Shown here piece by piece: positions 1 to 64,000 of a stretch of 64,000 nucleotides of DNA. Source of the stretch: Clavaria fumosa. Its lineage: Eukaryota; Basidiomycota; Agaricomycetes; Agaricales; Clavariaceae. Location: positions 2,646,501 to 2,710,500 of the forward strand of contig OX637795.1 of NCBI GenBank assembly GCA_951802425.1, read 5' to 3'. The notes beneath the pieces are model-generated. The model had not been told where the DNA came from. It saw nothing but the letters and a program-made list of their open reading frames with translations, and ran no database searches. Every line of letters begins with the position of its first letter. Position 1 is the stretch's first letter. A program made the translations under genes and the position numbers.

Positions 1-1854
1 AGATAGCTGGACCACCGTCTGAGTGAGCGCTAATCCGGAATGGCGCTGAGCAGATCTTACCGTATCTTGAAAGAGCCACGAGGGACGTGTTGACTGCGAG
101 CGACAGTTCCATAGGCAACTCAGGAGGTACTACGCTTGTGATGATAAGAACACAATCCAGCAACAGCTTCGACTTTTTCAAGCCTCTTTCCACGCCTGTT
201 ATGGTAATAGTGAGAAGAGGCAAACGTCTAATGCAGTATTTGAACCACACGCACCTCTGACCCAGACGTACCAACTAGCAGCAATAGCGAAAATAAGCAG
301 GAACCCAATAAACAAGAACGACTCCATGTTATTGGCCGACACGCGCTCCGTAGAAAATATCATGGTGCGGACTAGTTGGCCTTGCGCCGTCCCAAAGCCC
401 GTGCGCAGCACGACCCCGAGACAGCCGCCGTCCGGCGTCCGGTAGGGCGTCTTGTACTGAGCTTGGAATTCAGGAGAGGGCGCACAACGTCACGAGATCA
501 GCGTGGGCAGTTTAGACATTCTAGCGCAAAAGGGGTACCGACCAGGAAGGCTTGCTTGGAGCACCTTCGTGCCACTAAACAAAACCGCGTTCTTGTGGAC
601 GCCATCAACGTCCAATTTGTCGGTTCCCTCCGCGAGCTGTGTTGACTCCTTGAGCAACGGGGTAGATTCTCCGGACAGCATGGCCTCGTTTGCGATGCAG
701 GTTCCCTCGATTAGCAGTATATCAGCAGGGATAGATGTTTCTGCTTGCTGGCGGACTGTATACGTGCGTAGTTCAGCGATCCTCTTGTTTCGCATCTGCA
801 CTAGGCGCGAGATCCTCACCTATAGACACTATATCCCCAGGTAACAACTGGTCCGTTTGCACAGCAACCCAGCTCGAGTCTCGGAGACATTGGATGGGAA
901 AAGGAGTAACGGACATTGTCCTGAACTCGGTCAAAGTGCGGACACGCTTCGAAATGCAAGGCAGCAAATGTGAGCATCACAAGCCACGTCGGGCGAAAAG
1001 AGCAGAGAGGAAAAGACATGCCTGGTACACAACGGTACATTCAAAGACGACGAGCATGAAGAGCGTAAAGAGGCTGTAGTACCAATATTCGTCCAAGCAC
1101 CACAGGACGACGCAGAACACCTGGAACACGAAGAACGGGGCGGCGACATGCTCCGCGAACAACTCGCCAAAGGACGGGATGGGGATGTTGAACTCGTTCT
1201 TGCCGTACGCGGAGAGCAGGCCGTCGACGGCGGAGGACGCGAGCGGTGTGGGGGGCATGAACGCGGACAGGGGCGGCCGGCTGGAGGACGGGTACGGCAG
1301 GCGAACGAAGTGGAGCGGGGAGATGGACGAGAGGATGTACGTGTCGCGCTGGTAGCTGAACGTGTAGGACGACGGGTCCGTGGGCGCCTTTTTCACGAGG
1401 GGGACGATTTCGCCGCGTCCGCGGTGCACGTGGGGTATGAGGCGGACGCAATCCGCAGCTTCGATGGAGGACGCCTTGGGCGGCCGTCAGAACGCGGGGC
1501 ACCCACGCGCGGAAAACAAAAATAGGCGGACATACCGTTCTTGTTGTCAGCCAGGCGCGGGCGGCAGAACTCCATCTGGTGACCAGAAAACTAAGGGCGT
1601 GACCAGCTCCCAGAGAGACACACGCCAGAAAGGTCCACTCCTCACTCTGCAACCATTGGTCATACTTTATGAAGTATGCATAGGCCAGCAATGGATAAAG
1701 GGATAGGAACGGGAGGGCATATATATGCGTGTACCAAGGAATGGACTTGCGTAAGCTAGCAGACGAAATTTCAGAGGATGTGATGACGACGTCAGGCCTG
1801 AGAGTCGTTTTCAGCGCAAAGCGAGCAGTACCAGCGTCGTGGATTGACTTACAT
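1..1854 (-). CDS. spf1: P5A-type ATPase Spf1, N-terminal half (runs off the left edge)
   Basis: ER P-type ATPase of the P5A family, which removes mislocalised transmembrane helices and supports ER ion and sterol homeostasis. Exons read from the sequence: 1854-1853, 1797-1536, 1474-1022, 946-820, 755-556, 456-255 and 195-61; phases agree throughout. Visible in order: two N-terminal membrane segments (around [18 protein letters not shown]), the P5 cytosolic stretch [10 protein letters not shown], the A-domain with [20 protein letters not shown], a helix around [20 protein letters not shown], and the P5A M4 motif [13 protein letters not shown] at about 130-90. The catalytic DKTGT lies outside the window. 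The start codon is inferred to be split by an intron (AT at 1854-1853, G at 1797). Introns 1021-947 and 555-457 use GC donors. Bases 1-60 are ambiguous: a 42-nt intron with a GTAAG donor, or read-through giving a peptide that resembles the family only as far as FRI. Confidence 0.93.
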
Positions 1855-2129
1855 TCTGAGCAGCCTTTTTTACAAGGGTTCAAGTTGAGATACGGTGACA
1901 AAGGAGCCAAAGCATTCCAGCACCAGCACACCCTCGTGATGTCGTGTCCTTTTGACGTCACGTGTTTGACACGGCCTTTTATTGAACAGACCTGAGCGAA
2001 TACTGTAGTGAGGATCTGGGTCACTTTTAATAATACTAGCTCGTTTATACCGAGTACACGAGAGAGTCTAAGACTGGCTTCACAACATTCGATCAAAGGG
2101 TAGATGTAAGCCGTGGTTAGTAGCTGAAA

Positions 2130-3127
2130 GTTACTACTGATGCAGTAAACACTGCAGCTCCCGCGCCTGATCGTAGGAGAAACGGTCTCGAAGTACGTGA
2201 ATGAGGACCAAGACATCGCATCGCAGTCGAGGGAAACGTGAACGTTGATAGTGACGACAGGACCGGACTGAACTGCTTTTGAAAGCGTTGACAGCTTCTT
2301 GGGTCGTACAAAGTCTTCAAATCCTGGAACGGCTCTCGCTTTCTCAATAAGAGAATCCTATTCCTCGGCTAGCCGACGATGCCGTTGCGAAGCCTCCTCG
2401 AGCGAGACTTGTTTATTGGATGGGGTGGGGTCGCTATCCCCGATGCCTGCCTTTCCCAAATCCTTGGAGACTCGTACAAGATCATCGGCCAACTTGAGTT
2501 GGACGTTCCGGAGCTCGTCCACTGGACCGCGCAAGTTCAACAGCTGTTCCCAAATGACAGAGCGCCCTTGTTCCAGCCACTCAAGAGCTGTCTCAAACTT
2601 GCCAGACTGAATTGCAGCAGCAGCAGCTTCGTTCGCGACTACTCCTCCGATATTGACAAGGGCCATGTGTCTATCGGATATAGCCTTCCCAGAGAATGCA
2701 AAACGAGAAAGGAGGTTGATTGCGGTGAAATACCCCTCCAACGAAGTGTCTAGATGATCTAGGGGGCTGCCTTGAATCGAACCAGGGGAGGTACAACCGA
2801 AGAGCTGGCGGAAAGTCGGAATTGCTCAATGGCCAACTTAATATCCGAAAGATCTCGCGAGTGGTCAAAGAGGCGCTGGAGCGAATTCCCGAGGTCGATG
2901 AGGCGACTGGGCTCTTCGGCACGGCTCCCAGGAGCGAGGTGCAAAGCATCCCTGAGACATGAGATGGCATAGTCAATGTCAAAAAGGTCTCCCGAGCTCT
3001 CAAAGCGGCGTAAATATGAATTGACAAGGCTGGCGAGACGAGGAGGCTTGTCGGCATGGCCCTTGCAGTAAAATACCCTTCCAAGGAGGTGTCCGGACGA
3101 TCTACACGCGTCAGACGAGCCTAGCAT
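2130..3127 (-). pseudogene. CHAT/TPR gene remnant, left end of the tandem array
   Basis: Debris of a large CHAT-domain protein with tetratricopeptide repeats, a family greatly expanded in mushroom-forming fungi; CHAT is a caspase-related peptidase fold. From 3127 downward come TPR-like repeats (LASLVNSYLRRFESSGDLFD, RLIDLGNSLQRLFDHSRDLS). After a frame change at about 2741 comes the linker ahead of CHAT (ALEWLEQGRSVIWEQLLNLR), then GFEDFVRPKKLSTL and GPVVTINVH, the usual entry to the CHAT domain. A TAG at about 2357 interrupts the frame where relatives have Trp (LAEE-stop-DSLIEK), and similarity stops near 2130, before the catalytic part. This copy extends furthest into CHAT; those at 6299, 19131 and 22804 begin at the TPR end. 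It is taken as the parent flank of the array. Confidence 0.8.
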
Positions 3128-3519
3128 GGGGCTGCGTTGAATTTAACTGCCAGGCGGTGTTGGCAAGGTGCTGGGATGCCAGGCAATATAGAGGGACACT
3201 GGACGGCGTGTGCAGATCTAGGTGGCGTGGATGGACACAGGGGGCGCCAGGGGTGTGGACGAGGAGCAAGCGGGGAGCAGGCAGCGCTACGAGGGTGTAG
3301 GGGGCGCCAGGTAGCAAGCAGCGTGGGAAGCGGGCAGGCTCGACGAAAGGAACAAGAGGGATTGATGAGAGGAAGCGAGGTCGATTGAAGCTGTGGCGAG
3401 CCAGCGAGGACAGTGATGACGAGGGGCGGGATGAGTCAGGCGGCCGCGGCCGCGGCCCGCCCGCCCGCCCGCCACTCAAAAAGGGGCAGTACGTGCAGAA
3501 GCAGATCTTTCTTCCTGCC
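3128..3519. other. GC-rich 5' flank shared by all four array units
   Basis: No supported gene. It holds a stretch with repeated ggcgcc boxes (about 3241-3310) and a GCGGCCGC-type purine-poor run at about 3440-3475, directly ahead of the F-box start. The same block precedes every F-box copy, so it probably carries the F-box promoter, possibly shared with the divergent CHAT debris. Confidence 0.6.
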
Positions 3520-5266
3520 ATGGCTATCCAAGAGTCTTCTTTACCATATGAGCTCTGGTGTCGGATCAGCACAATGGTGAGTTCTTGGCTGCGATGTTGT
3601 GTTCAACTGCTCAAGTTGCTCCATTGTAAAGATTACAATCTCCGACCTCTGCCATCTTCGCCTGGTTTCAAAACATATGTGCACCATTATCGAACCTGAA
3701 CTCTTTTTCAGAATTTCGATGAGCTTTCGGGATGCTGAAGATTCCCGAGGCCAAAACCAGATTAGTGCGCTGATCACAGGTCAATCCCCTGCACGTCATT
3801 ATGCCCAAGAACTTGAGATACACAATTTGGACGAGTCTTTCTCTCCGGGTCTCCCAATCGACTATAACCTGAAAAATCAATCGCAAGTATCTTTTCTGCC
3901 ATCATTGAGTGACTCTGAGGGCTGACAAGGTGTGTGCAGAACTTGGTCTCAATCAGATTTTAGGCGAGACATATGGAAAGCGATCTCAAACTTACAAAAC
4001 TTGACTTTGGTTATGTGAGCACTCACTTTATTTTGGTGGGCATTACTGACCTAGTCTCATAGGATGACAGTTGGTTCTGAACCGAACTGTGTCATTGACG
4101 ACATCATACAGTCTATTGCCTCCTTACCTTCTGTTTCCGACTTCAGCATCCGTTTCCGACCTGAATCTCGAGTCAACAATCCCGCCCCACCACTGAAATT
4201 CACAGAAATACTCCCACTATATATTCTACCAGCAAATCTTACAAGATTCACCATCTCCTGTCCATTTCCATATGAAGACCAAATCTGGGACTGGATATGC
4301 GATTCTATTGCCAAAAGCCCTGATCTCACACGCCTGGAGATAGAGAATTTTGGGAGTGGCAATCCGGAATTATACGGGCTCTCCAGGCCACTCAATAGAC
4401 TGTCAAACATCCAACACCTCTTCTTCGAACCCTGGTATATGCTGGGCTCGGTTAACTTTTCCTGTCTCCCATCTCTCACCTCTCTATGGTTGGGCCGGGA
4501 GGGAGGCACTGAAGCCCAGGCAGCACCAATCTGGCAAGATCTCATGCATGCGGGTGTCAAGTTGCTTTACTTAACATGCTGGCTAATGAGTGACAGTCTG
4601 TTGGAATATTTGGGGTCGTATCAAGGTCTTCGGGAACTGAGGCTGTCAAGTTCATGCCCAACAGACAAAAATGAATACTGTCACCTTGCTCGCCTCTTTT
4701 ATGAGAAGACACTTGCAAATCATGTACAGTCATTAAAAGTGCTTATGGTGAATGCTCGTTTTAAGACTGATTGGGTAAAAGAAACCACTGAACAATTTCA
4801 CATGTTAAAGAGCTGATCCCATCATCTCCAGGTCTTGACAACACGCAATATTATGTCGGTGCTAGCATGTACGAAGCTGAATGTACTCCGTACATCTATC
4901 ACAGCACACCCTGAAGAGGGCTCTGTGGTATGCATGGGGCAGCTCTCAAATTGTGCTTTAACTGAATTTTCAATTTCATTGTTGCTATAGTCCTTCCTTC
5001 TCCCAATCATTGCCAGTCACTTGCCATGTCTTCACACACTGAGGTTGAAAGGTACTTGCCCCGTCAGGTTTCTGCGCAACAAAAGGCGTAGGAAGACCCA
5101 TATGCTTCTTGTCAAGGGGGGCATCAAAGACGACATCATTAATTTCAAGCCTCTGCCTGGGACCAGCTATCCTAATATTGACTTTGAGGGGTCAGTATTT
5201 TGCATGTCAAGTGGAGGATATAGGGATACGGGGCGGGGTCCGGACCTTGCACGCTGGTGGTCATAA
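3520..5266 (+). CDS. F-box / leucine-rich protein, array copy 1 (six exons, 488 aa)
   Basis: Exons 3520-3576, 3632-3882, 3940-4014, 4063-4774, 4832-4927 and 4991-5266 join in phase to 489 codons. The N-terminus is an F-box split by intron 1: SLPYELWCRISTM, then ISDLCHLRLVSK. The F-box would bind Skp1 in an SCF ubiquitin ligase. The rest has loose leucine-rich segments (PDLTRLEIENFG, LTSLWLG, LRELRLSS), typical of fungal F-box proteins whose substrates are unknown. Intron 2 (3883-3939) has a GC donor (GCAAGT), a CTGAC branch point and a TGCAG acceptor, and removes an in-frame TGA. The start is ATG in the context CTGCCATGG. All junctions are predicted from sequence only; expression is not shown. 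Confidence 0.82.
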
Positions 5267-5491
5267 GCAGTGTGACAAGTGGTGCTTGGGGTAGGTGAAA
5301 TTCGGAGCACCCTGAGTGTACTGTACAGGACGATATTTTTCTCTCAAGGTAACAGAAAAATTAATCTTGTCCAACGGAATAAGCGACAGGGGAAACACAT
5401 TATATACTAAAGAACGACAACATAGCAACAACACAGAAAGAAAAAGTCCGTCCGAATGACCATCCATGTTCGCCCGCGCAGCTATCATCTA

Positions 5492-6298
5492 TCACAAACC
5501 CGCACACCAGATGGCCAGCCGCCCGCACATCTTCCTTCCTTTGGCGAGCACTTTGGCGGTCTCGATGGCCATGTCGTAGTCTGAGTCGTCCTTGAGCGAT
5601 ATCAGCATCCCATCCTCGTCTTTGAACTTGAGAGCAAGCTCTTCAAGGGTTCAGTCGAATTTTGACGTCACGAGGTCCACAAACTCGGCGAAAGGCATGT
5701 CGAACATGAGCGCCATACCGCGTACGTCGTTCCCGTAGTGCAGCTAGAGCAGAGGGGAAGAGGGAATCAGCCACCATCGAGATAAGAACTGATGGAGGGC
5801 CTCACCTTGACCATAATGGTGACGGTATCAGACGCGCTCGGGCTAAATTCGCTATAATATCCACTCTCTTCTTCATCTAGCTCGCTCGGCGGCCACCTCC
5901 GCGACCGGCTGGCCGACTGCGGAGTCTTGGGTGTTTTCGGTGTTCTCGGCGTCGAAGGCACCGTTCATCGTCTGCGTGATCGTGGGTCTGCGCCTCAGGG
6001 GCCTGCATCCTGGACAGAAGCGGAGCGAATCCTGAGCTTGCTCCGAAGAGGCAGAGGCGGCAATGACTCGGACACGGTATCGAAGACCGCCTCCGATATC
6101 CCGCTGAAGTCCAACTCGCCTGAGTCAGTTCTCGGTGACACAGCTGGCGACGGCTGCCTGATGGGCATAGGTGGAGTCGGTGCTGAGGACAACGCGGGAC
6201 GCCAGCACGATGGACTAGTCCCGTTGTTTTAGTCTGCCGCGGGACGCGCGTTCCAGGCCGCCTGGGTCCTGGCTTGCGGCGACGAGACCGGGCTGCTG
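5492..6298 (-). pseudogene. noxR 3'-end fragment, copy 1
   Basis: Near-identical copy of the last intron, PB1 exon and part of the Ser/Pro-rich exon of noxR (compare 47515-48393), without promoter or TPR region. In the PB1 exon the codon for Arg in FDRTLEEL is TGA (5653-5651), truncating the domain. The splice acceptor ahead of PB1 reads CTAG instead of CCAG. Similarity ends in TTCAGCC at about 6298, where sequence switches to CHAT/TPR debris. Non-coding homology extends left to about 5270 (the noxR 3' flank). Confidence 0.9.
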
Positions 6299-6905
6299 TT
6301 CAGCCTTGCCAAACGAGGGAGGAGGTTGATTGCGGTGAAATACCCTCCAACGAAGTGTCTAGATGATCTACAGATGCCAGTCGGGCCCAGCGTGGGGCTG
6401 CCTTGAATCGAACCAGGGGAGGTCCAACGGAGAGCCGGCAGAAAGTTGGAATTGCTCAATGGCCAACTTAATATCCGAAAGATCTCCCGAGTGGTCAAAG
6501 AGGCGGTGGAGCGAATTTCCGAGGTTGATAAGATGACTGGGCTTTTCAGCATGGCTCCCAGGAGCGAGGCGTAAAGCATCCTTGTGACATGAGATGACGT
6601 AGTCAATGTCAAAAAGGTCTCCCGAGCTCTCAAAGCAGCGTAAATATGAGTTTCCAAAGCTGGCGAGACGAGAAGCGGTGGTGGAGCGAATTTCCGAGGT
6701 TGATGAGATGACTGGGCTTTTCGGCATGGCTCCCAGGAGCGAGGCGTAAAGCATCCTTGTGACATGAGATGGCGTAGCCAATGTCAAAAAGGTCTCCCGA
6801 GCTCTCAAAGCGGCGTAAATATGAATTTCCAAGGCTGGCGAGACGAGTAGGCTTGTCGGCATGGCCCTTGTAGTAAAATACCCTTCCAAGGAAGTGTCCA
6901 GACGA
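6299..6905 (-). pseudogene. CHAT/TPR fragment, copy 2
   Basis: TPR-like repeats (RLASFGNSYLRCFESSGDLF, HLINLGNSLHRLFDHSGDLS) in shifting frames. One repeat is present twice, so a short internal duplication has occurred. No start codon or CHAT catalytic part is seen. It begins exactly at the noxR junction and ends ahead of the shared F-box flank (about 6921-7203). Confidence 0.75.
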
Positions 6906-7203
6906 TCTACACGCGTCAGACGGGCGCCAGGGGTGTGGACGAGGAGCAAGCGGGGAGCAGGCAGCGCTACGAGGGTGTAAGGGGCGCCAGGTAGCAAGCA
7001 ACGTGGGAAGCGGGCAGGCTCGACGAAAGGAACAAGAGGGATTGATGAGAGGAAGCGAGGTCGATTGAAGCTGTGGCGAGCCAGCGAGGACAGTGATGAC
7101 GAGGGGAGCGAGGTGGCGGGATGAGTCAGGCGGCCGCGGCCGCGGCCCGCCCGCCCGCCACTCAAACAGGCAGTACGTGCAGAAGCAGATCTTTCTTCCT
7201 GCC

Positions 7204-8096
7204 ATGGCTGTCCAAGACTCTTCTTTACCATATGAGCTCTGGTGTCAGATCAGCACAATGGTAAGTCCTTGGCTGAGATGTTGCATTCAACCGCTGAAGT
7301 TGCTACAATGTAAAGATTACATTCTCGGACCGCTGCCATCTTCGCCTCGTTTCAAAAAAACTGTGCTCCATTGTCGAACTTCAACTCTTTTCCAAAATTT
7401 CGATGAGCTTTCAGGATGCTGATGACTTCCGAGGCCGAGGCCGCATTAGGGCACTGATCACAGGTCAACCCCCTGCATGTCATCATGCCCGAGAACTTGT
7501 GATACACAAATTGTCCAAGCGTTCCGGAGCTGTCGAAACTGACTATACCCTGAAAAATCATTTGCAAGTGTCTTTTCGGCCATCATTGAGTGACTCTGAG
7601 GCCTGACAAAGTGTGTGCAGAACTTGGTCTCAATCAGATTTTAGGCGAGACATATGGAAAGCAATCTCCAACTTGCAAAACTTGACTTCGGTTTCGTGAG
7701 CGCTCACTTTATTCTGGTGGGCATTACTGACATACTCTCAAAGCATGATAGTTGGTTCTGAACCAAACTGTCATTGGTGACATCATACAGTCGATTGCCT
7801 CCTTACCCTCCGTTTCCGAATTCAGCATCTGTTTCCGACCTGATTTTCGAGTCAACAATCTCATGTCACCACTGAAATTCACAGAAATATTCCCACTATA
7901 TATTCTACCAGCAAATCTTACAAAATTCACCATCTCCTGTCCGTTTCCATATGAAGACCTAATCTGGGACTGGATATGCGATTCTATTGCCAGAAGCCCT
8001 GATCTCACGCACCTGAGGATAGAGAATTTTGGGAGTCATGATCCAGAATTATACGGGCTCTCCAGGCCACTCAATGGACCGTCAAATATCCAACAC
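7204..8096 (+). pseudogene. F-box copy 2, 5' part (split by element 1)
   Basis: Same exon plan as copy 1: ATG at 7204, exon 1 to 7260, exon 2 from 7316, the conserved GCAAGT...CTGAC...TGCAG intron at about 7568-7620, and exon 4 read until ATC CAA CAC at 8096. There the 5' LTR of element 1 begins. The target site AACAC (8092-8096) is repeated at 17222-17226. The remainder lies at 17222-18094. Confidence 0.88.
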
Positions 8097-8936
8097 TGTA
8101 AGGATAATCGAATTTCCTTACATAATTATTACCGTGAAGCGCCTGGCATTTAGCGCCCACAACCTAAGCGCTCGCTTTGAGCGCCTACTGGATTAAGCGC
8201 CCGTCTAGCGCGCTACTGCTTAGTAATAGGTCCGCGCTAATATGACTCTAAGCGCCCATATTAGCGCCGGTATTACTTAAGCATAATTGGTGCTTAGTAA
8301 AGCAAGGCTTGAGCGCCGCTCGCCCACGTGGAACATCAAGCCACGTGACTAATGGCTCGCACGGACCATAGAACACCCGTGCACCTATTGGACTTAACCT
8401 GTCCCTAATCGTGCCGAGGCCCGGCTAGGTATGGCACCTAGTCCGAGAAGCCCAAGTGTTAGGCACACCCAAAAAGGACAACTACCATAAGCGCCGGACC
8501 AGCGCTTATGCCTACACGTGACCGGACCGACTCCCTTGAAGTCCGGATCACAGGCAGTGACTATAACGAGGGAATTCCCACAGAGAGCTTCTGTGACTGA
8601 TGAAAGACCACACTAAGAAGGCACCCTGGTCTGTGCGCGCTGCGGACAGTCAGCAACCGCGCTTCTTAGGCACATGTTCCCGTGCCTTGTGATATAGAAG
8701 CAGTGTTGTACCGCATGGACCATGATAAGGAGATAAGGCCCATTAGTATAAGTAGTCAGTCGTTCAGTCGTCTAAAGTTCCCTCGTCTTCGACCTGGTCT
8801 ATACCCGACCAGCTCCTGTCTGTAGTAGAGACTCCCAGTAGTTGCCTATAGAATTCGTTACCCCCGACTTCGACTCCGAGCACCTGAGACTGAGTCGCGC
8901 CGCAACCCCAGTTGAGCTGGTGGCCGGTCGCTGACA
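8097..8936 (+). repeat. 5' LTR of element 1
   Basis: 840 bp, begins TGTAAGG and ends GCTGACA. The first 430 bp carry many AAGCGC/GAGCGC/TAGCGC boxes in both orientations, including a 9-bp stem CATAAGCGC (8486-8494) / GCGCTTATG (8502-8510). It presumably carries the element's promoter and polyadenylation signals. Confidence 0.95.
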
Positions 8937-11123
8937 AAAGGTCGAAGACCTCGCCGACGCACCGACCACGACGAAGTGGACGGCACTCGGGTTCCAGCTG
9001 AACGAGAAAGAGAAAGGTAAGTCCTCTAGTCGCAGCCTGAGAAACTGACGACGCGCAGGATAGAGGCGGCATGCGCAGATGCGCCGAAACAGGCAGCGAC
9101 CAACATGCGACGGCCAAGGACGGCTAGCGGGAAGATCGACGCGTGCTGTACACACCCGGACGACAACCGCCCCACTCTCGCCCCCGACTAACTTATGATT
9201 CCGGTTCACCCCAACCGAAGCGCCCACCGACCGCCGGCACGACTCGACTGCCATCGACATTCGACTGACGAAGCATCCGACCAACACAAGGACCTGGCCT
9301 CCCCGGCAGCGGAGGTTTCTAAGCTAAGTGTAGTAGGATTAGGAGGCGCGGACCTGGAAAGACCAGCCGCCCTCAAATTTTGTATCGTAATATACAGGCC
9401 AAGAACGGGGCCCTGTAGATAATTAAATTAGTAGAATTAAATTCTGTAGACCTCCCCGCCTTCTGCCTCCCTTGAGGTGCAAAGAAGGGGAGAAGGGATC
9501 ACTGGCCCCCTTAAGGGGTGGAGTTCCACCTGGACCACCGTTCGGACCCAGGCTATAAAAAGTTTAGTAGTACTATTCGAATAGTTCTTGGATAAAGAAA
9601 AATTCGAATATATTACTATACTACAATAGGAAACTGTGGATCGCGATTCCAGCCCATTGAGTATGTGTGCCCGATGGACGCAGGGTCCGGAACGCTCTTT
9701 GCGCCTTAGGCTTTTTTGCCGGGGCCAGGGTTGCAATCCTATAAAACCCAATGCATAGCTCCAGGGTGTTTCACACAGAAATTTGTGGAAGGCCAAGGGA
9801 AATGTCGGAGCTCGGCTCAGCCGGCTTAAACCGCCCGACCGCTTACCTAAGGCAAGGTGGAGCAGCGCCAAGAGAGCTGGGGTGTCTACCTCGGTCCCTC
9901 TTTCCTATCAAGGATAAAGCTTATAGTGGAGCCCCCTGAAAAGGGAGGTCATGGGACTTATCCACCCAACGAAATTCAGGACTTGGGTAAACCGAGACAA
10001 ATCCTGATCAAAGTCCACTATAAGATTTGAAGTGAAATAGTGACAGTTAGTCGCTAGCTTATCCGTGTAAGTGCGGCAGGTTCGCACCGAAAAGATAAGG
10101 AACTAGTGGCGCTGACGTAGCAGAGGCTTAGTTTCGACTATGCTGATCACTATCCGGATTAGTCTACTCTAGAGTTACCATGAAAATATGGTTCAGGGAT
10201 TAATCCCCCCTATAAAACTCTGGAGAGTAAACTGCTCTGTATGTGGAGACGAGCCCCACCGGCTCTCAGGGGTAATCTTACCCTGGGAAGCTGACCCCCG
10301 AAAGATAGTTATACCACCACCACACATGGACTAAAAATCACGGGACACACCGGGAGAACCACCTCCCACGGGACGATATCATTATCAATATTTAACGCAG
10401 GACCAACGCAATAGACGCCAGCAGGATGATACCCAGAGCTGACGTCCACTATGACGTTAAACTGGACGTCCGCAACGACGAGAAACTAGTGGGGGACCTA
10501 GTCCCGCGGACTGCTTAACTGCAGCTCGCACCCACACCCACCTTATATGAATACACCAGACAGCTCTACATAACGAATAAAACCTGCCCCCCGGCGATCG
10601 CGTTGAGCCTTGCTCCGCACCCACTTTTGTAAAGCCGCATTACAAAAGAAGATAAAAACGGAAAATCTCTTTGTCAGACCCTTTGTGGGCAATTTTCCTT
10701 TTTTGGAAGATTGTCTGCACGTAAAATCTTGCCCCGGGAAAGTTACCCTTTTCCCGAGAGAAGGCTATCCCCCATCAAGGGAAAGACAAGGAGCATTTTG
10801 CTCCTGCTCCCAGCTGAGACGCCGGCTAGGAGACAATAAATCAGGCGTCCTCCAATACATCGACTTTCGTCTGGAAACAGCGAAAGCCGTTGAAACGATC
10901 TGTGGTCAACTCCGAAAGGAGGCTCACGACCACCACACTCAAAATCACCTCTGGGAAGAGGAAGGTCCGTGGTTGGACTACTTCCCCGAGATACCCGAAA
11001 TCACGGTAGATCCTCCGTGCTCCCCACCGGATCATTTACATATAAAAGTCCCCGTCCGTGGTTCCTTGTGGATTGTAGATTCACAAGGACAAATAAACAT
11101 AGTCCCGGACCTAAGAAGCCAGG
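8937..11123 (+). other. Long 5' leader of element 1
   Basis: About 2.2 kb between the LTR and the gag ATG. No primer binding site of the usual TGG... type follows the LTR directly; the first bases form a small hairpin (AGGTC gaa GACCT), so self-priming is possible but unproven. From about 10610 to 11509 a frame is open for 299 codons. It has protein-like composition (AKAVETICGQLRKEAHDHH) but no ATG, and overlaps gag in another frame. The rest shows no supported gene. Confidence 0.55.
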
Positions 11124-12581
11124 ATGAGCTTCATGGGTCCAGGTGGTGGTCAACGTGGTGGTGCCGGCAAAGGCACCAGAGGCAAGGGGAAGCAGAGAGA
11201 GCCTCCCGAGGGGCCACAACCGCCCATACCCCCTCGAGACCCTCCCCCTCCGCCTCGCTCTCGCCGTCCGTCCCGCGCCCCCTCTCGGGCATCGCAGGGC
11301 GGGGCACCCCAGCAACCGCCACAGCCACCACAGCCGGATCCTCAAGGACCCGGCCCAGAGCCAGAACAAACACAGCCGCCGCCGGACCGTCCTCCCCCCG
11401 ACGACGACGAAGAGTCGATGAGGACGGGTTCCCTGTATGGGACCCCGCCCCATACGACGAGGGTCTCACCGACCCCCGCGCCAGCCCCCCACCACCCTAC
11501 GAATGGTGAAGGGAGGCTAAAACTCTCACCGCCGTCTCCATTTGATGGAGACAAGAAAAAATTCAAGGGCTTCCTTAGGAGGCTCAAATTATACTTCGCA
11601 GCTGATGCGGTGCAGTTTGCGAACCCTGTCAACAGAGTCATCTTGACTCTGTCACTCTGCAGTGAGGGGTCTGCAGAAACCTGGGCTCAAAACATCCAGG
11701 ATAAGTATGACTACGATGGCTGGCCATCATGGGGACTTTTCCTGGAGCATTTTAAGCTCCGCTTTGAGGACAGGGGCAACCAGGAGGATGCCTTCATTGC
11801 CCTGGGCAACCTCAACTTCCGCTCTGGAAAAGCGGAAGAGTACTTCGACAGGTTCGAAGAACTAGCAATTGCAGCGGACATTGACCCCGGACTTATGGTC
11901 AATTTCCCATTCCTAAAACAAATATTGGAGAGACAGGTCTCTCGCAATATTATAAAAACAATTTATGCGATGGGATTGATTCCCACTACCTATACGCAGT
12001 ACAAACTGCGTATAACCAACATTGACGAGTCCGACACTCGGTTTAAAACCCAGATTGAAGGACTCGAGAGACAAGCGAGAGTGCGACTAGCCCCCAGCGG
12101 GAAAGTCGCCGTGCCTACGAGAGTGGCACCTAAACCCCCTATGTGGAGCAAGCCTCCACCTAGGTACACTACCCCTGGCAGGCCAGCACCTCCAGCGGTA
12201 GCACCCGCAGCCCCTCCCACCTATAAACAAGCAGTGAACCCGCAAGGAGTGCCCACTTGTCACAGGTGCGGGAAGACTGGACACTTCATCAAGAACTGTC
12301 CAGTACCAGGACCCCCTGGAGGGGTAAAAGCACGCGCCCTCGACGGCATTAACGAGGCCGAAGAGGAAGCTCCTCAGGAAGAACAACCTGAGGAGGAAGA
12401 GGATGAGACTCCTCAGCACGAATACGCTGAGGAGATAGATGTTGAAGAAGTCTGCGAAGAAAACGCAGCCCTGAAGGACCATGTGCGGCTCCTTCAGGAA
12501 CAAATCGCGCAACTGACCCAGGCGGTCAGAGACTTACAAGGAGCAGGCTCCTCACAGGATTTTCGCGGAGCCAGGAAGTGA
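11124..12581 (+). CDS. gag: Element 1 gag (485 aa)
   Basis: Structural protein of the retrotransposon particle. It has a Pro/Arg-rich N-terminus, a retrotransposon-gag domain in the middle (around ETWAQNIQDKYDYDGW to YFDRFEELAIAADI), a CCHC zinc knuckle near residue 380 (CHRCGKTGHFIKNC), and an acidic tail ending in a short coiled-coil-like stretch. It starts at ATG 11124. It ends in TGA at 12579-12581, overlapping the pol frame, which lies -1 relative to gag and is open from 12446, so a -1 frameshift or reinitiation is needed for pol. Several of its codon runs form perfect hairpins, for example 11991-12000 with 12005-12014. Confidence 0.92.
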   Translation: MSFMGPGGGQRGGAGKGTRGKGKQREPPEGPQPPIPPRDPPPPPRSRRPSRAPSRASQGGAPQQPPQPPQPDPQGPGPEPEQTQPPPDRPPPDDDEESMRTGSLYGTPPHTTRVSPTPAPAPHHPTNGEGRLKLSPPSPFDGDKKKFKGFLRRLKLYFAADAVQFANPVNRVILTLSLCSEGSAETWAQNIQDKYDYDGWPSWGLFLEHFKLRFEDRGNQEDAFIALGNLNFRSGKAEEYFDRFEELAIAADIDPGLMVNFPFLKQILERQVSRNIIKTIYAMGLIPTTYTQYKLRITNIDESDTRFKTQIEGLERQARVRLAPSGKVAVPTRVAPKPPMWSKPPPRYTTPGRPAPPAVAPAAPPTYKQAVNPQGVPTCHRCGKTGHFIKNCPVPGPPGGVKARALDGINEAEEEAPQEEQPEEEEDETPQHEYAEEIDVEEVCEENAALKDHVRLLQEQIAQLTQAVRDLQGAGSSQDFRGARK

Positions 12582-15500
12582 GCGCACCCACCAAGGCGCC
12601 TGGCCCCCTATACCCAACTCACCATAGTGCCATGGACTACAGTACTGAAAGTAGCTCGAATGTAAACAATTTACTTATAGAAAATTACAAAAACAATAGT
12701 ATAGTACAGAAGTATGCCGAAAAGAGAGGCAGCCACGCCTCCCTCAGTATGGTGAATATTACTACACTCTGGAAAGAAAGCGAATCGGATTACTTTACGT
12801 ATCATTGCCATCCAAATAATTTAGTTGAAATTCGTAGCATCTTCCACACACTTGGTGAGACTGGTGCGAAACTCGAGAATCCTGTGAAACCCCCGAAAAC
12901 AGACATAATACCCTGTGCTGGCAGGAAATGTCTGGAAGTAGAAATCAACCTTCGGCAAGGGATAAATGCCACCCCAGTCAAAGTACTAGCCCTGATTGAC
13001 TCAGGCTGTACCATTTCTATCATGGACCAGCAATGGGCTAAAGAGCAAAAACTCGTCACTACCCCATTAGCGAGGCCCTTGAAAGCCAGACTGGCAGACG
13101 GAAGTTGGAGTGCAAATGAAGCCACCAATTCCGTAAGAACTACAGTGCTCATTGGCCAGCATCATGTTCAGGAAATGGAATTTCCGCTGTTCAATACTGG
13201 TTCAAGCAAAGTCTATTTGGGCTATGATTGGTTAAAAAATAACCACCCCCAAATAAACTGGGCAGAGCGCTGGATCTCACTCCCTAGATGGGATTCTTCT
13301 TTAGTGGCCACCATCGCAATAAACGTGGTTGACGTTGATTTCCTTCCAGACCTGATGAAGGAATTCCCCACCGTTTTTAGCGATGCCATATTCAAAAAGG
13401 GAGCTATAAGCCGACCTGGCTTTGATATGCACATAGAGTTGAAGCCTGGTGCTCAACCCTTCAGGTCGAAACTGTACCCGATGAACCCCGAACATACCCA
13501 GAAGTGCCGAGAGTATCTTGATCAAGCTCTCGCACGAGGACATATCGAGGAATGTAGACATACAGAATGGTCATCACCCTTCTTCTTCAAAAGGGAAATG
13601 CAAAGGGATGGGTCTTATAGACTAAGACCCATAGTTGATTACACGAAATTAAACGACTTAACTGTCAAGAACAGTTACCCCCTTCCTTTAATAAGGGACC
13701 TCGTCGATGGAATCGGCGAAGATGACTATTACACATTACTCGATGTGTTGTGGGGGTTCCATAATATCCCTATGGATAAAGCGTCACAGCTGCTTGCAGC
13801 TTTTTGCACAGTCTTCGGTAACTACATACCGAAAGTCATGCAGTTTGGAATGTGCAATGCGCCTAGCCAATTCCAAGGCATGATGAACAAGGCGTTAGAA
13901 AAGGAAATCGCTACTGGACATGTGAAAGTATACGTCGACGACATACTTATCCACACTAAAAGTTCAGAAAAGGATTTCCACCGTTCTCTCGTGAGGCGAG
14001 TCCTCACAGCACTGCGAGAATTTAGTTTGTGCGTGAGACCAGAGAAATGTGAATTTGAGGTTAACAGGACTACATACCTTGGATTAATTATATCCAAAGG
14101 GAAGATTGAACTGTCACCAAAAAAGTGCAGTGGGATCCAGGATTGGCCCATCCCGAAAAACCTCAAAGAACTCCAAAAATTCATAGGTCTCCTAAACTAT
14201 TATAGGAGGTTCATCCCCAACTTCTCGAAGGTCGCCAAACCCTTGCATGAGCTTACAGGGTTGGAACCTTGGGCCTGGACGCCCGAACGCCAGGCAGCCT
14301 TCGAAGAGCTCAAAAAGCTCTTGATGAACCCCCCAGTGCTCCGTTCCCCACTCGAAAGAGGCCAGTTCCGAATCGAGTGCGATGCTAGTAACTATGCTAC
14401 AGGTGCTGTCCTTTCACAAAAAGACGAGAGCGGGAAGTGGCACCCCATAGATTACTTAAGCAAGGGAATGTCCTCCGCTGAGCGGAATTATGAGATTTAC
14501 GATAAAGAACTGATGTCGATCATCAGAGCTTTTCGTGAGTGGTCCAAGTGGCTTTTGTCACCGCCAGACCCTGTCGAGGTCTGGACCGACCACCAGAATC
14601 TCCTATATTTCCGGAAGCCTCAGAACCTCAATGGTAGACAGGCCAGATGGATGATGGAGCTCCAAAACTATAACTACACGCTCCATCACATAAAAGGAAA
14701 GAACAACGGCCGTGCCGATCTTCTTTCCCGAAGGCCTGGACATGATGAGGGACATAACGACAATAAAGATGTCACCCTCATTAAACCTGAGCATCTGAGA
14801 GTCCGAAATATAGTATCGATTGGACCGGATTCCAATCTAGAAAAACAAATAAAAACTGCAACCAAGAAATCCCCTCCTACTGAAGTAGGACGATACTGGC
14901 TAGAGACCAGTGAGGGTTTCTGGATGCACAAAAACAGACTGTGGATTCCTCCGGACGCAGCCCTCCGAGAGAGGATAATTCGGAGTCATCATGACACCCC
15001 GCTCGCAGGACACCCAGGTCCTGAGAGGACCCGTGAGCTAATTGAGCGTAATTACTGGTGGCAGGAACTCCGCCAGGATACCCTCAAATACGCACATGCC
15101 TGCGACTGGTGTCAAAGAAATAAGGTGGACCGGACTAAGCGAGCTAATCCGCTCCACCCGCACGCCATCCCACCTGGACCGTGGGAAGAAATCACATGGG
15201 ACATAATTGGACCAATCCCTAAGTCCAAGTCCTGTGATGGAATCTTAGTAATCGTAGACCGATTCACTAAGCGCCTCATACTGCAGGCAGTAAAAATGAA
15301 ACTCACCACAGACGAGGCCCTAGCCATCCTCCGTGATAGAGTATTCAGGGAGCATGGACTCCCTAAAAAGATAATCAGTGACAGAGACAGGAGGTTTACC
15401 TCCGCGCTCATCACTGCCTTTTACAAAGCCATGGGGATTCAGGCAAATCCCTCCACGGCTTACCGTCCGCAAACAGACGGACAGTCCGAGCGGACCAATC

Positions 15501-16438
15501 AGGAAATCGAGACTTTCCTGAGACATTACATTACACACCGCCAGGACGATTGGACAACTTGGCTGCCTACAGCCGAGTTCTCCTATAATGACAAGGTGAA
15601 CTCCGCGACAGGGTATACACCTTTCTATTTAGACTTTGGGAGACACCCTTGGAAAGGGGAAATCTCAAAGAAGTCCACCGACGTACCACACGTGGATAAA
15701 CTCGTCGAGGACTTATTAGAGGCTAGAGAGAAAGCTAGACTTTCTCTTGAAAAGGCAGCGGAGCAAATGAAGCTCCAGTACGACCAACATAGGAAGACAG
15801 CCCTTGTATATAAAAAAGGAGATTTGGTCTGGCTAGATGCCAAGAACCTAAAACTCCCCAAGGGACTGACCCCCAAGTTGGCAGGGAAGAGAGTAGGACC
15901 CTTCCCCATCGAATCCAAAGTGGGAGAAGGAGCGTACCGTCTAACGCTCCCACCACAATGGAAAATACATAACGTATTTTCGGAAGGGCTCCTGAAACCC
16001 TATGTACCACCTGCATTCCCTAGCCAGGAACGCGAACCTCCTCCACCCCCTGAGATCATCGGTGACGAACCAGAATATAATGTCGAGAAAATTATCGACT
16101 CTAAACTCGAAGGACGGGCAAAAAAGATAAAATACCTAGTACTCTGGGAAGGTTACCCCAAAGAAGAAGCTACATGGGAACCTTTGGAAAATCTTAGGAA
16201 CGCAAAAGAAGCCATCCAAGATTTCCACAATAAACACCCAGAGGCACCAAGGAAACTTAGGGCAATAGACCATGCCCAGTTATCTTTCCGTCCTTACGAG
16301 AATCTCACCGATTGGGAAGGGGAAGTCCAAGACTGGACTCATGGACGCGTTCATGTGGACATGAACCTGGGAGGGGGGTACTGTAAGGATAATCGAATTT
16401 CCTTACATAATTATTACCGTGAAGCGCCTGGCATTTAG
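12578..16438 (+). CDS. pol: Element 1 pol polyprotein (protease-RT-RNase H-integrase-chromodomain)
   Basis: About 1,286 codons without interruption. Aspartic protease ALIDSGCTISIMD near residue 140; reverse transcriptase with YVDDILIH near 450; RNase H starting at RIECDASNYATGAVL near 600; integrase with an HHCC zinc finger and the DDE residues in WDIIGP, SDRDRRF and DGQSERTNQE; chromodomain near 1168-1225 (KYLVLWEGYPKEEATWEP), which directs integration to chromatin in chromoviruses. The frame continues past the purine tract into the 3' LTR, so the last 19 residues are LTR-encoded. The first ATG in frame is at 12632; GTG at 12578 marks the overlap with the gag stop. Confidence 0.94.
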   Translation: MSAPTKAPGPLYPTHHSAMDYSTESSSNVNNLLIENYKNNSIVQKYAEKRGSHASLSMVNITTLWKESESDYFTYHCHPNNLVEIRSIFHTLGETGAKLENPVKPPKTDIIPCAGRKCLEVEINLRQGINATPVKVLALIDSGCTISIMDQQWAKEQKLVTTPLARPLKARLADGSWSANEATNSVRTTVLIGQHHVQEMEFPLFNTGSSKVYLGYDWLKNNHPQINWAERWISLPRWDSSLVATIAINVVDVDFLPDLMKEFPTVFSDAIFKKGAISRPGFDMHIELKPGAQPFRSKLYPMNPEHTQKCREYLDQALARGHIEECRHTEWSSPFFFKREMQRDGSYRLRPIVDYTKLNDLTVKNSYPLPLIRDLVDGIGEDDYYTLLDVLWGFHNIPMDKASQLLAAFCTVFGNYIPKVMQFGMCNAPSQFQGMMNKALEKEIATGHVKVYVDDILIHTKSSEKDFHRSLVRRVLTALREFSLCVRPEKCEFEVNRTTYLGLIISKGKIELSPKKCSGIQDWPIPKNLKELQKFIGLLNYYRRFIPNFSKVAKPLHELTGLEPWAWTPERQAAFEELKKLLMNPPVLRSPLERGQFRIECDASNYATGAVLSQKDESGKWHPIDYLSKGMSSAERNYEIYDKELMSIIRAFREWSKWLLSPPDPVEVWTDHQNLLYFRKPQNLNGRQARWMMELQNYNYTLHHIKGKNNGRADLLSRRPGHDEGHNDNKDVTLIKPEHLRVRNIVSIGPDSNLEKQIKTATKKSPPTEVGRYWLETSEGFWMHKNRLWIPPDAALRERIIRSHHDTPLAGHPGPERTRELIERNYWWQELRQDTLKYAHACDWCQRNKVDRTKRANPLHPHAIPPGPWEEITWDIIGPIPKSKSCDGILVIVDRFTKRLILQAVKMKLTTDEALAILRDRVFREHGLPKKIISDRDRRFTSALITAFYKAMGIQANPSTAYRPQTDGQSERTNQEIETFLRHYITHRQDDWTTWLPTAEFSYNDKVNSATGYTPFYLDFGRHPWKGEISKKSTDVPHVDKLVEDLLEAREKARLSLEKAAEQMKLQYDQHRKTALVYKKGDLVWLDAKNLKLPKGLTPKLAGKRVGPFPIESKVGEGAYRLTLPPQWKIHNVFSEGLLKPYVPPAFPSQEREPPPPPEIIGDEPEYNVEKIIDSKLEGRAKKIKYLVLWEGYPKEEATWEPLENLRNAKEAIQDFHNKHPEAPRKLRAIDHAQLSFRPYENLTDWEGEVQDWTHGRVHVDMNLGGGYCKDNRISLHNYYREAPGI

Positions 16439-17221
16439 CGCCCACAACCTAAGCGCTCGCTTTGAGCGCCTACTGGATTAAGCGCCCGTCTAGCGCGCTA
16501 CTGCTTAGTAATAGGTCCGCGCTAATATGACTCTAAGCGCCCATATTAGCGCCGGTATTACTTAAGCATAATTGGTGCTTAGTAAAGCAAGGCTTGAGCG
16601 CCGCTCGCCCACGTGGAACATCAAGCCACGTGACTAATGGCTCGCACGGACCATAGAACACCCGTGCACCTATTGGACTTAACCTGTCCCTAATCGTGCC
16701 GAGGCCCGGCTAGGTATGGCACCTAGTCCGAGAAGCCCAAGTGTTAGGCACACCCAAAAAGGACAACTACCATAAGCGCCGGACCAGCGCTTATGCCTAC
16801 ACGTGACCGGACCGACTCCCTTGAAGTCCGGATCACAGGCAGTGACTATAACGAGGGAATTCCCACAGAGAGCTTCTGTGACTGATGAAAGACCACACTA
16901 AGAAGGCACCCTGGTCTGTGCGCGCTGCGGACAGTCAGCAACCGCGCTTCTTAGGCACATGTTCCCGTGCCTTGTGATATAGAAGCAGTGTTGTACCGCA
17001 TGGACCATGATAAGGAGATAAGGCCCATTAGTATAAGTAGTCAGTCGTTCAGTCGTCTAAAGTTCCCTCGTCTTCGACCTGGTCTATACCCGACCAGCTC
17101 CTGTCTGTAGTAGAGACTCCCAGTAGTTGCCTATAGAATTCGTTACCCCCGACTTCGACTCCGAGCACCTGAGACTGAGTCGCGCCGCAACCCCAGTTGA
17201 GCTGGTGGCCGGTCGCTGACA
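16382..17221 (+). repeat. 3' LTR of element 1
   Basis: Same 840 bp as 8097-8936, with no mismatch noticed. Preceded by the purine tract GGGAGGGGGG and followed by the second copy of AACAC (17222-17226), where the F-box reading resumes. Confidence 0.95.
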
Positions 17222-18094
17222 AACACCTCTACTCCGAACCCTGGTATATGCTGGGCTCGGTTAGCTTTTCCTGTCTCCAGTCTCTCACTTCTCTATATTT
17301 GTGCGAGGAGGGAGGCACTGAAGCCCAGGCAGCATCAATCTGGCAAGATCTCACACATGCGGGTGTCAAGTTGCTTTGCTTGGCATGCACTGGCTGATCA
17401 GTGACAGTCTGTTGGAATATTTGGGGTCATATCAAGGTCTTCGGGAACTGAGGTTTGCAAGTGAATGCCCAGTAGAAGAAGACGGATACTGTCGCCTTGC
17501 TCAGGTCTTTTATGAGAAGGCACTTGCAAATCATGTACAGTCATTAGAGATGTTTGATGTGAATATTCTTGATGAGACTAATGGGGTTTGGGTAACAGAT
17601 ACCATTGAATGGTTTCACATGTTAAAGAGCTGATTCCATCATCTCCAGGTCTTGGCGACACACAACATTATGTCGGTGCTAGCATGTACGAAGCTGAAAG
17701 TACTCGGTACATGGGTTGCAGCACACCCTGAGGAGGGCTCTGTGGTATGCATGGGGCAGCTCTCAAATTATGCTTTAACTGAATCTTCAATTCATTGTTG
17801 CTATAGTCCTTCCTTCTCCCAATCATTGCCAGGGACTTGCCATGTCTTCACACGCTGAGGTTGAAAGGCGCTGGCCCCCTCAAATCTCCGCACCAATGTA
17901 GGCATACGATGCACCATAACATTATGGTCGATTGCGGCATCGAAAACGACATCATTAATTTCAAGCCTCTGCCTGGGACCAGCTATCCTAATATTGAACT
18001 TTGTGGCATGTTATTTTGCATGTCAAGTGGAGGATATAGGAATACGGGCCTAGTGAGGTCGCGGGGTCCGAGCCTTGCACGCTGGCGGTCATAA
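17222..18094 (+). pseudogene. F-box copy 2, 3' part
   Basis: Resumes exactly at CAC CTC TAC and follows copy 1 through exons 4-6 to a stop at 18094. Besides the 9.1-kb insertion it carries a 2-nt insertion at about 17391 (gcatgcACtggc against acatgctggc in copy 1), which shifts the frame, so this copy would be broken even without the transposon. Confidence 0.85.
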
Positions 18095-18320
18095 GCAGTG
18101 TGACAAGTGGTGCTTGGGGTAGGTGAAATTCGGAGCACCCTGAGTGTACTGTACAGGACGATATTTTTCTCTCAAGGTAACAGAAAAATTAATCTTGTCC
18201 AACGGAATAAGCGACAGGGGAAACACATTATATACTAAAGAACGACGACATAGCAACAACACAGAAAGAAAAAGTCCGTCCGAACGACCATCCTTGTTCG
18301 CCCGCGCAGCTATCTATCTA

Positions 18321-19130
18321 TCACACACCCGCACACCAGATGGCCAGCCGCCCGCACATCTTCCTTCCTTTGGCGAGCACTTTGGCGGTCTCGATGGCCA
18401 TGTCGTAGTCTGAGTCGTCCTTGAGCGATATCAGCATCCCATCCTCGTCTTTGAACTTGAGAGCAAGCTCTTCAAGGGTTCAGTCGAATTTTGACGTCAC
18501 GAGGTCCACAAACTCGGCGAAAGGCATGTCGAACATGAGCGCCATACCGCGTACGTCGTTCCCGTAGTGCAGCTAGAGCAGAGAGGAAGGAGGGGGAATC
18601 AGCCACCCATCGAGATAAGAACTGATGGAGGGCCTCACCTTGACCATAATGGTGACGGTATCAGATGCGCCCGGGCTAAATTCGCTATAATATCCACTCT
18701 CTTCTTCGTCTAGCTCGCTCGGTGGCCACCTCCGTGACCGGCTGGCCGACCGCGGGGTCTTGGGTGTTTTCGGTGTTCTCAGCGTCGAAGGCACCGTTCA
18801 TCGTCTGCGTGATCGTGGGTCTGCGCCTCAGGGGCCTGCATCCTGGACAGAAGTGGAGCGAATCCTGAGCTTGCTCCGAAGAGGCAGAGGCGGCAATGAC
18901 TCGGACACGGTATCGAAGACCGCCTCCGATATCCCACTAAAGTCCGACTCGTCTGAGTCAGTTCTCGGCGACACGGCTGGCGACGGCTGCCTGATGGGTA
19001 TAGGTGGAGTTGGTGCTGAGGACGATGCGAGACGCCAGCGCAATGGACTAGTTTTAGTACGCCGTGGGACGCACGTTCCAGGCCGCCTGGGTCCTGGCTT
19101 GCGGCGACGAGATCGGGCTGCCGTTCAGCC
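18321..19130 (-). pseudogene. noxR 3'-end fragment, copy 2
   Basis: As copy 1: PB1 exon with the same Arg-to-TGA change (18482-18480), the preceding intron, and part of the Ser/Pro-rich exon. It ends at the same TTCAGCC junction with CHAT/TPR sequence. Confidence 0.9.
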
Positions 19131-19433
19131 TCGCTAAACGAGGGAGGATATTGATTGCGGTAAAATACCCTCTAACGAAGTCTCTAGATGATCTACAGAT
19201 GCCAGTCGGGCCCAGCGCGGGGCTGCCTTGAATCGAACCAGGGGAGGTATGGCTCCCAGGAGCAAGGCGCAAAGCATCCTTGAGACATGAGATGGCGTAG
19301 TCAATGTCAAAAAGGTCTCCCGAGCTCTCAAAGCGGCGTAAATATGAATTTCCAAGGCTGGCGAGACGAGTAGGCTTGTCGGCATGGCCCTTGCAGTAAA
19401 ATACCCTTCCAAGGAAGTGTCCGGACGATCTAC
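19131..19433 (-). pseudogene. CHAT/TPR fragment, copy 3 (shortest)
   Basis: Only about 300 bp: one TPR-like repeat (RETFLTLTTPSHVSRML frame and neighbours). An internal deletion relative to copies 2 and 4 joins the tails of two repeats near 19249. Confidence 0.7.
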
Positions 19434-19852
19434 ACGCGTCGGACGGGCCTAGCGTAGGGCTGCACTGAATCTAACTGAATCTAACTGCCAGGCGGTGTTT
19501 GCAAGGTGCTGGGTTACACGGCAATATAGGGGAACACTGGACGGCGTGGGCAGATCCAGGCGGCGTGGATGGACACAGGGGGCGCCAGGGGTGGACGAGG
19601 AGCAAGCGGGGAGCAGGCAGCGCTACGAGGGTGTAGGGGGCGCCAGGTAGCAAGCAGCGTGGGAAGCGGGCAGGCTCGACGAAAGGAACAAGAGGGATTG
19701 ATGAGAGGAAGCGAAGCTGTGGCGGGCCAGCAAGGACAGTGATGACGACGAGGGGAACGAGGTGGCGGGATGAGTCAGCCGCGGCCCCACTCAAACAGGG
19801 GCAAAGACAGCACTGTACGCGCAACGTGCAGAACCAGATTTTTCTTCCTGCC
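19434..19852. other. Shared F-box 5' flank, unit 3
   Basis: Same ggcgcc-box block as 3128-3519, but the GC-rich NotI-like run is shortened. No gene supported. Confidence 0.55.
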
Positions 19853-21531
19853 ATGGCTATCCAAGACTCTTCTTTACCAAATGAGCTCTGGTGTCGGATC
19901 AGCACAATGGTAAGTCCTTGGCTGCGATTTTGTATTCAACCGCTGAAGTTGCTACAATGTAAAGATTACATTCTCGGACCGCTGCCATCTTCGCCTGGTT
20001 TCAAAAAAACTGTGCTCTATTATTGAACCTCAACTCTTTTCCAAAGTTTCGATGATCATTTGGGATGCTGAAGGCCTCCGAGGCCAAGATCAGATTAGTG
20101 CGCTGATCACAGGTCAATCCCCTGCATGTCATTTTGCCCGAGAACTTGAGATATACAATTTCTCCGGCACCCGGAACTTCAACCTGAAAAATCGATCGCA
20201 AGTATCTCTTCTGCCATCATTGAGTGACTCTGAGGGCTGACAAAATTTGTGCAGATTGTCTCGATCAGATTTTAGGTGCATGCGGAAGGCAATCTCCAAC
20301 TTACAAAACTTGACTTCGGTTTTGTAAGCACCCACTTTATTCTGGTGGGCATTACTGACATGATCTCATAGCATGACAGTTGGTTTTCGTCCACACCATG
20401 TCATTGACCACATCATCGACCACATCATACAGTCTATTGCCTCCTCACCTTCTGTTTCCGAATTCAGCATCTGTTTCCGTCCACTCAGCTTTCAGGACCC
20501 ACCACTCAAATTCACAGAAATATTCCCACTATATATTCTACCAGCAAATCTTACAAAATTCACCATCACCTGTCCATTTCCATATGACGACCAGACCTGG
20601 GACTGGATATGTGATTCTATTGCCAGAAGCCCCGATCTCACGCACTTGGGCATAAAGGATTTTGGGAGAGGCATGCCGAAGTTGCACGAGCCCTTCAAGC
20701 CACTCATACCGTCGCACATCCAACACCTCTACCTCGATCCCTGTTGTATGCTGGGCTCTGTTAGCTTTTCCCATCTCCAATCTCTCACCTCTCTATGGTT
20801 GGGCGAGGAGGGAAGCACTAAAGCCCAGGCAGCATCAATCTGGCAAAATCTCAAACATGCGGGTGTCAAGTTGCTTTGCTTGACAAGCTTGCTGATCAGT
20901 GACAGTCTATTGCAATATTTGGGGTCGTATCAAGGTCTTCGGGAGCTGAGGCTGCCAGTTCCATGCACAACAGGTACAGATAAATGCTCTCGCCTTGCTC
21001 ACCTCTTTTATGAAAAGGCACTTGCAAATCATGTACAGTCATTAGAGGTGCTTGAGGTGAATATTATTGGTGAGACTAATGGGGTAAGCAGATGCCACTG
21101 AACAGTTTCACATATTAAAGAGCTGATCCCATCATCTCCAGGTTTTGGCATCGCACAACATTACATCAGTGCTAGCATGTACGAAGCTGAATGTGCTCGG
21201 TGCATCTGTCCCAGCACACTCTGAGGGTTCTGTGGTATGCATGGGGCAGCTCTCAAATTGTGCTTTAACTAAATTTTCAATTTCATTGTTGCTACAGTCC
21301 TTCCTTCTCTCAAACATTGCCAGGCACTTGCCATGTGTTCACACACTGAAGTTGAAAAGTGCTTACTGTGACTGGATGTGCCAAACATGCCAAATAGCTC
21401 TGGCTCCATGCGACATCAAAAACAAGATCATTAATTTCAAGCCTCTGCCTGGGGCCAGCTATCCTAATATTGAATATGAGGAGTTTGTATTGTGCATGTC
21501 AAGGGGAGGATATAAGATTTGGACTGAGTGA
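19853..21531 (+). CDS. F-box / leucine-rich protein, array copy 3 (465 aa)
   Basis: Exons 19853-19909, 19965-20197, 20255-20323, 20372-21083, 21142-21234 and 21298-21531 join in phase to 466 codons. F-box SLPNELWCRISTM then SDRCHLRLVSKKLCSIIEP. It is closer to copy 4 than to copy 1 (shared MPKLHEPFKPL, LLISDSLLQYLGSYQGL, and a C-terminus ending GGYKIWTE instead of copy 1's longer tail). The GC-AG intron at 20198-20254 is conserved. Likely SCF substrate adaptor; substrate unknown. Confidence 0.82.
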
Positions 21532-21994
21532 GGTTGCGGGGTCTAAACCTTGCATACTGGTGGTAATGAGCATGGTGCTTGGGTACCCCTGAGTGTACTG
21601 TACAGGAGGATATTTTTCTCTAAAATAACAAAACAAGCCTCTGCCAGGGACCAGCTATCCTAATATTGAATTTGATGGGTCAGTGTTTTGCATGTCAAGG
21701 GGAGGATATAGGGATACAGGCCAAGTGAGGTTGCAGGATCCGAACCTTGCACGCAAGCAGTGTGACAAGTGATGCTTGGGGTAGGTGAAATTCGGAGCAC
21801 CCTGAGTGTACTGTACAGGACGATATTTTCCTCTCAAGGTAACAGGAAAATTAATCTTGTCCAACGGGATAAGCGACAGGGGAAAAACACATTATATACT
21901 AAAGAACGATGACATAGCAACAACACAGAAAGAAAAAAAAGTCTGTCCGAACGACCATCCTTGTTTCGCCCGCGCGCAGCTATCTATCTATCTA
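21532..21994. other. Spacer with a repeated F-box tail fragment
   Basis: Between F-box copy 3 and the noxR fragment, about 21627-21725 repeats the start of the last F-box exon region (gggaccagctatcctaat...) out of context. The same extra tail piece recurs at 47157-47262 after unit 4, so it predates duplication of unit 3 to unit 4. The rest is noxR 3'-flank homology. Confidence 0.65.
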
Positions 21995-22803
21995 TCACAC
22001 ACCCGCACACCAGATGGCCAGCCGCCCGCACATCTTCCTTCCTTTGGCGAGCACTTTGGCGGTCTCGATGGCCATGTCGTAGTCTGAGTCGTCCTTGAGC
22101 GATATCAGCATCCCATCCTCGTCTTTGAACTTGAGAGCAAGCTCTTCAAGGGTTCAGTCGAATTTTGACGTCACGAGGTCCACAAACTCGGCGAAAGGCA
22201 TGTCGAACATGAGCGCCATACCGCGTACGTCGTTCCCGTAGTGCAGCTAGAGCAGAGAGGAAGGAGGGGGAATCAGCCACCCATCGAGATAAGAACTGAT
22301 GGAGGGCCTCACCTTGACCATAATGGTGACGGTATCAGATGCGCCCGGGCTAAATTCGCTATAATATCCACTCTCTTCTTCGTCTAGCTCGCTCGGTGGC
22401 CACCTCCGTGACCGGCTGGCCGACCGCGGGGTCTTGGGTGTTTTCGGTGTTCTCGGCGTCGAAGGCACCGTTCATCGTCTGCGTGATCATGGGTCTGCGC
22501 CTAAGGGGCCTGCATCCTGGACAGAAGTGGAGCGAATCCTGAGCTTGCTCCGAAGAGGCAGAGGCGGCAATGACTCGGACACGGTATCGAAGACCGCCTC
22601 CGATATCCCGCTGAAGTCCGACTCGCCTGAGTCAGTTCTCGGCGACACGGCTGGCGACGGCTGCCCGATGGGCATAGGTGGAGTCGGTGCTGAGGACGAC
22701 GCGAGACGCCAGCGCAATGGACTAGTTTCAGTACGCCGCGGGACGCACGTTCCAGGCCGCCTGAGTCCTGGCTTGCGGCGACGAGATCGGGCTGCCGTTC
22801 AGC
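21995..22803 (-). pseudogene. noxR 3'-end fragment, copy 3
   Basis: Nearly identical to the copy at 18321-19130, with the same TGA in PB1 (22156-22154) and the same junction with CHAT/TPR sequence. Confidence 0.9.
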
Positions 22804-23410
22804 CTCGCTAAACGAGGGAGGATGTTGATTGCGATAAAATACCCTCTAACGAAGTCTCTAGATGATCTACAGATGCCAGTCGGGCCCAGCGTGGGGCTGC
22901 CTTGAATCGAACCAGGGGAGGTCCAACGGAAGAGCTGGCGGAAAGTCGGAATTGCTCAATGGCCAACTTAATATCCGAAAGATCTCCCGAGTTGTCAAAG
23001 CGGCGGTGGAGCGAATTTCCGAGGTTGATGAGATGACTGAGCTTTTCGGCATGGCTCCCGGAGCGAGGCGTGAAGCATCCTTCAATTCCTTGAGACATGA
23101 GATGACGTAGTCAATGTCAAAAAGGTCTCCCGAGCTCTCAAAGCGGCGTAAATATGAATTTCCAAGGCTGGCGAGACGAGAAGCGGTGGTGGAGCGAATT
23201 TCCGAGGTTGATGAGATGACTGGGCTTTTCGGCATGGCTCCCAGGAGCGCGTAAAGCATCCTTGTGACATGAGATGGCGTAGTCAATGTCAAAAAGGTCT
23301 CCCGAGCTCTCAAAGCGGCGTAAATATGAATTTCCAAGGCTGGCGAGACGAGTAGGCTTGTCGGCATGGCCCTTGCAGTAAAGTACCCTTCCAAGGAAGT
23401 GTCCGGATTT
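22804..23410 (-). pseudogene. CHAT/TPR fragment, copy 4
   Basis: TPR-like repeats (RLASLGNSYLRRFESSGDLF, HLINLGNSLHRRFDNSGDLS), with the same internal repeat duplication as copy 2 and several small indels that break the frame. Confidence 0.75.
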
Positions 23411-23840
23411 ACACGCGTCAGACGGGCCTAGCGTAGGGCTGCATTGAATCTAACTGCCAGGCGGTATTGGCAAGGTGCTGGGGTGCCACGGCAATATAGG
23501 GGGACACTGGACGGCATGTGCAGATCCAGGCGGCGTGGATGGGCGCAGGGGGCGCCAGGGTGTGGACGAGGCGCAAGCGGGGAGCAGGCAGCGCTACCAG
23601 GGTGTAGGGGGCGCCAGGTGGCAAGCAGCGTAGGAAGCGGGCAAGTGAGACGAAAGGAACAAGAGGGATTGATGGGAGGAAGCGAGGCGAATTGAAGCTG
23701 TAGCGGGCCAGCGAAAGGACGGTGATGACGACGACGAGCAAGGTGGCGGGATGAGGAGTCAGGCGGTCGCGGCCGCAGCCGCCACTCAATCAGGGTCCAA
23801 GACAGCATTGTACATGCAGAACCAGATTTTTCTTCCTGCC
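23411..23840. other. Shared F-box 5' flank, unit 4
   Basis: Same block as 3128-3519 with scattered changes; no gene supported. Confidence 0.55.
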
Positions 23841-25511
23841 ATGGCTATCCAAGACTCTTCTTTACCAAATGAGCTCTGGTGTCGGATCAGCACAATGGTA
23901 AGTCCTTGGCTGCGATTTTGTATTCAACCGCTCAAGTTGCTACATACATTGTAAAGACTACATTCTCCGACCGCTGCCATCTTCGCCTGGTTTCAAAAAA
24001 ACTGTGCTCTATTATCGAACCTCAACTCTTTTCCAAAGTTTCGATGAACATTTGGGATGCTGAAGACCTCCGAGGCCAAGATCAGATTAGTGCGCTGATC
24101 ACAGGTCAATCCCCTGCATGTCATTTTACCCGAGAACTTGAGATACGCAATTTGGACAAGCCGCATGTCACCCGGAAATTTCGATCGCAAGTATTTTTTC
24201 CGCCATCATTGAGTGACTCTGAGGGCTGACAAAATGTGTGCAGATGGTCTCGATCAGATTTTAGGCGCATACGGAAGGCAATCTCCAGCTTACAAAACTT
24301 GACTTCGGTTTAGTGAGCACCCACTTTATTCTGGTGGGCATTACTGACATGATCTCATAGCATGACAGTTGGTTTTCATCCACACCATGTCATTGACCAC
24401 ATCATCGACCACGTCATACAGTCTATTGCCTCCTCACCTTCCGTATCCGAATTCAGCATCTGTTTCCGTCCACTCAGCTTTCAGGACCCACCACTCAAAT
24501 TCACAGAAATATTCCCACTATATATTCTACCAGCAAATCTTACAAAATTCACCATTACCTGTCCGTTTCCATATGACGACCAGACCTGGGACTGGATATG
24601 TGATTCTATTGCCAGAAGCCCCGATCTCACGCACTTGGGCATAAAGAATTTTGGGAGAGGCATGCCGAAGTTGCACGAGCCCTTCAAGCCACTCAATATA
24701 CCGTCGCACATCCAACACCTCTACCTCGACCCCTATTGTATGCTGGACTCTGTTAGCTTTTCCCATCTCCCATCTCTCACCTCTCTATGGTTGGGCCGGG
24801 AGGGAAGCATTAAAGCCCAGGCAGCATCAATCTGGCAAAATCTCAAACACGCGGGTGTCAAGTTGCTTTGCTTGACAAGCTTGCTGATCAGTGACAGTCT
24901 ATTGCAATATTTGGGGTCGTATCAAGGTCTTCGGGAATTGAGGCTGCCAGTTCCATGCCCAACAGGTACAGATGAATGCTCTCGCCTTGCTCACCTCTTT
25001 TATGAAAAGGCACTTGCAAATCATGTACAGTCATTAGAGGTGCTTGAGGTGAATATTATTGGTGAGACTAATGGGGTAAACAGATGCCACTGAACAGTTT
25101 CACATATTAAAGAGCTGATCCCATCATCTCCAGGTTTTGGCATCGCACAACATTACATCAGTGCTAGCATGTACGAAGCTGAATGTGCTCGGTGCATCTG
25201 TCCCAGCACACTCTGAGGGTTCTGTGGTATGCATGGGGCAGCTCTCAAATTGTGCTTTAACTAAATTTTCAATTTCATTGTTGCTACAGTCCTTCCTTCT
25301 CCCAAACAGTGCCAGGGACTTGCCATGTGTTCACACACTGAAGTTGAAAGCTCACTGCGACAGGATGTGCCAAATACCTCTGGCTGCATGCAGCACCTAT
25401 AGCAAGATCATTAATTTCGAGCCTCTGCCTGGGGCCAGCTGTCCTAATATTGAATATGAGGGGTTAGTATTTCGCATGTCAAGGGGAGGATATAAGATTT
25501 GGACTGAGTGA
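23841..25511 (+). CDS. F-box / leucine-rich protein, array copy 4 (461 aa)
   Basis: Exons 23841-23897, 23957-24186, 24244-24312, 24361-25075, 25134-25226 and 25290-25511 join in phase to 462 codons. F-box SLPNELWCRISTM then TFSDRCHLRLVSKKLCS. The TAG at 24311 is spliced across (TA|C at the exon 3/4 junction) and the TGA near 24228 lies in the GC-AG intron (24187-24243), so the model is open. Element 2 sits 42 bp downstream of the stop and separates the gene from the noxR 3' flank that follows it in the other units. Confidence 0.82.
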
Positions 25512-25553
25512 GGTTGCGGGGTCTAAACCTTGCATACTGGTGGTAATGAGCAT

Positions 25554-25778
25554 TGTAAGGCTATAGGCCTTTTCTATTCTTTTATTACATAAGATACATA
25601 CCTTAATAGTCTACTAGCATAGCCGCTTAGGCTATGCTTACATCAGCGGCCCCTAGAGGGCCGCTCGCCTATATATATCGCATTGCAACTGTACAGAGAG
25701 GGTAGATCCCTCTACATAGAACTACCATACTCAATATACAGTTGAGTCCGGTTCTTTTGAGGGATAGAAAGTATTACA
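25554..25778 (+). repeat. 5' LTR of element 2
   Basis: 225 bp. Contains stacked hairpins: CATAGCC/GGCTATG, AGCGGCCC (25645-25652) / GGGCCGCT (25658-25665), and GAGGG/CCCTC. Confidence 0.93.
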
Positions 25779-25816
25779 ACTTTTTTGAACCTTCAACACA
25801 ACAAGTGTGGCTAGAA

Positions 25817-28529
25817 ATGGGTTACACCCGTATAGCTGCGCAGAAGAAGCACAACAGGAAGGGAGGAGAAACTCCTCCCTTGGTAGGACCTCTGCGTGAC
25901 ACAGGCGTCACGCAGCCAGAGGGAATAGGACCCTCTGTCGAGCCCAGCGGTGAACCCCCGCTAAGGGCTGACGTGGCGTCACCGGCCCCTGACGACGGCA
26001 TTAGGCCCGAAACGCCGTCGACACGTGGCAATCGCCACGAGGAGGGCACCACGACACGCCAAGTCACTGGCGAGGCGCCATCGTTCGAGAAGGCTGGACC
26101 TTCAAAAGGAAAGGGCAGAGAGCCCTTAGAAACCCGCGAGAGGTGGCCGCAAGAGCGGTCAAGCTCGCGGGCTCTCTCCAATAGTGGAGATGAGCCCACA
26201 GCGATAGCGCGAGCTAACGCTGTCGCCAAGAGACTCTCGGACATTCAGGCGGAACTTTCCCGCCAGGACGAAGAGTTTGAGGCTCTTGTAAGGGCGATGA
26301 AAAATCGCCAAGCCACTATTCGGCAACGGCTAAGCAAGGAGGCTACCCATGTTAGGCGGGTGTTGGACTCGCTAGATGAGCAGGGAACCACGCTAGCGGC
26401 TCCCTTACGGTGGCAACGCCATGATTTGTTGGAACCCGAAGTGGGGCCTGCCCCGCCGAGTCAGGCGCCAGCCGACTGCGAGGAGGGGTGGCGAAGGGAG
26501 AACCGTGCAGACGGTTCTCGGACCCCTGGCGAACCAGGAATGGGGGGTGGCAGCCCTCGAGAAACAGCGGGGCCGGAGCCGCGGCTTATGTCGCGCTGCC
26601 CACAGCTGGGTCAGCGAGAGCCAATGGGCCGGATGGGCCCGTTCGGATGGATGGAACCGCCCCAGAAGGAACGGGAGATTACTCGGGAGGAATCCCCGAG
26701 TTCTACAAACTACCAGAGCAATGTATTACATTGCTACCTCGTGATGATACGAGATAAAACCTCACTATTGCCTGAGGCAATAGCTGAGATTAGGGGGATT
26801 AAGATTGACTCCCCTGAGCTTTATGACAGATGAGACGACCTCGTCATCTGGGAAAGGTGGCTCAATGGCCTCCTTAATTACTTCTACTTCTATAGAGTAG
26901 TAGGCCCGCAGTTGGAGCACCAACGCGTTATGCTAGCGGGGTCACGCTTAAGCGGAATAGCCGCTACTTGGTATACCCAAGAAGTAACGAGTCTATCCCG
27001 TGCTCCCCGAAGGTGGACCTTCGAGGAATTGATAACCACTATGTTTAAGCGGTTCCTGACCGAGGTAACGGCCCAGAAGGCAGTGGATGCCTTCTATCAG
27101 GTGAAGTTTACAAAGGCAAAAGGTGCCTTGGGATTCTGGAATGAATTGGCCCAGGTGGCGGAGAGAATGCTCACCCCGCCTGACACCGGTACGATGAAAA
27201 GGCAGTTCCTTAACGGACTGCCTAACGAGATGGTGGAGGCCATCTTCAAAACTTGCGCGATTAGCATCGAGTTATCCTCAGTTGAGGATATTATCGACGC
27301 TAGTCGCCAAGTGGAAGCGACCCTCCACTACCTCCAGCAGCGGAGGGCAGTGCCTTTGGTAGGGAACCAGGCAGGTCCCAAAGGAAACCCGCCTACAGGC
27401 AGAGTGCCTGTGGGGCAGAGGTTTGTGAGACTGCGGCCGTATCGGCCGCACACAGACCGTAGGCCAGGGGAACCTGTTCCCCTGCGGATCGACTGCGCGC
27501 AAGACGAGCACGTCCAAACCGGAGGAAGCAAACCCCGGCTAGAACCGCCTAAGGCGGTGCCAAAGATTGGGGTACGAGGTGGAGAGGAGCGGAAAGCTCC
27601 TCTAACATGCTATATGTGCGGGAAAGCAGGGCACTACGCGAATGTGTGCCCTCAATCACAGCGAAAGCCAGAGGCTTTTAGGGGAAATGTAAGGAACTAC
27701 GCCTTACAGGAGGAGCTGGGCGAGTCGGAGCCCGAGGAACCGCCGGAGACACCTGCGGTTGAAAGCGAGGAGCCGGAGGGTGAAGCCCTACCAGGGGAAG
27801 TCGCGGAAGACGACTACGCTGGTCGCGGGGACCAGTACGATTCAGACGAGCTCTTCGTCCTTGAAGAGCTCGAGGAGGAGGCAGAAAGCGACCAGGTCAC
27901 TGGAATCCGGGAATTGGAAGAGGACGAGGTCCTCTATATGACAGAAGTACATGTCGGCCATGTTGACGACAGGCCGTTTCGGGTGCACGTCCGGAAGGAG
28001 CAGACAGGATCACACCCAGTAGTGACAAAGGAGGCTAGGCAATGCCTTGCAGCCTACGTCACCGTGAACGGTGTAAAAGCGTATACGCTTTTCGATTCTG
28101 GAAGTACCCCGGACCTGATGAGCCCGGATTTTGCCCGGGTGATGAAGGTACCAACCTTCCAACTGGATAATCCAGTTCCTATCCAACTCGGCTGTATCGG
28201 CAGCTGATCGACGATTACACGTGGATGCCGCGTAGCGGTAGATTTGGGAGGAATACTGGTGGAGGACCAGTATTTTGATATAGCGAACATCAACCGCTAT
28301 GATATCATAGTCGGAACGGCGTTCATGTATGACCGCCATGTGATACTGGATGTGCACCAACGTGCAATCCGGATTGGCGAAGGGAAGGGGAAAACCCTTC
28401 AGGCGATGTCGCCCAGTGAGGAGACGGAAGCATTACGCGTCCGTATATCGGCTAAGAATGCGCCGAGGAAGGGAGCTCGAAAGAGCTGACTACACTCGGG
28501 CCCCCGGGATGCGGGTGAGCCCTGGAAGG
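25817..28529 (+). pseudogene. gag: Element 2 gag and protease, broken by TGA codons
   Basis: One frame from ATG 25817, interrupted by TGA at 26831-26833, 28205-28207 and 28487-28489, then cut by element 3 at 28530. The N-terminal part is hydrophilic with a coiled-coil stretch (around LSDIQAELSRQDEEFEALVR). A gag domain follows (FEELITTMFKRFL to GFWNELAQVAERML), then a CCHC knuckle CYMCGKAGHYANVC at about 27610-27650, an acidic linker, and a retropepsin with YTLFDSGSTPDLMSPDFARV at about 28085. Each TGA fits an ancestral CGA (Arg). Confidence 0.9.
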
Positions 28530-30518
28530 TGTTATGGATCTGGTACTGGATGCAGTCAGAAATGAGTCACTGAGAGTCAGGATGACTCAGACAGGTCCTC
28601 AATTCCTTATGCAGTTGGTCTACAGGACTAGTAGATCCTCCAGTTCCATACCTTCCTGCTAACAGTATTGAAACCAACACTGCTAGCAAGGCATTGCTTT
28701 GGGCAGATATTATTATTAGTTAGTAACCTAAGTCACAACATCCCATGGGCTTAGCCATTGACCTCCATAGTCTGCCTCAACCTGGTATCACTCCACAGGT
28801 TGATACTATGGCTCAATGACTGACCACTCCATAGGTATTGCACACTTAAGCCAAATTAATGTAGATAGGTCAAAATAGATCAGTGAATAGGCAGCTAACC
28901 AGACACAGGAGAAACAAGCTGAAGAGTTCATGAGATTCTCCTGGTCTTGTAGACCATTCTACCTCTATAAACCACTGCCTAATTCTCAGTACTTGGCTAG
29001 CTATTCACTACTTACTCTGATGAACACAGTAGTACTATGTACAGTACAGTACCTTGTACATCATACTAAAATATTCATAACTGGCTCAATACTTACTGCG
29101 CCGAGGGGAGCCGGCACAGGGCGGCTCGTTCGAAGCCTGGGTACCTTTGGGTACCCAGATCACTTGACCAGACTAAGTCCTTAGTCAGCAGATACTACAT
29201 TTAGTTTAACTAGACCCTGTCCTTAGTTTTACTAAATATGTCCTTAGCTCCGTGGGGAGCTAGACTCAGGCTTAGTCCTTTTGCAGGATGGTTCAATCGA
29301 TGAGTGGGTACGTAATGATGCCTGGAACGCGAAGTTCCGCCGGCTATTTATACTCAAATTCGGGTACCTACTACATTTGGAAGAATACAGCATAGCTCCT
29401 TAATTAGTAGTCCTAACATCCCGTCTAAGGACTCTAAATTAAGGAGAATTCAGTGGCTTTACATATCAGGTAAGATCATAATTTTATCTTATCTCCTCAT
29501 TGAGATATTTCATCTCGAACATTCCAGTATATCTAAAAATAATCATATTGAGTCATACTGACTCAATGCCAGGGGCCCAAACGTCGGGGATTGTGGGGAA
29601 GGACCCCACAATCGCCCCCGATCGCTTCTGCGACGCTCCGCGGCATTCCCGGCCTCGATCGCATCGTCTTTTCGTCCATACCTTCTTTGCTTCCTCTTAT
29701 CTTCCCCATACTAGCCATAACTAAGTGCATCTAGACTTATTTAGTATGTGTTTCACCCCTAGACTATGCTATGTATGTACTAGCAAGGTCCTGACATAAG
29801 GGAAGAGGTAGGGAGGGCTGAGGGATTGTGCACGAAAGTTCACGAGTGCACAATCCCTTGATATGGATGAGTAGTCCATATTTGGTAGTGTGGCATCGTC
29901 GGCCATCGCTCCCAACCTGCCACTGTGGGAACTGAGCCAGTCCATCGGTCCTTGATCACCCGATCGAGGTCCGATCGTGATCAGGACTGTCCCCACAGTG
30001 TTACTATACTGGCAGACTTGTACCTTCGAGTCGCAGCGCTGTATCTAAACCGCAAACGCTCCCTCCCTTTCGCAAACTTGCAGAAAGGAGCCTGTAGACC
30101 ACCCCCACACTTCTGTCTGTTTAGATTTTCCTATTTCCTAGCCATCCAAACGCTATTTGTCTTTTATGTAGAAGAAGCCACTAGATCAATATTATTTACT
30201 TTAAGGAACTAATAACCGTTATTTCCTTTCGCAAACTTGGAATTAAGGGTTGTCAAGGCATAGGAATCGAACGGTATCAACCGCATCTTTGTGCGGTTCC
30301 TGGTTCTTGCTCTAGAGCCCCATCTTTCTCTGAGTATAGAATGATTGCAGTTCTTACTCTGGATGGCTAACCAAAATTAGTTGCTTCCATGGCTATTGGT
30401 ACATAGGCACATGTAGATAAGGCCATAGGCTTGTTAGGCTAATGAGACGCACACTTGTGGAGCTTCCAGACAAGGAGAAAGGCTAAACATAGTAAGGTAA
30501 GTACTTGACACCCTAACA
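28530..30518 (-). repeat. 3' LTR of element 3 (left copy)
   Basis: 1,989 bp, unusually long for a Ty3/gypsy LTR. Holds strong inverted repeats, including GATTGTGGGG (29589-29598) / CCCCACAATC (29604-29613) and a 13-bp stem starting at 29821 with its partner ending at 29858. Small open frames in it have no recognisable product. Confidence 0.95.
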
Positions 30519-30530
30519 CTTCCCCCCCTG
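30519..30530 (-). other. Polypurine tract of element 3
   Basis: Minus strand reads CAGGGGGGGAAG directly against the LTR, the expected plus-strand primer site; it fixes the element's orientation. Confidence 0.85.
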
Positions 30531-30537
30531 CGTCGAA

Positions 30538-31434
30538 TTAGTCGCTGCAATCGCCCAGCTCACTGCTGCATGTCTTCATCGGAATCCCTACGATATCTGT
30601 AAGCCCTAGGTGGCTTAGCAACTTAACTACCCCTTCTAACTCTTCTGGGACTACCTCATCCCTAGTGTAACCTTCCACACACCCCCAACGACGATCCTGG
30701 AGGGAGAAAACGGTGGTGTGGGTCGCTAAGAACTCGCGCAGGCTGTCAATGGCGTCCGACTCGAAGTAGGAGGGTCCTCGGCGCTCCTCGTCGTCTTCCC
30801 CCCCATCAAACAACTCCTCAAGCAACGACTGGCGGCGTAAGAAGTTAACCTCCTCGAAAACTCGATCAGCAAACATCCCAAAGTCGCTGGGATGCGCATC
30901 GCGCAGCTCGACGAAGCCTCCCCACCTCCAGAGACTCTCCTCGCCCTTCCGAGCACTCCTGCGCATCGCCTCGCTGATCCAGCGAACTCCCTGGATGCCA
31001 ACACACTGCAGTGTCGCAATAATGAGCCGCAAGTTCTCCACTGGCTGCGCAGAGACGAGGGGATTACAGTCGGGGTGAGTTTCGGCATAGACGATGCTGG
31101 GGAAGCTCATCTCGATCTCCTGGAGCGCCTCCGCCGGTATGCACGAAGGCATGGGTCCCTCAGACACACCAGGTATGTAGTTGTGTGCTGCACATAAGAT
31201 AATTCGTCCTAACCTCTGTAAAGTGTACCAGAGGCCATGCGCGAGACCAGGCTTGATGCCATGCAGGTCGTTCGGTCCACCGATCGAGTAGAAATCGAGT
31301 TCTGTGACATTGTAGTGGAGGAGAGACGAGTCGAGGCTGCGGAGGAACAGCGTCTGGAGCAGGCGAGCGGTGAGGATGACTTCATGAGTCGAGGCGAACG
31401 GCGAGATGTAGGTGCTGAGGGTGGGGATGGCCAT
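30538..31434 (-). CDS. Extra ORF downstream of pol in element 3 (298 aa, unknown)
   Basis: ATG at 31434, stop 8 bp before the polypurine tract, same strand as gag-pol. I do not recognise the family. It looks like a soluble protein (YNVTELDFYSIGGPNDLHG, GVRWISEAMRRSARKGEESL) with an acidic loop (FDGGEDDEERRG), no signal peptide and no membrane segment, so it is not envelope-like. It is visibly richer in G+C than the neighbouring pol, which suggests a captured host segment. Could also be a family-specific accessory gene. Confidence 0.6.
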   Translation of the reverse strand: MAIPTLSTYISPFASTHEVILTARLLQTLFLRSLDSSLLHYNVTELDFYSIGGPNDLHGIKPGLAHGLWYTLQRLGRIILCAAHNYIPGVSEGPMPSCIPAEALQEIEMSFPSIVYAETHPDCNPLVSAQPVENLRLIIATLQCVGIQGVRWISEAMRRSARKGEESLWRWGGFVELRDAHPSDFGMFADRVFEEVNFLRRQSLLEELFDGGEDDEERRGPSYFESDAIDSLREFLATHTTVFSLQDRRWGCVEGYTRDEVVPEELEGVVKLLSHLGLTDIVGIPMKTCSSELGDCSD

Positions 31435-31631
31435 GGCTAGTTGACTGGGCGACTTCCTGGGGCTTCAGCTAATTGCAGAACTTCTTACACACCCTAGGAT
31501 GTACCTACAGTATCCTGACTTGTCCTAGACTCCCAAGAATGACTCCAACTTGTTCTAACTCATCTAGAACTAGTCCCTGAGTCGCCTGATCCTTCTCCCT
31601 CTGACCTGTCCGCTCTCTGACTCATTCTTAC

Positions 31632-34600
31632 TCAGGAGCGATTCCCTGGAGGGCTAGCTCGCTCCTGCCATGTCTTGAGGACTCCTGGCGCGTTCTTGAG
31701 CTGCCTGGCAGTCAGCCATTCGTCTGCTTCAGGCCCATAGCCAGTAAACCTTGTTTTGAACAGCCTGATTCGTTTACTTCCTCTCTTCCTAAGTTTCTCA
31801 CCTACTATCCTTTCAACTTCATGCTCAGGTAAGTCCTGGAAGTCCTCTCTGCTGAGAGGTTGGGTAGGCCTGGTGCCTAGCTCTTCTGGAGAGGGATTGT
31901 ACCTCTCTAAATGAGCTATGTTGATGACAGGATGTATTCCAAAGGATGCAGGCATTCTAAGCCTATAAGTGACAGGGCTGATCTTCTGAATAATCTCAAA
32001 GGGACCTCCATACTTCATCAACAGCTTTTGTCCCTTTCCTTCTTCAGTCCTGTAGAGTTGGAGTGAATGAGGATTGATCAGGACCAGATCTCCCTCCTCA
32101 AACTCATAGGTAAGCCTTCCTCGATTATAAGCCCTCTTCTGGAACACCTGACCTAGAAGTAAGGCTTCTTTTGCTCTGCTCCTCTCTGCCTCAAAGTGAG
32201 AAACCATATCACTGGCTTGTAGATCTAATGTACTGGAAGACATCCCCCCCCCAGAGTGTGAGTCTTGATTCACTGGTCTGGTGATAGAACTGGGAGAGTG
32301 CACAATGGTAGAGCTAGTGACAGGATGGTATCCTCTGAGCAAACATGCAGGTGAGAAGCCTGTAGCAGTGTGTGGACTAGTATTGTAAGACAAGGCTAGT
32401 CCATCCAGGAGCTTACTCCAGTCATCTTTCTGAGGACTTACATAAGTCCTCAAGGCTACTTCTAGACTTTGATTCATAATCTCAGTCTGTCCATCAGCCT
32501 GAGGGTGGTATGAAGTAGTTAAGGATCTACTCATTCCCATGAGTCTGCAGACTTCTGCCCAGAAGCTTCCTTTCCATCTGGTATCCCTGTCAGAAATGAC
32601 CTGCCTGGGTATACCATACTGGGAAATGACATGATGGAAGAACAGCTTAGCTGTCTCTACTTCCTTGACAGTAGTAGTAGTGGGGATGAATATGGCATAC
32701 TTAGTGAGTTTGTCCACTATGACCAGTATGCTATCATATCCATCAGACTCTGGTAGCTCAGGAATGAAGTCCATGGTGACTACTTCAAAAGGTTGTGAGG
32801 GTATAGGAATGGGTTGCAACAATCCTACTGGACCATGTCTTCTATGTTTTGTCTTCTGGCAGATATCACAGGTAGAGGTGTACTCCTTGATATCTCTAGA
32901 CATCCTAGGCCAGTAGTAAGTGGAGGCTATTCTGTTGTAAGTCTTGTAGTATCCACCATGAGCAGCCTCAGAAAGGGAGTTATGGACTTCTCCCATAATT
33001 TCCAGTCTGAGACTAAGTGGTACACATAGCCTGTTGTTTCCATTCCAATCTTCAAAGTATACCAACCCATTAGTATGCTCATAGTACTGAGGGTACTCTG
33101 GGTTAGATACATCTTGTTCTGCCCTCTTTGACTTAAGGACTCTAGAGAAGTGAGAGTCTTCAAGGTAACCAGCTCTCCACTTCTCTAGCTCCTTGGAGTC
33201 AATGCCAACAAGGATAGAGTAAGATTTTGAAGTTTGATAGGGCATTGTGAGAACATGCCCATCAGAGGTGAGAATCTCCACACTCTCTGAAGTCAGAGGA
33301 TCCTGACCATCATATTCTTCTTCTGAGCTGATGTATTTGGTAGCAACTCTAAGAAGCTTCTCTTCAAATTTCTCACCCAACTCCTCATACATATTGAGAA
33401 GAGGATCTTCAATATCAGAGGCTTGACCAGACCTCCAATTCCTGTCTGATGAAGCCTTGAGTTGAAGTTCCTGAGTAGGGTCTGAAGAGGGTCCTAACTG
33501 GTAAGGGACTCTCCTCCTCAGCCTAGATATAGGGTCTACATTGGAGTGAACTCTACCAGCCCTATGTACAATTTTGAGGTTTGGGTAAGATGAAAGCACT
33601 GTACCCCAGCTAAGCAACCTCCTATTGACATTCTGATAGGTTCTACTCCAAGTAAGGGCTGCATGATCTGTTATGGCAGTTACTACACTTCCTTCCAAGA
33701 AGCACTGGAACTTAATTAGTCCTTCCTTCAGGGCCAATGCTTCTCTCTCAGTAGGTGAGTAATTCCTTTCAGCAGCCTTAAGGATTCTTGACCAATAACT
33801 GATGACTCTCTCCAGGTGGACAACAGTGTCTTCAAAGTTATTAGCCCAAGAATCTTGATAAGTGGGTTCCTCTGGGTTTGCAACAGCAAAGATAAGTTTA
33901 GGGACAGGCTGCTTATCCTGGTAAGCCTTCCATAACTTATCATAAATCCTTGTTCCTTTCAAGTCCTTGACCTTAATAGGTTGGACCTGTTGGAGTATAG
34001 CTCCAAGGCCATAGTCACAGGCATCAGTGTACAGCCTATAAGGTAACCCTGGCATGGCATATGCCCTAACAGGTGCATTGGTAAGGACTTGTTTGCACAG
34101 TTCAAAAGCTTCCTGTTGTAAAGATCCCCAATCCCACTTATGGTCCTTCCTAAGAAGTTTGAATAGGGGACTAGCTATCCATGCATAGTAAGGGATGTAG
34201 GCTGAGAAATACACCATCATCCCTAAGAAGGTCTGGAGTTCACTAACATTCTTTGGCTCAGCTAGTTGAACTATAGTATCAACCTTCTCCCTATGGGTGG
34301 ATAGTCCTAGTCTGGACACCTTTTGTCCTAATAGCAGTAAAGACTGGTAAGCAAAATGACATTTATTTGGAGCCAGAGTGATGTTTCCTTTGATGATAGC
34401 CTTGAATACAAGGTCTAGGTGCTTCAAGTGGTCTTCAAAGGTAGTAGAGTAGACCACTATATCATCAATGTATACCAAGGTGAACACCCATAAGTAGGGT
34501 GCTAGCACACCTTGCATCACCCTTTGGAAGGTACTAGGACCATTCCTAAGTCCAAATGGCATTCTATTGAATTGGTGAAGACCTCTATGGGTCCTAAATG

Positions 34601-37600
34601 CTGTTTTCTCTCTGTCTTCTTTCTTGATAGTGATTTGAGTGAATCCAGCAAGTGCATCCAAGGTAGACAACCATTGACATCCAGTTAATGCTTGAAGAAT
34701 ATCCTCCTGCCTAGGCAAAGGGAATTCATCAGGGATGGTGATAGCATTAAGTCTCCTATAGTCAATGACCATCCTTGGTTTACCATTTCTATAGACAATG
34801 AATGCAGGAGCTCCCCATGGGCTCTTAGAAGGGGATATCACTCCATTATTCAGCCAAGTGTCAATTTGCTCATCCATAACTTCTCTCTTAGCAGGTGAAG
34901 ATGAACCAAAGGGTGGTAGGGATATCTCTTTGGATTCAGGCCTTAGCTTAATCTCCAATTCTCCTGGATGACTCCCTAACCTTCCATCAAGTCCAAAGGC
35001 AAGATGGTTAGTCAGTAATACTTTGTGTAGAGCCTTTGCCTGATCTTTAGTGAGATCCTTAGAAATATCCACTGCCTCCAACAACTCTCCAGTCTTGACA
35101 AGATCTGGTGGAGTTTCAGAACCTTTGGGTCCTCCTTCTAGAGGGTCTTCTGCTAATGGGTCTTCAGTCCCTGAGTACTGAAGAAGGTTTTTGTCCAGTA
35201 GCTCTGAGGCAACCATGCCAGACTTGAGATCTCCACTCTCATAGTGTGAATGGATACTCCTGACAAGTGAAGCATAGTTCTCAGCTTTCACTATGTCTTC
35301 ATAGCTACAATGGGAAGTCTGCACTAACCAAGTTTTAGGATTGTGAGCCACTCCAAGCACCTGACCCTTATGGATGACAATAGGATAACTTGCAAAGTTG
35401 GTAACATGTATCCTAGGGTTATCCTTGGTGATGACAGAGTCAGGGCAAGCATACACATCCTCCAGACTTCTCCCATTGAAGAATATCTTCTCTATGTAGA
35501 CATAGTCCAATTTCCTTGGGAAGTTGACTCTGACAGAGATATACTTTGAGGTTCCAGGATGGATAATAGCTTCAACAGCAGATCTAGCATATGGGTCTGA
35601 TGAGGCCTTCCTTTCTCTTCTCTTGACTCTCTGAGAGTGGTGATGAAGGTTCCTTTTGTTCCTATGGTCTTTACTCATAGAGATCTTAAATGAGTGACCT
35701 TCATCATCCAAGTAGGAAGGTGAAGTGGAACTTTTGACCAGCACACTTCTACCAGCATCCCCAAACAGCAGATAGGTCTCTCCTTCCTTCCTCATGACTG
35801 AGATAGAGTACTGATCTGCAAAGTCATTTCCCAAGATAAAGGGTGTAGTCATTCCCTTGACTACATAAGCATCTACATTCAACTGAACTGGACCCTCTGA
35901 AGTTTCAAAATAGATGTCTGTGTTGATGAAACCAGAGATGGAGCTTCTGCCAGTTACTTGAATGAGATTGATCTTTTGACCAGTCTTGACCTTAGGAGGA
36001 TTATCCAATCCTTCAAGGGTGGTCAAAGATATTAAGGTAATATCAGATCCAGAGTCCACTATCACATCAGTCAGGTTCTCCTTGAAACTTCCTAAGTAAC
36101 ACTGGGTCCTAGTTGCCTTGGATCCAAGGAAAGAAGTTCCAGGGGGTCTAGCCATTAGCTTGTGAAGCTTTAGTAGGGTCTGGCTTGACCCTGAGAGTCC
36201 TCTGACTGAATAATGTCTAGCTGCTACTTGATGAGCCAACCTCCTTCTGCTCCTCCTATTGAGTGAAGGTCTTGGCTTCATCACAAAATCATCAGCAGCT
36301 ACATGGTGAACTATGGCTGATATAGAGGGGTTGTCCTGTTCCTTTTCTGCCTGAGCCTGTGTATCCATAGTACCCTGAGAGGTCTCACCCTCCAGAACTG
36401 AAATCTCTTCCTTAGGTTCCACTACTGGGTCAGTATGGAGGACAGCAGATTCAGGTAACTGGAGGGCCTCATGAAAATCCTCCTGATCTTCATGGCTCTC
36501 AGCTTCTTCTTCATCTGATAATCCATAGTACAGATCATCATACTCAGCCTGGGCTTCTTCTTCCTCTGAGTCTACCTCAACAGCATGGACTCTAACAGCT
36601 TTATTCCCCTTCCTTGCATACTTGCAATCAGGGTCCCAATGTTTCCCACTGCCACAGTGCCTACAAGGTCTGGCACCTATAGACTCAGGTGGTTTCTTGG
36701 AAACATTCTTGTCATCCCTAGGAAACTTTGGAGACTGCATCTTACTGGTCCATCCTACTAGGTGAGTTCTGGCAGACTTGAGCCTAGATTTGCCTACAGG
36801 CTCCCTGAAAAAGAACTTCTTCTTCTCTCTAGGTGGGTCCATCCTAAGTAGATTGTCTTCATGATACTTGATGGCCTCCTGGAATTCTACTAATGTGTTG
36901 TAGAAATGAGGGTTGAGTATGTTAACCCAAGGTGGTGGTGCTCCATTCATTATTTCCAAGATCAACTCTGAGTCTGACATGTTGTAGACTAGAGTCAGAA
37001 GTTCCACCTTCCTGATGTAATACTCACTTGGCAACTCATGGGAATTCTCAAGATCTCTATAGGATGCCTTGTTGGCCCTAGCCTTCTGCTTATCCAGCCA
37101 ACTCCTGTTCATATAATAGCTTCTGATGGCTTGTCTGAGTGTACCCCAATCTGCTTCAATTTCTCTTCTCTTCTCAACAGGTAATGACCAATACCAAACT
37201 TCAGCAGATCTGGTTAGTCTTTGGGGTACAAGGCTTCCTAGCTGCTTAAAGACAGGGTAGGATCTCTCAGATATCTGTGTGACTCTCTTCAGCCATTTAG
37301 CTAGTGTGTCTGAGTTTCCATCCCACTCAGGTATGTCAGAAGCCTTAAGCTTAGGGTCAAACACATAAGCATAAGGGTCTGCAAGTGGAGTTAGGTTCCT
37401 TTGGGGATTGGGGTCCTCTGGCCTTAAAGGTCCTAAAGGTCCTGGTGGGTCTCTAGGGTCAGGGGGATCTCCTGGCCCTCCTGGGCCTCCTGGTGCTCTA
37501 GAACCTCTAGAGCTCCCTGGTCCAGAGCTTCCTGAAGCGATGGGTCTTCTTCCTGGTGGTCTCCTGGGTGGCCCATGAGGTGGCTCATGGTCTGGATCTT

Positions 37601-38789
37601 CATCTGGGTCTCCTCCTGGAGGGGATCCTGGGATAGGCTCGTGAATTGGTGGAAGGGGTTCCCTTCTAGGGGGAATCCTGGGTGGTGAATAGGTCTGTGA
37701 CCTGGGCTGTTCTCTCTGAAAATCTTCAGAGTAAGGAGTCCTCTCCTTTCCTTTCCCAGCATACTCAAGTTCTTCCTCCTCTTCCCTTTCATAAGTAGTG
37801 GTCAAGGGAGAGGGATCTTCTAGTGTTCCTCTAGTAAAGGTTACAAACTGAGGAAGGGTGCTAAGATCCTTGAGTCCAGAAGTGAAGTCTGGAAAATGCA
37901 TGGACTCTCTGATATTTCTCTGCAGAGTCCTGGAAGGTCCTGCAACCTGAGAGACAGAAGGGGGAATAGGGTCTGATGGAGTCTTGCCTCCAGTGATCTT
38001 CTGGTAAACCCCAGAGCCTTCAGGGGTTGGTGGTGGTTTCTTCTTCAACTCTTGCCACATCTTCTCCTCACTAGTTTCTTTCTTAGATCCAACCTCACCT
38101 AGGATTTGATCCATGGTGGCCAAGAAACTTTCCACTTCATCAGCAAATGCACAACCTAGCACTTCATAGTCACTGGCAGACAAGAGTACCATGTGGCTCC
38201 CTCCCCTTCCAATCATGGGGAGAGAGGGAATGCCCATCTCAGTGTCTAGGTTTGCTTCCATAGCCCTCTTCTTCAACACAGCCAAAGCCTCCTTCAAAGA
38301 TTTGTACTTGTTATGATCCAAGAAGTACCCTCTCTCTGGTACCAACCAAATCTTCCTAAACAACTCCTTCAACAGGTCCAACTCTCTGATGTACCTCTTT
38401 GCCACAGCTCTGCTCATCCTAGCATAACCAACTCTTCTCTGGAGATAATGTTCTCCAAGCACAGCTCCTTCATTCCTCCTTCCAACATGATCTTGTGATA
38501 GATCTCTCCTATGAAACAAAGTTGGGAGTAGACCAGGGTAACTCTGAGCACTGGTCAGGTCTTGCCTCTCCAATTTCATAGGTCCAGCCACTTCTGACAG
38601 GAAGGGTACTGCCCCTAGAAGTAGACTTCTAGGATCCTCAACAACTCCAGTAATGGGTGTCACTGGGATGCGAGGAGTGGGATCCCCTTCCTCTACCCTG
38701 GGTTCAACAACCTCAGGCAGTCCAGAAGTGGGAGGAAGACCTTCAGGGGTACTAGGTCTAATGTCCTCTGCAGTCATAATAGCTGACAT
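31632..38789 (-). CDS. gag-pol: Element 3 gag-pol fusion polyprotein (2,385 aa, intact)
   Basis: One uninterrupted ORF. gag in the first 720 residues, with a Pro/Gly-rich linker and a zinc knuckle CRHCGSGKHWDPDC near 710. Retropepsin VIVDSGSDITLI near 910. Reverse transcriptase with YIDDIVVYS near 1440. RNase H from RLYTDACDYGLGAIL. Integrase with a zinc finger (CDICQKTK) and DDE residues in VTMDFIPELP, SDRDTRW and HPQADGQTEIMNQ. A degenerate chromodomain-like end (FTGYGPEADEWLTARQL). Fusion of gag and pol removes the need for frameshifting. All catalytic residues checked are present, so it could be active. Confidence 0.95.
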   Translation of the reverse strand: MSAIMTAEDIRPSTPEGLPPTSGLPEVVEPRVEEGDPTPRIPVTPITGVVEDPRSLLLGAVPFLSEVAGPMKLERQDLTSAQSYPGLLPTLFHRRDLSQDHVGRRNEGAVLGEHYLQRRVGYARMSRAVAKRYIRELDLLKELFRKIWLVPERGYFLDHNKYKSLKEALAVLKKRAMEANLDTEMGIPSLPMIGRGGSHMVLLSASDYEVLGCAFADEVESFLATMDQILGEVGSKKETSEEKMWQELKKKPPPTPEGSGVYQKITGGKTPSDPIPPSVSQVAGPSRTLQRNIRESMHFPDFTSGLKDLSTLPQFVTFTRGTLEDPSPLTTTYEREEEEELEYAGKGKERTPYSEDFQREQPRSQTYSPPRIPPRREPLPPIHEPIPGSPPGGDPDEDPDHEPPHGPPRRPPGRRPIASGSSGPGSSRGSRAPGGPGGPGDPPDPRDPPGPLGPLRPEDPNPQRNLTPLADPYAYVFDPKLKASDIPEWDGNSDTLAKWLKRVTQISERSYPVFKQLGSLVPQRLTRSAEVWYWSLPVEKRREIEADWGTLRQAIRSYYMNRSWLDKQKARANKASYRDLENSHELPSEYYIRKVELLTLVYNMSDSELILEIMNGAPPPWVNILNPHFYNTLVEFQEAIKYHEDNLLRMDPPREKKKFFFREPVGKSRLKSARTHLVGWTSKMQSPKFPRDDKNVSKKPPESIGARPCRHCGSGKHWDPDCKYARKGNKAVRVHAVEVDSEEEEAQAEYDDLYYGLSDEEEAESHEDQEDFHEALQLPESAVLHTDPVVEPKEEISVLEGETSQGTMDTQAQAEKEQDNPSISAIVHHVAADDFVMKPRPSLNRRSRRRLAHQVAARHYSVRGLSGSSQTLLKLHKLMARPPGTSFLGSKATRTQCYLGSFKENLTDVIVDSGSDITLISLTTLEGLDNPPKVKTGQKINLIQVTGRSSISGFINTDIYFETSEGPVQLNVDAYVVKGMTTPFILGNDFADQYSISVMRKEGETYLLFGDAGRSVLVKSSTSPSYLDDEGHSFKISMSKDHRNKRNLHHHSQRVKRRERKASSDPYARSAVEAIIHPGTSKYISVRVNFPRKLDYVYIEKIFFNGRSLEDVYACPDSVITKDNPRIHVTNFASYPIVIHKGQVLGVAHNPKTWLVQTSHCSYEDIVKAENYASLVRSIHSHYESGDLKSGMVASELLDKNLLQYSGTEDPLAEDPLEGGPKGSETPPDLVKTGELLEAVDISKDLTKDQAKALHKVLLTNHLAFGLDGRLGSHPGELEIKLRPESKEISLPPFGSSSPAKREVMDEQIDTWLNNGVISPSKSPWGAPAFIVYRNGKPRMVIDYRRLNAITIPDEFPLPRQEDILQALTGCQWLSTLDALAGFTQITIKKEDREKTAFRTHRGLHQFNRMPFGLRNGPSTFQRVMQGVLAPYLWVFTLVYIDDIVVYSTTFEDHLKHLDLVFKAIIKGNITLAPNKCHFAYQSLLLLGQKVSRLGLSTHREKVDTIVQLAEPKNVSELQTFLGMMVYFSAYIPYYAWIASPLFKLLRKDHKWDWGSLQQEAFELCKQVLTNAPVRAYAMPGLPYRLYTDACDYGLGAILQQVQPIKVKDLKGTRIYDKLWKAYQDKQPVPKLIFAVANPEEPTYQDSWANNFEDTVVHLERVISYWSRILKAAERNYSPTEREALALKEGLIKFQCFLEGSVVTAITDHAALTWSRTYQNVNRRLLSWGTVLSSYPNLKIVHRAGRVHSNVDPISRLRRRVPYQLGPSSDPTQELQLKASSDRNWRSGQASDIEDPLLNMYEELGEKFEEKLLRVATKYISSEEEYDGQDPLTSESVEILTSDGHVLTMPYQTSKSYSILVGIDSKELEKWRAGYLEDSHFSRVLKSKRAEQDVSNPEYPQYYEHTNGLVYFEDWNGNNRLCVPLSLRLEIMGEVHNSLSEAAHGGYYKTYNRIASTYYWPRMSRDIKEYTSTCDICQKTKHRRHGPVGLLQPIPIPSQPFEVVTMDFIPELPESDGYDSILVIVDKLTKYAIFIPTTTTVKEVETAKLFFHHVISQYGIPRQVISDRDTRWKGSFWAEVCRLMGMSRSLTTSYHPQADGQTEIMNQSLEVALRTYVSPQKDDWSKLLDGLALSYNTSPHTATGFSPACLLRGYHPVTSSTIVHSPSSITRPVNQDSHSGGGMSSSTLDLQASDMVSHFEAERSRAKEALLLGQVFQKRAYNRGRLTYEFEEGDLVLINPHSLQLYRTEEGKGQKLLMKYGGPFEIIQKISPVTYRLRMPASFGIHPVINIAHLERYNPSPEELGTRPTQPLSREDFQDLPEHEVERIVGEKLRKRGSKRIRLFKTRFTGYGPEADEWLTARQLKNAPGVLKTWQERASPPGNRS

Positions 38790-39159
38790 CCTTCTATGCT
38801 TTCAAACACAACAATCAACCTCCAGCTCAATAGGCTATAGATCTCCTGTTAATGAACAACAACTTCTACCAATTGCTATGGGATTTAATACCACAAGGGT
38901 TCTCAGGGAGCAGCAGTACAGTTAGGCTGAACACAGTTGACAATAGTGATTAGCTTGTGAAAAGCAGAGCAGGGTGAGTGCACTGTATGTAAGCAAGAAA
39001 ATTGCAGTGCTGGAAGCAGGGCAATCCTGGGGGGCTCCTGGGGCACAAGGCTGGCCCTTATATACCTTTTGCCTCCTAGGTTGTCCTTATTTGGACATCT
39101 CCTAGTATGGGTTTCCTGTAATTAAAATAATAATAATATGATCCCACAGTGTCCACCAA
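38790..39159 (-). other. Element 3 leader and primer binding site
   Basis: About 350 bp between the right LTR and the gag-pol ATG. On the minus strand the first bases after the LTR include TGGTGGACACTGTGGGAT (about 39158-39141), the expected form of a tRNA-primed site (complement of a 3' CCA end). The tRNA is not identified. Confidence 0.75.
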
Positions 39160-41148
39160 TGTTATGGATCTGGTACTGGATGCAGTCAGAAATGAGTCAC
39201 TGAGAGTCAGGATGACTCAGACAGGTCCTCAATTCCTTATGCAGTTGGTCTACAGGACTAGTAGATCCTCCAGTTCCATACCTTCCTGCTAACAGTATTG
39301 AAACCAACACTGCTAGCAAGGCATTGCTTTGGGCAGATATTATTATTAGTTAGTAACCTAAGTCACAACATCCCATGGGCTTAGCCATTGACCTCCATAG
39401 TCTGCCTCAACCTGGTATCACTCCACAGGTTGATACTATGGCTCAATGACTGACCACTCCATAGGTATTGCACACTTAAGCCAAATTAATGTAGATAGGT
39501 CAAAATAGATCAGTGAATAGGCAGCTAACCAGACACAGGAGAAACAAGCTGAAGAGTTCATGAGATTCTCCTGGTCTTGTAGACCATTCTACCTCTATAA
39601 ACCACTGCCTAATTCTCAGTACTTGGCTAGCTATTCACTACTTACTCTGATGAACACAGTAGTACTATGTACAGTACAGTACCTTGTACATCATACTAAA
39701 ATATTCATAACTGGCTCAATACTTACTGCGCCGAGGGGAGCCGGCACAGGGCGGCTCGTTCGAAGCCTGGGTACCTTTGGGTACCCAGATCACTTGACCA
39801 GACTAAGTCCTTAGTCAGCAGATACTACATTTAGTTTAACTAGACCCTGTCCTTAGTTTTACTAAATATGTCCTTAGCTCCGTGGGGAGCTAGACTCAGG
39901 CTTAGTCCTTTTGCAGGATGGTTCAATCGATGAGTGGGTACGTAATGATGCCTGGAACGCGAAGTTCCGCCGGCTATTTATACTCAAATTCGGGTACCTA
40001 CTACATTTGGAAGAATACAGCATAGCTCCTTAATTAGTAGTCCTAACATCCCGTCTAAGGACTCTAAATTAAGGAGAATTCAGTGGCTTTACATATCAGG
40101 TAAGATCATAATTTTATCTTATCTCCTCATTGAGATATTTCATCTCGAACATTCCAGTATATCTAAAAATAATCATATTGAGTCATACTGACTCAATGCC
40201 AGGGGCCCAAACGTCGGGGATTGTGGGGAAGGACCCCACAATCGCCCCCGATCGCTTCTGCGACGCTCCGCGGCATTCCCGGCCTCGATCGCATCGTCTT
40301 TTCGTCCATACCTTCTTTGCTTCCTCTTATCTTCCCCATACTAGCCATAACTAAGTGCATCTAGACTTATTTAGTATGTGTTTCACCCCTAGACTATGCT
40401 ATGTATGTACTAGCAAGGTCCTGACATAAGGGAAGAGGTAGGGAGGGCTGAGGGATTGTGCACGAAAGTTCACGAGTGCACAATCCCTTGATATGGATGA
40501 GTAGTCCATATTTGGTAGTGTGGCATCGTCGGCCATCGCTCCCAACCTGCCACTGTGGGAACTGAGCCAGTCCATCGGTCCTTGATCACCCGATCGAGGT
40601 CCGATCGTGATCAGGACTGTCCCCACAGTGTTACTATACTGGCAGACTTGTACCTTCGAGTCGCAGCGCTGTATCTAAACCGCAAACGCTCCCTCCCTTT
40701 CGCAAACTTGCAGAAAGGAGCCTGTAGACCACCCCCACACTTCTGTCTGTTTAGATTTTCCTATTTCCTAGCCATCCAAACGCTATTTGTCTTTTATGTA
40801 GAAGAAGCCACTAGATCAATATTATTTACTTTAAGGAACTAATAACCGTTATTTCCTTTCGCAAACTTGGAATTAAGGGTTGTCAAGGCATAGGAATCGA
40901 ACGGTATCAACCGCATCTTTGTGCGGTTCCTGGTTCTTGCTCTAGAGCCCCATCTTTCTCTGAGTATAGAATGATTGCAGTTCTTACTCTGGATGGCTAA
41001 CCAAAATTAGTTGCTTCCATGGCTATTGGTACATAGGCACATGTAGATAAGGCCATAGGCTTGTTAGGCTAATGAGACGCACACTTGTGGAGCTTCCAGA
41101 CAAGGAGAAAGGCTAAACATAGTAAGGTAAGTACTTGACACCCTAACA
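39160..41148 (-). repeat. 5' LTR of element 3 (right copy)
   Basis: Same 1,989 bp as 28530-30518. It abuts the PBS and carries the second GAAGG target copy at 41149-41153. Confidence 0.95.
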
Positions 41149-44100
41149 GAAGGGGGGAGAGGCTAACGCCTCTGTAAAGATAGACGATGCCTACCTCGAA
41201 GGCAGGCGTGAGTACTGGTTTAACCAGTACGCTGAGCTCTTTGGGGGAGTTCCCCCCAGACTGCCGCTGTTTCGGGCAGTGAACCACCGCATACCCTTAA
41301 TAGACGAAAAGCAAGTCTATAATTATTACCTGCCTCGGTGTGCTGAGGCATTTAAGGAACAATTCCTTGAGAAAGTGAACCGTTATATTACTAACGGTTG
41401 GTGGGAAGCAGGAGCGGCATCGCAAGCAGCTCCTATGTTATGCATACCAAAAAGCAGCCGGAACCCGCTGCTACGGACAGTCGTAGACTGTCGGAAACGG
41501 AATGCGAACACAGTACGGGATATTACCCCGTTGCCTGATCAGGATCAGATCAGGCAGGACGTGGTTAGAGCTGCGTATAGGTCAAAGATTGACCTATCGG
41601 ACGCGTATGAGCAAGTACGCATAGAGCCTGAGGACGTGTGGAAGACGGCGTTCGCAACCATCTTGGGCACCATGTTCTCACAGGTGATGCAGATAGGGGA
41701 TTGTAATGCCCCTGCTACCTTCCAGCGCCTGATGACGCACATATTTTGTCATCAATTGGGAAAGTACATGCATGTGTACTTAGACGATGTATTCGTCTTC
41801 TCCAAGACCTTGGAGGACCATGAGCATCACTTAAAGACGGTCTTTGAGACCCTCAAAGGCGCAAGCCTTTTCTTGAGCAAGAAGAAGTGCTCGTTATACG
41901 CGAAGAGCGTAGATTACTTAGGGCATATAATAGATGCCCGAGGAATCCACGTCACAGTGGATAAAATGGATAAAATCCATAACTGGAAAACGCCGACAAG
42001 CGTTAACGAGGTGCAGAGGTTCCTCGGATTAGTACAGTACATCGGACAGTTCATGCCTGATCTGTCCGCTTACACTGGCCCTTTGGCTAGTCTGTGTAGT
42101 GAAACGTTCGCGTTTCACTGGAGACCACTCCATGACAAGTGCATGGAGATGATTAAGGCATTGGCATGTAAAACGCCAATATTACGCCCGGTAGACGTGG
42201 CAGTACAGGAGCCAATCTGGCTCGTGTGCGATGCGTCAGTGTCGGGTGTAGGGGCCATGTATGGCCAGGGAAAGACATGGGAAACCTGCCGTCCGGCGGG
42301 GTTTATGTCTAAAAGGTTCAGCCCGGCCCAGTTTAGTTACAAAACCTGGGACCGGGAGGCCTTAGCGATTGTTGAATCGCTACAGAAATGGGAGGATAAA
42401 CTCCTCGGTAGATGAATCAACGTGGTCACAGACCACGAAGCGCTGGGGTTCTTTAAGAACCAAACGCGCTTGTCTGGCCGGCAGGCCAGGTGGATGGAAT
42501 ATATGGAGAGGTTTAACTACTCCATCACTTACATTAAAGGCGACAGCAACAAAGTTGCGGATGGCCTTTCACATTACCATATGAGTGACGCGACGGATGA
42601 GATTCATCCGGATCACAAGTACGTAAAGGTGGATGTTCGCCTTGACCCTGAAGGGGACGAGTTGCCCCGCGGACGCCTGGAGGAGGTGCGCGCACTACGA
42701 GTACGCGCACCTGCCGCGGACCAGGAGACCGAGCAGGAGCAACCGCCGCCTGTGCCCCAAGCGGACGGGGATGTGAGGGACGAGATGCTCATGCCCTTAA
42801 GGCCCCGCGTGGAAGGGGGGGATAGCAGGATGCTGCAAAGCATCCATGACAGCTATGAACAGGATCGCCTGTTCAAAATAATTTGGGAGAAACCAGGAAA
42901 TTACACCAGTTTTAAGATCAGGGATGACCTGATCTTCGCTGAGAATAAAAAGGGAGATGAGGTGCTCTGCATGCCTCGTACCCTTCATGAAGGAAAAGCA
43001 TCCCTGGAAGAATAATCCAGGAAGCCCATGTGGTCCTAGGACACATGGGGTTGCGGATAACGATGGACTACATCCGCCATTACTACTGGTGGCCATTGGT
43101 GTCTAAAGACATCAATAAGTTTTGCTTGTCGTGCGGCGTGTGCCAGACGAGCAAGACTTCCCCTCAGAAGCCGCAAGGGCTTCTACACACCCTTCCGATC
43201 CCCAGGCGGCCCTGGGAATCAATAGGAATGGACTTCGTAGGTCCATTCCCTATGTTGAAAGAGGCGGACTACCTCTGGGTGGTGATCTGCTGCCTCACTT
43301 CACTGGTACACCTGGTACCAGTTACTGTTTTGGTAACGGCAGCAGAGCTAGCCTGGCTCTTTCTAACCCAGGTAGTGAGATTGCATGGGTTGCCAGGATC
43401 GATTGTGTCCAATCGTGATCTGAGATTTATGTCTGCCTTTTGGCAGGAAACACACCGACTACTCGGTGTCAAGCTGCAGATGTCCACAGCTTTCCATCTG
43501 CAGACGGATGGAGCAACAGAACGGTCGATCCGATCCGTGTCTCAGATCCTCCGATCTGTGGTCCAACCGGACCAGACAGACTGGGCGGAGCGAATTCCAA
43601 TGGTCGAATTCACCATTAACACATCAATAAGCGTGTCGACGGGGTTTGCCCCGTTTGAGCTCACTTATGGGTACATGCCCCAGATGATGGCAGAGTTGCC
43701 AGACGACCTCCGGGCAGTGCCCAGAGGGGTATGGATGTTCGCGGAGAAAGCTGCGCTCAACCTTGCAATGGCGCACGACGCGATTATAGAAAGTCGCGTC
43801 CACCAGACGTTTAACGCTAACCAGCGTAGATGGGCAGAGCACCCGTTTAGAGAGGGAGAATTAGTTTACCTCTCAATGGAGAACTTGAATCTCCCTAAAA
43901 GACAAGCTAGAAAGCTCATGCCGAAGTTTATTGGGCCATACCCAATATGGTCGTGTAGACCGGAATCGTCTACGTACGAGCTGGAGCTCCCTGACTCACT
44001 AAAGTCGAGGAGAATCCATCCGATGTTCCATGTCAGCCGGTTGCGGCGACATGAACCAAACGACAACGTGTTGTTTCCACGTCGTGAGGTGAAAGTCTTT

Positions 44101-44346
44101 TATGACTTTGGTGTGGATCCAAAGGAGGAATGGCTAGTAGACGCCATTATTGGCCATAGGTGGGAAGGCCGCCACCTGGAATGCGAGGTTCAATGGAACC
44201 TCGGGGATACGACCTGGGAGCCGTACATGGGGGTCAAAGAGCTGGCTGCTCTAGACCATTACCTTGAACTGCAAGGTGTAGACTCGTGGAGGGCGCTACC
44301 TAGGCGCCCTCGAGCAGAGCATGGACGGAGCACCCACGCGGAGTAG
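41149..44346 (+). pseudogene. pol: Element 2 RT, RNase H, integrase, chromodomain (degraded)
   Basis: Continuation of the element 2 pol frame after element 3. RT has YLDDVFVFS and QIGDCNAPATFQ; the RNase H part has VCDASVSGVGAMYG. A TGA at 42413-42415 precedes NVVTDHEALGFF. Near 43005-43015 the frame ends in TAA and pol resumes at about 43030 in another frame (indel). Integrase: HHCC finger, MDFVGPFP, then VSNRDLRF where the family has SDRD, so the second catalytic Asp is Asn; the E motif is TDGATERSIRS. Chromodomain at the end (ECEVQWNLGDTTWEPYMG). Stop TAG at 44344-44346. Confidence 0.92.
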
Positions 44347-44348
44347 TA

Positions 44349-46571
44349 ATGCGATTGAGCCAGACCGCTGGGTCGTTAGCCACAGTGATTAAGTCACGTG
44401 GTGGCTCCACCGTAAGGTACAAAACCTTAAGAGGGCCCGCCCTCTTTTTCTCTTTTTTCTTCATCAGCCATTTGTTACAATGGATGATCCGATGGGGGAA
44501 ACCCCATTTCCTCGCGCTACTCGCGCCAGGGAACTCGCTGCCGACGAGCATCGTCGGAACGGCTGGGTTGTCCCAGCCGTCATTGTCGCAAGGGGAGGAA
44601 ACTCTCCCCTGGGTACAGGATCGCATGATCCATGCGATCACCCACGGATCCTGGTGCACCCAGTGCATCGGATTCCGTCGTCACATCTTCGAGTCGCTGC
44701 TGCACTCGGATGAAGCGTTTGAACAAATGCTTAAGGAAGCGCAGGAAAGTGCTAGGCGTGAGCTCGAGCCGGAGCTCAGAATGATACAGCGCAAGTTGGA
44801 TGACTTGCATGAAGAGTATGAGAAGGGCAATGCCCTTTGCGCCGGGCACCGTCAAAAGCTTGAAAAAGCTTACGATAGCCTGGATAAGGTCGAGGCCGAC
44901 CTTAGAAAGGCGAAGGAGAAGGTTCTCTCCTTGACAGAAAAGTTGGCAAGCGCCAACGAGGAGCTCGCCGCGGTGCGAACGGCGGCGAAAGGGAAGGGAC
45001 CTGACAGGGATCCCTTGGAGCGGGACCCAAAAAGGGCCCGCACTGCTGTCTCATACACGGACATAGCGCCGCCTATGGGGGACGTGGACGTCCCCATGAA
45101 CATTGAAGAGGGGTATCCCCCTCTTCCACCTGCTGGTATTGGCCAGCAGAACCCCGATGCCTCACTGAGGCATAAACGAACCTTTGCGGAGACAGTGCTT
45201 GCGCCTCCGACAAGGGGTTATCCCTTTAATGCCCCCCACCCGGACAGGGCTCCGGATGGCTATCCCTGGCCATCGGGGATGTCCGTCAAGCCTGGTGCGT
45301 GGGCTGTCGAGTTGAAGACGGTGGAGGAGGTGATAGCCCTCAACCAGCAGGCGCACCATGGAGCGCCTGACGGCAGTTATGATATGACTGCCATAATGAA
45401 GATGCGATGGGCCATTAAGGAGGCCCAGAAGAACGCGGCAGCGGGAAAGCTGCCTATGCCAGTTGAGGACTGGCTGTTGAGGAACTGGAGAGTTCCTGCT
45501 GGCGTCGAGAAATCGGCAGACCGGGTGGCGCGCCATCTGCAGGGGCAGATGTTGCGAGAGAGCGGAGGGATGGGCGACCCATCCCTGAGGGCAGGACCCT
45601 TGGAAGTCGCAGGAGGGGGAGCACCCTCCTATCCGTCGTACCAGACATTGCCGCTGACAGCGGCAAGAGTGGTTGCGCCTCCCATTAGGGAGTTTGTAGA
45701 GACCAGGGAGCCATTGCTCCCCCAAGAGCTGTGGCTCTCCTTTGTAGGGGAGAAGGGAGAAATTCCCCCTATGAACCCGAAAGGTGACAGAGGCGCAGTG
45801 TCAGACCTGCGCTGCTGGGCCGCTGACATAAGGATGGGCAGAGCGGCCGTCCTTGGTATTGATAAGGACAGGGACTCACCCCTGTCCTTTGCACGCAAGG
45901 TGGCCATCTGGCGTACCATAATGGTGTGTGCACCGTCCTGGGCCCGAATGCGGCGCCCGTTCCTAGCTATGGCTGTAGCCCTCTTTGTGTCAAAGGGGGC
46001 GTATGCGCAGGCCATTAAAGGGAGAGTCCTCCCTGCACGACGTTCCAGGCACTGGAACACAAAGATAACGCCAACCGTCGCGCAGACGATTGAGGCGTTT
46101 GTAGACGCCAGAGTCTCTGTTGGGGAAACGGAGCTCTGGGACGAATTTGTACTCGCGTGGGCACACGAGTACGTGCGAAAGGGGAATGCCCCCTTGGACG
46201 ATGATATCCAGCTAGCGCTGGGTGAACGGGAGAAGCCTCCCATACCGCCCCGGACATATGCACTGCTAGAGTGCATAGGGCGCGGGGCGCGTCCGTGCCA
46301 TCTTCAGTTAAGCGAGAAGGCGGGAGACGAACGGAGGGGCGATGCGCCCCTGGAAGACGGTGGAAGCACGTCCACCATTAGGAACCCCCTAGGGCTACCT
46401 ATTGGGGGTTTAACAATATCCCAGACAGAGGGTGCGGGGCCCTCTCAAAAACAAAAGAAAGCGGCTAAGTCATCAGCCACTAAGGCCGCAAAGAGGCCTG
46501 TTGTGTCGTCGCCCGACTGGAGCGACGACGAGGGCGAGCCGCCGTGCGACTACGAGCAGGGCTCGGACTAA
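44349..46571 (+). CDS. Element 2 third ORF (740 aa, unknown, open)
   Basis: ATG two bases after the pol stop (TAGTAATG), in a different frame; runs 740 codons. Near residues 30-46 lies a hydrophobic run (ALFFSFFFISHLLQWM). Residues about 122-217 look like a coiled coil (RMIQRKLDDLHEEYEKG, LDKVEADLRKAKEKVLSL). The middle is Pro/Gly-rich, a helical C-terminal half follows (SFARKVAIWRTIMVCAPSW), and the end is basic then acidic (KKAAKSSATKAAKRP, DWSDDEGE). Not an envelope: no signal peptide, cleavage site or C-terminal anchor. Its open state contrasts with the broken gag-pol. The coding DNA is the densest hairpin string in the window. Confidence 0.75.
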   Translation: MRLSQTAGSLATVIKSRGGSTVRYKTLRGPALFFSFFFISHLLQWMIRWGKPHFLALLAPGNSLPTSIVGTAGLSQPSLSQGEETLPWVQDRMIHAITHGSWCTQCIGFRRHIFESLLHSDEAFEQMLKEAQESARRELEPELRMIQRKLDDLHEEYEKGNALCAGHRQKLEKAYDSLDKVEADLRKAKEKVLSLTEKLASANEELAAVRTAAKGKGPDRDPLERDPKRARTAVSYTDIAPPMGDVDVPMNIEEGYPPLPPAGIGQQNPDASLRHKRTFAETVLAPPTRGYPFNAPHPDRAPDGYPWPSGMSVKPGAWAVELKTVEEVIALNQQAHHGAPDGSYDMTAIMKMRWAIKEAQKNAAAGKLPMPVEDWLLRNWRVPAGVEKSADRVARHLQGQMLRESGGMGDPSLRAGPLEVAGGGAPSYPSYQTLPLTAARVVAPPIREFVETREPLLPQELWLSFVGEKGEIPPMNPKGDRGAVSDLRCWAADIRMGRAAVLGIDKDRDSPLSFARKVAIWRTIMVCAPSWARMRRPFLAMAVALFVSKGAYAQAIKGRVLPARRSRHWNTKITPTVAQTIEAFVDARVSVGETELWDEFVLAWAHEYVRKGNAPLDDDIQLALGEREKPPIPPRTYALLECIGRGARPCHLQLSEKAGDERRGDAPLEDGGSTSTIRNPLGLPIGGLTISQTEGAGPSQKQKKAAKSSATKAAKRPVVSSPDWSDDEGEPPCDYEQGSD

Positions 46572-46868
46572 GCGTCCGAGCTCTTTAAAAACATATGCCT
46601 ACCCCGCAGGACGAGACAGCGGCACTTGGGGCACCCCCCACTGGGGCGTGCTGCTTGTGACACGCTGTCCAACTGGGGGCAGGTCGCGCAGACCACCGGG
46701 TAGGACCTGTCAGCACCAGGCGAAGGCCCCAGGAGGGGATCGCGCCCGGTGACATGGCGGTAACCCTGCCCAAGGGGATGCGCCCCTTGTAATGTTATTC
46801 TACTTCTGCTCGTCGTCCCGCGCCGCCTGCGCGTTGCCTCTGGTTGGGGCCTCTCCGGAGGGGGAGGG

Positions 46869-47093
46869 TGTAAGGCTATAGGCCTTTTCTATTCTTTTAT
46901 TACATAAGATACATACCTTAATAGTCTACTAGCATAGCCGCTTAGGCTATGCTTACATCAGCGGCCCCTAGAGGGCTGCTCGCCTATATATATCACATCG
47001 CAACTGTACAGAGAGGGTAGATCCCTCTACATAGAACTACCATACTCAATATACAGTTGAGTCCGGTTCTTTTGAGGGATAGAAAGTATTACA
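46869..47093 (+). repeat. 3' LTR of element 2
   Basis: 225 bp, three substitutions against 25554-25778 (CCG/CTG, TCG/TCA, TTG/TCG), all at CpG. Preceded by purine tract GGAGGGGGAGGG and followed by AGCAT. Confidence 0.93.
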
Positions 47094-47514
47094 AGCATGG
47101 TGCTTGGGTACCCCTGAGTGTACTGTACAGGAGGATATTTTTATCTGAAGTAACAAAACAAGCCCCTGCCTGGGACCAGCTATCCTAATATTGAATTTGA
47201 TGGGTCAGTGTTTTGCATGTCAAGGGGAGGATATAGGGATACAGGCCGAGTGAGATTGCAGGATCCAAACCTTGCAAGCAGTGTGACAAGTGGTGCTTGG
47301 GGTAGGTGGAATTCGGAGCACCCTGAGTGTACTGTACAGGAGGATATTTTTCTCTCAAGGTAACAGAAAAATTAATCTTGTCCAACGGGATAAGCGACAG
47401 GGGAAAAACACATTATATACTAAAAGAACGACGACATAGCAACAACACAGAAAGAAAAAGTCCGTCCGAACGAACCATCCTTGTTTCGCCCGAGCGCAGC
47501 TATCAATCTATCTA
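47094..47514. other. noxR 3' flank with F-box tail fragment
   Basis: Continuation of unit 4 after element 2: an extra F-box last-exon piece at about 47157-47262, then the sequence that lies between F-box gene and noxR fragment in each unit. No independent gene. Confidence 0.65.
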
Positions 47515-49523
47515 TCACACACCCGCACACCAGATGGCCAGCCGCCCGCACATCTTCCTTCCTTTGGCGAGCACTCTGGCGGTCTCGATGGCCATGTCGT
47601 AGTCTGAGTCGTCCTTGAGCGATATCAGCATCCCGTCCTCGTCTTTGAACTTGAGAGCAAGCTCTTCAAGGGTTCTGTCGAATTTTGACGTCACGAGGTC
47701 CACAAACTCGGCGAAGGGCGTGTCGAACTTGAGCGCCATACCGCGTACGTCGTTCCCGTAGTGCAGCTGGAGCAGAGGGGAAGGGGGGGAAGGGGAAGGG
47801 GGGAGAGGGGAAGGGAGGAGAGGGAGATCAGCCACCCACCGAAATAAGGACTGATGGAGGGCCTCACCTTGACCATAATGGTGACGGTATCAGATGCGTT
47901 CGGGCTAAATTCGCTATAATATCCACTCTCCTCTTCGTCTAGCTCGCTCGGCGGCCACCTCCGCGACCGGCTGGCCGACCGCGGGGTCTTGGGTGTTCTC
48001 GGTGTTCTCGGCGTCGAAGGCGCCGTTGACGTCTGCGTGATCGTGGGTCGGCGTCTCAGGGGCCCTGCGTCCTGGACGGAAGCGGAGCGAATCCGGAGCT
48101 TGCTCCGAAGAGGCAGGGGCGGCAGCGACTCGGACACGGGATCGAAGACCGCCTCCGATATCCCGCTGAAGTCTGACTCGCCTGAGTCGGTCCTCGGGGA
48201 CACGAGCGGCGACGGCTGATGCTGCTTGATGGGCTGCCTGATGGGCATAGGCGGAGTCGGGGGCGAGGACGACGCGAGACGCCAGCGCAACGGACTTGTC
48301 CCGTTGTTGTTGTTATTATAGTACGCCGCGAGACGCACGTTCCGGGCCGCCTGGGTCCTGGTCTGCGGCGACGAGATCGGGCTGCTGTTCAGCCTCCTGA
48401 GGCTGGTATGTGGGGCTGACTTCGGGTCAGCGGAAGCGCTGCGAGCGGGGGTTGAAAGTGATCTGGAGAGCTTGACGTCCGCGTTAATCTTATCGGGAGT
48501 GTCCCGCTGACTTGGCCGGCCGCCAGGAGATAAATCTGGTGATTGGATATCCAAGCCCGGCTTGGTGAAAACGTCTTTGGCTTCACTCGAGCCATCAGTT
48601 ATGAGTTTCTGTAATCTCAGATGTTAGGCTCATCTTGAAGAAGCAGGGAGTGGTATTTCGCGCACCGCTTTGCCAAGATAGTCCTTGGTTTTGTGATTTT
48701 TGACTTTAACGTCTGACAAACGGTAAATGACACCAACCGGCTTTTCGGAGGGAAAAGCGAACAGAGTCGTTTCAGCATGGTAGTTGGAGAAAAACAAGCG
48801 CAGATGATAGAAGCACAGTACGACTCACGATGCTGAAAACCGTATAACCCGCGCCTGCGTCTCTGATCGCCTCATCAATGACGTCATGGGCCGGTGTCGC
48901 TTTCGCCTCCTGCGCTATTTGTAGCTCGGCTAAACCTTCCGCGGACGAACCAAGGGCTATTTTGCAAAGACCTTTGTTGAAGAGAATTTCTGCATGGTGT
49001 AAGTCAAAGGCAAGACCGAGCTGATGGTATTTTCTGTTGCAAGTGACTGATTAATGAAACGGCAAGGGTAGAGAGAGATGTAACAACGCACATAACGTCG
49101 TTTCCTCTCAGATACAATAACGCATTGTGAAAATCATGCTCCGCAAGATGGTAGTGGCCGAGCAAAAAGTTAGAGACGCCCATTTGGAAATAGCTAGGAG
49201 AATGAATGTCTCGGCAAAGATACGCGGTGGTGGCCAGATGGAAGGACTCACGCAATGGCTAGAAACTGATCCAGTTCTATGGCGAGTTTGAATTGGTCGA
49301 CTGCCAACGCATGCTCGCCGACGGTGGCAAAGATGAGGCCCATATTGACGCGAATCTTGGAAGAGTTTCCAATACGCTGGGAGAATTTGCAACTTGAACG
49401 AGCATGGTTGAGAGAGATGGGATGACTGCGCACCGAAAACAATTCTAACGCAGAGTGGAAATCCTGCACATCATAGGCATCCAGTGCGCTAATCCAGGTC
49501 TCGACTTCGTACTTGAGCGACAT
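47515..49523 (-). CDS. noxR: NADPH oxidase regulator NoxR (p67phox-like), 529 aa
   Basis: Cytosolic activator of fungal NADPH oxidases; with Rac it switches on superoxide production used in hyphal fusion, fruiting and differentiation. Seven exons: 49523-49434, 49376-49252, 49193-49092, 49033-48829, 48740-48666, 48608-47868 and 47766-47515, phases consistent. TPR region about residues 1-200 (NMGLIFATVGEHALAVDQF, AYFQMGVSNFLLG, AEILFNKGLCKIALG, then GYTVFSI and PVGVIYR, hallmarks of NoxR). A Ser/Pro/Thr-rich linker about 200-446. PB1 domain about 447-529 (MALKFDTPFAEFVDLV, KDEDGMLISLKDDSDYDMAI), which binds a partner PB1 such as a Cdc24-type scaffold. This is the intact parent of the three fragments to the left. 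Confidence 0.95.
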
Positions 49524-50845
49524 GTTGCGAAAAGACCTTCTGCGGTACTGGCGTTGTTCTGCTTTAGAAGGGATAGATATGCAGCGTCGCCGAGACACAA
49601 GTAGCAGTGGAAGAAACGTCTCTGACGCTTTTTGAAAAACGAAAGGAACCAAGGGCTCACAAAGCCTCGAGGAGAAAGACGAAGTGAAACGAATGTGGGC
49701 TCAAACAGATTTGTTGAACAGCTGGTAGGAATCGGTTGCTGTCAGTGGCATTGTTTTATACAGCCATGAGTCGTGGGGTGCCACCGATGGAGGGATGAAC
49801 AGGGAGAAGGGGGGAAAAAAGGGGGGCCATTCACTATCCCCGTAGCTATAACTACAGGTCAAAACGCGCAAGTCCTAAAAAAAATTAATGTGCGTGTGTA
49901 CGAGCCCCGATATGTCCAACGCGTAATTCGGCATCACATGTTTACTCATTAGGAATTTCCTTGCAGTCCTACAGCTGGCCTACAGTCCTGTATCAAATTT
50001 TCAGAGTAAACTTTTTTTTGTTTTGCAAGGATTGTGAGAGAGGATCTTCGCTGTCACCATTGTGTGTCTTGTCTTGTCTTGTCTTTACTTGTCTTGTCTA
50101 ACCCCGTAACAAAGATGTGCTACAACAAAGATGGGTTGCACGTGTTCCGGGAGAACGGGGGAATGTAGCCAGCCCACTTTCACCTCAACCCAGCAAAGCT
50201 TCGACGTAGTGTGTGGAACTACAAGTCGAGTTTCCAATGAGACGTGTTTCTTACCAGCCAATGGTCCTCGTGGATGAGACTGCCAATGCGGACCTTTCGG
50301 GTTCCGCAATGAGTAACGTTGCAAGTCGTCCGCGGTTATCGCGAGCGAAGCCTCTGCTGGGGGCTAGGGTTCAGCCGAGGTTCGACCCGCGTATGCTCGA
50401 CAACTGACACGTCCGGGGCAGCTTCATGGGTGGACCCGTCCCTCCCCCCCCCGCACAGGTTACCCTCCTTGTTGCCCTGAGTATCATGTCACCCGTATGA
50501 GATACAGCCTTGAGGGGCCGTGAATGACTAGCAACTCCTTCCCTCCCCTCACGCGGAAGATCCACCGCAATGGATGTCAGCGAAGCTAATAGCCACCGTC
50601 GTGGCGACATTTCACAACCGTGCTAGTCCCTCGGCCGATGGCATCTCGCCATTCGTTAGCAACTAACTAGAATCTATGTACTGTATGTACCCTCGGCATT
50701 CTTGGGCCTATTTGCTACAGGATCAACGCACAGGACAATATACTGACAATAGCAAGCACAAGTTGTGCCCCGGAGTGGTCAATAGTAACCAGCGCGCAAC
50801 ACCCGTTATAATGTAACCAACGTACGCACTCTCGGAGTTTCGTCC
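49524..50845. other. Intergenic region between noxR and the site-2 protease gene
   Basis: Divergent promoters of two genes. Contains a (TTGTC)-type microsatellite at about 50064-50098, poly-T and poly-A runs, and a C-rich run near 50440. No ORF with a recognisable product. Confidence 0.6.
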
Positions 50846-53333
50846 ATGTTGTCAGCAGCTGCCGCATTAGCCAGCCTCGTCGTTCTTTGGGTGGGTCTCC
50901 ATATCGCAAACTTCCTCTCCTGGCGGCGCCACCCCGCAACACCGCTGCCCTTGAGCACCCCCGTCCGGGCCAGTCATCGCTACACGACCGTCACCCTCCG
51001 AAATGCCGTGCATCTACGGCTCCAAACGACTGCTTGGAACCGCACGTATGACCTCCTCTCTGCTGCCCTCCGGCGCCGCGACCGCGCTCTCGTCCGCGCG
51101 GTCCTCTCCCGGTTCTACGATGCCGGCGTTTGGGCGGGCGTCGCGGGCATGGCCGTCGCGTTCGCACTCTTGGCCTGGACGTGCGTCACGCTCGCGGTTC
51201 AGGCGATGCCGGCAGCGTCGCTCACCAACGTCGGTCAACCCACGCACGACGCGACCGTAGCCCCAAAACTGGTGCGAAGGGATGTGGACCATCCGGGCTT
51301 TGGCTCCCACGTCTACAGGCCGGTCGTCAAGCCCATCGTGAGTATTGTGCAACCACATACCCATACCCTCTCACCCGCAAGCCCGTTTATCACTTCGCCC
51401 AGGTCCCCGGGATCACCGTTCCCCTCGGACATCTCCCTATCGTGCTTGCCGCTCTGGTGCTGAATCAGGTTGCACACGAGTTTGGCCACTTCCTCGCTGC
51501 CGCCCTGTCAGTCTGTTTCCTCGCCGCCCCCACTCCTCCTCCCACGCGCGCGCATCTCGTTCCCCTCCCAACCAAACCAACGCTGACCTACTCAATCAAA
51601 TATACCCCCATTCATGACGGGGTTGCCGTGACAGGACACAGACGCCGCTGCACCATCTCAGCGTCACTTTCACCCTCGTGCTTCCGACCTTCGCCACCGT
51701 GCTGTCGACACCCGACTTTGCGGCGCTTGCGCCCTCCGCCCGCGCGCGTGTCATCGCCGCCGGCCCGTGGCACAACCTCGTGCTCTGGGGCCTCCTCGCG
51801 CTCCTCAGCTACGTCTTCCGAGGCGGTCCGGCACCCGACACCTACGTGGGAGGCAGGATGGTCCTTGGCGTCGACTCGGTAAATCCATTTTTCCCTTTTT
51901 CATTTTCCCCCTTCCATGTTCCCTTCCAATTGCCCCTATTTCTCCTTTGGCTACTTTGTAAAAAAAAGTCTTCTTCTTTTTGTCCTTATCCATTCTTGCC
52001 TTTCCCCACACCGTTGCTACGTGTATCATCAGCCCTCGCACTGGAAGCACAGCTCTCACGTGTTCAAGGGGGGGCGGCCCTCCCATCCCAATGTAGGATT
52101 CTCCGCTGCGCGCGCACCTCCCCCCAGGGACGCTCATCACAGCGCTGGACGACACCCGCCTCTCCCCCGCCAACGCGACGCACGACCCGTGGTCCGCCTA
52201 CCTCCTTTCCGCGCATTCGACCTTCCCCCTCGAGGGGTGGTGCGTCGACCATGCATGGTACCACGGTTAGTGCGCAGCCTCCACTACCCCCCCTCCCTCC
52301 CCTCCCTCCCCTTCGAACCAGCAGGAATATCCACGGCTGACGGACCCCCTCCACTCCCCCTTCCCGCGTCGGATAGACCAGGGCGATGCGTGCTGCGCCC
52401 CGACGGGCACCCACCCCGCGGCCGACCGCATCGGACGCACGGACGCGTCGGCCGATCGGGCGTGTTTCACGTCGCACGCCCACGCCCACGCTGCGGCACG
52501 GCCACAGCTACAGCCACAGCTACAGCCCCACGCGCTGCGGTGCGTCGACCCGGTCCCGATCCTGGCGCGGCCGGGGCACGGGCGCTGCGCGGGCGACGCG
52601 CGCTGTGGGGACGGGCGCATGTGCGTGCGCCCTGCTGAGGGCGAGCGGCTGATGAGGCTGGTGGCGGTTATGCCTGGCCGGTGGGGCGCGCGCGTGACCA
52701 CGACGACGATGACGACGACGACGACCCCGCAAGCAGCGGACATGACGGACGCACGGGAGGTGGCGGTTGTGGAGGATGCGGAGTCGGAGGTGATATTGTG
52801 GAGTGGGCCCCGACGTGAAGTTTGGGAACAGTGTACGTGTACTCTTTATACGAAGACCCTTTCCCTGCTCATGACTATCGTATTTTTGTAGTGTCCGTTA
52901 GCGAGTACGCGCCACCCCTCCTTGCCCGTGCGGTGCCTCAGTTCCTCCAGGCTGGCTTCGAGTGAGCGTCACAAATACGACATTCATCTTCCCACATGCT
53001 TTTTTTCAAACTGTTTTTTTTCTTTTTGGCTCAAGGTATCTCAAGATTGCCGCTCTCTCGCTTTTCCTGTTCAACTTGCTCCCACTGCCCATGCTCGACG
53101 GGTCGCAGCTGCTCGGGGCCCTCTTCGACGGCGCGGCCGCCATTAAGCACAGTCGGAGGAGAGAGGAGGAAATCGACCTCGAAGAGGGATTCTTGCGAGC
53201 GGGGACTGCTGCGGTGCGGGGCAACAACAGCATGTTGAGGCGGAGGGACGGATTGCTGCGGGTGGCTGAGATAGTAACGAGCGGGATGTGTCTCGTTTGC
53301 ATGCTAACGGGGGTGCTGGATCTGATTCGTTGA
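50846..53333 (+). CDS. Site-2 protease, M50 intramembrane metalloprotease (610 aa)
   Basis: Intramembrane zinc protease that releases membrane-anchored transcription factors of the SREBP type, the fungal sterol/hypoxia response. Exons 50846-51337, 51403-51506, 51635-51878, 52097-52265, 52377-52832, 52892-52961 and 53036-53333 join in phase to 611 codons. Zinc site HEFGH at residues 189-193 in VLNQVAHEFGHFLAAAL; AAGPWHNLVLWG in the third exon; a Cys-rich luminal stretch (GDACCAPTG ... LRCVDPVPIL ... CVRPAEGERLMRL) as in S2P; the third zinc ligand in LPLPMLDGSQ near residue 533. N-terminal and internal membrane helices are evident. Low-complexity insertions (His/Ala/Gln, poly-Thr) lie in the luminal loop. 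Confidence 0.92.
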
Positions 53334-53532
53334 TGATACTTTTTTTACCTCGCTTATGTACGAACCACAACCACATGGAAAAAAAAGAATGGAAAAACGG
53401 AAAGCACGGTCGCCCGATTGCAAGATGTATGCATGTCTAGACGCTGATGCTACAGGCATGAAAAGTCGAGGGTACGAATAGACAGCACGCCGCTGCTGGC
53501 CATCTCAGACCCCCAAGACATAATGGGGTTCG

Positions 53533-54089
53533 CTATGTCTTTTTCGCCTTCTTCGGAACAACAACGACGTTCAGACCTGGAAAAAACCGTCCATCTCAAT
53601 ATCGACGCAAAACACGAGCGGGGGGGGGGGAAAGAAAAAAAAACACACGCACCAGGGGGCAGGCTCTGCTGGAGCTTCTCGGCCTTCTCTGGGTCGTCGA
53701 GGACGAGGGTGTACAGGTACCGCGAGCAGCGTATCTTGAACTTGGTCCGCGTCACGTTCTTCCCGCCTACCAGCTTGGCTTTGAACTTGATGATGCGGAC
53801 CTCTGGGGGAAAGGGGGCGCAGTTAACGCCGGATTTTAGAAATGGAAAAAATAAAGGTTCGGTCGCGGGGGCCAACGGGACGCGCAAATCCGTCCAGGGA
53901 TGGGGCTCGACGATGTTGGGGGGTGGAGTGGTAGATAATTATTTTGAAAGGAGCCCTCACTCACCCACGGCGCCCCTCCGCGAAGCGAGTTTGATTAGAT
54001 CCTTGATATCGTTTATCTTTTTTGGCTGTACGGGGCAGAAGCGTTGTGAGTGCGCTGTGAGCGGGTACGAGGAGGGTGCTACTTGCCAT
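53533..54089 (-). CDS. rpl38: 60S ribosomal protein L38 (eL38), 85 aa
   Basis: Cytosolic large-subunit protein. Four exons: 54089-54087 (the ATG alone), 54025-53965, 53802-53653 and 53576-53533, total 86 codons with stop. Protein pieces: [67 protein letters not shown] and a basic end. Intron 1 (54086-54026) has a GC donor (ATG|GCAAGT). Short exons and a tiny first exon are common in ribosomal protein genes. It converges on the site-2 protease gene, with about 200 bp between stop codons. Confidence 0.92.
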
Positions 54090-54401
54090 GGCGTTCTCGT
54101 TCAATCAAGTCTTTGTGTTTACTGTAAGGGCCAAAAATCTAAGGTTTTGTTGAAAACGGCATTGAGCGGCATCTCGGTACTGTATGGCTTACCTAAGCAA
54201 TCATCCTTTTTATTGAATCCTTGGATACTGAGTAAAGAGGTCTTTCTTGAGGTCTTTCCTGGTGTTATGAATGAGGAATACCAATGTCAATGTGTCCCAA
54301 AATTATACCCTTTCATTAGTATTTCTTCACATTGGTTTAGACACAATGTATTGACTCAGTAGTTGATAACACTACTGTAATGGTATCAGACTCCGACTGG
54401 T
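54090..54401. other. Divergent promoter region, rpl38 / retropepsin-like gene
   Basis: 312 bp, A+T-richer than its neighbours. No gene or clear motif seen. Confidence 0.5.
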
Positions 54402-55932
54402 ATGGTAACAATCTCTTTGTATAACCCCCTTGATGCAGTGACGGCGCTCAATGCCAGCTTGTTTTCCTTAACCATGTCCAAAGCCAGGCGCTCAACATCG
54501 GCCACCCTAAAATCAAGGCGTTCGTTGCAAGACTTGCGGCAGCAGCCCTCTGACCTCGATGCCCTTGTGCTAGAGTTAGGCCCCGACCCTGTACCACACA
54601 CAAACGAGTTTGCCTCTCTCCCTGCGGCTGGACATCACATCTCCCATGGTCTCCTTGCAGGCTCCCTGGCGTGGCGCTTCGTCGTGCGCCTCGACCGGCC
54701 CAACCATCTCGATCCAGGCTTCGACGACTACGCCATTGTCCACCACCCCAACCTGCCACAGAATCGCCGCCGCGAGGTACCCAGGGCGGTCGTGACGAAT
54801 TTCGTACTGGACACAGGCATCCCTGGTGGGCGCTCTCTTGTCTCAATCGAGACGATGGTCGCACTCGGATACAGGGGTAAAGTGGAGACGGGCGAGGTTG
54901 TGCATTTATATGTGCAAGGGCTCAAAGCCGAGTTCACGATTGGTGCTCCAGGGCAGGCCGGCAGGCTAGGCGTGGACTGGCTGATGAAAGGGTCCCTAGC
55001 GACATACTTTGATTGGGAGCTGTATGCTCCTGTTATGCATCGTACGTGTCATTCTTCCTGATTAAACCCGTCTGAATCCTAACGGAGAACGTGCAGCGCT
55101 CGACAATCTACTTAACAATCGGGAGCGACAGCCTGTCCCAAGAACCGTCGTCTGGAAACGCAGGTTTCTCGACCGAGTGTTAACCCTATTTTCCCCTTCC
55201 CATATGCCGCCTTCGACTTCGGCTTCGGCAGATGCACGCCCATCGCACGCCATGGTCAACCACACATCGCCAGAGTCCTCGCTTGCACAGTCCTCGTTTG
55301 CACCGTCCTTGCTCAACAAACGGCCGTCGAATGACTCCCTGCGTAAATCATCAGAGGACACGATGATCGGCGAGCGTAGTCGGAAGAAGGGATTGGAACT
55401 CCGTGGCTACGCTTGCTCCCTCGCCCCGAGCTACGACGACGGCGACATGGAGCTCCCCATCTACACCGCGCATGACCGATCCCATTCGTTGCCCTCGGAC
55501 TTGGCAGAGGCATCCATGTCGGCGACGAGTGCGCCGCTTGACACGGTGCAGCCACTCTCCTTCGTCCCCTTCTCGCCCGAAGCCGGCCTCGTCATACGTG
55601 CAGCAGGCAGTCGTGCCTCGACGTCTCCGCCGAACGCGTCTGCCGCGCCGAAAGACCCGCCCACGGCGTCTGCCCTTCAGGGCACCACCGTGCCGGACCA
55701 GGAACAACGGAGCGCCCCGACGCAGCCCGCTGTGCCGCATGAGCATGTCCCCTTGGCTGTGGCCACGCGGGACGACGCTCCCTCGCCTCAGGATCCGGTA
55801 CCGGGCGCGGCGCGGAGCGGAAGTCGGTCGTCATCCCTGTCCCTTTCTGCCTCAAGCAGCTCCCTGTCAAGTTCTTCGCCCATTGGCGATGCCGCTGCGT
55901 CCATGTCTCTGCCAGCTGCTTCTCCGGCCTGA
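54402..55932 (+). CDS. Retropepsin-like aspartic protease domain protein (491 aa)
   Basis: Exons 54402-55041 and 55097-55932 join in phase. Residues about 75-220 look like a single retropepsin-type domain: VTNFVLDTGIPGGRSLVSIE with catalytic DTG near residue 136, then VHLYVQGLKAEFTIG and GRLGVDWLMKGSLATYFDWE in place of the usual ILGxDWL. There is no gag, RT or LTR near it, so it is a host gene or a domesticated protease, active only as a dimer if active at all. The second exon is low-complexity, rich in Ser, Pro and Ala. A second possible start is ATG 54474. Confidence 0.7.
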
Positions 55933-56502
55933 GGCCAACAACGTCGTTGACTTGCGACCTTTGCTCTCACCATGTTGGCACTCGGGTATATCCACGGTTA
56001 ATTTATCGTCGGTTGTTCCGACTAGAACATTTGTTGGACATGATAGAGACGGACTTTATGTGGAATGTGTGTGTATGTACAGTAAACCATGTGTTGTTAT
56101 AACAGAAACTTTGCGCAATTCCGGCCCAGGTTGTTTTGAGTAAGTTATCTGAAGTCCGTGTGTGTTTGGTGGTCGCTATAATACTTTCTCCCACAGAAAT
56201 GGGCAAATCCAGTAAACCAACAGCTGCGATCAACTCCAATATCAATGCGAATGAAGGAGCAGAGGCCCTGCTTTTCTTAAGTGAAGACTCGAATATTTGT
56301 GACTCCTATGGCGTGTCGATGCAATGTTGATGCGTTGTGAATTATGACTGCTTAGGATATTCTGGATATCCAAAACGTGTGGAATTACAGTAAAGTACAG
56401 AGTACAGCATTTCAGGTCATCATTGGATATGCAAGTGAGATAAAGCGTGACGAAGAGAGGACGTCCGTTCGGAAGGAAAAACAAGATCAGAAAGTTAATT
56501 TA
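55933..56502. other. Intergenic, convergent gene ends
   Basis: 3' flanks of the retropepsin-like gene and the myosin gene. A+T-rich, no supported gene. Confidence 0.5.
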
Positions 56503-59500
56503 TCACGATGCAAATTTGTTGTAGGTTCTGATTGGACTAGCGCGGAGTCTCTCCACCTCTCGCTCCAGGCTGTCGGGGGAACATAAAAATAAATCCGCGG
56601 TAACAAAGATCTCAACCTTACCTCAGCGCCTTTTGCTTATAGTCCCCAGCTTCCCGCTCTGCTCGCCGTTTAGCGAGCTGAAGGCTGCTCTCCTCCGTCT
56701 GAAAGGCGTCCAAAGACCGACGGAGGTTCTCGATCTGGGTCTCGTACGAGAGCCGCTCCTCCTCCATCCGCTGGCGCTGACGTTCGAGCTCCAACTGCTG
56801 GCTCTTCTGGTCGCGTGGACCTTTCTCGGGCGACCGTTGGCTGCGAACGTGATCGTTCTTGCCGCTGTTCACGGCCAGCTGGTTCGTGTGCTCCTCGATA
56901 CGACTGTCGCGGCGCCGCGCGAGTGTCGACGGGCGTGATGATGAATTCGTGTATGACTTGGTTTCCAAGTCGACGATGCGGACGTTCAGCTCCTTGACGT
57001 GTTTCTCAAGGTGCGCCTGTCCGCAGTTGACGTCACGCTTAGACGGGGAGATGGCAATAACACCCACATTCCGCTTTTCCAACTCCGAGTTCTCGACCCG
57101 GATTTTCCCAAGCTCGATTTGACATTCGGCGACGTATGCTTCGGCCTTCCTCATTCGTTCGAATGCCATTGTCACCCGGTCCTCCTGTTCTTCCAACGAC
57201 CGTTCTAGATCCTGTTTCTTTAGTTGTAGTATCTGAAACTCTCGGTCTGAAGACTTCTTGTTGTTATCAGAATGATCCATTTTGATAGCCTCAAGCTCAG
57301 CTTGCAACGCGCGACGAGCTTTCTGAAGGAGGACTCTGTCGGATTCCGCGTCGTTTAACACGTTGCGCAGCTCCCGGACTTGAGAGTGGAGATTGACGAT
57401 CTGCGTTTGTTGCTCGGCTTGTGCGGCAGAGGCTGCTTCGAAAGCTTTGCTCAAGTCGTCGATCTTGGTCTCGTACCGCTCCTTTTCCTTCTTCCATGCG
57501 CCTCCGTTGTAGACCTCATCGTCGTGCTGGATCCGTAGTTCGTCGTAATCAGAACGAAGCTTCCGGTTGTCTTCTCTCAGCCGGCTCAACAAATCTCGCT
57601 GAGATTGCAACTCTACATTGCTCAATTAGACCGCTTAGACAAGTCAGGAAGTTGTGAGTTTGGTGCTTGCCTTCGCTCAGTTGTGCTAGCTCCGCTGCAT
57701 TTCACACACGTCAATAATGGCTGCACAGCAAAATCAACAGAACGCACTTTGATACTTCTTCTGAGTCAGATCAGCCGCGAAGTCACGCTCAGCAAGTTCT
57801 TTTTGGTGCTGTGCACGTTCGTCTTCCAGCTCTTCCGTCAGGCGCTGCTGCAGGGTGTCTAACGCCGATGAGTCGCGTCCTTCCTCCTCAAGTTTCTGCC
57901 CCAGTTCTCGTACTCTACGCTCCGAAGCTTGCAATCGACGCTCCAAACCCTCTTTTTTATGTTGCGCCTCAGAGTGAGCCTTCTCCGTGTCTTGCAATGC
58001 TCGCCTTGCTGCAAAGCCAGCGTGAATAACGCGTAATTGATCTCGGATTTGCAAGCCTACACAAAGTCTCCGCCCGTAAAGCTTTGGACCTCTCAACATC
58101 TGCGGCCTTCAAATGGTCTTGCAATTTGCGTTTCGAGGCTGAATGCAGATGATGATACAGTTGAAAAGCTCGCATAAGATAGGCATTCACCGGTTTCCTC
58201 TTGCCGAGCAGCAGTCTCCTTGTTTAACCGCTCCTGAAGATTTGTAAGGTCTGCCTCCAGTTGCCTCTTGGCCTGTGCCAATTCATGAGCATGTTTCCGA
58301 TGGGAATCCGCCTCGTCTTGAATTGCTCGCTGCTGCGCAGCCTGCAGGTGAAATGAGACACAGGTTCAGATATGATCAACACCTTGCTCACCAGAGCTTC
58401 GAGGCGGGCGTGCGAACGTGAAGAAAGTTCCTTTCGGAATCGATCTTCCGCATCTTGTATCTTCAGCTTCTCGAGGGAGCGTATGTAGACTGCGTTCTTT
58501 TCGAGCTCTTCTCTGGCTTCCGCGAGTTGGCGGTCTGTAAGCTTCTTGGCTTCTTCTAGGACGTGAACATGCTCCACAATTGTCTTGTCTTGCCTGGATT
58601 CCAATTGCCGAACTTCCCACTCACGGTTCTTGAGTTCAGTGAGCGCCTTGCTAAGGTCGCGATCAAGCTTGACCGCACGATCCTTGACCTTTTCGAGCTC
58701 GGACTTCTGACTGGCAACCTGTTGTTCCAGTTTAGCACGCCTGGCAGATTCCGATTCCAGCTGATGTCGAGTAGATTCCAATTGCTTAGCATGCGAGCTT
58801 TTATCTCGCTCGAGCTGCAAAACAGTGTCTTCGAAATCCCTGTATCGGTCCTTTGCAGAGCCGAGCTGATGCTCTAAACCCTGAATAGCTGTGAGCCACA
58901 TCGTCCGCCCAGGAGAAAACCTTGTACCTCTTTCACTCGAACTGCATTGGTAAGTTGGTCTTCCAACTCATTTTGGCGGGTGCGAAGCGAGAGAACTTCA
59001 GAATCATGGGATCTCTTTAACTCCTCCAGGCTGACCTGGGCTCTCGTTAAATCTGCTTGAGCAGCCCTCTCCTTTGCCAGAAGCGAGGAGTGGGTGCGGG
59101 TCATTTCGGTGAGTTGTTCCTTTGCTTGGCGCATGCCATGCTCTAGCGCGTCTACCTTGTCTTCGACGGAGGCCCTGGAAAATGAGAAGATGGATATGCG
59201 ATAACCTAACAAAAGCGACAGACAGGTGCTTGAGAGCCTACCTTTGCTGTGCTTCAACATCCAATTTCGATTGCAGATCCGCGACAGTGGACTCCATACG
59301 TTCCTTGGCACGTACCAAGTCTTCTTCGAGACGCTCAAGCAGATCGTCTTTGTCTGATGCCAGCATTCGTTCCGCCTCTAGTTCTTCCTCGACTTTCCGC
59401 TTCTGCGCCTCTAGGGTCATCTTGAGATTCTCTAGAATTTCGCGCTCCTGTTTGTCACGTTCCGCCCTCTCTTTAATCAATGCCAACTCAACCTCCTTTC

Positions 59501-62487
59501 TTTGGAGCTCCTCGTCGTTGCGTGTTGTGGCAAGCAGAGGGCGAACCTATTGCATAATGATAAGATATATCTATGCACAATAGAGACGACGAACCTTGGT
59601 ATACAATTGCCACCAGGGCCAGTCTCTGAGCTCTCCGTAAACGCGAGCATTCCGCTGTATTGTCCGTATGGCCACTGCTCGGTTAAGAATCTTCCTCACC
59701 TGCCTCCTGCACATCCACATCCTCGCCACGGCCTGCAATCGTGAGAAAATATCGTACAGCAGGGCATCTCGTCGTTCTTCGAGCTCTGCTAGGACGCCTG
59801 CTTTGAAGAAAATCTTAGAAGTTCCAACGCGGTAGAATGTCTTGTCAAGTTCGAGGGCGTCCACCATCCGCAGACAGGCCTTGCGACCGTCCATATAGCC
59901 TCTGGGAATGATACCGGGCGTGAGTAGTTCGTAACGCTGACGGAAATCAACGAAGGGAAGTCGATTCGGGTATCCCAAACGGGCGATACGAATGCCTTCC
60001 AGGACTCCATTGCAGCGCAGCTGGTCAAGCACGAGAGGGACATCAATGCGACCCAGTTTCTTGTGCCCGTTCGGCACTATGCACCGAACAAAATGAGGTT
60101 GAGTCGCCTGTAATTGCGCCATCAAGCTAGCGAGCTGTACTCTGTGGCGCTGTGCCACGGTTCTGAACGCGCCTTTCTTGAGTATGCGCTTCTTACCGGC
60201 TGCCAACGAGTTATGAGAAGCGGCAAGAGCGCCTTGTTCGCCGTATTCCGCAAAGAGTGTCGAGATGTATCGTTCCGATGAAGACGCGAGAACACGGGTG
60301 AGGTTGTCATTGAGAGGGTCTTTGTTTTTCTCAAGCCAACCCCCTGTTCGATACTCGACTTTACCAGCATAATGCTGTATTATAAATCCTTGTTCGAACC
60401 GCGAGGCTTCGTATTTGTCTCGGCCTGGATGCGCTGGACTGGTGTTTTCAGCATTTGGATGTAGCTCCCCCGCCCACATATGGTTGAGCTTTTCTGTGAA
60501 CGTCATGTCGGTGGCCTTCGGCATGATGCATTCTTCGTCTAAACAGCTGAGTATACCAATTACGTTGCCGCTGGCTTCAATAAGATCGATCGTCGGTTGC
60601 AAGTCGTGGCCAAAATTGACGTAGTCCCATTCAATGCCTTCTCGAGCGTACTCCTCCTGTTCCAAGACGAACATGTGATGATTAAAGAATTGCTGTAGTT
60701 TCTCATTTGTGTAATTGATGAGAAGCTGCTCATAAGCGTTGACCTCAAAGATTTCGAAGCCGGCAATATCGAGAACGCCAATGAAAGTCGACTTCGAGGA
60801 CGGCCGGTCGAGTGCGCGATTGATGCGATCGACCAATGCACCAAAAGACTTCTCATAGAGGGTCTTGCAAAGGGCAGCCATCTCGTCCAAAGCCTGTTGC
60901 CTCGTACGAGCCTGTGATACCCACTCCCGGCCAGCAAGCACGCGGGGACGGAGGACTGCACGAGTGAATTCTGGGACGGGTACACCCAGAAGATAGCAAA
61001 CGCGTTCCGCTTGGGAGGGGTCGGGCATGACAGCGTCGTCTGCCCGTGTCGACGTGATGACTATGTTTCCTATGTGCATAATCGCCGCCACTACACGAAA
61101 CAAGTCAAGTTGTTCGGCGGGAGTGAATCCCATGATTTCTAGGGCACTCTACAGAAAGCTTTAAATCAGGAAAAGAGTGAAAGTGGTGTCAGCTCACCAT
61201 CAGCGCGGACCACTCTTCTTTATCATCTATTCCATCGACTTCTCTTCTGCTCTTGTTTAGATAGTTGTAGTCTTCTATACCTCCGTCCAGTAACAACGTT
61301 TCTACGGCAGTTGAAAGTGGTCGTACATTTCCCGTGAAGCATCGAGGACTTACTCTTCAACTCTCCACCGCCCGCCATCAGCTGATAAAAGACATGAAAG
61401 CACCGCTCAGCCTCGCTTCGAACTACGACCCTACTTTTCTCCAGAAGATACCAGTCAACGTTCGCTCCAGCAATGCTGCCATCTGGTGCAAATGTAATGC
61501 GAATGAACTTCCCAAACCGACTCGAGTTGTTGTTACGCTGAGTCTGCGCATTCCCGAACGCCTCTAAGATCGGATTAGCCTGCAGGATTTGCCGCTCCAA
61601 AAGACCCAAGCGGCCCTTCGCGGTCATATGGGATGTTGGGGACGAGCTGATGGATGCTTGCTTGCGCTTGAAGGAATTGCCCGTAGGTAAACCAACGATA
61701 GGCCCGAACGAACTGGACGTCGACATAGAAACAGACGGAGAGGTGGGTAGATGGGCGTCCGTGGCGATGGCAGCGAGGTATTGTATAACTTTCTTCGTGC
61801 TCTCAGTCTTGCCTGCACCGGATTCACCCCTGGACATCATCATGAGTGAGACACGAATGAGAACCGAGAGCCACGAACGTAATGAGAATACTTTGATTCT
61901 CCCTCTCTTCTCCCATACTGATCCACGCCCGCTCTGCAACCGCAAAAATGTGCGGCGGATTCTCATCCCGACGCTTATTACGATACTGTTGGATAATTGC
62001 ATCCGAATACAGGGGCAAATTCTGGTATGGATTTATGGCGACTAGGAACAAGCCCGAGTACGTCTGAAGGGAACGAATCAGTTGGGGGGATGAGTGAGGT
62101 TTCTTGCTCACATATATTGCCCCAGAACCGTATCTGAGCCGAAGATTGTGGACAACGCTAGCTTCGTTAAGAAATGTCAGATCTGCGATGTCCTCCACCC
62201 GATCAAACTTGGGTGGGTTCATCTTAGACAATGCATAGAGCGGAACCCTACGTATCTAAAGTAAAGGTGTCAGCGTTCCTCCGCTACCGCGAGTGCAAGC
62301 AAAGCGACCGTACGTCTCCCCCAGCTGCCAATACGATCTCGCCCTCTTCACCGTCTTCTTTATTAACCCATCCTGCAAGGTAGCCCTCCTTGTCGTCTGG
62401 AACCCAGACCCATTTCTTCTCGTTAAATTCCGCTTGGGCAGCCGCGGCACGCGTGGCCTCACTCTGCGATAGACGCGGGACTGGCAT
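56503..62487 (-). CDS. Conventional (class II) myosin heavy chain, 1,741 aa
   Basis: Actin motor of the contractile ring and septum formation. Fourteen exons: 62487-62314, 62255-62112, 62063-61879, 61829-61354, 61301-61198, 61148-59595, 59546-59242, 59174-58928, 58880-58392, 58341-58191, 58138-58061, 58008-57748, 57612-56622 and 56569-56503; lengths sum to 1,742 codons. N-terminal SH3-like fold ([18 protein letters not shown]), P-loop GESGAGKT near residue 170, switch [10 protein letters not shown] near 485, the actin-binding/SH region ([20 protein letters not shown]), one or two IQ-like helices ([20 protein letters not shown]), then a coiled-coil tail of about 870 residues. The P-loop codon run is interrupted by an intron just before GESG. 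The start is the first in-frame ATG (MPVPRLSQ). Confidence 0.94.
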
Positions 62488-62806
62488 CGATCGAGGTCCG
62501 ACAAACAATCTTGTGGTTATTCCTCAAGGTGAAATTTCCAGAGGCGCGCGAGGAAGACGTCAAAGTAGCTCTGGGGCACTTGTCAGAGTGCAGCGAGCTC
62601 TGGAGCAAGGTCGGACCACCGCAGACGCGTAGCACCTCTGTCAACCAAAGCCAGCACGACCGTTTTGGTAACATGCACGAAAGTCACGTGATAACACGTG
62701 AATCAAACACGTGATTCGGAAAATGCCGCGATGAACTGTACAGCCGGCATGTGACGTATCCCATCGAAGTCAATGAGCAGCTAGTGCTGAGTATTTCTTC
62801 GACACA
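62488..62806. other. Divergent promoter region, myosin / rpl23
   Basis: 319 bp. Contains repeated CACGTG-type boxes at about 62683-62715 (cacgtgataacacgtgaatcaaacacgtg), plausible E-box regulator sites shared by the two genes. Confidence 0.55.
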
Positions 62807-63477
<671 letters not shown>

Positions 63478-63708
63478 GGTTATATGCGCCTGTACGATAC
63501 ACTTGCCCTATCCTGCTTTCTTTCCTTGCAATGATGGGCATGAATTCGGTGCTGAACATAATTAGTCAAGACCCTGCCATCCGATCGAGCAGTTGAACCA
63601 CACTGCTATCAGACTGGTCGTCCTGTGAACTGCATTGTATTGCCTCCATTCGCACAGCCGTTTCAAGATGCTTGCAGATACAGTCGCAGTTGGGCATGCC
63701 CAAATTAG

Positions 63709-64000
63709 CTAATTGGCTGCTGCGTCCCCGCTCCTGTCCGCTGCTTTCGACACACCCTTGCCCTTCAATTTCTTGATCCTGACACCGACCAATGTTGGCC
63801 TTGGTGGCTTTAGCGTAACTGCTGGCGAAGGAAGCGGTTGTGAATTGGCTGTTTTACCAGCAGACGATGCTTCTGTCTTCGCCCCTGTTGACACAGTTGG
63901 TGGAAAATGAAACTGCTGGACGCTGCTTGGTTTCGCATTTGCCACGATCGGGAGTGCAGGAAGTTGCATAGGGCGCTTCTGCCTCTGCCTGGACGTGGCA
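63709..64000 (-). CDS. Unknown protein, C-terminal end (runs off the right edge)
   Basis: Open from the window edge to a stop at 63709-63711. About 97 residues of low-complexity, Pro/Ala/Lys-rich sequence (KPPRPTLVGVRIKKLKGKG near the end). No family recognised; the basic tail hints at a nuclear or nucleic-acid-binding protein, which is only a guess. It converges on rpl23. Confidence 0.5.
   Translation of the reverse strand, partial: ATSRQRQKRPMQLPALPIVANAKPSSVQQFHFPPTVSTGAKTEASSAGKTANSQPLPSPAVTLKPPRPTLVGVRIKKLKGKGVSKAADRSGDAAAN

What the first reader, a model, noticed from the sequence alone, without database searches (positions are those of the whole stretch)
44349..46571. Coding DNA of element 2's third ORF is a near-continuous string of perfect hairpins
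Seen directly: between 45078 and 45274 (about 200 nt) I count eight adjacent inverted repeats, centres often 24-29 nt apart. Examples (left arm / right arm): 44541-44547/44551-44557 CCGACGA; 44559-44567/44572-44580 ACGGCTGGG; 44619-44626/44632-44639 GATCGCAT; 45078-45085/45088-45095 GGGGACGT; 45105-45113/45118-45126 GAAGAGGGG; 45130-45136/45143-45149 CTGCTGG; 45566-45574/45578-45586 AGGGATGGG; 45648-45655/45659-45666 TTGCCGCT. A 6-bp stem with a loop of 3-10 nt is expected about once per 500 nt by chance. The same pattern fills element 2 gag and RT: 25859-25868/25872-25881, 25892-25900/25907-25915, 26498-26506/26511-26519, 27847-27856/27863-27872, 41532-41540/41548-41556, 41577-41585/41589-41597, 42098-42106/42111-42119 (loop TTCG). 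Myosin and F-box exons read for comparison show only occasional stems; element 3 coding looks sparser too. The RNA would be a chain of stem-loops overlaid on a protein code. Possible roles (inference): genome compaction for packaging, escape from silencing, translational pacing, or a mutational process that copies short inverted tracts.
Basis: seen in the sequence. Interest (0 to 1): 0.92.

Follow-up and report, generated by a model that had tools for sequence, protein, structure and literature searches.

The report
Hairpin-studded coding DNA in a retrotransposon
The genes of one jumping element in this genome are written so that the strand folds, about every 30 to 60 letters, into a short perfect hairpin, and these hairpins appear to be protected by natural selection, probably through a nucleic-acid folding role that differs from the RNA structure known in viruses.

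Summary
All 15 listed hairpins are exact. ORF3 has 43 perfect stems (6 bp or more, loop 3-10) against 5.9 in 500 protein- and codon-preserving shuffles, maximum 14. The carrier is element 2 (E2), a Ty3-type LTR retrotransposon at 25554-28529 + 41149-47094, split by E3. E2 has 16.4 stems/kb, E1 7.0, E3 internal 3.6, host 1.5. Eight samples from other LTR families have 0-3.3/kb.

The hairpins look selected. Among genomic copies, shared synonymous non-CpG transitions are four times rarer in stems than elsewhere (13/420 v 134/1103), while loops vary freely and CpG decay shows little or no such difference at most cut-offs.

They do not look like ordinary RNA structure. Changes to G.U are as depleted as changes to A.C, both strands fold equally well, and DNA energy rules see them better than RNA rules, opposite to MS2, Qbeta and rRNA.

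Best reading: a selected, Watson-Crick-only chain of local hairpins working on both complementary strands or on single-stranded cDNA. The function is inferred. The literature check was mostly impossible because the paper server failed.

The parts
25554..25779 (+). E2 5' LTR (226 bp); 4 stems, 17.7/kb
   Evidence: self-BLAST, 98.7% identical to 46869-47094; stems
25706..26833 (+). E2 gag frame, first open piece (ends at an in-frame stop; the next piece is in the same frame); 12 stems, 10.7/kb
26834..28207 (+). E2 gag, second open piece: Retrotrans_gag, CCHC zinc knuckle and protease-like matches, all below curated cut-offs; 21 stems
28530..41148 (-). E3, a different Ty3-type element nested inside E2 (LTRs 28530-30518 and 39160-41148, 100% identical); coding 31632-38801 minus strand; not part of the hairpin chain (coding 3.5/kb)
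41149..42415 (+). E2 reverse transcriptase and start of RNase H; 25 stems, 19.7/kb
42416..43015 (+). E2 RNase H remainder (match just below cut-off); 7 stems
42991..44346 (+). E2 integrase ORF (H2C2 zinc-binding, Tf2-1-like SH3); 25 stems, 18.4/kb; no chromodomain and no rve core match listed
44349..46571 (+). E2 third ORF (ATG at 44349, read), sub-threshold Pfam matches only, several to coiled-coil proteins (my reading); 43 stems in frame 44304-46568
45078..45280 (+). densest run: 8 perfect stems of 5-9 bp
46869..47094 (+). E2 3' LTR; 3 stems, 13.3/kb
8095..17223 (+). E1, a third Ty3-type element (LTRs 844 bp, 100% identical) with a weaker version: LTR 10.7/kb, gag 9.5/kb, pol 7.4/kb, but leader 8939-11114 only 1.8/kb

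Best explanation
Shown: the coding and LTR sequence of the E2 family carries a dense chain of short perfect hairpins (6-10 bp, loops mostly 3-7 nt, about 16/kb), far beyond what its proteins and codon usage give, and the stems vary much less between copies than loops and other sites, at synonymous positions too, which I read as purifying selection while the element multiplies. Shown: the constraint treats G.U like A.C, both strands fold alike, and the hairpins fit DNA folding energies better than RNA ones. Inferred: selection therefore acts on single-stranded cDNA during reverse transcription, or on both complementary strands at once (sense and antisense RNA, or RNA and cDNA). The hairpins would make each strand fold on itself at once and locally, so that complementary strands anneal or switch less. 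The probability that this strand-symmetric or DNA-level reading is right is about 0.45; that the hairpins are real and selected, about 0.9.
For: Excess over codon shuffles. Shared synonymous non-CpG transitions: stems 13/420 v out 134/1103, p 9e-9; stems defined in the window copy alone: stem 17/400, loop 19/138, out 111/985 (stem v loop p 5e-4, loop v out p 0.39). CpG changes (read as decay after insertion) as control: shared CpG variants stem/out 0.99 in the 25-copy alignment, 0.76 (p 0.08) in gag, 0.82 (p 0.22) in RT; 0.82-1.12 at the 30% support cut-off. 25 window RT stems in 14 older relatives: 177 of 329 testable are perfect v 75 expected from divergence outside stems (not codon-controlled). 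G.U-making changes 12/682 (0.31 of the outside rate) and A.C-making 12/676 (0.41) equally depleted. Fold z equal on both strands. Paired windows: DNA rules exceed RNA rules in E2 (p 2e-4), E2 gag (p 1.5e-3) and E1 (p 0.049); MS2, Qbeta and rRNA lean the other way, none significant alone (p 0.19-0.33); the two groups differ, 112 v 100 windows, p 3e-7. Loops are poor in G+C, 0.458 v 0.552, as expected if loops are where strands would start to anneal.
Against: With stems defined in the window copy alone, CpG variants are also rarer in stems (0.69, p 3e-4, and 0.81, p 0.02), and at the 50% support cut-off two of four shared-CpG classes are lower (0.58, p 0.04; 0.77, p 0.03), so part of the contrast is ascertainment; at the 10% cut-off the synonymous contrast shrinks to about 0.55 (p 0.02 and 0.10). 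Non-CpG singletons are also lower in stems (0.67, 0.91, 0.67). E1's 2.2-kb non-coding leader is not hairpin-rich although it is a conserved part of the family, which a whole-genome cDNA role does not predict. Time spent as single-stranded cDNA should rise from leader to 3' end (recalled model); density in E2 rises only weakly (z 0.9; coding only 1.4), E1 coding is flat, and E1 overall (z 2.6) is driven by its empty leader. The static G.U/A.C comparison is weak even on rRNA. Subfamily differences at stem sites involve G.U in 7 of 8 cases (CpG changes not removed). Predicted loss of accessibility is modest (8-mers open 0.053 v 0.070 in ORF3).
Confidence: 0.45

Rival explanations
1. Genome-scale ordered RNA structure of the sense transcript, as in some RNA viruses: hairpins in the mRNA or genomic RNA shield it from antisense small RNAs, nucleases or sensors, or stabilise it.
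For: Hairpin chain with fold z about -2.7; loops A-rich (0.329 v 0.251); host has Piwi-domain, RdRP and Dicer-like hits; E1 has hairpins in gag/pol and LTR but not in the leader; 7 of 8 subfamily differences in stems involve G.U.
Against: No sense-strand preference; G.U as depleted as A.C among shared variants; DNA rules fit better than RNA rules, unlike MS2, Qbeta and rRNA as a group.
Confidence: 0.28
2. A mutational process made the hairpins: the growing strand folds back during reverse transcription or replication and one arm is rewritten from the other (template switching between inverted repeats).
For: Perfect Watson-Crick arms, short range only, none over 10 bp in E2, 5' arms purine-rich like the coding background, 90 v 33 stems, as if 3' arms were copies of 5' arms. 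The process is described for yeast coding genes (PMC8604942; abstract and Discussion read).
Against: It predicts double changes carried into both arms: 1 non-CpG double v 24 shared non-CpG single transitions in stems. It does not predict lower synonymous variation in stems but not loops. Samples from eight other LTR families lack hairpins. Clustered multi-base changes were not searched for separately.
Confidence: 0.17
3. Translation pacing or mRNA half-life control by coding-region hairpins.
For: E1's non-coding leader lacks hairpins while its coding region has them (p 0.001).
Against: LTRs are hairpin-rich too; a sense-only role should tolerate G.U.
Confidence: 0.07
4. Chance, composition or codon usage.
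For: None found.
Against: Synonymous and dinucleotide shuffles; mirror repeats are not enriched, 17.3 v 112.9 inverted repeats per 10 kb (E2 region including E3 LTRs).
Confidence: 0.01

Closest known systems
[quoted passage not shown]
   Same: Genome-wide excess of folding across coding sequence; suggested to shield from host defence (PMC9784701, passages read)
   Different: Here in an LTR retrotransposon; short local hairpins; no strand bias; G.U not tolerated more than A.C; fits DNA energies better
Levivirus genomes (MS2, Qbeta), where both strands are structured (recalled: thought to limit duplex formation during replication)
   Same: Both strands strongly folded, short perfect hairpins enriched
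   Different: E2 RT-ORF3 has 17.8 stems/kb v 3.6 and 6.5; phages lean to RNA rules, E2 to DNA rules; an LTR retrotransposon makes no RNA minus strand of its own (recalled)
Template-switch homogenisation of inverted-repeat arms (PMC8604942)
   Same: Perfect arms, short spacers
   Different: E2 stems vary less than other sites and show almost no propagated double changes
Ty3-type LTR retrotransposons (Metaviridae)
   Same: Gag-like, RT, RNase H and integrase order, LTRs
   Different: Extra ORF after integrase, no chromodomain match in the integrase ORF, hairpin-studded coding sequence

Membership tests
Ty3-type LTR retrotransposon | RT, RNase H, integrase in that order | tested here: met
   RVT_1, RT_RNaseH and Integrase_H2C2 in consecutive ORFs; no rve core match listed for E2
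Ty3-type LTR retrotransposon | flanking LTRs | tested here: met
   226-bp repeats at 25554 and 46869, 98.7% identical
Ty3-type LTR retrotransposon | gag and protease | tested here: inconclusive
   Retrotrans_gag, CCHC and RVP_2 matches below curated cut-offs
GORS | folding energy below shuffled controls along the whole genome | tested here: met
   z about -2.7 in E2
GORS | structure belongs to the RNA strand (strand bias, wobble tolerated) | tested here: not met
   equal strands, G.U depleted like A.C, DNA rules fit better; but the strand test is weak even for MS2 and Qbeta (p 0.14, 0.23)
GORS | genome of a positive-strand RNA virus | tested here: not met
   LTR retrotransposon
Template-switch mutation product | changes that make one arm the complement of the other | tested here: inconclusive
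   1 non-CpG double v 24 shared non-CpG single transitions speaks against; multi-base clusters not searched
Known structured RNA | match to an Rfam family | tested here: not met
   0 matches at gathering scores in 41149-47094

The most novel reading that the evidence does not exclude
A genome-scale DNA-hairpin code: synonymous sites of an LTR retrotransposon are selected so that single-stranded cDNA, or both complementary strands, folds into a continuous chain of short Watson-Crick hairpins. This would be a layer of information overlaid on the protein code and distinct from viral RNA structure, reached to different degrees by two distantly related Ty3-type families (E1, E2) in one host.
Probability: 0.3. 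Interest if true: 0.9.

Novelty: new variant of a known kind. Interest (0 to 1): 0.77.

Why it matters
Viral coding sequences can carry a structural layer, but the cases recalled here are RNA structures. A retrotransposon whose synonymous sites are spent on Watson-Crick-only, strand-symmetric hairpins, at about 2.7 to 5 times the hairpin density of Qbeta or MS2, would show that selection can write DNA-type or both-strand folding into genes. Many genomic copies (99 RT matches, a lower bound) plus CpG decay as an internal clock make it directly testable.

Tried and rejected
Chance and codon usage: rejected. General host or RT effect: not seen in eight samples of 1.2 kb, five around Tf2-1-like SH3 hits and three around Copia RT hits (0-3.3 stems/kb; highest z 2.4 in L074); their proteins were not scanned further because one search failed. 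Static interior G.U v A.C count: 10 v 10 in E2, but an rRNA and phage calibration showed little power, so I rely. The first analysis of copy variation lumped CpG changes (stem/out 0.72 for singletons, 0.87 for shared variants, no G.U preference); separating CpG from other changes sharpened the contrast. Compensatory change: nearly absent once CpG is removed. Gradient of hairpins along the cDNA: not supported. Codon register of stems: no clear preference, 47, 37, 49. ORF3 relatives: one protein, P0001, 58% identity over half the query, of 7997 scored candidates; no relative from two viral-contig scans, none among solved structures at E 0.1. Rows dropped: L048, partly misaligned, was left out of the 26-row alignment (25 left); L012 and L030 were left out of the gag alignment.

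Literature: some searches answered. Paper searches and paper look-ups failed on the server, so I make no claim that this is absent from print.

Full report
What is there. The window (G000:C2:2646501-2710500, an unnamed 48.8-Mb genome in 17 contigs; a eukaryote, probably a fungus, by my inference) holds repeated host segments broken by three LTR retrotransposons. Self-BLAST gives E1 = 8095-17223 (LTRs 844 bp, 100% identical), E2 = 25554-28529 + 41149-47094 (LTRs 226 bp, 98.7%) and E3 = 28530-41148, nested in E2 (LTRs 1989 bp, 100%). Pfam shows Ty3-type pol genes in all three. Their pol proteins are only 27-31% identical in the main pairwise alignments, so they are separate families. The finding's ORF (44349-46571) is a third E2 ORF after integrase, with sub-threshold Pfam matches only and one relative found, P0001.

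All 15 listed hairpins are exact. Counting perfect stems of 6 bp or more with loops of 3-10 nt: E2 16.4/kb, E1 7.0, E3 LTR 7.0, E3 internal 3.6, host 1.5. ORF3 has 43 against 5.88 +- 2.33 in 500 shuffles that keep the protein and codon counts (max 14). The other E2 pieces and E1 gag and pol are also far outside such shuffles; E3 coding is marginal (z 2.0) and six host ORFs are not outside. Within E2 density is 10.4 (gag start) to 19.7/kb (RT), 17.7 in the 5' LTR, and 3.4 in the 297-nt stretch before the 3' LTR. In E1 the 2.2-kb leader has 1.8/kb while gag, pol and LTR have 7.4-10.7 (leader v gag-pol p 0.001). Enrichment in E2 is local: 11.4-fold for loops of 3-5, 7.8-fold for 6-10, 3.1-fold for 11-15, 1.7-fold for 16-20, and 1.0-1.2 beyond; E1 is less sharply local, 1.7-fold at 21-40. 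No E2 stem exceeds 10 bp, where the decline from 6 to 7 bp would predict about 6.7 such stems.

Not seen in the other families sampled. Eight 1.2-kb samples (five at hits of the Tf2-1-like SH3 profile, three at hits of the Copia RT profile) have 0-3.3 stems/kb, highest z 2.4 (places). Fourteen older E2 relatives (86-93.5% identical in RT) keep 14.3-17.5/kb.

Selection. There are at least 99 E2 RT matches (a lower bound). I compared 44 RT rows, 28 gag rows and 25 rows of RT to ORF3, the window included. Most shared differences are C-to-T or G-to-A at CpG, which I read as decay after insertion (inference; the genome has DNA-methylase hits). Shared CpG variants strike stems at 0.99, 0.76 and 0.82 of the outside rate in the three alignments (p 0.92, 0.08, 0.22). 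Shared non-CpG variants, which I take to have passed through retrotransposition, are at 0.44, 0.16 and 0.48 (p 0.0015, 5e-6, 0.0013). For synonymous non-CpG transitions the figures are 13/420 in stems and 134/1103 outside (p 9e-9). With stems defined from the window copy alone: stems 17/400, loops 19/138, outside 111/985 (stem v loop p 5e-4); in that version CpG variants are also rarer in stems (0.69, 0.81), so part of the contrast there is ascertainment. At support cut-offs of 30% and 50% the synonymous non-CpG ratios for shared variants are 0.12-0.31, against CpG 0.82-1.12 at 30% but 0.58-0.78 at 50%; at 10% they are about 0.55 against CpG 0.98-1.71. In 14 older relatives 177 of 329 testable window RT stems are perfect, against 75 expected from divergence outside stems.

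What kind of structure. Changes that would make G.U are as depleted (12/682, ratio 0.31) as those that make A.C (12/676, ratio 0.41); of 51 double changes only one is free of CpG context on both sides. Fold z is alike on both strands. Scoring the same windows and shuffles with RNA and DNA energies, DNA sees more in E2 (p 2e-4), E2 gag (p 1.5e-3) and E1 (p 0.049), while MS2, Qbeta and rRNA lean the other way without significance alone; element and control windows differ at p 3e-7 (112 v 100 windows). As yardsticks, MS2 has 3.6 and Qbeta 6.5 stems/kb with z -2.6/-2.1 and -2.2/-1.9 on the two strands, E2 RT-ORF3 17.8 with -3.1/-3.0. A static count of G.U and A.C inside stems (10 v 10 in E2) says little, because rRNA itself shows only a small G.U excess. 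Against this reading, 7 of 8 differences between E2 subfamilies at stem sites involve G.U (CpG not removed).

Mechanism. Shown: dense local hairpins, constrained, G.U not spared, strand-symmetric. Inferred: the selected molecule is single-stranded cDNA or both complementary strands, each kept folded so that strands anneal or switch less. The expected rise of hairpins along the cDNA was not found (E2 z 0.9; E1 coding flat; E1 overall z 2.6 because its leader is empty), and E1's bare leader argues for some link to coding sequence. Sense-RNA shielding remains the main rival; the genome has Piwi-domain and RdRP hits and two adjacent RNase III domains in one ORF, but predicted accessibility falls only modestly. 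A purely mutational origin by template switching (PMC8604942, abstract and Discussion read) fits the perfect arms and the purine-rich 5' arms (90 v 33 stems, p 3e-7), but not the synonymous constraint or the lack of double changes.

Known or new. GORS is the nearest known concept (PMC9784701, passages read); E2 meets its folding criterion but not the RNA-strand signature or host type. I call it a new variant. Most paper searches failed, so absence from print is not claimed.

Noticed in passing
31632-38801 (E3 coding, minus strand): Almost CpG-free: 10 CpG in 7170 nt, observed/expected 0.03, while E3's LTR has 0.54 and host sequence 1.04; TpG+CpA is only slightly raised (1.15) and the LTRs are identical, so this looks like avoidance, not decay.
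   Followed up: partly
8939-11114 (E1 leader): A leader probe is 97-100% identical in 16 of 20 other matches, while a pol probe of the same element is 92-98% identical in 18 of 23; the non-coding leader seems to vary less than the coding region.
   Followed up: partly
E2 stems, whole element: 5' arms are purine-rich (90 purine-rich v 33 pyrimidine-rich of 143 stems, 13 all-purine, 0 all-pyrimidine); no significant bias in E1, E3 or host. No thermodynamic reason is evident.
   Followed up: partly
about 44520-44527: Many other E2 copies align to the window in two blocks meeting here with a short overlap, so an insertion or deletion separates the window copy from them.
   Followed up: no
28530-30518 and 39160-41148: E3's LTRs are hairpin-enriched (7.0/kb) though its interior is near background (3.6/kb).
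   Followed up: no
2700-8100, 17200-25550, 47094-48400: Repeated host segments, mostly 82-96% identical to one another, into which E1 and E2 inserted.
   Followed up: no
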